Of a stretch of DNA of 64,000 bases, positions 1-64,000 are shown one piece after another (positions within the stretch are counted from its first letter, which is position 1; every line of letters starts with the position of its first letter). Position numbers and translations under genes: made by a program. The DNA is from Acanthosoma haemorrhoidale. Taxonomy: Eukaryota; Arthropoda; Insecta; Hemiptera; Acanthosomatidae. Below the pieces are notes generated by a model. The model was given only the letters and a program-made list of their open reading frames with translations. It ran no database searches and was not told the DNA's origin. The stretch is from contig OV884012.1 in the NCBI GenBank assembly GCA_930367205.1, positions 35,312,796 through 35,376,795 of the forward strand, read 5' to 3'.

Positions 1-3000
1 AGTTTGCATATATTTGCATATTCAGGATGAGTGGTTATGGTTGAATAGCTTTATTTGTTTGAGAATTGTTTTAAGGCGTATTTATGTATATGAAATATAA
101 CGGTTGAATTATTCTCCAACAAAAATGTAAAATCAAAAAATAAATAAAACATATATATTCTAGGAAATTATACTCCAAAATGTATATATGTACATTTTTC
201 ACCCTTAAGACCCATAATTTTGACGGCTGCTAAAAATGAAAATTATTTTACAGAGTACCACTGTTTAGATAAAAAGTGTTTGAATATGTATTTACATAAC
301 AATAAATAAATTACTTATATATTGTTACAGAGAACAGGTATAGAGATGGAAGTGAGAGAAGAAGGACGGGAGCCACAATAATCTTTCAGCAAATCCATGA
401 TCCGGGCAACAGTAGAAAAAAGAAACCATGCTAGTAAATCGTTTTGTACCTACAGGTCGTTTGTCAGCCTTCCCACAACGGATCGTTATTGTGGTTAACC
501 GATGAAAAAAAAAAACATGGGTATATTTGTGAAAAGTATAATTAATAACCATTCAACTGAAAACTTGTTATCTTTTGACATATTTCATGGTTTCGTTGTT
601 TTGTTTTGTTCAAATCTTAGACCCCATATATTTTTATTGCTGAACTGTCTGTCCGCCTTTGGTATTTATGAGTCTCTGACCTACGGGCATTTAAATTATA
701 CGGGGAAGTCATTTGATGTTACTACGTGATAAAATAACATCTGTCATTTCCAGATAACGTCTAGAATTTTAAAGGTGTCTTACATTTATTGATAACATTT
801 TTTTTTATAATTTTGAATTAAAATTAACATCTAGACGTGCAGATTAAAAATATTAAAATTTTGTTTTAAAACATGTTACGTGTTGTTAAGTTATTCGCTG
901 AAAAATGATTCCGAAACTCAGACTTGTACAATAATTGAATCGCCCTTGACTTAAATTTTTCTGTTAATACATATCAAGGTAGGAAATCCAAAAATTACTA
1001 TGCAACTTAATTCCCAGTGTACTATCGGCTTATAACATATAATATTTAGCTGTATGCCGCGATTACAAGAGAATAATACAATCTTATTTATTGGCAAATT
1101 TATCGGCATAATAATAATATTTAATAGCAGCTGATCATGATAGCCGTTGAAAATTTTCGCTCTAAAGTAAAAATCTAAGAGAGGCTTGAACATGTTTTGT
1201 GAACCTAAATAAATCACCTCTTCTAAATAACGATTTAAATAAATATTATTTTGACCTACAATTAAGCATTTTTAGTTGATGAAGTTCTGCTCCAAAATAT
1301 GAATGAAAGATGAATTTGATACCGGATCTCTCGATAAGCACCCAACCAAATGTGATTCGGTCATCACAAGATATTTTTTGTATAATGCTTCGAAAAATTA
1401 AACTATCGTAAATAGTTGTAAAACATAAGCGTACCAAGCCTTCCGTTCTGCGCATCAACATGAGTAACCTTGGAGGCAAGTAATTCTCTAATCTACTTTA
1501 CCGGTAACTCACAACTTAATTAGTAGCTATCACCGTGCGATACGATAACATGACCTGCCTCCTGTACTATCTTGGAGTTTTCATAGAATATTCTCTAGCA
1601 AGAGATCAATTAACTTGTTTGTGCTTCGTTCAATATGGATACTGAATTAGCTAGACAATTAGAAACGAAAAATCTTATTAAAAATAATAATAAAAGTATA
1701 AACCTTGTATCAAGTACAGACAAAGATCCTTGGCAGAAATTTTGTAAAAATTTTATTGATTATATTTGCAATATGTGTTATAATTAAGTTAATATACCGC
1801 AAAGTATAACCTTCAAACTACCAGGAATGTATTAGAATTCGCTTAGTGTGGTTGATTACTTCAGCACAACCATCTTAATGACAGATATCTTTGCCTAATT
1901 GGGCATAAAATAGTTAACCAAATGAAATATTTGGCATATTTTAAACAATCCAATTAAAGTAATGGCGGGATAACACAGAATTATTTCTCAAAACTTCTTT
2001 GAAGCGTTTATGGCTTCCTATGCTGTAATGCGTGAAGAGTTTTAGTTGCAAAAAAAACCTCCTTCGAGCAGTTATCCACGATCCTGCTGTATATAACAAT
2101 AAGTGGAGGCTAAAATTCAATCTATGAAACAGAGGAAAAAATGTTCGGTCTCAGGAGGTCTCTGGTTTCAGGAGAAGACGAACACTTAAACGGACGTTCA
2201 TAAAATCCTTTGGACAGTTAAATAATCTTTGTAGAGGAGAGTATTTTAAAGGAAAAGAAAGAAAAGCTTTTTAAAGGAAAAGGAAAAGAAAATATTAAGT
2301 ACAAGCAAAACACTGGTATATACAAATATTAAGAGTTATGTTACTACATACTAGGTTGGATGTTTAAGGACGAGTGTCGGAGAACAAGTGGGGACTGGGG
2401 CTAAAGCTGAGACATATGTGTATAAGAGAACGGTAGTTCAAGGAATTGGGATGGAGGTCTTGGAAGGAATGCGGTTGCTTACTTAAAAATATCAGTGACT
2501 TCCATGAAGTCACGAGGCAGGTATACAGTTCTGCTCAACCCCTGCTACTTTTAACATTATATATATAATATTAGCATTATATAACTGACGACAAAAGACA
2601 GAAGCATCAAATGCCTAGGACTACAAATAGACACTAAGCTTTCATTCAACGCTCACATCATCACAAAGTTATACCCACTTAACTCGTACAGTAATATCCA
2701 CTCATGAAGAAAAAGTACACTTGACCTGTACAACATTATTTTATACATCAATCCTGATACCAATCCTTGCATGATACAAGGATTAAATTTGAGCTTGCCA
2801 AACTGGTCCAATAACATAATAAAACAAGTAATGACTACATTCGTTAATGTACGGCGAATTCCCGCACCAATAAACTCAACATGCAGTGGTAGTGTGTTGT
2901 CTAACAGGAAAGCTACACTTGTCAAGATGTGCTCAATCTTTTACAATATAAAAAGAATTTTGCCCGAAATTCACTTCGTGTGCTGGTGTATTATTGAATA

Positions 3001-5554
3001 AATTTAAATCGAAAAATCTGATTAAAAATAATAATAAAATTATGACACTTGTATGACGTTATAATAAAACTATAAATACAAATAAATAAACTTGTATATT
3101 TTTTACATAAGCATATTTTTTGTTCTAAAATTAGACGAATTACCCCCAGGTTTATAGTAAAACTACATGAAGGTTTTACCCCATATTTTGTTAAAACATC
3201 TTCGATACAGACGAGGTATGTAACCTTCCTCAGCTATTTACTCTTCAGATAATGATGAACAAAATTGTAATTATACCAATAGTAAATCATGAATTTTCAT
3301 TCTTACGTATTTGTTTCGTAAAATGTAACCTTTTCACGAAAGTTCTTAAAAACTAAATTTTCATATTTTATTCAATTTATCCGACTAAACACCTTGTAAA
3401 CGGTAAGCGGTCTTTTTCTATTATTGCGTTATACGAATTGACGAGGAAGCAGTGGTATTTGTTGCTGACTGATTCGTGTGGATGGAGTGCTTCGGAGCTT
3501 TCTTGGAACCAAACTTCCTAATTAATGCCTTTTAGGTCTCTTTACTTGGGGAAAGCCAGGAAGGGAAGAGGCTGTTTATAATCAAGTTGGGCTGTAGACG
3601 CCAGGCGTTATTTCTTCCTCCGCCGATAACCGAACGATGGAGTGTAACCTCTTCCTTCGTACCTATGTATGCACAAAAAACAGAAAATGTATCTTAAAAA
3701 ATTCATTCATACCAACTTTAAAAAACAAAACTTGTATAATTTCTCTAGGAGGAGCCTAATGGTAAATTTAAGTATAACCATTACGAAAACATAAAACAAT
3801 TATCATACTGCTGACATTCTACACAATCGATTATGATTATGAAAGGATTTTATAAGAGCTAAAACAAAGGTAATTTATTAGCTAATATTTACCGTGAGTT
3901 TTTAACAATTATTTTTTTACTATGTCTTTTAAGGCATAAATTGTCCTTGATGAACTCTATCATTCTCCTCCATTGAACACTATGATATTCTTTCTTAGAC
4001 CGATCCTCGCTCTTATTAGAATCTGTTGTATCTTCCTCATGGGACGTCCTTTCCGTTCATCTTACTCATCTAGGGTCAATACGCTATAAAAAAAAAGCTA
4101 TACAACTTTTCAACAATTCCCTCTCGCTCCAAACTGTGTACACGGCCTGTCCTTTTTATGCTTCGAAATCTTTCAAATGAGAAAACCTTCATATCTATAG
4201 TGCAGACGATAAATATCCATAAGTGTGTCTCTTCGTTTTACGCTTCAAGACTCATCTTTCAAATTTGTATTTCATACCCGCAATGTTTTTTGTCACCCTT
4301 CATGTGTATCAAGCGTAAATAATCGCGGGTCTGACAAGGTATACATAGAAATCAAGTTAGTTGGCACTTGACAGCGACATTTTTTAATAATATATACAGT
4401 AAATACTAAATAAGACTTTATTGTTTGTATTTTATTGTAATTATGTTAACAATTACGGAACAAAAAATAGGCCACTTCTAAAGATTTGTTATTTATGGCA
4501 CTCTGTTTAAACTAAACATTCTCTTCTCCGTGGTTGTTGGTTATGCGTAGGGGGCCCTGCCACAATTACCACGGAAAATTTGCAGCTGACTGCTGGAAAA
4601 GTATTTATTTTTCTTCTTTGGTGGATCCGAGCTATGAGAATCTAGATGCCATCCCGATTCAATAACTGCCTGTAACTTAATGCTCCCGGTTTCGCATGCT
4701 GGTTTTGTCTTCAAGATGATTTATATTTTGCTACATTTATTAATAAATCAACCTTTTAACCACGTTTCGAACTTCTTGGAGATTCCAATGGGATGCCCTT
4801 CTTGCTTTGGTTCTTAGGGAAAATTTTAAATAAGTCTGGTTTTAAAATCTACTTGTAGTAACCTAACATTCTCATTTTTTTTTTATGAATATTCGTTTGG
4901 AGGTAAAAATATCGCCCTCTTGTGACCCTATTCTGTCGAAACCAGTATTGGTATTCAACTTTGTCTCCTCCACATATGACGCAATTTTGCGGGGAAACGA
5001 AGTTACCCCCTTTATGGGTGCAACAATTGTCAGTCTTTTTTTTTTCATGTTTCAGCTATTCTTCTACAACTTGACGTGCATGGTTAGCTTATTGAATTCT
5101 TTCATTAGCGTGATTCTTTTCCTCCATGGAATATTCCTGATTGGATCAATATCTTTTCGGAATAACGGAGTGTCCACACTCCCACAACTAGTAGTCTTGG
5201 GACCAGTGTTTTGGTTTCGGTATTTTCTTTTTTAGAGACATTGACTTCACATCGACTGTACAGTCGACTGTTCTTGAAATATAAACAATATCCGCTATAT
5301 TGTACCAAGCATGTTGAACTTCACCTTCTAGCGGTAGGTAGAAAACGACTGGTTTTAGTCCTGGAAAGCACACGACAGAGCGACTAAGAAAGGATGTGTT
5401 GTGCATTACTATTTGTTGTTGATAAGTCCTCTTAATATTAATTTCAGAGTTTGTTAGGTCAAGTGCATGTCGTATATAGTTTATAAAAGGATAGTGGATC
5501 CACTATAATTTACTGGTGTGTAATGTTTTGTTTTAAATCATATGTCAGACATTT
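1..5554. other. AT-rich non-coding stretch, no supported gene
   Basis: No open frame here shows a recognisable domain. The longest (4885-5235, plus) is 116 codons of hydrophobic, low-complexity sequence with no family match. A weak LINE-like phrase (GLQIDTKLSFNAHI) lies at about 2618-2660, and two copies of an A-rich motif lie at 1659-1710 and 3009-3056. I see no splice-bounded exon with protein homology. This may be intergenic DNA or intron. Confidence 0.5.
2608..3056 (+). mobile_element. Possible decayed LINE remnant with A-rich tail
   Basis: The plus strand reads a short phrase, GLQIDTKLSFNAHI, that resembles the part of Jockey-type reverse transcriptases just after the catalytic core (LG...D.KL.w..HI). 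The frame is then broken by stops. About 350 bases downstream the sequence ends in an A-rich run (aaaaataataataaaa). A near copy of this run and its flanks is found at 1659-1710. The reading as a LINE 3' end rests on these two weak signals only. Confidence 0.25.
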
Positions 5555-5999
5555 ACTCATCCCTTCCAAGTTCATGAAATTCCATAGTAACCTAACCAAA
5601 CACCCTTATCCCCTAGCACAGTCGCACTGCACTGCACCACTCACCCCTATAATCCTCCTCGGAGTCTAAAACGGGAGTGGCCTCGTGATCTGCTATAAAT
5701 GTAGGTGTCCTGGCAATGGCTAGCTTCTCCAATTATGTCCTGAGCGTATGTGACTCGCGCTCGTGGTCAGCCTCCGGTGACGCGGCTGACGGAGGAGCGT
5801 GGGGGACTTACCAAGACTCCGCTTCCTCTTTCGCATGCAAGGAAGGTGACAACAAAGGTCTCTGGGCTGTTTGTAAATACTGTATGATTGATTGAGTGAA
5901 TGAAAATTGTAAATATGGTATGAATGAAAACATTTATCACAATTACTTATTGCCCAATGAGGCAGATTGCAATTTTATCATAATAAAGCTGTTGTTAGG
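5555..5999 (+). mobile_element. Jockey-type LINE 3' end, copy 1
   Basis: This block is homologous to three others at 37521-37710, 47649-47903 and 51814-52360. It starts with a few codons of the ORF2 C-terminus (LIPSKFMKFHSNL) and continues through the 3' UTR. It carries a TATA-like CTATAAAT near 5692, the shared core around GTGACGCGGCTGACGGAGGAG, and an AATAAAG near the end (about 5982-5988). A short direct repeat CATTTA flanks it (5550-5555 and 6000-6005) and may be a target-site duplication. The copy is 5'-truncated and has no clear poly(A) tail. Confidence 0.7.
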
Positions 6000-6005
6000 C
6001 ATTTA

Positions 6006-7440
6006 GTTTTAATGCAGATTGGTTCTGATATTTCTTAAAAGTTTATTCAGTTTCTGTTTACATTAAGACTGTAAATAATTTTATGTGCTATTGCAGCAAA
6101 TTAAACTAAGTATCACAATAAATGGGATCTAACTTTGGAATCTAACTAAGGAACTTGAAGGAATAATGGTAACCGAAACTAAGTTAAAATGTATTAAATT
6201 TTGTGCAGAACTCATGATTACAAGAAATGATCAAATAATAGAAAGTATAGATACTAAAATTGTACTATTTCATGTAAGTATATCCCAATATTCGAAGAGA
6301 GGTAATAATAATAATTCAAACTTGGTACTGAAAACAATCTACCATTAACATCACTAACATGATAAAAGGAACAAATTATATGAATATGAAATGGCTTCCG
6401 TAACATAATCTATTACAAAGGAATATGAATTATTACAAGTATACTTAATATTTACAATTACGGACAAAAGTGTTTGGGCCCATTGCATATTATTACACTA
6501 ATAAAGAAGAGTATTTACATTATTAAACTATTCTATATAGACAATAAAACGGTACGGAACTATGTATACTAACACAACACATCTGTGTATACTAACATAT
6601 GATTAAAACAAAAGATTAAACACCCATTAAATACGCAAAAACAGTAAATTATGGTTGATCCTCTTTTCTTTTACAAACTATGCACAGTATATGCTTAACT
6701 TAAAAAACTATACTTAATATTTACTAAGTCATATAAAAAATATTTACAGCTGAACTCCTTGTTTAACAACACATGTTTCCTTCTGGCCTGCCCGGTACTC
6801 TCTGTCCCTTGAGTATTAGAACCAATGCTAGCTGCGCTCTCAGCTAACTGGCGGGGGCTGATACCATAATTTTAATCTTCTTTGTACATTAGGGTAATAA
6901 ACATTCTTGTTTAAACAGGGAAAATGCTCAAATTCTGGTTAGATATTGCAAACAGTAAGTGTAAGTATCTCTAACATCTACTATCAAATGTGTCTTTATA
7001 GTATCTAGTTTCTTTACACGATTGAGTTCATGTTAACTGACTTTATTTTGTTAGTGATGTATATTTATAGATTGCTTCCAAAGCTAAGTTACTATTGTTC
7101 AATGTTTATAATCCCCTCTTATATCAATAATGCATCGGGATACAATTTAGTGAAATAGTATAGTATTATTATATTTCATTTATTTACCCTTTTAACCTTT
7201 AATTATTAACTGTTAATCGAGTAATATTTCGGTTTGGTTATATTGTTTGAACCTATAAAATAGCATTACATCATATAAAGTAGTGATACTTTTCAAATTC
7301 TACTTGGTGATGAGTATGATGACTAAAGTTGTAATTGTAATTCATTTGCTGAGAAAGGGGCGAAGTCAATCAGAGTGTGGACTAAAACCTGATTATTTTG
7401 AAAAAAGGGTCAAATATTAAACAAATTCAGTTTATGCTTT
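6006..7440. other. AT-rich non-coding stretch
   Basis: No gene or repeat family is recognised. The stretch lies just 3' of the neuropeptide-like gene on the minus strand. Open frames are short and of AT-driven composition. Confidence 0.5.
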
Positions 7441-7447
7441 AGGACCT

Positions 7448-7453
7448 TTTATT
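7448..7453 (-). terminator. Polyadenylation signal AATAAA for the neuropeptide-like gene
   Basis: TTTATT on the plus strand gives AATAAA on the minus strand, about 31 nt after the TAA stop of the last exon. This would make a very short 3' UTR. A longer 3' UTR using a later signal is equally possible. Confidence 0.35.
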
Positions 7454-7483
7454 AACTATAAAATACACTGAAAATGTGTTAAG

Positions 7484-7785
7484 TTAGTGATCGGCGGACC
7501 TCTTCCTGGCTGCCCCGGGCCAGGAGGGCTCCTCGTCCCTCTGCAAGAAGAGGTACTTTGCGAGGTCCTGCTGCACCTGCTTGGCAGAGGGCGGAGGTAG
7601 CAGGCTGTCGACGCAGGGCTGCTGGGCGAGTTGCCGCCCCCGGTGAGCCCAAAAGGGAGGTGGCTGTTCCTCGCCTGAGCCGTCTGCGCGCCGGCCCCGG
7701 CTTGGCCAGAACCCGGGCTCTGCGGGGCCGCTCAGGACTGCCCTCATCACGTCAGTCCTTCTCTCCTCGCAGTGGCTCAACTGCG
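7484..7785 (-). CDS. Last exon of a natalisin-like (FWxxRamide) neuropeptide precursor
   Basis: This GC-rich exon stands out from AT-rich surroundings. It opens after a 3' splice site (ttgtttcag) in phase 0 and ends at TAA. It encodes about 99 residues laid out as a prepropeptide: a short lead with EERR, a peptide ending GFWPSRG followed by RR, a second ending PPPFWAHRG followed by R, and an acidic C-terminal part with a near-terminal RKR. Gly before basic residues signals C-terminal amidation. Natalisins, insect relatives of tachykinins, are known for FxxxRamide C-termini, and both peptides fit (FWPSR, FWAHR). Tachykinins proper have FxGxRamide, which neither peptide has. The phase matches the signal-peptide exon at 14397-14444, so I infer one gene with a 6.6-kb intron. 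Middle exons cannot be excluded. The identity rests on motif and layout only. Confidence 0.55.
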
Positions 7786-8589
7786 ACTGAAACAAGGCAT
7801 CGCACAATTTCTCTTTTAGATACCTGTCAAATTGACGATTTAATCTTTCATTTTAGCTATGGTTTCTAATTAATGCAATATACATAAAAATAATAACCAA
7901 TCGGACAATCCTTTCGGTATAGCAGTAACATGAACCAACAGTAGCATCTTCTTGCCGCTTGTAGTAAATCGATGATACAGAACAGCTGAAAGGATGTGTT
8001 TATAAATAATAGAATAACAGCAACATCTGCTTAGCCTCCCTTCAACATCCTTTGAGATGTAAAATGTCAACATTAACCGTACTAGTAACAAATAAATCAT
8101 TTGTGAACTATGCCTACTTGATTGGAATGGAATAATAACCAAAAAAATATATTTTATGTTTCAGGCATTTCCTGCTAAGAATTTTATATCACACTAATTG
8201 GTAAGTAAAAAATACTATCTAATTACCAATCGTGTTATATTATAGTTATGATTATATCTCCTCCCCTGAAGGTTTTTTGGTCCTAACAAAAATTAAATTT
8301 TCCCCCCATAATCCCTTGTAACAAAATTATTACAGAATTCAATATATATTCCATAAATTAATCTACTTACAATAGGTTATTATATTTCAGCTTGGCTACA
8401 GTTTATACAATTTCTAATTATCCTACATTGGATTTGCGCTTGTACAAAAGTATGATAATGCACGTTATACATTAATTTATAGAACATGTTTATAAGTGAT
8501 GGGGCTCACCTTATTTATTATAGACTTAAACCTAACAATTAAAACATAAACTAAATCTTAACCTAATTTTCCCTGACAGTCTGTTGTTA

Positions 8590-8850
8590 TCGATGCAGGA
8601 ATGGTGGTGGAGTCATAGTGTTATCTGTATTTGTTAGATGCTGCAACGAGTCAAAAACCTTGATGTGTCTCCGGTGATGAACTCACCCACCAGCGGCACA
8701 CCAAGCAATGTGTGTAGGTCGGCGTCCTTTAACCTCTCCCGAGAGGTATGTCGGACCACTTTTCTCATTATCCTATTCTGATATTGCTGGAGACTTTCAG
8801 CTATATTGTCAGTCAAGTGAGTAAATAGTGGGACACCGTACAACAAGGTG
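8590..8850 (-). mobile_element. Jockey-type LINE fragment (RT C-terminal part)
   Basis: Residues from 8846 down to about 8650 on the minus strand (YGVPLFTHLT...LQQYQNRIMRKV) align in order with the C-terminal part of the LINE reverse transcriptase at 21038-22030 (YGTPLFKYLT...LQQFKNRVL). This is the segment after the RT palm, where Jockey-clade ORF2 proteins share a similar pattern. The copy is truncated at both ends, is not catalytic and is clearly diverged from the 21-kb copy. Confidence 0.65.
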
Positions 8851-9070
8851 GTATGTTTCTATTATTTATCTGTGTACCATTTTTACATATCATATTGACC
8901 GGGATTCGGATGTATACAAACGGTTCTCTTTTATATTGCGCTGTGTCGTCGATTTCTATCTGGAAATAAAATCTATTCTTTCAGGAACACAAAAACAATT
9001 ATGTGGAAGTCGTGACTCTAAGAAACGCCATAACCGATGTATGATTATAAAAACCATCCCATTTTAGAAT

Positions 9071-11700
9071 AAGTGTAAAATTAGTATATACATTCCTAAT
9101 CATCGCATTAAAATATCGTTTTGTAACAATACGAAATGCCCTTGTGATATAAAAGGAAAGATCGTACTGTCCGATTATAGATTACCGATAGGTCTGACTG
9201 GAGAATCTACGGCGCACCTGTTGAGTGTGTCCCACAGCTAACCGAGTTAAGCGATCGTAACTGAGTTTGCTGGACATGACTGGAGCTGGAAAGAATTCTG
9301 AGGCGAAACCTCCCCCCCCCCCAACTTCAAATTGGATTGTCTGGAAATTTGGTTTTATTTGTGTATCGGCGGGGATGTACGTCACCAAGCGTGGCTAACC
9401 AACTTAGTGGTCGGCCGTTAATGTCCATTATTGTTTTTCAATCGTCTCTCAATTCCAGAAATTTTTTAGGCTTGGATAGAACCTCTTATGTAGACTTGCA
9501 TAAAAAGAATCTCGTAATGTCTGAAAATATCGATACAAATATAGCAACAATCATTTCCCAAGCTCCTTGATGAAACTCGATGAAACATAGCCAATACCCT
9601 CTATTCCGAGACATGACATCCCCACCGCTACCGGCAAGATGGCAACTCTCTAGATCTAGTAAAGCAGACCAAATGGTGGACATCACGGCGCTTGGCCCAC
9701 CAACAACAAGCCTCTAACGGGCACCCATCACTGCTATCCGACTAAATAAGACTGCACTACATGCCTAGAGGGACTCTAGGCCCAGCCACCAGTGGACTAC
9801 TGTACCGCAACAATCAACCTCTACCGAGGCCTCCCACACTCCTTAATTCCCTCACACCACCTTCAAGCAGGTACTCCTAGTACAAGGATCCGCTCAACCC
9901 AAATATTCCTTTATTTTTCCCTCATCCTTAATCTTATAATTAGTGAGCTAAGAAGAAAAAAAAGCTCTTCGATTCTAACTTTACAATATAATTAATGAGA
10001 AATCCACCTTAAGCGATGCTTTATTTCTTTTAAAAGATAAGCTCATGTAAAAAAATCTACCACTCGAAAGTCATAAAATCATCCCTACATCCTTCATTCC
10101 TCCTATTAGAATCCATATTCTATAACTTCAACCATAGAGCCCGTTCCGCTGACCAAAGCTCAGTTGTCTTGTCAGCTATTCTTTTCTAAAAATATTTATC
10201 ATATTTAGTAAAGTCTTATTGAAATATATCACTGTGTATAATGTATTATATGAAATACCTTTACATTCAACTTTAGAAGTATCTATGTATTGTAACATCT
10301 CTCGCTATGTCATGCCCGAACATTTGCCTCGATTCCATATTTTTTTTATTTAACTGCCTCATACAAATGCCAAGAAGTTTATTTAAGTACTAAATCCCTG
10401 TAAAGACTGTAAATGAAAAATGTTTCTTTTACTTAACAATCTCTCTGGCTGTGGGTTGCACCTGCACAAATGAACTGTCATTTTAAATACCCGGGGATGA
10501 ACTTGTACCTTACATGTTTCAGTTAATTACGGGAAGCGTTTGAGAAAAAATTATGACTGAATAAGTCGCTCAGGTAATTATAATCTGATCCGCTTCTCTC
10601 TGTTTTTAAGCTTATAAAGTATTGTCGACTCTTATAATTAACTCTTATATATTTATAGAAATCAGTGGTCTGACAACGTTATTTGCTGTTGATATAAAGC
10701 CATAACAACACAAATGTTTGTGCTCATTATTCGTTTAATGTCGGTTCAATATTCGTTTTATTTATTATTATTATTATGTTTACCTGATTCTTTGTACGTT
10801 TATTGGCAAAATAAAATACTTTTTTCATGAACTATGGCGTATCTCATACTGTTGAGGTCCTTCGGGATGTCTAAGTTTTTGGGTACAGAACACCTCTCCT
10901 AAATAGTGGTAACTATACAAATTAATCCGTAGTAAAAATCGAATTTACTGTAAGTATCATAGAAAAAAAAATTCTAAAATCGAAATCTATGCTAACAAAC
11001 CCCGATCTCCCCTTTTTATTTCAATATAATTTAATAAACAATTCATGAGCTCCGTAAGTACCTACCTATCGATGCTGATTCATTTTTTATTTCGTTCATA
11101 AATTTTGAAAATAATATTATGTAGTTAATGATTATTGGAAAGAAAATTTTTTAAATTCCAAGAGGAAACTCTAAGTCATTCCGTACGTACGGTAGTGTTG
11201 GTTTTAACAGGCAAGATGCCATGTCGAGCCGAGTACATTAAATAATTAAGACCATCCTTTTCTACGAAAATATTGGAGAAAATACGATGTATTGTCGCTG
11301 AAGCGGAGATGAAACTCGCACTGCATGCAGCAAACGCTGCGAAATCCTGAACTTGAAGAGTTAACAAATCCCCAACATTCGCTTCTTCACTAAAGAGGCT
11401 TTGCGTATCTCATACTGTTCATTACTCTGCTTCCTCGTCAATCACAAATGTCAATACGCTGAATTCATTTCCGAAGGGCAGAAGAACCTGTGGCTGGCCT
11501 AACCACGGATATAATAAAAAATAAAACATAGAGTTACAATGATTCAAAGGTTTTGAATAGGAAGGATGTGAATTGACTATGATCATGACACAAGTAAGGA
11601 GACTGTGAACAAGTTACGCTGCAATCTAATTCTAATAACTATTCATAATTATTTCTACTAAAGACTCACCCAATTCTGCTAATGAAAACGAAATAAATTC
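9071..11700. other. AT-rich non-coding stretch with one C tract
   Basis: A run of 11 C lies at 9312-9322. A slightly GC-richer patch at about 9590-9860 has no coding match and could be an old repeat. A minus-strand frame at 11176-11367 is open but shows no domain and no neuropeptide motif. Nothing else is recognised. Confidence 0.45.
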
Positions 11701-11704
11701 ACTT

Positions 11705-11776
11705 TCCACTCTGGGATTGGAACCCTGCCCGGAGCTAATTAACATAAAGCATTTACGCTATCCATTGCATCATATG
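11705..11776 (-). repeat. tRNA-like fragment, probable tRNA-derived SINE or tRNA pseudogene
   Basis: On the minus strand the sequence carries a good Pol III B-box-like block (GGGTTCCAATCCC, the T-arm of a tRNA) at about 11712-11728. An A-box-like block (GCAATGGATAGCG) lies about 40 nt upstream at about 11757-11769. The acceptor and anticodon arms do not fold into a clean cloverleaf by eye, so a functional tRNA is unlikely. A tRNA-derived SINE head or a decayed tRNA gene is the better reading. Confidence 0.4.
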
Positions 11777-14396
11777 AGATCCTGGAAGAGATGTTGACTC
11801 GGCAATACAGGAAAGGGACACTGTATGTATCCTATAATCTCCCGTAATCCGCCCAAGGCACCACGAAGGTAGTTTGTCTTTTGATAATCCTATTTTCCGC
11901 CTTGCTTAATCTGTCTTGGTCCTTTGTCTTCTACATCCTGTGACATTAATAATTGGTGATCCCCGTGAGATGATGCCAAGTTCGCACCACCGAAGCAGCG
12001 TTCAATGTTCAGTTGAATTGGTCGATGATTGATTGGTATGGGACGGAGCGGTGTTGGTTGACTGGTACATGTCCTCGCTTATTCCATATTGAACTTACAT
12101 ATTTTTAAAAAATATTAATATCAAATGCTGAATATATCAAAAATTTATTCGCAATTTTGTTACACATCAATCATAAATCAAATTGTATTTTAAAAAGTTT
12201 CGAGCGATATAGGACTTCGGGAGCTTTAAAAAAAGTGCATATTGATAGTGAGAAATACCATCATAATATTATTTGGTGAAAGCTGTGAACAGTGTTAATT
12301 TTTTACTTAAGGTAAGTCATTAATTACTAAACAGAACCTGCAACTTCCTTTGAGACCAAGCAACATATTCTGCATAACATTCTACAGTTCAAACAATTTT
12401 GTAACTTGCTGGCTTCCAACGTTATTTTTAAGTTATGCGACCTATTAATGAGCATTGTTTTGTGTATGGCTGTCGTGGTATAGCACGTTTCCTATTCATC
12501 AGGTTTATCGACCCACAAACTTAAATATATCACTTACCCTATCGTCTATCCCTGGCGAGGTGAAACACCCTTGTGAAATATACTGTTCCACTCAGTGATA
12601 TATTGTTAAGGGTTCCTATAAATTCTCGTAAAAACAGATTAGCGTTTCAAACACACAAAGACTTCCTAGGCAGGTGTGAAGCGCTGTGTGAAATTTACAA
12701 CGTCGTAATTATTTGTGCCAGGGTCTTGGAGTTGGCATGCGTTAAATATTGAATACAGACGAATAGGCCCTTACAACAACCAGCTACTTACTAATATAGA
12801 AGGTAATGGAGGTTTCAAATGCGCTACTGCCATTTAATCACAAAAAAAAACCTCTCATTTAAAATTATATTATTTCTACATTTTTAGGAAATTCCTCGTT
12901 GTAAATTAACAACATTAATGAAAGCACGACCTACGGTTAATATGATAAACCAGATTTTGTATGTCTGATTTACTTTCAAGTGATGTTCCAACAACCCCTA
13001 TACCCGTTTCCTGGTCCCCAACTTATTTTTTTTTCAATATAAAATCCACAGTAAATAATTCTTGGAAATGTACTTTATGAAGTATTTTTTATCACTAGAT
13101 CTTCTCTACCCTCGTGTTTGATTTCAATTGAATCGGTAGATAAATCCCCACGCAGAACGATAAGCATTTAGATGGAAAACGGGTACATTTGAATACTCGT
13201 CGTTCGCCTTCACTAATAGGTCGTATCAAAACGGAATGAGATGTACTCCCGATACATAGAAATGTATGCACGAGTCAGTTGCCGTGTTCTAAGGAGAAAT
13301 AGACCATTGAAAAAAAAATACTCGGTATGTTTAAGTAGGCACTTCACTTTTAAACATGTTCTATTGTTTTTATCTGTATGTACAACACAAACGGTCATGA
13401 AGATAATTTAACCGAATCAAATTAAGGGTGCATTGCACCTTTAACCTCCCGTAATACACTGATCAAGTTTGCTGGCTCAATAACAACTTTATCGCAAGAT
13501 AAACATGTCACTATTTCACCCCACGGTTTATTGCTGGTAAAAATAGTACCTAAAAAATCGATTCAAAATATTTGAAAAATATCATTGGACTTATAGGCTT
13601 CTATACAAATCAATGTTAAACCATAGGTTTCTAAATCCAACGTACAAAGAGAGATCTCAGATGAATGTCATACTCGCCTTATCTATCTATTACCTTTCAA
13701 CGAGGCGAAATACCTTTACGTTTTGTGCCTAAAATACAAATACAAACAAAACGTACTTACAAATAAATCGATAGAATGTAATGGAATAATATCATCCCAA
13801 CAGGCTGTGGGGTGGGACTCTAAATGGAATACCGATTTGTTTCATTTTTATCTATTTCAGCTATTGTATTATAACTCTCAGCCCCTAATGAAAGTACATT
13901 ACATAAGAGCGTACTAAACTTAGATAATATAGAATTTTCGTGCTTAAAAATATTCAATACTTCTTGTTATTCGATTAAGCAAATTTCTCAAATCAACAAG
14001 TAGTTTCCCGGCGTAGATATTATACAGGAATGTGTAGAGTATAATTGGCATTCTGGCCTCTCTGAATAATTATATTCAAATCGCTTTCTACCTCTTTGAT
14101 ACATACTTTTTTATATTTAAAAACATATTAGTCTAACACGAATTTGTTAGTGAGACCTCCTTGGGAGTTGAATTGCATGCTAGTGGAAGACTGCTTATTC
14201 AGATGTCATGAACTGACTTCTGATGCCCTCTCTTATACTCAGTTATTTCATCTGTAGAAAGATGAATGTAGCAGTAATAATAATAATAAAACAACGCAGT
14301 AATATAAAATCGCGGAATCTCGTACTTATCTATGTTAACAAAAAGTATAACAAATTGGGCATCGAAAAGATGTGCCATGTTTTGACGTGGAGTTAC

Positions 14397-14444
14397 CTGG
14401 AGCGCTAGGAGAGCGAAGAGGAGCAAAGACGGCAGCAGGGACAT
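14397..14444 (-). CDS. First coding exon: signal peptide of the neuropeptide-like gene
   Basis: The exon starts at an ATG on the minus strand and encodes 16 residues, MSLLPSLLLFALLALQ, a textbook signal-peptide core (Leu-rich hydrophobic stretch after a short polar start). It ends at a canonical donor, CAG|GTAACT, in phase 0. A short Leu-rich first coding exon with a phase-0 donor is common in secreted-peptide genes. The next exon seen with a matching phase is 7484-7785, which carries the amidated-peptide motifs. Joining them gives a secreted precursor of about 115 residues. The join is inference. The ATG lies 31 nt downstream of the last base pair of a TATATAA box, so either the 5' UTR is very short or the AG in GGGCAG just before the ATG is the acceptor of an upstream UTR exon. 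Confidence 0.5.
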
Positions 14445-14474
14445 GTTTGAGACGGATGCTGCCCAAGTGGATCG

Positions 14475-14481
14475 TTATATA
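14475..14481 (-). promoter_or_regulatory. TATA box upstream of the signal-peptide exon
   Basis: TATATAA on the minus strand lies about 31-37 nt upstream of the ATG at 14444. A start site about 30 nt downstream would fall only a few bases before the ATG. The surroundings are less AT-rich than the flanks, which makes a chance match somewhat less likely. Confidence 0.4.
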
Positions 14482-15068
14482 GGAAGTGGAAGGTGTGGTG
14501 GGAGCACATCCAGGGGGGAATTAATGTAGCTAAAAGCAAACAGAGATTGGCTAATTCTATCTCTTTGTGTGCGCCTAACCTAATCAGCCACTAGCCGACT
14601 GTCCGGGTCTACCTTCAAGGAGGTCTTTTCTTCTTCTTTGGTACTTACTTAATGGTTATTACTCAATATACTGTGATATAAAGCATGGTTAACTGGAGTT
14701 TGTCTTAAATGAAATATCTTAAAATTCAGACGATTATTACAGGACACATCATATTTTTATCGGATTAGTTTAAGCAGGTAGTTTAAAAGATAGTCCACTT
14801 TTTTGGTGCATTTCATATTTCTTTGTCATTCCTATCTCTTGTTTGGAGTTCTGGATCGTAACTTTTTAGTAAATGCTCGTTGTCTGCCTGAAGGTTGAAC
14901 CAAGAATCGTTATAAAAAAAATATATGAACCGTGAAATGTGATATAAGTGAAGAAGGAACGTACGAACGCTAAAAGGGTTGAATTTCTGCAATTAGAATA
15001 CACCCCTAGTTTTGTTTTTTATGGCCTATTTTTGGGGGAGGAGGTTTACCTACATTACTATTGACTCT

Positions 15069-15912
15069 TGTAGCGACCGCTAACTACATAAGATAAATCA
15101 CCCTATACTCTATTGTATATAAATTGTAAACAAATGTAAATAACATTACCAGAATATAAATCATTGTAAATATAGTAATCAATAAACATGCAGCTAGGAG
15201 CCAATTAGTTATATGAGCTAGGACACCACGTGTCAGGGCAGGTATAGACCAAACCGCCGAGAGACCCTTACCCGGGTCACGTCTCTTTGTCAGAGAACAA
15301 AGAAAAATACATACTCAACGGGCATTGGGTACTATAAAAACAGTGCTGATTGGCTACTGACGAAGCCAGCTGGGTATTTAAGACCGGCGGTTTGGGGCCT
15401 GTATATCATTCTCCTGGGAACTAACTGGCTCGTGGCTGCTCTGCTTTAAACTCTGAAACTTGGCTTCTTCTTTATGAAAACCTCTGCATCTCTCTCTCCT
15501 CACCTTGCTACGTTTTAGTCCGGTGTTGTCAGACCCCATACCTTCCTAGTTGGAATCTCTGCCTTCGTCTCGCTAAATCTAGCACCTCCTTGGGAGAGAC
15601 CTATCCCTAGTGGACATCGGTTGTCGTGGCCCTGCAAGCTCGCCTTTGGGATCCGGACAGATTTCACCTACCTTTATATCCGAGTGTGAATTCGTGGTCA
15701 TTCCAACTACCTACACCACCTACCCTATACCTCTTCTCCTGAACATAGTGCATTGTCGGGGCACATACCTGGATATACATCAAAAATGGAGTCAGATGGA
15801 CCGTCATGAAACGATTGTCCAGGTCATAAACTTAATCAACCCTCACTTCGTCACCAAGGCTAGGGTAACTAGGCACCCCCCTCGTGACGACCCGGCAACT
15901 TTATCTCCGTAA
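15069..15912 (+). promoter_or_regulatory. GC-richer promoter-like or solo-LTR-like block
   Basis: This block differs in composition from its AT-rich flanks. It holds an inverted CCAAT box (ATTGGCT, 15349-15355), TATAAAA (15333-15339) and a second TATA-like GTATTTAAG (about 15374). A 100-codon open frame with no recognised domain follows (15610-15912). It begins near TGTAGCGACC, a form seen at the start of many Ty3/Gypsy LTRs, but no matching LTR partner, PBS or target duplication was found. A solo LTR or a promoter divergent from the neuropeptide-like gene are both possible. Confidence 0.3.
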
Positions 15913-17347
15913 ATGCTGAAAGTATAAAAGTAGTATACTTTTCCGCAAATCGATTTCCGCAGTTGATCCGAAGATCAGTTGCCTCCTCTTTTTCCTTTTT
16001 TTTTTATACGAGAATGTGCTTCCTGTTATTAATAAATTAGAAATCAAACCTCTGAAAAATTCTTCATTTTATTTTTTAACAGTTTTTTCAGTTAATTAAA
16101 AAAAAATATTGCCAAAAAAAATATTAAAACCAGTTTGTACCAAATTAGCTGAGCTTTATATCTTAAATATCTGAACTTTGATTTGATAAATCTTCCTGTT
16201 ATTGAATTTGAACTTATAATTATTCAGCTGTCATTTCAGTGTATGGATATTCCTTTATATTTTACGATGGATAAGATTGGTTTATGACCGCTATAGTCTA
16301 CATACACACCGCTGTCGAATAGATACATAAAGACGTCAATCTGTACCCGTATGAAAGAAAGCTCAGGCTCTCCCTTCCAATTCGACATTTAAATAACATT
16401 TTAAAAAAAAGTAATATTATTTTATTATTATGAAAAATTGATACTATATTGATATATATATTAGATCTTAGAATATAAAACAAAACAAAGATTATTAGAT
16501 CACAGTTGATCCTGTAACGTAAATTCTTATCAAAGATATTCAAACGAAAAAATTGTGTAAGGGGTCGACTTTAATATGAAACAGGGTCAAACAAAGAGGG
16601 CCGATAGAAAGGGTGATTTGATCCTGTAAACTTAGTTATACAAAAAAAAATTAAAACGTGCAAAATCCGAAGCTAATTAGATTCGGGGCAGGTGGTATCG
16701 ACAAAGGCGTGGCTGACCAAGCACTGGAAGGGGGGCATTTCCCCGAAGCAGCCCCCTCCTTTCAATACCGTTTGAATTATTAGATTTTTAGCCTCCCCTG
16801 AGCCGAAACAAATAGAGTGCTACTTTTATGCAAGGAATTTTGTGACTCTTGGTGGAAAAGTTGCCTTGTTTTTGCCTGACCCACTTTCAGTAGTACACGG
16901 CACTAAGGCAACCAATAATAGATTTTTTAAACGTTAAGTCAAATTCACAGTATTGAAAACTTAGTTTCCTTCGCACAGCTTCTTAGTCTAACAATGGCTC
17001 ACGATAAGTTTGTTTAGATTTCATAGGAATATTAAACAATGGTTCTTTAATTAAAATTAAACAAGAGCTCTTAATTTCCGAATAGTTCAACGGATAATTT
17101 GCATACAATTTTTATTAAACAGTTTTAATCGTAATCATAATCATTCAAGGGTAATAAACAGTGTTGAACTATCATGTCGTCAAATAGTTGCAGGTTTAGG
17201 GTTACAAAAAGAAACTACTATTTCACATTTAACGAAACTTCCACAAGACCTACACCCTCAAGATCTCAAAACTTCTACAAGATATAATCATTGGAAATAG
17301 GTTCCATTACAATAAATGCATTTTTACAACCTTTTTAAAAGCTACCC
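15913..17347. other. AT-rich non-coding stretch
   Basis: No gene, repeat family or splice-bounded exon is recognised between the promoter-like block and the left LTR of the Mag-type element. Confidence 0.5.
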
Positions 17348-17515
17348 TGTTGTGTCTATCGAACTATGGTATTTATCGATTCATCGATTAGGTGAAGTTG
17401 TTGTTATCTAAGGAAAACCTTATTCATGTTCATGTTTTTTTTTAGTTATCGATCACGTAATAAAGCAGTGTGCTCAATAAGTATTTATTCTATTTAATTC
17501 AACCCGTACATAATA
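17348..17515 (+). repeat. 5' LTR of the Mag-type element
   Basis: It runs from TGTTGTGTCTATCG to CCCGTACATAATA, 168 bp. The 3' LTR at 23191-23358 is the same length and differs at about five positions. AATAAAG near 17458 is the likely polyadenylation signal. The PBS follows after three bases. Confidence 0.88.
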
Positions 17516-17673
17516 AACTGGCGACGAGGGTCAAAATTGAACGTTAGGTGTTACAGTGAACTGTTAATAGTTGTGCATTATTATTTATTATAAATACTGA
17601 CTGTAAATAGTTTACCTACATTCAATTCCAAGTAAGGTACAATATTAATATTAAACAAGATAAGAAATTAAAT

Positions 17674-18595
17674 ATGGATCCGGAACAATTTAAACAATTT
17701 ATGGCTGCTCAACAAGCCCAATTTCAAGCATTTTTACAGGGTGTAATTCCAATTCAAAAACAGTCCGAATCTATTATTTATAATTTTGAAAATTTTGATA
17801 AATCTAAAGAATGTTTTTCTCAGTACCTTGAAAGATTCAATAATTATTTATTAATAAAAGGTTTGGAAAATAATGAAATCGCATCAAAAACAATTCTTTT
17901 AAATAGCATAGGTGCAGAACACTATGAACTCTTAAAAATTTCTGCCGCACCTGAAGAAGTTTCTAACTTAAATTACAAAGAAGTGATTGAAATTTGAAAG
18001 AATCAGCTAATTGCCAAATCAAGCGTAATTGTCGAACGTCATAGATTTTTATCACAGAAGCAGGATTCTAATGAACCAGTAAATACATATGCAAACGAAT
18101 TGAAAAAGTTTGTTCCTAAATGCCAATTTGTGTGGAAAGTCAGTCCCAGATATTTTCTTGTTGTCACAGTTTATTAGAGGCCTGAGCGATCAGTCGATGA
18201 GACAGCAATTATTACTACAGAGCCCTGGTACATTCGATGAAGCTATAACAAAGGCTCTGGCATTAGAGGCATCTATCTCTGATAGCAGGGAAATTTCGGG
18301 AGAAAAGTCATATGATTCTTCAATTAATAGAGTTTCAAGACCTACAAGATCTTTCTCTACTGTACGCTTCCGACAAAAACAAACAATAAATTTTAAAAAT
18401 CTTGGAATTGAAGGACTATGTTTTCGCTGAGGCCGTAATAATCACAACGCTAAAGATTGTAGAGTAAAATTCAACCAGATAAGGTGTAAATATTGCAAGA
18501 AAGAAGGTCATGTTGAGAAAGTTTGTTTAAAAAAGCTTATCTCTTCCAAGAAAAATATTAATTCTGTTAATAATGTGGATGCTGATTCAAGTTCA
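17674..18595 (+). pseudogene. gag: gag of the Mag-type element, broken
   Basis: The ATG at 17674 starts a typical Mag Gag (MDPEQFKQFMAAQQAQFQ), which packages element RNA. The frame is closed by TGA at 17995-17997. A shift into another frame follows near 18110 (FIRGLSDQSMRQQLLL matches the Gag capsid). A second TGA at 18428-18430 falls inside the first CCHC box. The second zinc knuckle (CKYCKKEGHVEKVC) is intact at about 18488-18528. With two stops and one shift it cannot make full Gag. Confidence 0.85.
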
Positions 18596-18689
18596 TAAGA
18601 AACATATGATGTTTACCAGATAATAGATGTTTATGCTGAGTAACCTCTTAAACGATTCAAGATGCGCAAAAATATTTTGTTAATGTCAA

Positions 18690-20659
18690 AATTGAAAACA
18701 AGTTACAAACCTTTGAAGTGGATTCTGGTGCGGGACAGACTCTGCTACCCAAGTCTATTTTTCATAAACTTCAACTTAAAGCAAAAATTCAAAGCACCAA
18801 CATACGATTTAGGTCATACACATCTGAAATTGTGACTCCATTGGGTTATGTGGAAGCACTCGTTCAATACAGAGATATAGGATCGACAGAAATATTGTTT
18901 GTGGTTCCGGACGGATTTACACCTCTACTGGGCCGTACCTGGATTCGACATTTGAACATTAAACTGCAAGATTTAGACAGCAAGAGTATTTCATCCCAAA
19001 GTGATTCTATAGCATGCGTAAACACAACAAATTTTTCACAAAATATTTACTCGAAATTCAAATTAATTTTCGAGCAACGTGTTGGTTGCACTCCTAACAT
19101 TCAATGTAATTTAAAATTGAAAGAAAATTCAAAATCCGTATGTCTAAAAGCCAGAGAGATTCCATTCGCTCTAAAAACAAAGGTGGAAGAAGAGCTTAAT
19201 AACCTTGAAAGAGAAGGAATTATTACTCCAGTTCAAGTTAGTGATTGGGCATCACCGCTAGTTGTTATACCTAAGCCCGACGGGTCAGTAAGGCTTTGCA
19301 TTGATTATAAAGTAGCAGTCAGTCCTCAGCTTCTTTCAGCGCACTACCCGATTCCTAAAATTGATGATATTCTAAGTAATCTTCGAGATTCTAATTTTTT
19401 TTGTACATTGGACTTATTCAAAGCTTACTTACATATTCCGGTCGATGAAGAGAGCGCTAACGTTCAAACAATCATAACTCATAAAGGAACATTTAAATTC
19501 AACCGGCTGTCTTTCGGAATCAAGACTGCTCCAAGCGAGTTTCATCGCATCATGGACCAGATCCTGGCGGGTCTTCCTGGCGTTACAGCTTACTTTGACG
19601 ACATTATAGTGCATGGTTCAACTCTACAAGATTGTTACAATCGACTTTGTGCTTGCCTGGAAAGACTTCAATCTTACGATTTACATTTAAACCAAAAAAA
19701 ATGCCAATTTTTCAAAACTAAAATTAAATATCTTGGTTACATTGTTGAAGGAAACAAAATTTCAAAGGATCCATCAAAGATTAAGGCTATTACAGAAGCT
19801 CCACGACCTCAAAATCAAGAAGATGTTAAAAGATTTTTAGGAATCATCTCTTATTATTCAAGATTCATTCCAAATGCTTCAAAAATTACACATCCAATTC
19901 GATTATTACTCCAGAAGGTAAGAAAATTTCACTGGTCTTCGGAGTGTGAAATCGCCTTCAGAACTTCAAAAAATGAAATGGCTAATGATAGATTCCTAAC
20001 ACCTTTCAATCCTGAATTACCTGTAGTTGTAGCTAGCGACGCTTCGCCGACCGGCATAGCAGGTGTGTTGTCTCATGTAGTCGATGGCATAGAAAAGCCA
20101 ATTGCATATGCTTCAAGATCACTTTCGAAATCGGAAATGAATCATAGTCAGTTAGACAGAGAGGCTCTAGCCATTGTATTCGCCTCGAAAAATTTTTTTT
20201 ATTTTCTATTTGGAAGGACCTTCACGTTGATTACAGACAACAAACCACTAAGTAGAATTTTTCATGAAGGTGCAAACCTACCAGCGATGACATCCGCTAG
20301 CTTAATGAGATATGCGGCTTGGCTTACCAATTTTGATTATAAAATCCAGCATCGACCTGCAGAAGAAAATGTACATGCAGACTACCTATCAAGAACGCCA
20401 ATACAAGAAGAAACTACTGTAATTGAAGATAAAATTAATATGGAAGTTGACCTAATTTATAATGAATGTGTTTACAGTATTTCGAATAACTCATTAACTT
20501 ATAAAACTTTAGCAGAGGAAACAGCCAGGGACGAAGAATTATCTAAAATAAAATGTGATTTGCTAAATAATGATTGCTATGATTCAGAATACTATTTACA
20601 AAATGGAATATTTTTCAAGGGTCAGAGAATTATAATACCTTGAACTCTTCAAGAAGATG
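18690..20659 (+). pseudogene. pol: pol of the Mag-type element, 5' part: protease, RT, RNase H
   Basis: The open frame starts upstream of an aspartic protease motif (VDSGAGQTLLP, about 18718). It continues through reverse transcriptase with the catalytic box YFDD (about 19590, Phe in place of the usual Ile/Val/Met) and the thumb LGYIVEGNKIS. It then runs into RNase H, with the acidic residues in VVASDASP, REALAIVFA and LITDNKPL. An in-frame TGA at 20641-20643 ends it just before the LINE insertion. Integrase resumes after the insertion at about 22046. In a working element one polyprotein would copy the RNA and insert the cDNA. Confidence 0.88.
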
Positions 20660-20668
20660 TATTAAAAG

Positions 20669-22036
20669 TTTTTTTTTTTTTCTTAGCTCTTAAACTTATA
20701 AAAATAGGATGTGGGAAAAATAAAGAAAAATTATTTTGGGCTAATGAGTGCCTTTCACTAAGGGGAGTCCCCCATTTGAAGGATGTATGAGAAGGATATA
20801 GGGTGTGGAATGCCTAAAAAGGCGGATGGAATCAGGAAGGTAGTGAGAGTCTACCAAGGGTTGAGCCTAGGGTCACCTAGGCAATGGATTGTAGTCGGCC
20901 CGCCCCGGCAGGGGCCTGAAATGAGTCAGCCTCTCGGCCGGAAGGTCGACCCTGCTTACACAGGTAGATGGGGCATAGTGGCTTCGGTTGAGTCGGCCGG
21001 GAGATCGGCCTCGATATCTCGGCTGGGTGTAGTTCGTTCAGTCATCGGGTTCAATGACGTCGATCATCCTCCAGGCTTCGGCGGTCCAGCAGTGCTTCCA
21101 TCTGACGGGCATTGGTGGTGGTTGAAGGTCGGAGAATAGTGGGTTGTGGCTATGTCTGAGTGAGTCAAAAAATTTGATGTGCCTTCTCTTGATAAAATCT
21201 TGAATGGTGAGCACTTCAAATTTTTTATGCATCTCGTCTGCCTTCATTCGGTCGAACGGGCTATGTTTGAGGGAGGTGTGGAGAACTCTGTTCTTAAATT
21301 GCTGGAGCGTTTGGAGAGTGTTAGGAGTCAGATACTTGAAGAGAGGGGTCCCATACATCAAAGCAGGTCTTAGGACGCTCTGGTATATCAGCAGCTTGAG
21401 GCGTACCGATAAAGCCGGGCTGTGAAGTAGGTGTCCGAGGCTGAAGAATTTCTTCCTAACACTCTTTAATTTCTTGCCGAGATGCGTTGTGAACGACAAG
21501 TGCCTACCGAGGGTAATCCCGAGGTAGCACAGCTTGTTGCTTACAGGGCACTCTTTGCCGTCCAAGACGAAGGATTTCGGGAGCTTCTTTTTTCCGGATT
21601 TGTAACTGAATATAATTCCTTGCGTCTTGGCCGGGTTGACTTGAATGTGGACGGCATCGAGTTTCTCGGAGATCCGTTGACTAGCGCTCTCGGCGAATTT
21701 CAGGGCTCTGGAAGGATTGATGCTAGTGCTGTAAACACCTATATCGTCTGCATACGCGGATACCTCGCAGTTGGGGTACGAGGCTCCTACGATGTAGGCG
21801 GTGTAAATGTTGAACAGCAGGGGGCCTAGCACCGATCCTTGGGGGACACCGGCAGTGTAGTTTCTTCGGGTCGTAGACGTAGTGCCTATACGAACCGAAA
21901 AAGTTCTGCCTGTAAGGTAGGATCTTATCAGGTTCTGCAGCTGATCCGAGAATTCGTATTCCCTCAGACGTTGGAGTAAGATGTAGTGGTCCACAGAGTC
22001 GAAAGCTTTCGAACAGTCCAGAGAAATCATAGAGAA
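20669..22036 (-). mobile_element. 5'-truncated Jockey-clade LINE inserted in the Mag-type pol
   Basis: It lies in opposite orientation to its host element. On the plus strand its poly(A) tail appears as a T run at 20669-20680. Target duplications TATTAAAAG flank it (20660-20668 and 22037-22045). It keeps only the 3' half of ORF2 and a 3' UTR of about 350 bp, as expected from incomplete target-primed reverse transcription. The clean 9-bp duplications show that it jumped into the already present Mag-type element. Confidence 0.9.
21038..22030 (-). CDS. LINE ORF2 reverse transcriptase, C-terminal part (5'-truncated)
   Basis: About 330 open codons on the minus strand carry non-LTR reverse transcriptase blocks in order: motif A (LDCSKAFDSVDH), motif B (GVPQGSVLGPLLF) and the catalytic motif C (SAYADDIGVYS). 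The Jockey-type thumb and C-terminal region follow (YLGITLGRHLSF, LRPALMYGTPLF). The N-terminal endonuclease and the first RT blocks are missing by 5' truncation. The remaining frame is uninterrupted, so the insertion is fairly young, but no working enzyme can be made. The stop is at 21038-21040 and a 3' UTR follows. Confidence 0.88.
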   Translation of the reverse strand: MISLDCSKAFDSVDHYILLQRLREYEFSDQLQNLIRSYLTGRTFSVRIGTTSTTRRNYTAGVPQGSVLGPLLFNIYTAYIVGASYPNCEVSAYADDIGVYSTSINPSRALKFAESASQRISEKLDAVHIQVNPAKTQGIIFSYKSGKKKLPKSFVLDGKECPVSNKLCYLGITLGRHLSFTTHLGKKLKSVRKKFFSLGHLLHSPALSVRLKLLIYQSVLRPALMYGTPLFKYLTPNTLQTLQQFKNRVLHTSLKHSPFDRMKADEMHKKFEVLTIQDFIKRRHIKFFDSLRHSHNPLFSDLQPPPMPVRWKHCWTAEAWRMIDVIEPDD

Positions 22037-22045
22037 TATTAAAAG

Positions 22046-23178
22046 AGTTACACCACACGCATATAGGTATTGTGAAAATGAAGCAGTTAGCGAGAAGGTA
22101 TGTTTATTGGAAAAATATTTACCAACAAATTGAAAATCTTGTGAAATCCTGTCAAGAATGTGCTACCATAAGGAAAAATCCAGAAAAAGGTCCTATTCAT
22201 TCCTGGGAAGAGCCAACAGAAAATTTCTAGAGAGTCCATACAGACTATGCCGGACCATTTGAAAATCACCATTTTTTGTTACTGGTTGACGCCAAATCCA
22301 TCTGGGTGGAAGTGCGTATAGCAAAAGAAGCCCCTACTTCGCAAGAAACAATTAAATTATTACAATCGATATTCTATATCCAAGGATTTCCACGAATACT
22401 AGTTTCTGATAATGCAACCATTTTCAAGAGTGAGAAATTCACCGAATTCTGTGATATGGCCGGAATTAAACAAAAATTTATAGCTCCGGGACATCAGGCT
22501 ACGAACGGATTGGCGGAGAGGAATGTTCAGACACTCAAAAACAAATTGAAAGCAATGTCTAAATTGACAATGCCTCTGGAGACAAAAGTTCAAGAGGTAC
22601 TCCTGCGCTACCGTTCAACGCCGTTAGCCTGTGGGAAATCTCCGGCAGAACTGTATCTCAATAGGAGAATTAATATAAAGCTAGATGCACTTAAACCACC
22701 GACTAACAAGTCTGATTTATCTCCAGATAAGTATAAGAAAGTTCGCCAACTCCAGATAGGAGACAGAGTACAAGCTAGGTGGTATGCAAATGGCAAATCT
22801 TCATGGAGATTTGGCCCTGTAATCAAGAAATTCGGCAAGTTGCACTACTTAATCACCTTAGATGGGGATGGCTACACCTTGAAGCGCCACATCGACCAAC
22901 TGCGTCTCGTGTACGTTCCAGAGCAGATAAAGAATGACATTGCTCCTAGTCAAGCTTCGCATGCTAAGAAGAAATTTACCTTCTCTGACAACGAAATTAG
23001 GCAGCCAAGGAATTCTGCAACTCCCACATCACCAGTTGAGCCTTCAACCATCACTGCTCCTGATCCAGTAACCACAGAGACTACACATCCGGCAGCACAA
23101 CCTGAATTCCAGCCTCTACGTAGATCCCAGAGACAACGTCGCGTTCCGGCTCACTTTTCTGATTATGTGCTTAACTAA
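22046..23178 (+). pseudogene. pol: pol of the Mag-type element, 3' part: integrase
   Basis: It resumes directly after the LINE's right target duplication with an HHCC zinc-binding region (His pair in LHHTHIG, Cys pair in CQEC). A catalytic core follows with the D,D-35-E triad: Asp in VHTDYAG, Asp in VSDNATIF and Glu in GLAERNVQ, with exact 35-residue spacing between the last two. A TAG stop at 22228-22230 separates the zinc finger from the core. The C-terminal part has the LTR-integrase domain (GDRVQARWY...WRFGPVIKKFG) and a Pro/Thr-rich tail ending just before the 3' LTR. Confidence 0.88.
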
Positions 23179-23190
23179 GTCGCGGAGAAT

Positions 23191-23358
23191 TGTTGTGTCT
23201 ATCGAACTATGGTATTTATCGATTCATCGATTAGGTGAAGTTGTTGTTATCTAAGGATAAACTTATTCATGTTCATGTTTTGTTTTAGTTATCGATCACG
23301 TAATAAAGCAGTGTGCTCACTAAGTATTTGTTCTATTTAATTCAACCCGTACATAATA
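23191..23358 (+). repeat. 3' LTR of the Mag-type element
   Basis: 168 bp, matching 17348-17515 except at about five positions. TACCC follows directly and repeats the five bases before the 5' LTR. Confidence 0.88.
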
Positions 23359-23363
23359 TACCC

Positions 23364-26200
23364 TCTCAATATAAATTGATACCCTTAGAATTTACAAATT
23401 TGAGGCAATTGCCGAAGCGTTCTTTTTTCTCATCAATAGTTATCTAGTTAGAAATAGTACAGGTTTTCAAAAAAGTGGATGCCGTAATAGGCGAGAGGTC
23501 TGGAAAGTTGGGTGGATGAACATATTCTTACGTCCAAGTACCCGTAACTTTTATATGCCCTCTGGCATAGGACCGGGCGTTCTAATACGAAATGATCCAT
23601 GCTTTTCGATTCGAGTTGAAATTTCCCCCGCAATTTCATGAACGAATTTTCTTGGATGGTCGTCATTTACAGAAGTTCTTCTTTGTCTTCTAAAGTCTTG
23701 GCTATCAATTTTTTCCCCCCCTTGGACGGACCATTAACTCACACCACCGTTCGATTTTAAATTTATATTTGGTGTTATTGCTCCGTTCCGACAGATTTTT
23801 ATGTTGTAAAAAGAAATCAAACGAAAAAATTTATTTATTGCCATGTAGCAAAAATTAATTACACTGTCATTTGAGAATAATTCATAACATTGCATAGAAG
23901 ATTAAACTAATAAAAAAATAATATGCTGCAAATTTCCCGGAATACTTAAAATTATAGGCACAAGTCTAGATCTGTATTTTCATAAATAATATTGCTAATA
24001 AAATCAAAAACTAAGTTATATGATTTTTATTCGTTTCGTGGTGGATACGGCTCATGCAGCTCGAATCAGAATTTAAAATATCTATTTATTTGCGTTGCTT
24101 ATATTTATATAATATATATCTGTGTAATTTTTATTTTGTTCAAAGCCGTTACAACGCATTCCGAAAGATATTGAAGCACCTTGTCAACTTTTATCTATCG
24201 TATTTAGAAGGTATATTTATAAAATGGTTGTGTTTATTGAATATGAATTCACGATTTTTTTTGAAAACGTTTTACATCTAATAAGCTTTTTGTGCCACTG
24301 GTTTACAGTTATCACGGATGTGAGGAGTTATACCATTAGGCATTGGTGTAAAGTCGTGCTGGTTTTGCCTATAGGAAATGTTTAGTATAGTTTTCAATTT
24401 CTTGTTTGGTTTATAATTTAGTAGATTATGTATCTTTGAAGTCTGTTTCAATTTTTTTTTGTTCTATTTTCAGCAAACAGTTCTGCTTCTTTCTGACCTT
24501 TTCATGAGATGTTTATTTGAGAAATTCTTTCGTTGGAGGAGCTTGCACAAGCTCACAGTGTTTATCCATCATCAGAGCTGGACTTAGAGAGATGAAAGAG
24601 TGCACAGTTAGAAGGGTGTGGTGAGAAGGCGGAGATAATTGGGTGAAGGTGACGGACGGGGGTAAGAAGGCAGCCTCTTAACACAGTTAGTGCCGTCGGA
24701 GGCGGCTAATCTTCAAAGCTCTCGTTAGTGCCATTAGACCGATTAGAGTCCGTGTCAGTCTGTCTCCTGTCTGCCTCCAACGCATGTAAGGCGGGTGTGT
24801 CCATTTTCTATATGTGACCATATTTTTTTTTTTTTTAATTTCATTGGGGTATAAAAAATCCAGTTACCGTTATATTTTCTCCACCATCTCTGTCCGTCCG
24901 TATGCGTATTGAATATTTTTACGTATTAATAGAGCTGGATTTGTTAGTATGTTTGACGCGAGATATGGAGTCATGCTCATTAAATCCCAAGTCGCTATTT
25001 TCCTTATTACTACTACTATTTTTTCTATTGCTATTATTTTAGGGGGAGGGTCATTTTGTAATCAAACCCCTCAATTTTACATTACAAAATAGATAATTAT
25101 AGAGACTGGGTTTATGTTTCAATATTGGTATATTACTTATCCAGTGAATAAATCTTGATTCTATTTGTATTTTAAGATTTAAGGTTTTTTCTAAAATGTC
25201 AGAAACACACTTATATTTTCACACCTGTGATTAGTGGCTTTAATCATTTGTCTACTTCATAATAACAGTATAGTTTTGTTCTTTTCGTATTTAGTTTCAA
25301 AGGTTTTGTCGTTTTTATTAATTAATTCTTAAGTCTGTTTGAACTTTTGCGGAACGTAACTGCAAAAATTGATTAAAATGTTTGCATGGTCTCGTGTCCA
25401 CAAAAGCCAACTTGAAGTTAGTGACTCACTAGGAGGAAATCTTCTTATGTAAAACTCTTTTACAGCTTCCATCTCATTTTTATGGACCAATTATCTCATT
25501 TTTTGTAGACTATATCAGTGTGATGTTCCACGTGGCTCGAGTGGTTCTTTCTAATCGGTTTTCTCCCTCAGTCATTATAATAAGAGAGGGGAGGCAAGCA
25601 GATTTTGTGGTAGAGGCACTCTAGAGAGGAGGTGGAAATAATTTTCATGGAAATTTCCGGCTACTACCCTAATTTGAATATATCCCAAAATATTTGTACC
25701 AAAATCTAAAATTTTTACAATTTACATCTTAATTTAAAAACTTCCTATGAATCACCTAGATATAATAAAAATTGAAGAAATCGTGGATTTTGATTTAATT
25801 ATTTTCTATGAGTGATATTTAACAGCAGTTCCAGATATTTATTCCTGTAAAGTCATTATGTTGGACATCATTAAAGTAATTACCTTTCGCCATGCAAACT
25901 ATGCAACAGTAACATTCATGTGGATACATACATATCTAATTAGCATTGCCAGATATTGTTCTAGCAAAAATCATATTAACTTAACTTAATTAATATTAAT
26001 TTAGTATTTATATTAACAAGAATTATTATATGGAAATGAAGCTCGCTTCTCATAATTGGCAGGAAGCTAGGGACAATAAAAAAGACCAAAGCACTATAAA
26101 AATGAAGGAGCAAAATGCAAGACATATATGCGATTGTAAATAGCTGTTGCTACCGCTTTCTTGTTACCTCGAAGCGTACTTAGAAACATAGCCTACCCGG
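23364..26200. other. AT-rich non-coding stretch with a GC-richer patch
   Basis: No coding match was found. A patch at about 24560-24800 is more GC-rich and more complex than its flanks but has no open frame of interest. It holds two related phrases, TTAGTGCCGTCGG and TTAGTGCCATTAG, about 50 bases apart. Confidence 0.45.
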
Positions 26201-26229
26201 CCAACTTACAAAACCATAAATTTTATTGA

Positions 26230-26358
26230 ACAGGCACCTGCCATTCGTAAAGTCACCTCAAGGATTGAAAAAAAATGTGAAATTGCAAAAGAGTTTGGGA
26301 TTCCTCCAAACATGTCTACTTATCTTAAAAATACACAAAACTTTACATACATTTAACT
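26230..26358 (+). mobile_element. Remnant of a pogo/Tigger-like transposase (HTH part)
   Basis: The plus-strand frame ending at 26358 reads EKKCEIAKEFGIPPNMSTYLKN. This is very close in pattern to the first CENP-B-type helix-turn-helix of pogo/Tigger transposases (E..EI...FGIP.STLS..LKN). No catalytic domain is found nearby. A phrase ATAAGCGGCCACT at about 26501 resembles the ends of such elements, but no inverted partner was located. Confidence 0.45.
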
Positions 26359-26359
26359 T

Positions 26360-28900
26360 TATTTGTGCATACTTTACATAAAATGCTTTATGTTTCCTGA
26401 AAAAGCTTGAATAAATGCTGAAGTTTTGTTTTTCCAAATGGTTTTGCTGTTTTATTATTGGACATACATATTAAAAACCTAATAAACTAATATAGGAGAT
26501 ATAAGCGGCCACTAATTGTAGATAAATAATAGGCACCAATTAACATTTATCTAAGAGTCTAGGAGTCTCAAGGATACAGTGTGCAAATTATAATAAGTTA
26601 ATGGATGTCTACAACTCTGCCCAATTATTAAAAAACTGACATTTCAATAACATACTTTTATGACCTTATTACTTTATAGGACACTTATATTACCGGTAAT
26701 TATTTACGGTATTTCTGCATAAGCAAGTCGTTGCGATCACTACAGAAGAAAACACTGTGGGTATCCCCCGAAGCCCTCCGATTCCTGAAATACTAATTGT
26801 ATTTAGAAAAAATACAACGGCAACTCATTTATTCATTATCTTATTTCATTAGATCTTGACGCCTGTGAAAGATACTACGATCGCCTGCCACCTCTTTTCC
26901 AACCAAGGATTAAATCGAAGGTTTTAAATTTCATTTTACCTAATTTTTTGTCAAATACCGATCTATATGTTCGAATAACACATATGCATCGATAATTATG
27001 TATTAATTAAAATCATAGAATAACTTAGTGCTGAAAAAAGAAGAGCATGAAATCTTAAATGAATAATAGAGTATATGGGTAATGATTCAGAAAGAGAAGG
27101 GTAATTAATTTCCAAAGGCTTACCCTTATCGACACGACTTTCTAGGACCAAAAAAATATTTAGTTTTAAATATTGTCTTAAACTGTTGCTTAGAACAGAG
27201 CTATATTTTCTTTTGAAATCAAACTTCAAGGTTTGTCGAGAGGCAAGAAATTTATTTATTAAATTTATAACTCCGCAATGAGCACTATCACATAATTATA
27301 TCTTCTTAGAAATAAAAAAAATAATTTTTAAAGCGAGAAATAACTAATTCACATAAACACTGGAGTATACCTACGTCTTACTCCCATTTCTCGTGTTTTG
27401 GGGACATACCTGCCACCTCTAAGTATGTTGGAGTTCCTACCTGGGATTACCTTTGTAGCTCGTAAGCATAACTCGTCCTCTACCTCCACAGCTTCTCACG
27501 TTTGAACTATTTATTTTAGTATTATTTCTTGCTTTTATTTTTTTGATGGTTTGTTCTTTTTTAGTTCTACTATCTAACTTTAACTGGATCTCCCTGGGAT
27601 GAAAACTTTTACTTTCAAGGAAGATTCTATTCGATGGAATCAATAAACACGTAAATGTAATCACATGAAAACACTTTCCGCGTGGGTATAGTTACTACAG
27701 GACATTGATGATCCTTATATATTATATGTCCCTACACGCAGACATATATATATTAATATGTAAATAATTTTTTTGACCCATCTTATTATGAAAATAATAA
27801 GGTATAAGACAAATCGCTATATTTCCTTTACCTTATATTCTATTTATTTATTTGTTGGTACAGCTGGTACTACGGCCTTATGAAAGGTATAATAACAATC
27901 CGCAGGATGTAAGAATCGAATTGGTGGTGCACATAAATTGTAGGAAAGGTCATTTTAATTAATTTAGTATTCAAGTCTTGGCTTATTATTTAAAATCAGC
28001 CGGAAAAAAAAATGTTTCGCTTTAAAAACAATTATCTTTAAACTGCCCCCCTCACCCTAGGGGACTTTGAGTATGTTGTACAGAACACCCCCAAACAACT
28101 TTACCAAAAATCCAAACCACAGAATTTTTTTTATTGTAATCGTCATATTTCGGCCTGCGTTGCCTGGACTCATATTTATATATGATAATTAACTTAACAG
28201 TACGGGTTTATGAGAGCCGCAATGACCACAACTCTACTAATTTATTGGTAAAGCGTAGGCTTAGCGACGATTCTAAGCCAATTTAATTAACAAAAATAAC
28301 TTCAAAACATAAATTACATTGGTGCCTAAGACTTAAGCTGTATTTGGTGCGGTGAGTCTAAATTAAAATCAGCTTGTCTCTATCTGCTATACTTTTTTAG
28401 ATTAGTTGTTTTTTTTTTTAACGTGGAGATATATATGAAATGTGCAGTTCTAACTCCATTTTGTGTATTTCTAAATTACATACTAGGATTGGTTCCTGTA
28501 TATTTGCTCTTTTGTCAGTATGCTGAGTAGTTAGTTCCTGGAAAATTCACCAGATAGAGTAAGCATTCGGTAACTTAAGTGATCTTCAACGCTTCAATTA
28601 GAGTTGAGGTTAGTCTGTGAGTTCTTACCGCGCAGGGTAGATCGAAGTTGGCCTCCCGTCATATTTGTGTTTAGGGAAGAGTTGTTATAAAGTTAAACTA
28701 AAACGTACTGTGTCGTATTTGTGTTGTTGAATAGAAATAAAATGACCAAGTAGAGGAAGTTGTGTAAATCACCCTGATGTGTTTGCCACATATGCGAGGA
28801 ATACACGTTAAATGTAAAAAGAAGAACTGTTAGTGATTTGTAAACATATTTGATCCTGGATGCTATGGTGTTGGGATTGGTGATCAAGATTAAAGCTAGG
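26360..28900. other. AT-rich non-coding stretch
   Basis: Short open frames only, with no domain or known repeat seen. The sequence is rich in homopolymer A/T runs. Confidence 0.5.
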
Positions 28901-28949
28901 CGCCGCATCAGGTGCCTTACAAAACATTTGGGACAGTGGTCTACCGGGA

Positions 28950-30290
28950 GAAGAAAAAAACTGAAATTCAGCCTACCGATGGTTTGCAGAGAGGCTTTTC
29001 AATGACTACTATTTCAGCCTACTAAATATTACTGGAATGAATCGAAAAGAACTGCAAGCGGACTTATCCAGATTAGTCTGCAATACGTCCTGTTCCTCTC
29101 TCAAAGGAAGAATGAGTATCGTCCCTCTTATCACCCTTATGATACTAATGAAGATGAAAGTGATTATAGGGGGATGTCATCAATTCCTCAACGCTTGAAT
29201 TAAAAAAGTTGAGTTAAATGACCTCACCAGAGATGCAACCTGTCAAAAGAAGCTTCTGAATTACTGGCCTCTAGGTTGAACGACGAAAATTTGCTGTATT
29301 GGAACAAGGAACTAAAATTACCTTTACCGTGCAAGAGAATAGGGTCTGCTACCCCTCTTCTGATCTTAAGAAAACCATCTTGTACTTTGTTACTAATTTA
29401 GAGGACTCCTGGAAAAAATGGGCCAACCTGATTTTTTTTCCAGATAATTGGTGTGTATTGATTGTATGTATGGTTCAATACCAATTGCTCACTTAACGAA
29501 AATGAAAGAAGAATATACCACTATAGCTTTGTTCATGGAGAACAATAGCTGCAGTTGTAGTATCATGAACAACAATGGGCGACTTGTGTGGACTTAAAAA
29601 TGTTAAACTTCCTCCTAGTGGCCACTCCAAATATCCTTTGCTTGTGCCTGTTGGATAGCAGAGCCAAAGCAGACCACAGTGTTAGGTAAGAAAAAACGTG
29701 GACGTTGGAGAAAATAATGTCATTAACGACCCCTTAGTTGAACGAGAGAATTTCATCTTTCCTCTACTACATCTAAAGTCTTATGAAGTAGTTTGTTAAG
29801 GTTCTAGAAAAAAACGGACCATGCTTTGCATACATAGGGGAAAAATGACTCAGTTTAGTACTGAAAAAATTAAAGCAGAAATATTTGACGGCCCACGAGT
29901 TATCCTGACTTCGCAAATTCGATGAACGAGGCTGATCGAAAAGCCTGGACTTCATTCGTTGCAGTTGTCGATAATTTACTGGACTGAAGACCATGTTGAA
30001 CTGGTAAACAAGATGTTTCAAATCCTTTGAGTGCAAAGCACACTCAAACATACTGTGTGAGCAGTATTTACACAAGCCATTTTCCTGAAAAATTAGGAGA
30101 CACCAGTGAGCAACAAGGTGAAGGATTTCATCAGGATTTTAAAACTACGGAGGCCCGCTACCAAGGAAGGTGGGACAAGATGCGTACATGATGGCAGATT
30201 ACTGCTGGAGTATAAAAAGAGACTGTTCCAAAATGGATTCAAGAATGTCACGGAAAAAAGCTTCTGAATTGTTCAGTGACTAGTTGGTTT
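28950..30290 (+). pseudogene. Degenerate copy of a repetitive arthropod ORF of unassigned superfamily
   Basis: Across about 1.3 kb, short pieces in shifting plus-strand frames read in a consistent order: DENLLYWNKELK, an SIPIAHLTKMKEEY-like piece, CVDLKMLNFLL, a piece ending DSRAKADH, and a C-terminal HMMADYCWSIKRDC-like piece (about 30190-30230). From memory this order resembles a long uncharacterised protein present in many copies in arthropod genomes, so it is probably a transposon-borne gene. Many stops and frameshifts show that it is dead. The errantivirus inserted just beyond its 3' end. Confidence 0.4.
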
Positions 30291-30297
30291 CATCGAT

Positions 30298-30550
30298 AGT
30301 TATGGAAGCAGCTGACACACGCACACCGACAGTCAACACCCAGCTGACACCTGCACCATCGCCTAAGTCAGCACTCCTTAATCTAATCTGTTCATTATAT
30401 AATCCTTCCTTTCCTCTCACCAGCTCGCATTCATCTCGTTACTGTACCCCTGACGTATTACTTAATCACTTTGTCATATAAGTTGTATTCTTTTGTCTAG
30501 TTAATAAACTACTTTTTAAAAAGGCCCCTTTGGTCTTCAACTATTTAACT
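30298..30550 (+). repeat. 5' LTR of the errantivirus
   Basis: 253 bp, starting AGTTATGGAAG and ending CTATTTAACT. By eye it is identical to 36895-37147. AATAAA (about 30503) is the probable polyadenylation signal. Confidence 0.92.
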
Positions 30551-30568
30551 GGCGCCCGAACAGGGACC
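30550..30568 (+). promoter_or_regulatory. Primer-binding site, tRNA-Lys type
   Basis: TGGCGCCCGAACAGGGACC matches the conserved 3' end of tRNA-Lys(UUU), as used by several retroviruses and by gypsy-like errantiviruses. Its first T is also the last base of the LTR, an overlap typical of this group. Confidence 0.85.
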
Positions 30569-30852
30569 TTGGCAGTGTTAATATAACTTCAGAAGAATCT
30601 CCCCATTCAGCGATCCCGCGTTTGGCTTGGCTAGACCTGAGAACTTTTCGATTCTTTCCATGAGAAGGCCGATGCTATATTGAACAGGACTTCAGGACTG
30701 ATCGAGCACTGGTATATTTTAATATACATTCACCGAGGCTCCAAGAACCACAAATCTGTTATCTAGCGACCAGAGGAAGCCGATAGAAGGCAACATTAAC
30801 TAGAAGAAGACATCACTTGTATTGGTAAATATATTTTTTTGTACACATTTAC

Positions 30853-31983
30853 ATGCCCATTACTGACAGACTTAATATAAACCGTAACTTAGAAGAAACC
30901 GTAAACATGGCTTCTAACGATTACAAAATTTCTACTACAGACCTTAAACTGATCCCAGAATTTGACGGAAATCCCAGCCATCTAGTAAGATTTATTAATA
31001 AAATAAATTTTGTAGCGAATAACGTCTGCACAACTGACAATCCACATCACGAATATAACGCGAAACAATTGATAGGACATGCAACAAACAAATTAGTAGG
31101 ACATGCCGAATATTGCGGAAGACGGAACTATAACTCTTTACTAGAACTGATCCAAGAACTCAAACTTAACTTTCGTGACGACAAAACAATACCCCAATCC
31201 ATAGCAGAAATATATCAAACTAAACCCTTAAGAAACGAACATCCCAATAGCTATGTAGAAAGACTGATATTATTACGAGACGACCTTGAAGGTAGATTAT
31301 ATACGGACGACACAAAAACAGACTTACAAAAACACACAGAGATAAACGTATTTGACGAACAAATAGTTGACCATTGCCAAAGACAACTTGAAACTTCAGT
31401 TGACAATTTCCTCCAACACCTACGAATTAAAAATTTGAGGGATTTGAAAAAGGCATTAAAAACCACAGCAGTACGAGTAGTCGAAAGAGCATACGGTAAC
31501 AAACTAACACACAACGAATCCACACAAAGACGCAGTCAAAACCAACCACCCTCCACTAGCAATTATAAAGGGAGGAATTACGACCCACATTATCACGAGA
31601 AAAAACGTGAATTTTATGACAATAATAGACAACAATTTAATGACAATAATAGACAACAATCCCAACAACCAAGACAGTACAATCAAGAACAACCACGTTT
31701 TAACAATAACTACCCCCGAGACGAAAACGAAAGACATAATCAATCATGGAAACCCTATGAACAAAGACAATACTTTAACAAACCAAACCCCAGACCGGAA
31801 CAAAGAGAAAATCAAACCGTATCAATGCGCACAGCCAGCAATCGCGTACACTACACGGAAAATGACAAAGACCAACAAATAAATGAATTACAAGACAGAA
31901 TACAACAATTAGAATCTCGTTATGAGGATTTTTTAGACGTAGGTCCCAACAACAACGAACCTCCAGACCCGAATACCAATTAA
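30853..31983 (+). CDS. gag: Errantivirus Gag
   Basis: An intact frame of 376 codons. It has the errantivirus capsid start (LIPEFDGNPSHLVRFINKI), a capsid-like middle and a basic, Asn/Gln/Arg-rich C-terminal part with a short imperfect repeat (FNDNNRQQ). No CCHC knuckle is present, as usual for errantiviruses. A coiled-coil-like end (INELQDRIQQLESRYEDFLD) reaches the slippery site. Gag builds the particle and binds genomic RNA. The annotated ATG is the first in frame. ATG at 30907, codon 19 (context AACATGG), looks like the better start and begins the conserved part. Confidence 0.9.
   Translation: MPITDRLNINRNLEETVNMASNDYKISTTDLKLIPEFDGNPSHLVRFINKINFVANNVCTTDNPHHEYNAKQLIGHATNKLVGHAEYCGRRNYNSLLELIQELKLNFRDDKTIPQSIAEIYQTKPLRNEHPNSYVERLILLRDDLEGRLYTDDTKTDLQKHTEINVFDEQIVDHCQRQLETSVDNFLQHLRIKNLRDLKKALKTTAVRVVERAYGNKLTHNESTQRRSQNQPPSTSNYKGRNYDPHYHEKKREFYDNNRQQFNDNNRQQSQQPRQYNQEQPRFNNNYPRDENERHNQSWKPYEQRQYFNKPNPRPEQRENQTVSMRTASNRVHYTENDKDQQINELQDRIQQLESRYEDFLDVGPNNNEPPDPNTN
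31929..31935 (+). promoter_or_regulatory. -1 ribosomal frameshift site, T TTT TTA
   Basis: The heptamer T TTT TTA sits in the correct Gag phase. The pol frame has a stop (TGA) at 31923 just upstream and is open from 31926 on, and Gag ends at 31981-31983. Slipping back one base on the heptamer moves ribosomes into pol. It is the same heptamer used by HIV-1. Any stimulating RNA structure downstream was not assessed. Confidence 0.8.
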
Positions 31984-34900
31984 ATTACACGGACAGTCTC
32001 CCAAAAATAAAAGACAAAAAAGGCAAGACATGGCTGATTGACACTGGAGCTTCTAAAAATTATATCAATCCCCGTTCCTTACCCGAGGGAACAAAAATTA
32101 ATTCGGAAGACTTTGTAATGAAAACTCCTACAGGCAGAGCCGAAGGCACTCAAAGCGCCATAATCGATCTCTATCCCCTGTTAGGAATTCAAGCAAAGGT
32201 AAAAATGCTAATTTACCCCTTTAGCAATCGTTTCGATATTCTTTTAGGATACGAAACGATGAAAGAACTGAAAACTGAAATAAAATGTCACAATGACGAA
32301 ATAATAATAAACGGAACCAAACATAACCTGGAAAATGAAATTTACTATATAAATGACTTACAGACAATAAAACAACTAATTAGGACAGACCACATTGATA
32401 ACAAGCTTTCGGACGAACTTGTGGTACTGATTGGTAAATATGGTGAAATAATAAAAACAAATGAAGAAAAATTACGCGCGACAAATTTAATTAAACACAA
32501 AATAAACACAAAAAACGAAAACCCTTGCTACACTAGGAACTATCGGTACCCCGTGCAATTCAAAAATCAAATAAATGAAGAAGTCGCGAATTTATTAAAA
32601 AATAACATTATTAGAAAGAGTAACTCCCCATACAACTCACCAGTATGGATAGTACCAAAAAAAATGGATGCCTCGGGCATAAAAAAAGTTCGAATGGTAA
32701 TAGACTACCGAAAACTGAACGAAATGACGACTAATGACAAATACCCACTACCCAACATTGAAGACTTACTAAACAGACTACAAAAAGCAAAAATATTCTC
32801 AACAATAGACCTTGCATCAGGATTCCATCAAATCGAAATGGATCCAGATTCAATACCAAAAACCGCATTTAGTACAGAAGACGGACACTTTGAATTCTTA
32901 CGAATGCCCTACGGACTTTGTAACGCACCACCCACATTCCAACGAGCCATGAATATGATGATAGCGAACGTCCCTAACGCTATGATATACATTGACGACA
33001 TAATCATTTACTCGAACACAATACAAGAACACCTAGAACATCTCGAAAACGTATTCCAAAAGTTAAAAGAACATGCACTTTCTATCCAATTAGACAAGAC
33101 TGAATTTTTTAAAACTGAAATCCCCTTCTTAGGATATATTGTCACTCCCGACGGACTAAAAACTAACCACAAGAAAATAGAAGCAATCACAAAATTACCA
33201 TACCCAAACAACGAAAAAACGACTAGACAATTTCTCGGAATGACCGGATACTACCGAAAATTCATAAAAGACTATGCGAAAATAACGAAACCAATTTCGA
33301 AATCACTACAGACTAAAACATACGAGACAGAAGAAATAAAAAAGGCTTGTGACATACTAAAAACCCTCATGACAAATTCACCAATATTAGCATACCCGGA
33401 CTGGAATAAGACATTTTACTTAACGACAGACGCAAGTGATAAAGCCATCGGCTCAGTGCTATCGCAAAAAGATAACGACGGAATAGAACACCCAGTAGCA
33501 TTCGCCTCACGAGTATTACAGCCTCCCGAGATAAACTATTCAACAATTGAAAAAGAACTTTTAGCAATTGTTTGGTCTACACACCATTTCAAACCATACT
33601 TGTACGGTACTAAATTCCAACTACTAACTGACCACAAACCATTAAAATGGATCTATACAATGAAAAACGGAAACACCAGAATCATGAAATGGATCTGGAA
33701 ATTACAGGACTTTGAATTTGACATAAACCACATTAATGGAAAAACAAATTACGTAGCGGACTTACTATCACGACAAAACGAGAACTTAGAACAAAACACA
33801 AATACTAACCATATAGACGGAGATTTTGACGAATTTCTAAACGAACTAGCAATACTCCCGTTAGACGAAAACCCAGACTATGACACACTTATAGAAGAAT
33901 TAGAAAACATGACTCAAACAGAACAAATAAATGACGCAATTAGTACATGTGGAGCAACTGTTCACTCCCAACGATCATCCAACGAACAAATTTGGATAGT
34001 AGACAATGACAAGAATATTAATATAGAGAAACATCAGATAATAATAAAAAAGGGAATAAAAGAAACAAACTTTACTAAACCATTTAACAAAAACAGACAT
34101 GAAATTAAATTTGACAACTTAGACGACTTAGAATCACTAATCGAACAATTTATTAGACCCAAAATTACTTATGGAATTTACTGTGAACCAGATATCCCAT
34201 TACTCCAACCATGGTACGATAAAACATTTAAAGACATTTCTAGACTAATACAAGAATCATACCCAACAGTTAAACTAAAAAGATACAAAAACTATGTAAC
34301 CGATATCTTAGACAAAGAAGGACAAATTGAAATAATTAATGACTACCACATAGGAAAAACATCCCACAGAGGCACAATCGAAACATACGACAAACTTAGA
34401 AAATTATACTACTTCCCGTTAATGAAAGAAACAATTAATGACTTTATTAACAATTGTAAGACATGTAAGAAAACTAAATACGAACGCAACCCTATAAAAA
34501 CAAAGTACATGATAACACCAACACCAAATAGACCGTTCGAAGAATTGATGATAGACACATTACATTTTGACAGAAAATACATCGTAACTATAATTGACAC
34601 ATTCTCGAAAAGACTATTTACACACATGATACCAGCCGTAACTGGAATTAACATATGCGAAGCCATCAAACTTTACTTAACACTATATCCAACACCCGTA
34701 TCGATAAAAATGGACAACGGCAAAGAATACAAAAATAATTTAGTACTCAACTTCTTACAAACTAACGAAATCGAACCAATTTACGTGACCCCAGGAAATC
34801 CTAATTCATTAGGAACACTAAACAGAGCACATAGTACACTCATCGAAATATTACGAACACTTAACGAAAAAGAACTAACAAACACATCATTAAATAACAG

Positions 34901-35393
34901 ACTAATGCTAGCAACAATAGCATACAACAATACCTTAAACTCTAAACTAAACATGACACCGGACGAAATAACATTCGGAATAACAAGAAGACCTAACAAA
35001 CAAATAGAAATAAAAGAACAATACGTACAAAAATACCATGACGAAAAGAACATAATACATGAACTAATACGGAATAAAATCGTGACAGAAAAAGAAAATA
35101 GAACAGAGTTATTAAATACAAATCGCGAAGACCCACCTGACATAAATGACGAACAGATATATATAAAAACAACCCATCACCGCAAATACAATAATCCCTA
35201 CAGACCCGTACTGTTGTACAAAGACAGAAAAGAAATAAACAAAACACATATAAATAGGATCAAAAGACCACGTAAACAACACTTGAGACCGAGACCAAAC
35301 ATTACTGTTTCAGAAGGAGAAAATGAATCCTACTCGGACAGTACTAATCCAGACACTTCTATGGACATTAACATATACTATGACAGTGACTGA
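31935..35393 (+). CDS. pol: Errantivirus Pol (protease, RT, RNase H, integrase)
   Basis: One unbroken frame of about 1,150 codons after the frameshift. The order is aspartic protease (WLIDTGASKNYI, about 32031), reverse transcriptase (MVIDYRKLN; catalytic YIDD at about 32988), RNase H (Asp in TTDASDKA, Glu in EKELLAIVW, Asp in LTDHKPLKW), then integrase. Integrase has the zinc finger (YHIGKTSH ... CKTC) and a core with Asp in MIDTLHFD and Asp in KMDNGKEY. Exactly 35 residues after the second Asp, where the third catalytic residue (Glu) is expected, the sequence has Asn (GTLNRAHST, about 34829-34831). Strand transfer by this copy is therefore doubtful, although every other hallmark is intact. 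The end of the frame overlaps env by 71 bases. Confidence 0.9.
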   Translation, partial: RRRSQQQRTSRPEYQLNYTDSLPKIKDKKGKTWLIDTGASKNYINPRSLPEGTKINSEDFVMKTPTGRAEGTQSAIIDLYPLLGIQAKVKMLIYPFSNRFDILLGYETMKELKTEIKCHNDEIIINGTKHNLENEIYYINDLQTIKQLIRTDHIDNKLSDELVVLIGKYGEIIKTNEEKLRATNLIKHKINTKNENPCYTRNYRYPVQFKNQINEEVANLLKNNIIRKSNSPYNSPVWIVPKKMDASGIKKVRMVIDYRKLNEMTTNDKYPLPNIEDLLNRLQKAKIFSTIDLASGFHQIEMDPDSIPKTAFSTEDGHFEFLRMPYGLCNAPPTFQRAMNMMIANVPNAMIYIDDIIIYSNTIQEHLEHLENVFQKLKEHALSIQLDKTEFFKTEIPFLGYIVTPDGLKTNHKKIEAITKLPYPNNEKTTRQFLGMTGYYRKFIKDYAKITKPISKSLQTKTYETEEIKKACDILKTLMTNSPILAYPDWNKTFYLTTDASDKAIGSVLSQKDNDGIEHPVAFASRVLQPPEINYSTIEKELLAIVWSTHHFKPYLYGTKFQLLTDHKPLKWIYTMKNGNTRIMKWIWKLQDFEFDINHINGKTNYVADLLSRQNENLEQNTNTNHIDGDFDEFLNELAILPLDENPDYDTLIEELENMTQTEQINDAISTCGATVHSQRSSNEQIWIVDNDKNINIEKHQIIIKKGIKETNFTKPFNKNRHEIKFDNLDDLESLIEQFIRPKITYGIYCEPDIPLLQPWYDKTFKDISRLIQESYPTVKLKRYKNYVTDILDKEGQIEIINDYHIGKTSHRGTIETYDKLRKLYYFPLMKETINDFINNCKTCKKTKYERNPIKTKYMITPTPNRPFEELMIDTLHFDRKYIVTIIDTFSKRLFTHMIPAVTGINICEAIKLYLTLYPTPVSIKMDNGKEYKNNLVLNFLQTNEIEPIYVTPGNPNSLGTLNRAHSTLIEILRTLNEKELTNTSLNNRLMLATIAYNNTLNSKLNMTPDEITFGITRRPNKQIEIKEQYVQKYHDEKNIIHELIRNKIVTEKENRTELLNTNREDPPDINDEQIYIKTTHHRKYNNPYRPVLLYKDRKEINKTHINRIKRPRKQHLRPRPNITVSEGENESYSDSTNPDTSMDINIYYDSD
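35312..35313 (+). promoter_or_regulatory. Candidate splice acceptor for env mRNA
   Basis: tactgtttcag ends at 35313, nine bases before the env ATG. Errantivirus env is made from a spliced mRNA. A possible donor is G|GTAAAT at 30824/30825 in the leader before gag. Confidence 0.45.
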
Positions 35394-36867
35394 TATAAGA
35401 GATAACCCCGGAGTCCTACATTACACTATAAAGAACGCAAAGGTAATAGAAAATTACTACAGGACATACCATTTTTATGACATTAGCTTACTTGACAAGG
35501 AACTAAACAATATACAGAACAATGTACCATCTTATAGGGACCTACCGACATACCCTATAATCAAAAACCTTATCATACAAACACAAAACAAATTAAACCT
35601 ATTAAAATCACACAACAAACGAACTAAGAGAGGACTAATAAACGGACTTGGAACAGCTCTCAGCTGGCTTACTGGCACCATGACAGCTGATGACAAATCA
35701 CATTATGACGAAGTAATAAATGAGTTAGGACGGAACAACTATAATATAGAACACAACATAGAACAAGACATAAAACTTAATAAACACGTAATTAAAAACT
35801 TTCAAAAGGACATACAATTAATTAATAATAATTTTAAAACAGAACAAGACAACATAATGAAGATAAACAAGGAAATGACATTCTTTGACATGTACATAAT
35901 TCTGACACACCTACACAACAAAATAGATGAACTTACATTAACACTGGAACTATGCAAAATTGGCATCACACACTCATCATTAATGTCCCAAATACTACAT
36001 GACATAAACCAAAATGTAAATCTAGCTTCTAGGAATCCTGAAATCCTGTGGATAATGAGTAAAATTCATTGCACTACTCATAATGAAACACTCCATATCT
36101 TTGTAGACCTTCCTAAGGCAACCCCAAATATAAAGACTTATTTACTCATACCTTCGCCTGTAAAAATTAACAACCAATATGTAACTTTAGATATAGACGA
36201 AACTATTATAATAAAAAAATTTAATATGTTATATACAACAAATTGTACATTTTTAAACAATGAATATTACTGTAAAAACCTTTTTATTTTAAATAATACT
36301 TGTATAAATAATATTATTTCATCTGGAACGATGAATGCATGCAAATATAAATTAACCAATACTAACATTAGATATATAGATAATATAAACAGTTTTATAA
36401 CTACTAACCTCTCCAAATTAGACAATTGCCTTACTAATGATACTGTATACCTACCACCCGTTAGCTTACTCACCCTAGATCAAAATGATTGTTATAAAGA
36501 ACTCCCCAAAATTTCAAGACATATAATAGACTCCACCATAAACAAATTGTACAATAAAATAGATATAGATGTAATCGCAAATATAAGCGAAATAGAAAAC
36601 CTAAATATAACAGACATAGTTTTAGAACCACTTATATTTAATCAATCAAATACTTATTTTTATTTTTATTTAATTATAGGGGCAGCTATTATAATTGTAA
36701 TCCTCTACTACCTTAAAAAATGTAAAACTACCAATTCCTTACAAAACCCTACACCAACAGTTGTATACCATCCCGGACAACAAGAGCCTATCAACATTTT
36801 GGCAACAAGGGTTTATCACCCAAATAACAGCCCTCATGCACCCGCAGCCATCAACTTAATTTCTTGA
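35323..36867 (+). CDS. env: Errantivirus envelope glycoprotein (Env)
   Basis: An intact frame of 514 codons in a different phase from pol. It starts with a hydrophobic signal-peptide-like segment (residues about 6-22). A furin-type site RTKR ends at residue 103 and is followed by GLINGLGTALSWLTG, the conserved fusion-peptide region of errantivirus Env and the related baculovirus F proteins. A long ectodomain with several N-x-S/T sites follows, then one transmembrane segment (about 444-463) and a cytoplasmic tail of about 50 residues. The protein would sit in the particle envelope and mediate cell entry. No internal stop is present. Expression probably depends on splicing to the acceptor at 35313. 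Confidence 0.9.
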   Translation: MNPTRTVLIQTLLWTLTYTMTVTDIRDNPGVLHYTIKNAKVIENYYRTYHFYDISLLDKELNNIQNNVPSYRDLPTYPIIKNLIIQTQNKLNLLKSHNKRTKRGLINGLGTALSWLTGTMTADDKSHYDEVINELGRNNYNIEHNIEQDIKLNKHVIKNFQKDIQLINNNFKTEQDNIMKINKEMTFFDMYIILTHLHNKIDELTLTLELCKIGITHSSLMSQILHDINQNVNLASRNPEILWIMSKIHCTTHNETLHIFVDLPKATPNIKTYLLIPSPVKINNQYVTLDIDETIIIKKFNMLYTTNCTFLNNEYYCKNLFILNNTCINNIISSGTMNACKYKLTNTNIRYIDNINSFITTNLSKLDNCLTNDTVYLPPVSLLTLDQNDCYKELPKISRHIIDSTINKLYNKIDIDVIANISEIENLNITDIVLEPLIFNQSNTYFYFYLIIGAAIIIVILYYLKKCKTTNSLQNPTPTVVYHPGQQEPINILATRVYHPNNSPHAPAAINLIS

Positions 36868-36894
36868 TGGAACAAGAAACCTAAAGTCGGAAGG

Positions 36895-37147
36895 AGTTAT
36901 GGAAGCAGCTGACACACGCACACCGACAGTCAACACCCAGCTGACACCTGCACCATCGCCTAAGTCAGCACTCCTTAATCTAATCTGTTCATTATATAAT
37001 CCTTCCTTTCCTCTCACCAGCTCGCATTCATCTCGTTACTGTACCCCTGACGTATTACTTAATCACTTTGTCATATAAGTTGTATTCTTTTGTCTAGTTA
37101 ATAAACTACTTTTTAAAAAGGCCCCTTTGGTCTTCAACTATTTAACT
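36895..37147 (+). repeat. 3' LTR of the errantivirus
   Basis: 253 bp, identical by eye to 30298-30550. A purine-rich stretch (GTCGGAAGG) lies directly before it and may serve as the polypurine tract. Confidence 0.92.
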
Positions 37148-37520
37148 GATGACTTCCACTATCTTTGTATATTATAATATTTGTATTACGTAATAATAAA
37201 AATTTTGTGTGTAGTTTATTTTTTGATAGATTTAACTTAAAATAGTAATAACTAATGCCATATTTGAATTCAGGGAAATTCATATGAAATCAGCTCCAAG
37301 CACTCCTGCACCAAAACACCTGTTGGCCTGTATCATAGGAAAGGACCTGGACCCGTTGTGAATGCTCAACGGTTGAGGGTCATCTATACATCAATTATTT
37401 GTTATATACTTTACCCAGTTGAGCGTGTTGTGCGATTCCTTATCTGTACACCCCACTCCACAGTTTTTTATTGTAATTTTTTTTACTTACAAATAATTTT
37501 GTTTGTAATGGCCATTTTGT
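37148..37520. other. Short non-coding stretch
   Basis: AT-rich sequence between the errantivirus and a LINE fragment. Nothing is recognised. Confidence 0.5.
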
Positions 37521-37710
37521 CCAATCATGTCCTGAGCGTATGTGGCTCTCGCCTCTTAGTCAGCCTCCACTGGCTCGTATCCGGTGACGCAGCTGATAGA
37601 GGAGCATGGCGTACTTCCCGAAACTCCGCTTCCTCTTTCGCATGCGAGGGTGGTGACTACCATGTGGATTTGGGGATCTCGTGTCTGCTTGTAAATACTG
37701 TATGAATGTA
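37521..37710 (+). mobile_element. Jockey-type LINE 3' UTR, copy 2
   Basis: It shares the core of the family seen at 5555-5999 (GTCCTGAGCGTATGTG, CAGCCTCC, GACGCAGCTGAT, CTCCGCTTCCTCTTTCGCATGC, then GTAAATACTGTATGAATG). Only the middle of the 3' UTR is left and both ends are lost. Confidence 0.65.
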
Positions 37711-38687
37711 TTTGGAATGATACTCGGGTATCGCCAACGATTTCTCGGCAGCATCTACCGTCATAGATGACACTATCGCGTGTTGAATGGAATACGCGTG
37801 GCTGTGTCCGATCTGTATGACTCGCTCACCCCGGGTTCTCAGATTTCGCTATTTAGTCCGAGTAGCTGCGTGTCACTGTCAACATAGAGCGGTATTAACA
37901 CATTAATTCCTGAAATATTATTTACAAAGGTCAGGTTGCAAGAAGTTGACATATGTTTTTCTTTCGTAGTGCCAAAGTTTTTTCATAACCCTTTTGGCAA
38001 TCAATACGTTATAACCAATGGTCGGTTTTTTAGTTTTAATGGCGTAAAACCGTTCGGTGATCATCGCCCTCTTGATTAAATATAATACAGTAATAAATAA
38101 AAACAAATCACATATAAAAACCGGCACAGCGGTCCAAACCATAGCCACTTGTCGAGTAGCTTAGTTGAACACTAATTGGGATCCAACATATGGTACTGTA
38201 AATTACACAGTTGTTATTACTCATTAGAACAAATATAGAAATAATTTCACAAAATTAAACATAAAATAAATCACTTTTGATCCGTGATTAATGAATTATA
38301 TATTTATATGTTTGCCAGAAACCATTTTATGTGTAAAGTTAACTTAGTATCATACTTCATTATGGCAGAATAGTTTTCATCGTTCAGCCTTGACTTATTA
38401 GAAAAGACCTATGATTTCACGTTATTCACGTAAAATTACTTCCAGCTTCGAAATATCGTTAATTTAATAGCAAAACGATCTGTGCTTACCCGCGAATGAT
38501 GAGACTTGACCTTCACGGGTCATGGTGAAAAACTGACCTCCATTCGCTGGTATGAGGTCAGGGAGGGGGGGGGGCATTACAACATTATCTTGTGATAAAA
38601 ATAGCGATTTCCCTTTTTTAACCTCTTGGTGAGATTGGTGAGATATATATATATAGAATTGGCATTGGAATGCCCGAGCTGATTACT
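37711..38687. other. AT-rich non-coding stretch ending in a small (TA)n
   Basis: A minus-strand frame at 37918-38148 begins with a hydrophobic segment but has no recognisable domain or exon borders. A short (TA)n lies at about 38644-38655, just before the BEL/Pao fragment. Confidence 0.45.
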
Positions 38688-40000
38688 TTTATTTCAAGGT
38701 GGAGCTGAGTGGAACCGAAATCACAAAGCGTTCTATGTTATCAACTGTCGCGTGGTTATTTGACCCGCTAGGCTTCCTAGCCCCAGTGATATTCACGGCA
38801 AAGTACATGATTCAATCTCTCTGGCGAGAAAAGTTGGATTGGGACGATTCTCCACCGACTTTAATCAAAGAACAATGGGTCGGATATTTGAAAGAATTGC
38901 CAAGTGTAAGCAACATCACCATTCCTCGTTGGATCCATATCACTGAAGGAAGGTTAAAAATATTTGGATTCTGTGACGCCTCAGAAAAGGGATTTGCTGC
39001 GGTTGTGTACTTGCAAAATGTGACTGCTGATTTCAAGAACCAAACATTCCTCTTGACCGCCAAGACTCGAGTTGCTCCGTTAAAGACGGTTTCCATTCCG
39101 AGGTTAGAATTATGCTCAGCGCATCTCCTTACCAAACTTTCAAAGTCGTTGTCTCAGTTTTACCACCTAAACCACATTAAGGATGTACTTTTTTTCACGG
39201 ACTCCACTATAGTGCTTAGCTGGTTACAGATTCACCCGCAGGACCTTAAAAGATTTGTTGCCAACCGGATTGGCTACATATTGACGCACACCCACGTCCA
39301 CCAGTGGCATTATGTTCCTTCTCCCCAAAATCCCGCTGATAAAGCCTCACGAGGTATTCAACCCCATAACTAATCGATTGTGACTTGTGGTGGAACGGCC
39401 CAAAGTGGATGAATGAATTGCCGTTGACTCTTCCTGAAGCACCTGCGGCAATACGAAGTCTTCCTGAATGTAAAACATCTGATAGCTCTGTTTTAGCTGT
39501 GAGTATCCCGAATTCTTCTTTTATGGACAACTTGATGCAAGACTGGATGGAATCTTCTTCACAATTTCTGAATTTGATTCGTAAAGTAGCTTATGTTTTC
39601 CGTTTCATAAACAATTTGAAACAGCCACAAAACAAACATACTTCTACTTTAACAGTCACTGAACTGGGAGAAGTAACCACTTTCTTGATCCGGAAAATGC
39701 AATATCAGTTTTTCCAACCAGATTATGACTTTAAGGCCAGGGAATGTACTTCATCACGTTTTAAGTCCTTGGCAGTTTTTGAAGATCCTTCTGATCTACT
39801 CAGGGTGGGCGGAAGGTTGTCTAACGCACCATTGCCGCATGACTTGAGGCATCCCATACTGCTGCCTTCCAGAGCTAGACTAACAACAATGATTATTGAC
39901 CATGCACACCAGAAAAACTTTCACTTAGGTCCTCAAGCTCTGCAAGCATATATAATTCGGAGATATTATATTTTCGGTATCAGAAGCGTGGTAAGAAAAC
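38688..40000 (+). pseudogene. pol: BEL/Pao retrotransposon pol fragment
   Basis: The plus-strand frame carries the BEL/Pao-specific end of RT and RNase H. Examples are STVAWLFDPLGFLAPVIF, the acidic RNase H residue in FGFCDASEKGF, TVSIPRLELCSAHLL, and DSTIVLSWLQ followed by VANRIG. A frameshift near 39370-39390 moves reading to a second frame with the integrase N-terminal region (LWWNGPKW, RVGGRLSNAPL, HPILLPS, HxxxxHxG-like HAHQKNFHLGPQ). The fragment stops at a (TA)n at about 40001, where element A begins. Protease, most of RT and the integrase core are absent. No LTR could be assigned with confidence. Confidence 0.85.
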
Positions 40001-40018
40001 GCTACATATATATATATA

Positions 40019-40205
40019 AGTTAATGCTTACCGGCTTTAGAATTAACAAAACAAAGGGAAAAAAGGTACAGAGAAACAACACGCTTGAAAGTTAGAACTA
40101 GACTGTTTATTTCGAGTCTATAACCCTGTATATTTACATTCGGGATGTTTACATCCCGACGTTCGGGGATTAAGGTTGAGTACTGATGCTGCCCGGAGCT
40201 TAACT
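40019..40205 (-). repeat. 3' LTR of element A
   Basis: 187 bp, identical by eye to 44612-44798. The polypurine tract (minus-strand GGCAGGGGGG, 40206-40215) lies immediately upstream in element orientation. Confidence 0.9.
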
Positions 40206-40632
40206 CCCCCCTGCCAGTTTACGCACATCTCCTCGTAAACTATGAAGTCTAAGTCTAAATTGAGGATGACTTAGGCGATATTACGATCACTCTCCTAATC
40301 GTACTAAGGGAACGAAGGCCAGCCCAAACAGTACACAACCTGTAATCCCTTACATTCGGTCGTATTTATAAGACACTTATAGTCCAAATAAAACGCTGCT
40401 TCTAACACTGCAGCCACTAGTGACAAAATAAAAAAAAACAAAAAAAAATTACATGACTCATTACTCACAGAAAACAATGGCATCTTACACGCTACGCAAA
40501 GTCGATATTTCTACACAGCCTGTGTACATTCTAAAAAAACAACAAAAAAAAAATACTTCTACAAATGGTACAAAGTGTACGTATGTATACTATACCAAAT
40601 TTGGCTACGTGCAGAAGCGAGGACACTCCAAC

Positions 40633-43600
40633 TCACTCATGGCCAGCACCCTTCCCCCCTGGTGGAAGTTTTAACTGTTCGACGTGGACGGTCCTCCGTT
40701 TCGTCGGAGGTCTTGTACTCTCGATGGTGACGATGTTATGCTCCCTGATCACCACCACCTTGAATGGACCCTCGTATCTGATCGACTCTTTGCTCCGATT
40801 AGAGCCAATTTTACGATATACAATCGTCCCAATTTTAAGGTCCCCTATTCGACCCCGGACTTTGAGGTTTACCCGAGAAACTCTCTTGACCTTCTCCCTC
40901 ACGATTTTGTCACGAACTTTGCCCCAAAGTTTTCCGAGCTCTAAGTGAGCACTTAACATTTGCTCCGCCATTCCCTCGTCCGCCACCGTCTCTGTCCCGT
41001 TCCGGCGCCTCGCGCGCAGTCCGAAGAGGATCTCGAACGGCGTAAACCCCGTGGTGGAGTGGATGGAATGATTGTATGCCGCCACTGCCTTCGGCATCGC
41101 CTCGTTCGCCGGCAGACCCTTTTCTACCTGATACACCCGCAGGTGGTCACTCAAGGTACTGTGCAACCTTTCGATGCCTCCGCGACTCTTAGGATGTCCT
41201 GGGGTGTTGAGATGCCACACGATATCAAGATTTTTCATCTCCGTCCGAACGTTTGCATTATCGAACTCCCTACCCCCATCAGACGAGATTCGGTCCGGTA
41301 CCCCATAAAACTGGAACCACGTTCGTAATGCCTGTAAGACGGCGTTGGATGATTTGTCTTTTACGGCGTACGCCATAGCTACCTTACTGAAGGTATCTAT
41401 TGTCGTAACCCACTTATACCCCTTCCAAGTGAACGTGTCAATCTGTAGTTCACTCAGTGGCGTCTCTGCTGTGGGTGTTTCCTCCTGTTGTCCCTGTGGT
41501 GGGTGTCGATCATATTTAGTCTTAAGACATATATCGCAAGTTCCTAAAATCTCTTGGATCGTCTTTTTCATATCCCACCAGAAGTACCGTCGCTGTAATG
41601 CTTGCAAAGTCTCCGGCGCACCGCGGTGGTTCGTCTTCCCTTAATGGTGGGCATGCGTTACTTCCCGCTGCCGTTCCTCATCACGCAGTGTCCGGACCAT
41701 AGACAGACAACGGACAAACGATCGATCAATTCCCAGTTGTTCTGTTCTCCATAATTTCTTGATCTGATCCCACACTGTCGCGTTGCCGACAAATAGATGG
41801 TAGGTCTTCCCTGGTCTGGATGCATCTTTCAATGCCTGGCAAATTTGGTCACCCTTGACACCCGGTTGGGACCAGATTGTCGTAATACTATTCTTGCCAT
41901 AGTTTTCATGAGTAGCTCGCATCAGGCCGGTTGTTTGCGTCTTCCAAATAATTTGTCGCCGTTTATCGTTAATCATACCCTCGATCGTCTCCATTTCCAC
42001 CGGACGTTCTCCGGCAGATTCTTCCGCTTCTTGGTGTTCGCTCCCATCGCTATCGTCCCGCGTACCGCGACTTCCATCTTCCCCGGGCGCCCATTCCTGG
42101 ATAAATTGTCTGTGATCCCCGGACGTTTCCCCTTCCTCGACTGCATTTACGGTAATCGCTCGAGATAGCCAGTCCGCCACTACATTGTCCTTCCCTGGTT
42201 TGTATGCAATTTCCAGGTTGTATTGGGACAAAAACTCCTTCCAGCGTGTCACCCTGGCTGATGATTCCTTAAGCTTCCCCACCCATTGAAGAGGTCTGTG
42301 GTCCGTATGTACTCTGAATCTCCACCCGAAGACGTATGGACGAAAATGGTCAATAGCCCATATGATGCCAAGAAGTTCACGCTCGAGGGCACTGTACCGC
42401 GCTTCCGTGTCGGTCAGTCTTCAACTCGCGTACGCCACTGGTCGTTCCCCCCCATCTCCCTCCTGCGACAGCACCGCTCCCAATGCATACTCACTTGCGT
42501 CGGTGGTGATAGTAAATAGCTTCTCAAAATCGGGAAACGCCAGGATTGGTTCCTCTTGCAGTCGAGCCATGCATTTTCGAAGGTTTTGCTCCATAATAGG
42601 TGTAATCGCTATCCGCGCCCCCTTCCGCAGCAGGTTACTGATGGGTACGAGGTACTCTGCCATGTCTGGCACAAAACGCCGATAGTAATTTAGCGTACCT
42701 AAAAGTCGCCGAATGCCCTTGACGTCTTTCGGCACCGCTATCTTTCGAATTGCGTCGACTTTTGCAGAATCCGGCTGGACTCCCTCCCTCGAGATGGTAT
42801 GCCCTAAGAAGTTGATCCGATCCTCTCCCAGCGATGATTTTTCCATCGACAATTTTAACCCGAATTCACGCAAACGTCGAAATACCCTCCGGAGATCTTC
42901 GATGTGTTCGGATTCTGTTCGGCTGAAGATCAACAGATCGTCCATATAAATCTGGCATACCGCCTCGTCTATCCCCCTCAGGATTTCGTCCATCAATCTC
43001 TGGAAAGTAATCGGAGCGTTCTTCAAACCAAATGGCATCCGAGTGAACTCATAGTGCCCCCTCTCGAAAGTAAACACTGTTTTGTGTTGATCGGTAGCGC
43101 TCATTTTGATTTGATGGTACCCTGCTTTCAAATCCAAAGTGCTAAAGATTGTGGCTCCATTCAGTCTGTCGAGAATGTCCTCAAAACGGGGAATCGGATA
43201 CTTCTCATCCGTTGTGTTTTCATTTAATTTTCTAAAATCGACGACGACTCTATATCTCTCCCCCTCCTCTCCCGGTTTACTCTTCTTTCGTACTGCCCAC
43301 AGAGGACTATTATAAGGGGATGTGCTATCAACGATTATACCCTGTCGTCTTAAGCTGTCGATTTCTGTCCGGATATGTTGGCGGAGTGCCTGCGGATATC
43401 GTCTCTCCTTCACGTACGTTATTCGGTCAGATTTTAATGGGATTTCATGTACTGTCTTCCCCGTTGCCCCAAGCATATCACCCTCCACGTAAAAAATATC
43501 TCCGAACTCCCTACGTAAGCTTTCCCTCCAGTCCACAACTTTCTTGACTGCCCCTATCCGCGCACTCCCACCTCTTACGGTCCCTTGACATTGATAAGTA

Positions 43601-43979
43601 ACCCCCCCCAACTTGATCCGCCACTCCTTTCCCTTGTTCTCTACAAGCGCGCCTACCCGACCCAATAAGTCACACCCCACTATTATTTCATACTCGCGCG
43701 GCATGTACTCCACAATATGTACGTTAATATCGCCCTTTTTTTTCGCCCATTTCTCTAAATTCACGACCGCCTCTCCCACCACTTTACAGGGCCCGCCCAG
43801 GGTAATTAACTTGCACTTACATACCTTGACCTGGAGTGCCCTCTCTCTGCCATACAGCCGCTCCAACGCACCGCGTGACATTATGGTATTGGTGCTTCCT
43901 GTATCCACCAAGCACCTCTCTCCCCCCTCGACTCTAATTATTGGCAACTCGCACAGTATCCCTCTCACTGTATTACACT
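40633..43979 (-). pseudogene. pol: pol of element A: protease, RT, RNase H, integrase, with two stops
   Basis: It is one continuous reading phase on the minus strand. Protease (CLVDTGSTNTIM) is followed by RT (VVVDFRKLNENTTDEKYPIPRFEDIL; catalytic YMDD at about 42950). RNase H ([15 protein letters not shown]) is cut by TGA at 42421-42423 and resumes in the same phase. A TAA at 41641-41643 falls inside the HHCC zinc finger. The integrase core is intact: Asp in LQIDTF, Asp in SSDGGREF, Glu in GGIERLHST, with exact D35E spacing. The frame relates to gag by -1. The TAA is also present in element B, so it predates the separation of the two copies. Confidence 0.9.
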
Positions 43980-44504
43980 TTAGGGTGCGGTCGCCACTCT
44001 GCTGCCACCCTCCTCAGGCTGCCACACGCCGCTACTCTGCCTTGATGATTTTGTTTCCCGGAACATCTGGAAAATATCTTCTTCAGGCGTCCATCGCCCC
44101 CCTCCATATGCTTTCTTTAGCCGCATCTTCACCGTTTCCCACGACGTCTCCTCATCCGCTTGGATCTGGTTGAGAATCCTTCTCTTGACCCGACATATCA
44201 GGGCCGCTCTTAGTGACTCTGCATCCCTGGGGTCCAGAAGATTTTCCTCCGATTTTGCTAGAATTAAGGCAGTGAGGCGATCTCCTCCCTTCAGAAAGTG
44301 GTTGAGTTCTCCTAATTCGCCAGTGAACCATTCCAGCTCTGAAATTGCATTTCTCAGATCTTGAGTGTTCATTGCTTTCACTCTCATCAACGCAAGAGCG
44401 GTAGCATGAGCTTCTGGCAAAATGCCCACCCTTCTCGTTGCTACATGTTCCGCGCCATCCGCTACGTTCAGAACAGGTGGTCGTAGCACGCCTCCTTCTG
44501 CCAT
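43980..44504 (-). CDS. gag: Short Gag of element A
   Basis: Open from ATG at 44504 to TAA at 43980-43982, 174 codons. The protein has a capsid-like middle (LGELNHFLKGGDRLTALILAKSEENL, SWETVKMRLKKAYGG), in keeping with Gypsy-type Gag. It is about half the usual length (350-450 residues) and lacks the basic nucleocapsid region or zinc knuckle. I infer an internal deletion that joined the capsid end to the start of pol. Pol follows in the -1 phase. Confidence 0.7.
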   Translation of the reverse strand: MAEGGVLRPPVLNVADGAEHVATRRVGILPEAHATALALMRVKAMNTQDLRNAISELEWFTGELGELNHFLKGGDRLTALILAKSEENLLDPRDAESLRAALICRVKRRILNQIQADEETSWETVKMRLKKAYGGGRWTPEEDIFQMFRETKSSRQSSGVWQPEEGGSRVATAP

Positions 44505-44594
44505 TCTTTCTTCAATTTTTTATTTAACACGGCAAAAAGGAAAAAAAAAAAAAATCGAACAGACGTCGCTTACTTTTCTTTCCACACCACGAGT

Positions 44595-44612
44595 TCACGG
44601 GTTTCGGCACCA
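44595..44612 (-). promoter_or_regulatory. Primer-binding site of element A
   Basis: On the minus strand TGGTGCCGAAACCCGTG follows the 5' LTR and shares its last T. It is complementary to a tRNA 3' end of the form ...CGGCACCA. I do not assign the tRNA species. Confidence 0.7.
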
Positions 44613-44798
44613 GTTAATGCTTACCGGCTTTAGAATTAACAAAACAAAGGGAAAAAAGGTACAGAGAAACAACACGCTTGAAAGTTAGAACTAGACTGTT
44701 TATTTCGAGTCTATAACCCTGTATATTTACATTCGGGATGTTTACATCCCGACGTTCGGGGATTAAGGTTGAGTACTGATGCTGCCCGGAGCTTAACT
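44612..44798 (-). repeat. 5' LTR of element A
   Basis: 187 bp, identical by eye to 40019-40205, with terminal AGTTAA/TTAACT inverted ends. Confidence 0.9.
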
Positions 44799-45057
44799 TA
44801 TATATATATATATATGTTATGGCTAGTGGCAAGAAGTTGTTAAGCCTAATACCACAGGGCCTAATGTAAACAAAGCCTGTGTATAGATAGAGGATGAGAA
44901 GATAATAAAGCCAGTTAACAATCGTACCTGTGTGAATTATTACCATCCATATTCTCTCTTTTTTGATCGTCTACAGTCGGGAGACGATAACTTATACATA
45001 TATATATATATATATATATTATATGTTATATATTGTTATATATTATACATATATATA
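44799..45057. other. Spacer between elements A and B, possible BEL/Pao LTR remnant between (TA)n tracts
   Basis: Two (TA)n tracts (about 44799-44813 and 44997-45020) enclose about 180 bases beginning TGTTATGGCTAGTGG and containing AATAAAG (about 44908). TGTT starts and an AATAAAG are common in BEL/Pao LTRs, and the BEL/Pao fragment ends at the (TA)n on the other side of element A. The link is a guess. Confidence 0.3.
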
Positions 45058-45244
45058 AGTTAATGCTTATCGGGTTTAGAATAAAAAAACAAAAGGAAAA
45101 AAAAGTACAGAGAAACAACACGCATGACAGTTAGAACTAGACTGTTTATTTCAAGACTATAACCCTGTATATTTACACTCGGGATGTTTACATCCCGACG
45201 TTTGGGGATTAAGGTTGAGTACTGATGCTGCCCGGAGCTTAACT
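45058..45244 (-). repeat. 3' LTR of element B
   Basis: 187 bp with the same ends (AGTTAA...TTAACT) as the element A LTRs and about ten substitutions. The same polypurine tract follows on the pol side. Confidence 0.85.
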
Positions 45245-45667
45245 CCCCCCTGCCAGTTTATGCACAACTCCTCGTAAACTATGAAGTCTAAATTAAGGAC
45301 GACTTAGGCGATATTACTATCACTCTCCTATTCGTACTAGGGAGCGAAGGCCAGCCCAAACAGTACACAACCTGTAATCCCTTACATTCGGTCGTATTTC
45401 TAAGACACTTATAGTCCAAATAGAACGCTGCCTCCAACACGGCAGCCACTAGTGACATAATCAAAACAAACAAAAAAAAAATTACATGGCTTATTACTCA
45501 AAGAAAACAATGGCATATTACACGCTACGCTAAATCAATCATTCTGCACAGCCTGAGTACATTCTAAAAAAACAAAAAAAGGAACTACAAAAAAAAAAAC
45601 TTCTACGAATAGTACGTATGTATACCATACCAAATTTGGCTACGTGCAGAAGCGAGGACACTCCAAC

Positions 45668-47424
45668 TCACTCATGGCCTGCACCCTCCCCATCTGGTGG
45701 GAGTTTTAACTGTTCGACGTGGACGGTCCTCCGTTTCTTCGGAGGTCTTGTACTCTCGATGGTGACGATGTTATGCTCCCTGATCACCACCACCTTGAAT
45801 GGACCCTCGTATCTGACCGACTCTTTGCTCCGATTAGAGCCAATTTTACGATATACAATCGTCCCAATTTTCAGGTCCCCCATTCGATCTCGGACTTTGA
45901 GATTTACCCGAGCCACTCTCTTGACCCTCACGATCCTGTCAGGAACTTTGCCCCAAAGTTTGCCGAGTTTTAAGTGAGCGCTTAACATTTGCTCCGCCAT
46001 TCCCTCGTCCGCCACCGTCTCTGTCCCGTTCCGGCGCCTCGCGCGCAGTACGAAGAGGATCTCGAACGCCGTAAAGCCCGTGGTGGAGTGGATGGAATGA
46101 TTGTACGCCACCACTGCCTTCGGCATCGCCTCGTTCGCCAGCAGACCCTTTTCTACCTGATACACCCGCAGGTGGTCACTCAAGGTACTGTGCAACCTTT
46201 CGATGCCTCCGCGACTCTTAGGATGTCCTGGGGTGTTGAGATGCCACACGATATCAAGATTCTTCATCTCCGACCGACCGTTTGCATTATCAAACTCCCT
46301 ACCCCCATCCGACGAGATTCGGTCCGGCACCCCATAAAACTGGAACCACGTTCGTAATGCCTGTAAAACGGCGTTGGATGATTTGTCTTGTACGGCGTAT
46401 GCCATAGCTACCTTACTGAAGGCGTCTATTGGCGTAACCCACTTATATCCCTTCTGTCCTCCCCCCTTATATTAAGTGAATGTGTCAATCTGTAGTTCAC
46501 TCAGTGGCGTCTCTGCTGTGGGTGTCGGTCATATTTAGTCTTAAGACATATATCGCACGTTCCTATAATCTCTTGGATCGTCTTTTTCATATCCCACCAG
46601 AAGTACCGCCGGTGTAATGCTTGCAAAGTCTCCTGTGCACCGCGGTGGTTCGTCTTCCCTTAATGGTGGGCATGCGTTACTTCCCGCTGCCGTTCCTCAT
46701 CACGCAGTGTCCGGACCATAGACAGACAACGGACAAACGATCGATCAATTCCCAGTTGTTCTGTTCTCCATAATTTCTTGATCTGATCCCACACTGTCGC
46801 GTTGCCGACAAATAGATGGTAGGTCTTCCCTGGTCTGGATGCATCTTTCAATGCCTGGCAAATTTGGTCACCCTTGACACCCGGTTGGGACCAGATTGTC
46901 GTAATACTATTCTTGCCATAGTTTTCATGAGTAGCTCGCATCAGACCGGACATTTGCGTCTTCCTAATAATTTGTCGCCGTTTATCGTTAATGATACCCT
47001 CGATCGTCTCCATTTCCACCAGACGCTCTCCGGCAGATTCTTTCGCTTCTTGGTGTTCGCTCCCATCGCTATCATCCCGCGTACCGCGACTTCCATCTTC
47101 CCCGGGCTCCCATTCCTGAATAAATTGTCTGTGATCCTGCGACAGCACCGCTCCCAATGCATACTCACTTGCGTCGGTGGTGATAGTAAATAGCTTCTCA
47201 AAATCGGGAAACGCCAGGATTGGCTCTTCTTGCAGTCGAGCCATGCATTTTCAAAGGATTTGCGCCATAATAGGTGTAATCACTATCCGCGCCCCCTTCC
47301 GCAGCACGTTACTGATGGGTACGAGATACTCTGCCATGTCTGGCACTAAACGCCGATAGTAATTAAGCGTACCAAAAAGTCGCCGAATGCCCTTGACGTC
47401 TTTCGGCACCGCTATCTTCCGAAT
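45668..47424 (-). pseudogene. pol: pol fragment of element B, internally deleted
   Basis: It keeps the end of RT, the first RNase H residues ([15 protein letters not shown]) and then jumps in frame to DHRQFIQEW. Compared with A, 345 bp (A 42118-42462) are gone, which removes most of RNase H. The TAA seen in A recurs at 46660-46662. Around 46441-46530 a short unrelated insert and a deletion between two GTGGGTGT repeats break the integrase frame. The remaining integrase piece (45668-46405) retains the second Asp (SSDGGREF) and the Glu (GGIERLHST). It cannot be functional. Confidence 0.88.
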
Positions 47425-47601
47425 CTTATTAATGATTGTTTCGCATTATTTCTGAGAGTATATTATAGTATATCCTAATTAAAATATGTAGTGTAATCTG
47501 AGGTTTTGAAAATATCTTTAAAATTCCAGGCGTATTTAATTGATTTTATGTATAACCCTCCCTCCCTGTATTTTGCCTGGTTCTGTTTTATTGCTGATAC
47601 C

Positions 47602-47606
47602 TTATA

Positions 47607-47648
<42 letters not shown>
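47602..47648. repeat. (TA)n microsatellite
   Basis: A nearly pure TA run of about 45 bases directly abuts the 3' end of LINE copy 3 and may have grown from, or replaced, its A-rich tail. Confidence 0.9.
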
Positions 47649-47650
<2 letters not shown>

Positions 47651-47903
47651 CCTTTATTGTGCTAAAATTACAATCTGCCTTTTATAAGGCAATAAGTAAT
47701 TAAGATAAATGCTCTCGTTCATACCATATTTACAGTTCATCATTCACTCGCTCATTCATACAATATTTACAGACAGCCCAGAGACCCCCCAAATCCACCG
47801 CGAAGAGAAAGCGGAGTCTTGGGAAGTGCCCCACGCTCCTCCGTCAGCCGCGTCACCGGATACTAGCCAGTGGAGGCTGACCAAGAGCGCGAGAGTAAAT
47901 ATA
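47649..47903 (-). mobile_element. Jockey-type LINE 3' UTR, copy 3
   Basis: Minus-strand sequence matches copies 1 and 4 from CAGCCTCCACTGG through GACGCGGCTGACGGAGGAGC to the AATAAAG end (about 47652-47658). The 5' part, including the ORF2 tail, is missing. Confidence 0.7.
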
Positions 47904-48201
47904 TGCTTATATATTTAAAAGAGTTTTTTTTTTATATATAAAAAATGTTTTTTTGTTTTTTTAATTGATATGAAATTCTATTAGCAGTCATATAAATCGA
48001 TTAGTAAACATAAAATTTGTTTAAGTCAATGTTTTGGGCTCTGTCAGTCATTTGGCTATCTATTATTTAATCGTACTTTAATTAAAACAGGGCTATGCCC
48101 AGCTTAAGGGATGATCTGGCTGTTTAGTTGATCTGCCTTATTAGTATTCAATCAGTTCCTAGCTTCAATGAGAGTTACCGAAGGGTCCATTTAAGGAACG
48201 A
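47904..48201. other. AT-rich non-coding stretch
   Basis: Nothing is recognised between LINE copy 3 and the DUF4817 fragment. Confidence 0.5.
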
Positions 48202-48567
48202 TTATGAAACCAAAGAAAAAAAAAAAAGTTTTGAGCATAACAATACTGGATAATCAATGTTACCTCGCCGAATTGATGTTCCTGGATTTTCAACACTCTC
48301 ACGCACTGCTTCGATATTGACATTTGAACTGCTTGTTTTTGGACGACTAGTGTGTTTAGTGTCTCCAACTAATCCAGTCTCCCTAAATTTTTCAATTAAT
48401 CTCTTCATAGTTGAAGAAATCAAAACACTATTCCGACCATATTTTGTATGAAATTTTTGAACTGCGGCCGCTAAACTTTCACTATTTTTGAGATAATGTT
48501 CAACAATAAAGATACGTTCTATCGTGTAACGCTCCGTTTTTACTAACCTTAAACTGTTAGCTGTCAA
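48202..48567 (-). pseudogene. DUF4817-type helix-turn-helix fragment of a mariner-like transposase
   Basis: The minus-strand frame reads YTIERIFIVEHYLKNSESLA, then an FHTKYGRN piece, TMKRLIEKFRETGLVGD, RPKTSSSNVNIEAVRESVE and NPGTSIRR. This is the order of the DUF4817 DNA-binding domain found at the N-terminus of many insect mariner/Tc-like transposases. After SIRR the homology ends and no DDE catalytic domain follows. There is no in-frame ATG at the upstream end of the frame. It is a truncated, inactive piece. Confidence 0.75.
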
Positions 48568-48569
48568 AT

Positions 48570-51500
48570 TGTTTGTTTTTTAGGGTTGCCAGCACTTTAC
48601 TGTGTAATAAAAAGCATCTGGTGGAACTTAATTGGGTTAAAAGAAATGGTTGTTGTGAGAGCATGAGTTTGTTTTATCTTTCTCCCAAAAAGGCCACAAA
48701 AGCGTAGGTGACATTTTTATGCCCAGGTATAAGATTCTGTTATAAGTCGGATCCTCTGCCGCTCCTACAGTGTACGAAGTAGGCAACGGTCAGTCTTTCC
48801 GGAGTTTACTCTTATGTTGAAGTTTCCCAATTTACCGCTGATCTCGTTACAAGCTGATTGTATATTGTCCATGTGCTCTCTTTGCGTTAATGCTGCTACT
48901 GTACACCGGTAGATTACGTTCGGGAGTTTTTAGTGTAGAAACAGTAAAAAAGGAAATGTGGAATATGACTTAAGCACTTCGTTGAGGAATGCTAGCTGGT
49001 TTTGAGGAAAATAATATACCATTGGTAGAACTCCATAGGTAGTGCCATAGGAAAAGGATGAGAAAAACAATATGCTGACTAATAGTTAATATTAATATTA
49101 ACTCGTTCGTCATTAACTCCCCCCACCCCCATCGCTACATAATATTCATTTGATGTGACCTGAATAATTTTTTAGTCAATTGACTTGTAGAATACTGTAA
49201 AAATAAATATAAAATTTTGAAAGCCATTCTATATTAATAAAGGCATTGTTCGGGTGAGCTGTGTTGTTTTTTCCTCGCCGGCCTACATCGCCCTGGCGGT
49301 AACCCCCCCCCCCCCCCAACATAAATCTGTTTACATTCACATTGTACAAATAATCGGTTCTGCATTCGAGGTATTCTTCACCCCGTGCCGTGTTCACATC
49401 CTGGGCAGTGTCGGCTGAATGCCAGATGTTTTATTGCTTAGTCAATGGTAGCAAATAAAACAAGGGATGCTCTATTTACAATCATCTGAAATGAAAGCGT
49501 GAGCTAGCGGCCTTTAACAGAAGGGAAAGTCTAAGGATAGATCAATACTTTTGAAAATTCGGTATCTTACAAATATGAAAGGGCGAATATCTAATGAGTC
49601 ACTTCGAACGTTCTTTTTGCTCTGTCACTTCGCAAAGAACCTTTGGAGTGTTTAAGCAGTTAAGATGACGCTTTTTACTTAGAAATAATGACTGAAACCT
49701 CTTAGTATTGAACCTTTTTACAATACAGTACAAACAAGTCGGAATATACAGTTACATTGAAAATTGCTTTCTTAACTTCATTGCAAGCATGGCGATCAGC
49801 TGACGTCAGTTTGATTCCTTTATTCCCATTTATACTAATACTTGGAAGATTTTGAGTCCATGTTATTTTCGTTTTCCGGTTTTCATAATGCTTATTTCCA
49901 GGGGATATATCTAGGGCCCTATCTTATTAGCTATTAAATGAATGGGTCACGATTTTTCTCTAGCCCAAAGGAGAAATGGCAAAAAGCGTGGGCGTTATTA
50001 CAAAAAAATAAAAAATAAATAAGAGCTAGACAATTTTACATGCGATATCACTTTTTGGGGAGGTTGGAGGTTCTCCTTTCTATTCGTCCTATTGTATATG
50101 CCTCGATAGATAGTTTTGTATTCGAATGCTGACTCACCTCAGAACGTGAGGTCTGAAGTCAGTTGGTACGTGCCGCAACCCAAGCAGCAGGAAAGTAAAG
50201 CCCAGTGCTTCTGTTGCTGTTAGTCCATTCATGAATTGTGTTGAATGATATATTTTCACGCTTGCTATGAACAATCCCTTATCCTGTCCCGTGAACGGGT
50301 TATCTGCATTGTGTTGGTTTCGTGCAATCCGAGGTCAAATCGTTTCGTCAATTATTGGATCGGTCTATTTCACTATTTGGTTGAATGCAAATTAAAAACA
50401 TCCGGATGCAAGAAAGATTTCTCAAGTATAGCTACATCAACATAATATCTACCATAGTACTAGTCCTCCATATAACTAGGGATGGCAACTTTTCATCCAT
50501 GTTTTAAAATCATCGATATTTCACCCGGAAATCATCAACATTTGTACATCGATATATTTTTGCCGATAAATTAACATGAGTAGTACTCCTAAAACATCGG
50601 TATTTTTTTATGAGCCATTTAGTGTAGTTTTCAGTTAGAGAAGTCGCCGCATTCTTCATTTCTTCATTTCGGAGATTATTCACTTCAGCAGTATCCCTAT
50701 CTAATTTTTTACTGAATTATCGGAGAGTGACATTCACATCTTTCCTAATAAGTTGCATACCGTATTTAGCACATCGCGAATTTGCGCCAAACGTTTTCTT
50801 AAATATGCGTTTAAGTGTTTTATATTTAAAAAATATTGTCTAATAATTATTTCATGTATTTATTATTTTTTCGCAAATTTTGTTTTTCAAGGTATTAAAT
50901 AAAAATAAAGAAACAAACAGGTTTTATTATTAAGCATATCCTGTAATATTGATTACTTTTTGTACCTTCAAACATAATCTATAGCTTTCTAGATTTTTTT
51001 TTTTTTTTACTTGTGGGGTTTATTTTTTTATTTATTTTCTTATATTTATTTAAGTTTTTCCTTAAATCTATACTATGTCTGTCTGCAAAAAAAATACTGC
51101 AAAAAACTATCATCATTACCTATCTTTATTTATCCCTTTTTTTTTTTTACAGCTCATCAAGTGTATTTTCCGTTCTCAATACGCTTGTGGTAGTGATGTA
51201 TGAACGATTTATTTATTAGTGTTAGTAATTAATATATTTGTTTATTTTATTTCACTACCTCATCGTAAACACAGACAATTTCATCTGCAAACTAAAGGAA
51301 CGTTTGAGTCAGTATTTCGCCTTCCTTTCTATCCATATTAAAAAAAACAGAGCATAGAGTACTTCCCTGTTTCAAACTTTGTTCCTTTGGGAATGGTTTT
51401 AAGATCTACTCATTTATTTCTTAAACTTTTATAAGGATTATATTATTATAACTTGTCAGTTTGAAAGGGATCATTATCATTATTTATTTACCTTTAGTGC

Positions 51501-51813
51501 TTCACCTAAAATCATTGTTGGGACTTAAAGATTTTAAACTTATTACTATTACTGTGTTGAAAACAACATTATTGAGCAGAACTAATCTAAACGTTACTTA
51601 AACTAAATTACTCGAAAGGAGAGTTAACTTATCTCAGAGATAACTTACTACAGAGATAACCGTGCTTCAGTCTAATCACTCTGTACCTATGTTCTTAACT
51701 TAATTTAATGGATTGCTTAATTACTTTAGTAGTCTAATGCGATCTTATAATTATTTATGTATAATTATTTTATTGTTATCTGTTTCTTAAGAGATGTTAT
51801 TAAGAGAAGAGAA
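48570..51813. other. AT-rich non-coding stretch
   Basis: No coding match was found. It holds a run of 15 C at 49303-49317. At about 50478 the phrase TAGGGATGGCAACTTTTCATCC is followed by repeated ATCGATAT-like words, reminiscent of a hAT-type MITE end, but no inverted partner was found. Confidence 0.45.
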
Positions 51814-52360
51814 TTTTTTTTTTTTTAATATTTCCACTTTATTATGATAAAATTACAATCTGCCTGGTTGGGCTATAAGTAATTGTACTAAATGATCTCA
51901 TTCATACCAATTTACAATTTTCATTCACTCGCTCATTCATACTATATATACATATAAACACCCCAGAGGCCCCCCAAGTCCACATGCTTGTCACCTCCCT
52001 CGCGTGCGAAGGAGGAAGTGGATTCTTGGGAAGTCCCCCACGCTCCTTCGTCAGCCGTATCACTGGATAAGAGCCAGCGGAGGCTGACCAAAAGCACGAG
52101 AGCCACAGACGCTCAGGGGATGAATGGAAGGAGAAACTGACCATTGCCAGGACTCCCACTGTCACGTATTTATAGCAGGTCACCACAGCCGTTTTAGTCT
52201 CCGAGGAGGATTATAGGGATGAGTGGTGAGCAATGAATGTGCTAGGGAATTAGGGTGGTTGGATAGGTTACTATGGAATTTTATGAACTTGGAAGGGATG
52301 AGTTCAAGAATGTAGGGTATATTCAGATCATTATGAAGGGTTTTGTTCCTGACGTAATAA
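51814..52360 (-). mobile_element. Jockey-type LINE 3' end with ORF2 tail, copy 4
   Basis: The longest copy of the family. On the minus strand it begins with the ORF2 C-terminus: VRNKTLHNDLNIPYILELI, SNHPNSLAHSLLT, and the terminal PPRRLKRLW before a stop. The last is the hallmark end of Jockey-clade RT proteins and identifies the whole family. The 3' UTR follows with a TATA-like CTATAAAT, the shared core and AATAAAG. It ends in a poly(A) tail that shows as a T run at 51814-51826 on the plus strand. Sequence further 5' (to about 52464) stays open but is not typical RT. Confidence 0.8.
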
Positions 52361-52479
52361 TAGAATAGAAATAAGGTACTGTTATATGCTGTTTTGAGTT
52401 CGTGTCCTAAGAGATTCGCTTTTTTTCTGTTTGGAATTTTTCTGAAAACAAAAATTGGGATCAAGTCCCATCCAACCTG

Positions 52480-53189
52480 CCTTCCAAATAGCCTTCTTGA
52501 AGTGGACCATCAATTTTCTTAGAATAGCTGAATTCCCCGTGGAGGGGGGGTTTTAGACTACTGTTGTTGTATTTGCTGTCTATAATTTCATAACATTTCA
52601 TTGTTATCTAGTTAAAACCATTGATCCTTGTGTGTAGATTTGTAATACTTTGCGGTTGTGAAAAAAAATGGCTTTATTATTCTGTTTGTGTGTAAGGTAT
52701 CAAATATATTTAATGATTAATGCCTAGTTATATATTGTCTTATTAGGCTAGAAATAAAGAAGAAACCTAGACTCAGGAAAGTTGTTTTCTAGTCCGTTAC
52801 ATGGCTGGAAAGTAGAGGTTCGAGAACCAAGTCATCCTTATGCTGGGATATCTAGTGCCTTCGCACATTTTATTTCGGTTTGCTGTGGTAGTCCCTGCAT
52901 TTCTGACCAACAGTGGTTGCTGCCAACACTGAGTTTTTGCATCTCAAACGATCTTTATTTTCCCCATCAAATGACGACGAAGTATCCATCGCGAATTTCA
53001 TTGCAATGGTGTCCGGCCTTCTCTTCAAAGCTCTTCCTCTTCCAGCATCAAGTAGCGTTTACAGTAACTATTTTGCAATAAATTTCCCTTAAGAATTTAT
53101 TTTTCATAAAAAAGAGACAAATTATACTAGGTATGTCTTAGGACAAGAATTCAATCTTTTCTAAGCTGGTAGAGTTGTTACCACTTTTA
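52480..53189. other. Non-coding stretch
   Basis: An open plus-strand frame at 52782-53081 has no domain. Nothing else is recognised up to the Tc1-like element. Confidence 0.45.
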
Positions 53190-54381
53190 CACTGACAGGC
53201 AAAAAATTCCACCCACTTGTAAAAAAAATAGTATTTGTACATAATACATGGTAATTGTATATAATACTTATTATTTATTGAATTTATAAAATCTTTTTTG
53301 CCTTTAATAAGGTTTTTAACTTTTATTAAATGAGTCTTTATTTAAAAATTTACAATCAAAATGTGAACTGCTAAGAAACATAAAAATAAAATTGAAAAAT
53401 AACCATTTTTATCCTAAAAGAAATTAATGACAGGATCATTTAATAGCGCGTATTTCCTCCTCTTGCCTTTATTACTTCTTGAAGACGCCTCGGCATACTT
53501 TCCACAAGTCGGGAAATGTCCCTTTGCTGGAGGTCAGCCTATTCTTCCCGAAGAGCCCTTTCAAGGTCCTGCAGTGTTTCAGGAAGTGCTGAATGCGCTC
53601 TTATTCTGTCTGGAGATCGTAGAGCAAATCATCTGTAAAAAGTACAGCACACCATTCGTCCATATCCAATGACTGTGTACTCGAGCAAAATCCAGCCGTT
53701 TAACTCTGTGAGTTCTGGTCAATTCTGGTCCTTTTACTGGGCGAAAAGCCATTAGTCCATACTCATTTAATCTTCTCCGAGCAGTACGTTCAGACATTTG
53801 CACACCTCAAACTTCTTGGAGCTGAGGAATCGCTTGAACAACGGTAAGGTGCCGGTTTCGTAAAATTCTTAAAGTAAGAAACCGGTCATTCTGTGGTTCT
53901 GTTGCCCTAGCCCGTCCAGAACCGGCCCTTCTATGGTAAGACCCAGTTTCTCGAAAACGCTTGACGGCGTCTCGTAGAGTTTCACAGGGAACTCCGATGG
54001 CATTAGCTGCATATCTAATGGAACGTCCATCATTAATAAGTGCCACACCACGTGCAACATCCTCAGCACGAAGAGGCATTTTTAAATTTAAAATTGAGAA
54101 AATTAAAATATCGAAGCCGAAAACTAAGAAATTTGCGACACCAGAACGCAAATGACGCTGAATAAACATTTTTAATTCCATGGAAAGTAAACATTGGGAA
54201 CGACAGTCCTTTAATTGAATTAAGGATTATGGGTTACTATACTCTTTATTGACATTTGTAATTTAAAAAAAATTAAAAAAATACATATTTATTCATAAAA
54301 AAATTGACCAATCCAAAGCAGAAATATTTTGAGATGAAAACATGAAAAAATCTGGTGGGTGGAAGTTTTTGCCTGTCAGTG
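53190..54381 (-). mobile_element. Tc1-like DNA transposon, internally deleted copy
   Basis: Terminal inverted repeats of about 27 bp start CACTGACAGGCAAAAA and continue TTCCACCCAC at both ends. TA dinucleotides flank the element (53188-53189 and 54382-54383), the target duplication of Tc1/mariner elements. At 1,192 bp it is shorter than an autonomous Tc1-like element (about 1.6 kb). The transposase inside has lost its catalytic centre. It could only be moved in trans. Confidence 0.9.
53440..54079 (-). pseudogene. Tc1-like transposase, catalytic core deleted
   Basis: The ATG at 54079 starts an N-terminal paired-like helix-turn-helix (MPLRAEDVARGVALINDG, SIRYAANAIGVPCETLRDAV). A TGA at 53807-53809 interrupts just before the second helix-turn-helix (SERTARRRLNEYG). 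Reading goes on to RLDFARVHSHW, which in Tc1 proteins lies just before the first catalytic Asp. It then jumps near 53615-53650 to the C-terminal end (ETLQDLERALREE, then a TAG, then SRLVESMPRRLQEVI and the final ARGGNTRY). The whole DDE core of roughly 150-200 residues is gone. Confidence 0.88.
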
Positions 54382-54383
54382 TA

Positions 54384-55524
54384 TTTCAATGGCCTGCAGG
54401 GTTTCGGGAAAGCGCAAGTGGGGCTATTATGAGGCTGATGTGATTTGAATGTGACCAAGAAGTCTGTCATTAAGTATACGAGATGGTTGTTAGTTTAAGT
54501 CTTATCGGAGATTCATTTCTTTATATGCCTTGGGATAATGTATTGTAATGCTTGAATTTTACCAGGGTTCGATTGAATCCGGCCTCCAGTTCGCTACCGT
54601 AAGTCCGCAATGGTTGAATCACGTATTAGAGCATTTAAGTTTATTTCAAGAGATAAGATTGGGTGGCGTCCATTAAAAGATTTAACTAGTTCAAAACTAC
54701 TACCGTAAAACCATTTCTCCATCTATTTCAAAATAGTCCACAGAGTGTTAAGGCAACATTTTATCTACCCCCCCCCCAAAAAAAAAACTAATATAATAGA
54801 CCCTACCTACTCCAATTATACAGCAATCTTCGTTAATACAACAATTCTTTCTTTAATGGTCTTATTCATCATTTTTTTAACCGTGGCGTTTTTTTTTTCA
54901 TAATAGGTCGAATTTATATTTCCTTATCACACTCGTCGTACGTTTTGGGATTTATTTAAAGGTCTCATTTTGCACCCCCTTGCGTCTCTGATTATATCAT
55001 TGATCATCAGTCATCTGTAACGTTAAGGTTTTTATATGTAAGCATTCTATGTTATTGTGTGGTTTTACTTAACCTCTCATATTTCTATGTTAGATTATTA
55101 ATTAATAGTTCGACGCACTAGGATAGGAAATGAATTGACACGAACAAAATATGATCCTTATCAAACGCATCACGAAGACAATGCGTTTATTCCATCTTGA
55201 ACTTTTGACGTCAAGATAGTTTTCTATTTTAACTATTGTCTAATTCTGTTTTTCGTTGAATGAGAACTGGGCCCATACACAAAATAATCAACTTTAACAG
55301 TCCCGGTCGGTGACTTGACCTTAGTACTTCCCTTTATTTTCATTCTTCTCACGCAGTCTTCAACTCTTCGAGAAATTTAATGTTTTTATTTATACACAAA
55401 GTAAGTGCACCCTAATTTTTACAGCCTAGAGGGAACCCTACTCAGAATATTCTGAGGGATAAGGCGTAATCTAATTATTCAAATAACTTTATAAAAAATG
55501 TTTCATTTTTTTTTTATTTTACAG
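54384..55524. other. Non-coding stretch upstream of the COMMD4-like exons
   Basis: A C10-A10 run lies at about 54768-54787. Any earlier 5' UTR exon of the COMMD4-like gene must lie here or further left, but none can be recognised. Confidence 0.45.
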
Positions 55525-55563
55525 ATTTCCTGTGATTGAAGGAGTTGAGCTAATTTCAACATG
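55525..55563 (+). CDS. COMMD4: COMMD4-like gene: exon with 5' UTR and start codon
   Basis: The acceptor ttttttattttacag ends at 55524. The exon runs 39 nt to ATG|GTACGTG, so only the start codon is coding. The next exon begins AGATTCCGGTTTTGC, giving M-RFRFCGDADCPDW after splicing, which matches the start of COMMD4. The acceptor implies at least one earlier non-coding exon. Alone this exon would not be recognisable. The support comes from the exact fit to 61385. Confidence 0.75.
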
Positions 55564-58500
55564 GTACGTGTTTTTATATACATTTCATTCAGTTTAATTG
55601 TAAATTTCTAATATTTTAGTTCTAGACCATTCTATCACGGAGTTCTAATAACTAAACAGACTACAATAAATCCATTCATATTTATTACTAATTCAACTTG
55701 GGGTTGAAGTAGGAGTTGTATTGGGTATCTCTTGATCAATTCCTTTGTCCATGCCTCGTTATTGTGTTCTATTGTACGGTCTCGGCGACGGACTGATTAA
55801 TCTATATCATTACATGTAATATAGAAATCCGTATTTAGCTTCCACCGCTACTTTGTTCTATTACACAGCTTTGAGCTCTTACACAGATCCGGGGTCGCTG
55901 ATGTTATCGGTTTAAAATCTAGTGTTATATACGCTGTATTTATTTAATTTTCTCGGTGATTATTTATTTGAATATCGACTTCATTTCATTCTAGATGCTA
56001 GTTGGGCCCCTTCCTCGGTCTCTCATGACTAAACCGAACTCATTTCAAGGGGAAAAAACACGCTGCTATGGTACAGCCTCAATGCGAAGATCAAGGAGTG
56101 GTGGATTTGACAATAGTCGCACGCCTAGAATCTTAATGACAGAGAATCAGGACTTATCGTAGAGTCAAAAGGCGATCAGAAATAATGAATTATTGTTAAT
56201 TTTATCAAAAATTAATGAATGTTTCGTTTGCACTTTTTTACTCGTAAACATACTCTCGTGCCCTTTTTTGAGTAAATTCATTGAGTTCATCTTATAAAGA
56301 TCAGAAGGTCAAAGAAAGAGTCTTTGAAACCTATCGCTGCAAAGGGACAACAGAATAAGAAGCTATAGAGTCGAGAGAAAGTTCTGTTGATATGAGACAT
56401 CATTGATTGGTTTGGCAACTATTGTTATTTATTATAAAATCAACTAGTTCCTCTATTCACACCCATGTGCTCAGTGCATATGCTTCAGTGCCTTAGCCCA
56501 TCTTCTCTTATCGAAGCGATTCTTGGAAATAAAACATATGTCATTACATTATTTCACTAGTAGTTGAAACGTATGTGATTCAATAAGTCATACAGGTGTC
56601 AATAAGATATCAGTGGTTGGTTAATATCATGCCTGGATAGGTACCTTGGTATTCTATAAATGATCTTCTAAGGGAAATGATGTGGTTGTAAGAACAGGAG
56701 CTCTTGCTTGGGAAATCTGCGTCTAACCGCCTCATTAGAGAATATTCACGGCAATGATTTGTTAACGGTCTAAGAGATCGTGAACTGCTACCAGCTAGAG
56801 AAAATTTATAACTTGTAACCAATGGTTTAAAATCCATTTATCCTAGACTTTTTTGGACTTACTCTCAACTGATAACGAATAGTTTTACAATTGTATTCTC
56901 TCTAGATGCATACAATCCATTCAAATATGAAGTCTCCTTACTTCATTTAGGCTCTTGATATTGGGGTGAAAATTGTTAATTCGATGAGAGTGTTTATCGG
57001 CGTACTAACTGGTGGGAGCGGTCATTGTTGATTGGGTTAGAGACTGGCGAGTTGAAAGCACCATTGGTAGTAAAGTTAAAAAGTTAAAAGTGAATTTAGA
57101 CTTTAAGTGAATTACAACTTTTAATGAAAGTTTATTTCTCAGCGATGACAGCTTCTCTTTTAGAAATTATTTCGAGTTGTTAGGCTCAGCCCAGCCTGCA
57201 CAATTCCTTATCGCCTTGTCAACTTTTATCACCTGTTAATTAAAAGGGCGAGAAACAGCATTGTATCCCGGTAAACAGACCTGCCGCGGAAACCATTTTA
57301 TTAGCGGTGCTGAAACATTCATGATACTTAAATGTTTTTTGAAGTTCCTTATATTGAATAAGCGAGTTTCAAAAATGTACGCCTTTAACGGGGGGGGGGA
57401 GGGGGATAAAGATGATGAGGAGTTAAGCCTTTAACTCTGAATCCAGACACGGACTGTGTTTATACTGCCCGCTAATATATTTTGGCCAACTATAATCACC
57501 AAATTTTGAGTTGTTGTGGAAAAAACTAAATCGAAATCCGTTAACCATATTCCGACCACTATCGTGGAACTTACAGATATCACGCAAAAAAGCTTACCTT
57601 TCAACTTCAGCTGAAGTAATTCAATCCGGTGGATATAATTATGTTAACAATTCTAAATTATATACTCCATTGAAATCATTATACTAAAAGTAAAACCACT
57701 ATAAAAAAGCTAATCCTAATATAACAATTGATTTAAAGGTTGGCCAAAAAAAAGTTAAGGCGCTGGGTTCTACCATTTTGCATGACGCTACGGTGTTGCT
57801 GGGTCACTAGGTTCATTCCAATAGTTCACCTAACAAATTTACATATTTTTTAATAATTATCTTTTTTTTGTTTAAACAATAAATATAGTTACCAGAGCGC
57901 CTCTAGAAAAAATAATAATAATGAAATTAATGCTTAAAACTTAAATGTAACTCAATGGTGAAATTGAATATCGCTTCCGTCACTAATATATTTTGTATTT
58001 TAGTTTTAAATATATCATTTTCACTATTTATATAATTAAAACTTTTTTTTTTTGGAAAATTCATTCATTTTATATTCCAAAATATTCTAAATAGGCATGT
58101 TTATAGCTATTTTTACTGTGTGACAAAGAAGTTGTGGTAAGATTGATTATAGTAAACTAAAAAATTACACCTTACAGTAGGTGTAGTTAGTAATTGTATA
58201 AAAAGCCAATAATCTGTTTTCTAGCTCTTTTTCTATTCACTTCAACTGTATGAAATAAGGGTTGCAAGCACGGAATTTGTGTTTTATACATCGTGAGAGT
58301 GTTTTAAAAAGTTGTCTTTTGATTTCTCTCTTCTCATAGCCAATGAACACTAAACTTTATTTTTGTACTCTACATCTGTTAGACTAGAAGGAATATTAGC
58401 TGAAGTAGGTAGTGGTTGCCGAAATATTGACGAAGAGCGTAGTTAATTAAAGGCTCTCTGTTTGCGCTAGGGCTCTCAAGAATCAAGTATTCCCCAAACG

Positions 58501-61384
58501 CCAGAAAATTGCGCTGGTTACGTCGTGAGAAGCTGGATGTTGGATTGAGTCGGTTAGCGTTACAAAATTTCCAACAGTGAGGCATAAGCATTAAACAAAG
58601 TATCAAAAATAATATATAAATTACCATTCATTTTATTCAAAACAAAAAAAAACTGATCAGCAATTTAACAGTTAATTTAACCAGGCCTGATTGTTAGTAA
58701 CTATAAATAGCGTATAATAAATAAAGAAAAAAGTTTATAGTCACGATACGATGTTTCGGAGAAAAGTCAAATGCATGGCGACCATAGTCGTTTAAATGCC
58801 GCATACGCACGGAGAGCTCTGTAGACAAGATAGGCCGAGAAGTCCAAATACGATGTTTCGGAGAAGAGTGCGGATAGTCAACCGCAGGGCGGCGATGCGC
58901 ACGGAGAGAGATGTGTAGACGAGATAGGCCGAGAAGTCCAAAGTTGTAGTAAGCAGCGACTTCTTGTTCGCAGGGGAACAGGCCCGTGTTCTGCTTTCTT
59001 CATCACTGACTAAGCCAAGCTCAGGCCTAAAGCCTTGTCCTCTAATACGCAAAGTCCTATTTATTTACTTCCTCGAGCTTTATAGTCTTTCAAACTATTT
59101 TCTCTGTGTGTTGATGTAATAAAATGAAAATTGCTGTTAAACAGAAATAAAATAAATACATTTCATAACCTACATTTGAAGTTTTAATCTTAAATACATG
59201 TCCGTGTATACAATATTTACATAAGCTTTCCCTAATTTTCTCTAGCCGAAACAATCAGAAAAATTAAAAAAATAAATTTATAATTTTCCACTCATCTCAT
59301 TTCCATAAAAAAAATAATAAAATATTGCTGAAATCCTCTCAAACAAAAATTAAGTTTAAACAAAACAATGAAGTCTCTTACTTTGAATTAACCTCCTAAT
59401 CAAAATTTATTATGTATAAAAATATGTATACTGTCCATAGAGCTTAAACACTCTCTTAGTGAGCAAAATTTGAAAACCACTTTATGACGTATATGGTATG
59501 TGTTAAAATCCCTAGATGGAGGGTGCATATTTGTTTCGACTCAACGTTGTGAAATTCAGGGGGGGGGGGGAGCGTGCCAGACAAGTAAGTTTAACGTGTC
59601 TGAAATTCGGTTGTTTACCTTCCTATTAAACAAACGAATACTATCATTAAGAGGTCAAGGAGGTAGAAAGCCGCGATAGAGTGCTACTAGGCAACAGGAA
59701 CAAGAACCGACTAGGAAATGAGACCATCCCTTGGTCAACTGTCACGTTCCGTGGTGAGTTAGTGGCGTTGTGGGTCCCCTGATGCACCTTTGTGGTATAA
59801 CATTGTTATCACCTAGGAATTTAGTAAATGCTATATAACTATGTTTGATCCCCTTTGGTGGCTGAGTACTGTAGAAAAGGCCCATCGACGTTATGAGGAA
59901 TCATTAAATTTGTCTTCTATTCAAGACCCATACGGCTTTAGAAAATATGCAAAAATTACCTCGAATTGTAATATAGTTATAAATTAAAAATAATAAATTA
60001 TAACTGTAATGGTTTAAATTTGATTCTTGGCATCCCTCAACCGTATCATACTTCCATCGCCCTCTCTGTTTATAGAATGTCTAAAATCATATCAGAAACT
60101 AACTCTTCTAGGGGCAGTAAATAAAAACACATTTAAATAGACTTATCACAACCTTAATACTAATTATTAATAGTAGCAATAATTCTATCATGTATTATTG
60201 ACACCTCGACAAGAATATACATTTGCCCTCAATCAAATCTTCTGCCAAAATAGAATATTTAAATTATTTAATTAATTAAAATCACCGGTCCCAAATAGAG
60301 TTGGTAAAAATATATTTGAAGTGCTCTCAAAACATCTATAATTCTGTGCCTCCGGGAATAATTTCGTAATGTTGCAAAGATAAGAAACGTCAAAAATATA
60401 AAACTTACCTTCGTATTCCTTGAGACCGCAGAATCAATGCAGTACCAATTGCTATTTAGATAGTACAACAATCTACGCAATGGTCTCACTACGAAATTCA
60501 TTTAATAACTTTTGAATTTAAAATATATACACATGCATGCCTGTATATAACTAACATTGAATAATTTTTATATAAACAGATGTATTCTTGAAAATTATTT
60601 TTATTTCGAAGTAGTTTAAACTTAAAACATCTATGGAAGCAATGGGCCCTGTCAAAATAAGCACTGTACTTGCTTAAGTTAAGTAGGATCAGTAAAGCTC
60701 ATATCAGTAAAAAAAAAAAATACATGACTACAGGTAAACAAGCTTTTCGACCCTTACTGATATTATTTTGTGTTAATCTTTAAATTATTATAAAATATAA
60801 ATTTTTGTTAATATAATTATATAAACATTTAGTTATAACTAATCATTAAACATATTTTCTTATCTAAAACTTACGTTTCTTGCTCGTTGTAATAGACGAC
60901 TGATAAGTCTCCGTCTTTTTATCCTCCATAATTGATTTTTTTTAATTGATTTTAATTAAGGCTTGCCAAAAGTGCATGATGTAATGAACATTTCGTGGTG
61001 CGTAAAAAATAATCATGTTTACCTTTTACTTTATATCCAGACAAATAGTTTTTTTTTTCGCTTAATCTCTGCAACTATTCCTTTCGTATTATAGACCGGA
61101 TTTGTTGCTTCTTTATTGGAGTGGCATATTTTTTCTCGATTGATTCCTTCTCCAAACCCATTCTCATCATGAAAACATTATGAGGGGAGCCGGGAAACGA
61201 AATCGAGTATCCTAAGTTAGTTTTTCGTTTATCTTTTTATACGTATAGGGGGAGACGCTACTAGGTATGTTTGTAGGGCTCCAGAGACCGTCGTCTCATA
61301 CATCGGATAAATACATATATATATAATAGGGATATATATGTATATGTATGCATAAACTAAAATGATTTTATTTAATATTTGCAG
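55564..61384 (+). other. Inferred 5.8-kb intron 1 (after the ATG exon) of the COMMD4-like gene
   Basis: Donor ATG|GTACGTG at 55563 and acceptor aatatttgcag at 61384. Contents are AT-rich, with G-rich tracts near 57390-57405 and 59559-59570 and a tandem duplication at 58744-58943. No other gene is seen inside. Confidence 0.6.
58744..58943. repeat. Tandem duplication, two units of about 100 bp
   Basis: The unit TACGATGTTTCGGAGAA... to ...GATAGGCCGAGAAGTCCAAA occurs twice in direct order (about 58747-58848 and 58849-58943). The ends are well matched and the middle is more divergent. GC content is higher than in the surroundings. Confidence 0.75.
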
Positions 61385-61456
61385 AGATTCCGGTTTTGCG
61401 GAGACGCTGACTGCCCGGACTGGCTGCTTTTGCAGATCAACTCACTTTCGAACTTG
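61385..61456 (+). CDS. COMMD4: COMMD4-like gene: second coding exon
   Basis: 72 nt, phase 0 at both ends, between aatatttgcag and TTG|GTAAGC. It encodes RFRFCGDADCPDWLLLQINSLSNL in two parts of the COMMD4 N-terminus. The human protein likewise opens with an RFRFCG.LDCPDW block. COMMD4 is one of the ten COMM-domain proteins of the Commander complex, which works with CCDC22/CCDC93 in endosomal recycling. The match to a conserved vertebrate protein and the exact exon borders make this the most secure host gene here. Confidence 0.88.
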
Positions 61457-61526
61457 GTAAGCGTGCAATCTTTTTGCATATGTCTTCATCTGATATAAAA
61501 CTATCTCATTTTTGTTGTTTTTTTAG

Positions 61527-61592
61527 GCACCATCACAGCTGGAGGAACTGAGTGAGATAGTGGTGCAGTCGCTGCTGGGCAAAGAAATGGAC
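61527..61592 (+). CDS. COMMD4: COMMD4-like gene: third coding exon
   Basis: 66 nt between tttttttag and GAC|GTAAGA, phase 0 at both ends, 70 bases after the previous exon. It encodes APSQLEELSEIVVQ followed by SLLGKEMD, which fits the helical N-terminal domain of COMMD4 (LL...L..LLG..ID). The following exon should start with the YEK/KI-type segment, but I find no such exon before 64000, so the rest of the gene, including the COMM domain, is probably beyond the window. The open frame running on from this exon to 61997 is intron read-through. Confidence 0.85.
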
Positions 61593-62100
61593 GTAAGAAA
61601 AATAAGAATAATATTAATGCTCAGTTGCATTGTTTGGATAAATATGCAAATACTTTACTTCCTGGCCATATTTAAATATTCACTTCTCTACTGTTCTTTT
61701 TATATCCTAAAAGACAGAAGTCAACTTAGCGTAAGAAGGGAAAATAACATTGCTTCTTTTCAAATGCCCGCCCCCGCATTTACTAATACAGGCTACAAAG
61801 TTCAGCATTATGATTTCAATCTTCTATCTTCTTTCGCCGCCTCAAATATTCTCCTTTTTTTCCTCTCGAAAAATATTGTCTATTTTCTACCTGTGATGCT
61901 AAAGCCCACGTTTCTGAAGCATATGAGAGGAGTGAGATTCTTGAGGTCCCTTATAAGGAATTTTCTATGTTCTCTGACTGGAAAAGGTTTTAAATAGTTT
62001 TCAAAGATGGGGTAACTCACTTTGACATTAACTAATAACCATTCTCTATTCATTTTTACCGGCTTAAGGGTAATGTGAAGATATGACATCCGGTCTCTTT
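61593..62100. other. Probable intron sequence of the COMMD4-like gene
   Basis: No exon is recognised here. The frame open to 61997 lacks COMMD4 similarity after the donor site. Confidence 0.5.
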
Positions 62101-62108
62101 ATCTAAGG

Positions 62109-62211
62109 ACTGTCAGGGGCGCCCTTCGGGGGAGGTTGTGTCGACCCGGCCACTGCCTGGCATGCGTCAAGAAAGAGATAAATAAATAAACCTGTGGTCT
62201 TTGATCTTTGC
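62109..62211 (+). repeat. Possible LTR fragment with PBS-like sequence
   Basis: GC-rich sequence starting TGTCAGGGGCGCC ends with tandem AATAAATAAA followed by CTGTGGTCTTTGATC and then TGGTCGCCTAGTCGG, which has the form of a PBS. LTR start, polyadenylation signal and PBS in this order suggest a plus-strand LTR. No second LTR or plus-strand gag/pol is seen, so this is tentative. Confidence 0.3.
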
Positions 62212-62218
62212 TGGTCGC

Positions 62219-62706
62219 CTAGTCGGAGGGAAAACCTCTAGTGTCTGATTCTGACTGTATCAAAAAGCTCACAATTTCTGCCTTATGTAGGCTGGTCATT
62301 TCTACCAACAACGAATCAGAGAGTGTTTTATTTGGGCCAATCACGTGGATATTACCCCCGCGCCCTTGGTTAGCTCCGGCAGTGTCGGGATCATAAACTA
62401 GTCCCCTCTTTTTCAACTCTTTCAACTGATGCTGAATATTTATTGTCAAAATGTGGGAACGTCGGTGCGTGTTTTCTAATCCGTGAAGAGGGTAACTTCT
62501 ATTTATTCGTGGCGAAAAAGTTGACACAACAAGGCATATTCACAAGGGCCTTCCACCACCTTCACTGCGTACTTAGACCAGTTATCAACAGTCTTCCTTT
62601 CCGAATCATCGACTAAGGTATGCTTATAGCTAACAATGTTATGGGGGCTTTTGTAGGATTCAGTGTAATCAACAGAAAAGTTATGGGTCGATTGTGTTGA
62701 TTGCAC
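62219..62706 (-). other. Unassigned minus-strand open frames
   Basis: Two adjoining open frames (62219-62527 and 62503-62706) of less AT-biased composition read as ordinary protein-like sequence (for example KRGLVYDPDTAGAN and SKYAVKVVEGPCEY), but I recognise no family. They could be remains of a retrotransposon gag or an unknown exon. The longer one ends close to the LTR-like block. Confidence 0.25.
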
Positions 62707-63225
62707 CTGACGAAAATCGCTCGAAGCTTACCCTTTTATATTGAATTACATTGCATAATAAAAACGTACATAATACAAACATATGTCTATCAATTTTTTC
62801 TTAAACGCTTACACTTTTGTGTACATTTGACATTATTTGTAGAACAATTATTACAAATAAACAATTAAATAGCTCTTCCCTTTAAAAAAATTTTATCTTT
62901 TACCTGAATGGCAATAAAAGAATCAACATTTTACTTGATAACAGACCCAGTTAGCTAATTAAAATGTAACCACTACAAACAGTCACAAGTATTAAGATAT
63001 ACATATTTACATACACGTTTGACTAACATTATTTTACAATTGTTGTGGTCTATTGATCGCTGTTAACATTTACGAACGAGAAAAAACAAAAATATATAAA
63101 ATGACTTACAGTAACAAGTGGTAACTTAGGTCCTAATATAATATATAAAAATATTATAGCGTATATTTCGAAACAACTAAAAAAAAAAATTAACTTATAT
63201 TTTATCAGTAATGTCTATTTTGTAT
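62707..63225. other. AT-rich non-coding stretch
   Basis: Nothing is recognised between the unassigned frames and the Gypsy integrase fragment. Confidence 0.5.
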
Positions 63226-64000
63226 TTACCGTCGCGCTACCGAACTTCTCGTGCAGAGGTATGGTGGTGGAGTGTTTCCTAATTCCTCTGGTTCACCCGG
63301 TGTAGGTAAACTTTCGGTGGTGTCTAGCAAATAAGCTGGCTTGACACGGTCTAGGGAAATGCGAGTATCCTTATTATCTGCCATTATGACTATGGTTTTA
63401 TTATTCCTGCTAACTACTGGGTGCGGACCAGTATAAGCCGGTTCGAGGCTACGCCGGTGTTCTTGTCGAACGAAGACGTGTGTGCAGGTGTTGAGGTCTT
63501 TGCTAACGAACGTCTTTTTCGTGTCTTCCCGGTGTTGAGTGATGTTGCGTCGAACGTCAAGATCTACTTGTGTTGATGTAAAGTATTCTCCGGGAAGGCG
63601 TAAGGGTTTTTTGTATGTTCGCTCGGCGACACTGCACCCCAGGTCCTCTTTGATCACACTTCGTAGGCCGAGCAGGACTGCTGGTAGGCTTCGCGTCCAC
63701 TGACGGTGTTGTGAATGGGCGGTTAGTGCGGTTTTTAGCGAGCGGTGCCATCGTTCAATTCGACCGTTTGACTGTGGATGGTAGGCGGTGGTCCGAATTC
63801 TCTCGACACTCTGGAGGCGAGTCAGCCTCGTGAACAGGTCTGATTCAAACTGACGGCCTTGGTCAGTCGTTATTCAAATGGGTGTGCCGAACCTGGCAAC
63901 CCAGCCACTAAAGAAGGCGTCGCCTACGGTGGTAGCTTCCATGTTGCCAAGTGGAATTGCCTCAGGCCATCCCTTCTGAAGTTGGCAGTGGTCCTACGAG
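63226..64000 (-). pseudogene. pol: Ty3/Gypsy integrase fragment, running off the right edge
   Basis: On the minus strand from the window end, the integrase core reads TTDQGRQFES (second Asp) and NGRIERWHRSLK (Glu). It continues with WTRSLPAVLLGLRSVIKEDLGCS and LRLPGEYF, a C-terminal pattern common in arthropod Ty3/Gypsy integrases. An in-frame TGA just before TTDQG (about 63874) breaks it. The frame then runs open from about 63657 to the stop at 63226. The part coding for protease, RT, RNase H and the first integrase Asp lies beyond the window. No matching LTR was found on the left. Confidence 0.8.

Follow-up and report, generated by a model that had tools for sequence, protein, structure and literature searches.

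A probable natalisin precursor gene with a trimmed C-terminus in the heteropteran bug Acanthosoma haemorrhoidale

Do two short minus-strand exons, 6.6 kb apart in a 64,000-nucleotide stretch of the Acanthosoma haemorrhoidale genome (hereafter the window), encode a natalisin (NTL) precursor, and how did its compact, two-peptide layout arise? Natalisin is a known insect brain peptide tied to mating, and its receptor is a tachykinin-receptor-like GPCR (TakR86C/NKD orthologue). The rest of the window is largely retroelement: Ty3/gypsy-type frames encode reverse transcriptase, RNase H, and integrase, and there are also a Pao-type frame and a further reverse transcriptase. Ten of the 70 listed open frames were searched in Pfam: seven scored above the cut-off (reverse transcriptase, integrase, Pao, or transposon-like HTH), one matched HTH_29 below it, and two had no match. 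Scanning the window with Rfam and for tRNAs found nothing, and repeat searches of positions 7000 to 15000 returned nothing beyond short two-copy or two-arm matches.

On the minus strand, two exons join in phase 0 into an open frame for a 116-residue precursor, with the following parts and flanking signals (coordinates computed):

14475 to 14481, minus strand: TATATAA, claimed as a TATA box, 37 bases upstream of the ATG; unconvincing
14397 to 14444, minus strand: coding part of exon 1, 48 bases, ATG at 14444, signal-peptide core MSLLPSLLLFALLALQ
7787 to 14396, minus strand: intron, 6,610 bases, GT...AG, GC 35%
7484 to 7786, minus strand: exon 2 including the stop codon, 303 bases, 100 residues, GC 68%
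7697 to 7756, minus strand: predicted natalisin 1, TDVMRAVLSGPAEPGFWPSR-amide, between RR and G-RR, with putative cleavage at both
7640 to 7687, minus strand: predicted natalisin 2, ADGSGEEQPPPFWAHR-amide, between RR and G-R, with putative cleavage at both
7538 to 7576, minus strand: degenerate spacer copy, VQQDLAKYLFLQR here versus AQEPKYLLIQRR in the bed bug, with Glu-Pro and one Arg lost
7499 to 7528, minus strand: degenerate third natalisin, PSWPGAARKR versus PFWVSRGRKR in Rhodnius and Rhynocoris
7448 to 7453, minus strand: probable polyadenylation signal AATAAA, beginning at 7453, 31 bases beyond the stop codon

The joined product reads MSLLPSLLLFALLALQ|SQLSHCEERR-TDVMRAVLSGPAEPGFWPSRG-RR-ADGSGEEQPPPFWAHRG-R-QLAQQPCVDSLLPPPSAKQVQQDLAKYLFLQRDEEPSWPGAARKRSADH, with exon 2 contributing the remaining signal peptide, the two natalisins, the degenerate spacer, and the degenerate third peptide. 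The start codon sits in the context CAAACATG, and the exons are GC-rich (60% and 68%) relative to the intron (35%). Exon 1 ends in a phase-0 donor, CAG|GTAACT, that agrees with the usual consensus at eight of nine positions, and exon 2 begins at the acceptor TTGTTTCAG|TCG. Another acceptor, after GACAG at 7824, was rejected because a phase-0 join there meets an in-frame stop codon, leaving 7787/7786 as the usable site. The two-exon, phase-0 layout with this donor, as proposed in a preliminary description of the locus, was recovered nearly letter for letter in the computed minus-strand coordinates; its donor end at 14397 stood, while exon 2 starts at 7786 and not, as given there, at 7785. The TATA box placed over exon 1 did not hold up, since TATATAA occurs 24 times on the plus and 28 times on the minus strand of this AT-rich window and the 5'UTR would be only a few bases long, so that the motif carries little weight.

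Homology searches identified the family. A phmmer search with the joined protein against 5.8 billion proteins, listing to E 10, returned two relatives. The stronger was LOC106661900 of the bed bug Cimex lectularius (P0001; E 5.5e-20), 60% identical across 67% of the query; the other, P0002 (3.4e-16), is an unnamed protein of 160 residues. Pfam returned no family for the joined protein, even at E 10. Profiles were then run against the candidates with most words in common (7,989 for the first profile and 7,994 for the second), profile members matching their own profile by construction. The first, built from the window protein, bed bug, and P0002, matched at least nine rows, including Rhynocoris fuscipes (P0003; 3.5e-31), Rhodnius prolixus (P0004; 3.2e-28), its own two members, the unnamed P0005, Lycorma, Macrosteles, Bemisia, and Cacopsylla. 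The second, built from the window protein and nine relatives, matched at least 34 rows, 28 of which had not come up before, including Nilaparvata, Laodelphax, Blattella, Diaphorina, Colias, Tribolium, and Diabrotica; this list is incomplete, as its members P0002, P0003, and P0004 are absent from it. Two of its rows, Anabrus simplex (E 2.9e-31) and Schistocerca gregaria (E 8.5e-16), are labelled natalisin, and Tribolium matched at 4.4e-8. Nilaparvata, Laodelphax, Blattella, Anabrus, Schistocerca, and Tribolium all matched the second profile without being its members, and across both profiles the matches span Rhodnius, Rhynocoris, planthoppers, whitefly, psyllids, and cockroach. The Tribolium row (P0032) contains the peptide named TcNTL1 in PMC4730192 (ASGQEEFGPFWANRGKK; ASGQEEFGPFWANR, followed by GKK). 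Pairwise, 27 of 44 residues are identical to the Blattella precursor in the block from RTDVMRA to FWAHRGRQL, 21 of 40 to Schistocerca, and 9 of 16 in the short Tribolium alignment. The search against insect natalisin precursors suggested in the preliminary description matched two natalisin-named rows, together with a Tribolium precursor that contains a published peptide, in support of its reading of a natalisin-like secreted precursor.

Both peptides named at the outset, GFWPSRG-RR and PPPFWAHRG-R, are present in the joined open frame, each with FxxxR-Gly before basic residues, and the homologues agree. Among ten aligned precursors, the first region reads FWPxRGRR in nine (FYPTRGRR in the psyllid) and the second PPFxAxRGR in all ten. 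Translated in all six frames, the window has six occurrences of the motif F-x3-R-G-[KR], and the four matches outside the gene each have a stop codon in their short printed context. Those four further matches would be the argument for a chance ORF bearing peptide-like motifs, a reading refuted by the homology (E 5.5e-20 to the bed bug, with additional relatives) and of negligible probability.

PMC4730192 describes FxxxRamide as common to natalisin and tachykinin, FxGxRamide as the commonest insect tachykinin ending, and FWxxRamide as the natalisin form of Lepidoptera and Hemiptera. For Hemiptera, PMC6321106 gives X1 as usually W and X2 as P; it also reports a natalisin from Diaphorina and cites others for its presence in Rhodnius upon reinvestigation. 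Both window peptides fit the hemipteran FWxxRamide consensus drawn from these sources; FWPSR matches that of both papers and FWAHR that of PMC4730192 only. The shared FxxxRamide ending, together with receptors described as related in PMC6880623, is what a tachykinin-related peptide precursor would offer as a rival identity. However, X2 is Pro in FWPSR and Ala in FWAHR, so that the Gly of insect tachykinin-related peptides is missing from both, as the preliminary description had maintained. Among the 34 matches listed, none is named tachykinin, two are named natalisin, and most are unnamed. A tachykinin identity is rejected on the X2 residues, set against the published consensus, and on the names of the matches listed, and we rate it as highly improbable. 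Fit to the Hemiptera consensus, the match to the TcNTL1-bearing Tribolium precursor, and the identity to Blattella together support natalisin membership well, and we are strongly confident, judging by sequence, that the gene is the natalisin precursor gene of a heteropteran bug.

The named relatives set this precursor in context. It resembles bed bug P0001 in that protein's signal-like N-terminus, EDRRSDVRAVL, GFWPTRGRR, and EEQPPPFWAHRGR, and in having just two intact FxxxRG motifs; the bed bug protein differs in its third site, LWVRGKK, and in keeping its spacer AQEPKYLLIQRR intact. Rhodnius P0004 and Rhynocoris P0003 share the order of parts and a terminus shortly past RKR, but have three intact motifs, the third being FWVSRGRKR. 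Schistocerca P0030, Anabrus P0025 (partial), and Tribolium P0032 likewise carry several FWxxRG-type motifs per precursor before basic residues. Motif number differs, with 8 in the locust row, 12 in the Mormon cricket row, and two, FWANRGK and FYVTRGK, in Tribolium.

Because exon 1 is short and far from exon 2, it was given a separate test. Candidates were all phase-0 ATG...GT stretches of 10 to 30 codons on the same strand upstream of exon 2 (n = 710, from 446 different ATGs), with 613 plus-strand stretches as controls. Scored against the signal peptides of Cimex, Rhynocoris, and Rhodnius, hand-cut after LQ, exon 1 ranked first of 710 (mean score 21.3; next 13.7; top control 14.7). As the LQ cut was the analyst's choice, the test was repeated with uncut N-termini through RRSDV and with the beginning of exon 2 appended, and exon 1 again ranked first of 710 (46.0; next 38.0; top control 37.7). 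The hydrophobic N-terminus of a secreted natalisin precursor is thus present and is the best of all candidates by likeness to bug N-termini.

Exon 2 might nonetheless be real with its true first exon elsewhere, or with an extra exon between, positions 14397 to 14444 being a chance signal-like ORF. The exons are 6.6 kb apart in a model built from sequence alone, the Rhodnius isoform has 10 residues more than Rhynocoris in the join region, just past the signal core, and in the MAFFT alignment the window's join falls two residues short of the relatives' LQ, not exactly at it. The extra Rhodnius residues may themselves be compatible with an exon border there. Against such a model stand the clear gap by which exon 1 leads the 710 candidates in each test, its score above every one of the 613 controls both times, and the donor's fit to the usual consensus at eight of nine positions; we consider it very unlikely. 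The bed bug, Rhynocoris, and Rhodnius N-termini back the joining of the two exons, apart from the two-residue offset from LQ.

The compact precursor of two predicted amidated peptides was also confirmed, and a degenerate third site was found in addition at its C-terminus. In the MAFFT alignment Rhodnius has PFWVSRGRKR at this site, against PSWPGAARKR in the window, PLWVRGKK in Cimex, and PQWLTRGRM in P0002. In a tree of 14 rows chosen from 38, the window protein groups with Cimex, Rhynocoris, Rhodnius, and the unnamed P0002 (support 97/95), and the third natalisin is degenerate in three of the five members (window, Cimex, and P0002). Over 38 rows, the window protein plus 37 others, F-x3-R-G-[KR] occurs exactly twice in five, namely the window, Cimex, P0002, P0032 of Tribolium, and P0037, which has no name. 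It occurs three times in both Rhynocoris and Rhodnius and four times in P0005. A loose spacer pattern, A/V-D/E/Q-E-P...R, was matched by 31 of the 38 rows and not by the window (VQQDLAKYLFLQR), although some of the seven non-matchers, such as P0002, still display EP by eye; the pattern was described from the present alignment, and we know of no published one that serves as a natalisin criterion.

From these comparisons, the two-peptide layout is probably derived, the compact form probably reflecting decay of the third, C-terminal natalisin that Rhodnius and Rhynocoris keep. Another frame (ORF 7479-7751) reads ...ALLARGSQEEV..., that is, L-L-A-R-G at the third-peptide site, and going by this ORF reading a compensated frameshift may have destroyed the third peptide. 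We put at about even the probability that a bug branch including bed bugs and the window species cut natalisin to two by third-peptide decay, the window species also losing its spacer. The decay may have come as one loss or as several: the tree gives no branching order inside the group, and the branches of P0002, flagged as such, and of the window (end branch 1.11) are long.

The degraded spacer and third peptide could hint at relaxed constraint, and together with the long end branch (1.11) they are what a natalisin gene turning pseudogene would show, with peptide 3 and the spacer lost and the remainder perhaps unexpressed. Yet the frame, splice sites, start context, cleavage sites, both amidation glycines, and the poly(A) signal are intact, and the peptide cores are kept relative to bed bug (PGFWPSRGRR versus PGFWPTRGRR, and an identical EEQPPPFWAHRGR). 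Pseudogenization is therefore unlikely in our estimation, and a natalisin gene with a trimmed C-terminus is the reading we favour.

Two-peptide natalisin precursors as such are not new, being found in Varroa and Tribolium. The Varroa precursor, with an incomplete 5' end, has two peptides according to PMC4730192, and a table in PMC10570428 marks a partial Picromerus lewisi natalisin as S1, taken here as one short peptide. Other reports describe at least two natalisin losses in beetles (PMC6585902), a thrips without natalisin and its receptor (PMC7570057), and an undetected natalisin in Nezara and a partly reconstructed one in Halyomorpha (PMC6250713). Literature searches for the peptide cores found no insect neuropeptide paper by title, though a natalisin of this species may already have been published, and searches for the amide forms listed two papers, the Varroa one and one on a shrimp. 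The bed bug genome paper (PMC4740739) does not use the word 'natalisin' in its main text.

The open frame, the splice motifs, the peptide and cleavage motifs, and the homology to natalisin precursors are features of the locus itself; transcription, splicing, processing, receptor, and function of the gene are what we infer from them. Exon 1 would supply the signal-peptide core and exon 2 all else. The precursor would enter the secretory pathway and be cleaved at basic sites, the Gly of FWPSRG and of FWAHRG becoming a C-terminal amide to yield two natalisins, and the third C-terminal natalisin, as in Rhodnius and Rhynocoris, would have decayed here. By analogy with the biology of the family, both peptides would act on the natalisin receptor in mating and fecundity circuits. 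Natalisin signalling apparently arose from a duplicated tachykinin system and has a distinct receptor; knocking it down affects how Drosophila mates and how many eggs Tribolium produces, and in Bactrocera both natalisin and its receptor play a part in mating (PMC6880623).

The window gene, unlabelled until now, gains a name as a further member of the known natalisin family, an assignment that its sequence supports, and its recovery indicates that a short two-exon neuropeptide gene can be spotted by a reader in raw, retroelement-rich sequence. As the bed bug, Rhodnius, and Rhynocoris homologues are recorded as uncharacterized or hypothetical, the alignment supplies a candidate name for them also. 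Loss of the third peptide offers a small, testable case of how multi-copy neuropeptide precursors shrink, and, if the trimming is indeed shared by a branch including bed bugs and the window species, bugs of that branch might signal via fewer, more specialised natalisins.

Around the natalisin precursor gene, the list of open frames and a Pfam domain search of ten of its 70 entries yielded the following (RT, reverse transcriptase).

18652-23178, plus strand: gypsy-type element, RT and integrase frames apart (open-frame list, Pfam)
21038-22162, minus strand: RT-bearing element (open-frame list, Pfam)
31926-36867, plus strand: Ty3/gypsy-type open frame and overlapping second frame (open-frame list, Pfam)
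38657-39373, plus strand: Pao-type retroelement fragment (Peptidase_A17, Pfam)
40633-44519 and 45668-47250, minus strand: similar open frames (open-frame list)
48202-48579 and 53807-54226, minus strand: short frames with helix-turn-helix domains, DUF4817 and, with a sub-threshold Pfam score, HTH_29; likely transposon remnants

The long Ty3/gypsy-type frame (1155 aa) encodes RT, RNase H, and integrase domains and is followed by the overlapping frame (526 aa), which had no match in the Pfam search and carries a hydrophobic stretch close to its end. By position and appearance, the latter would be the envelope gene of an errantivirus-like element. The gypsy-type element at 18652-23178 appears split by the opposite-strand RT-bearing element lying between its RT and integrase frames; that RT-bearing element is likely a nested insertion. 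The resemblance between the minus-strand frames at 40633-44519 and 45668-47250 suggests that one gypsy-type element is present twice, the second copy (45668-47250) seemingly shortened.
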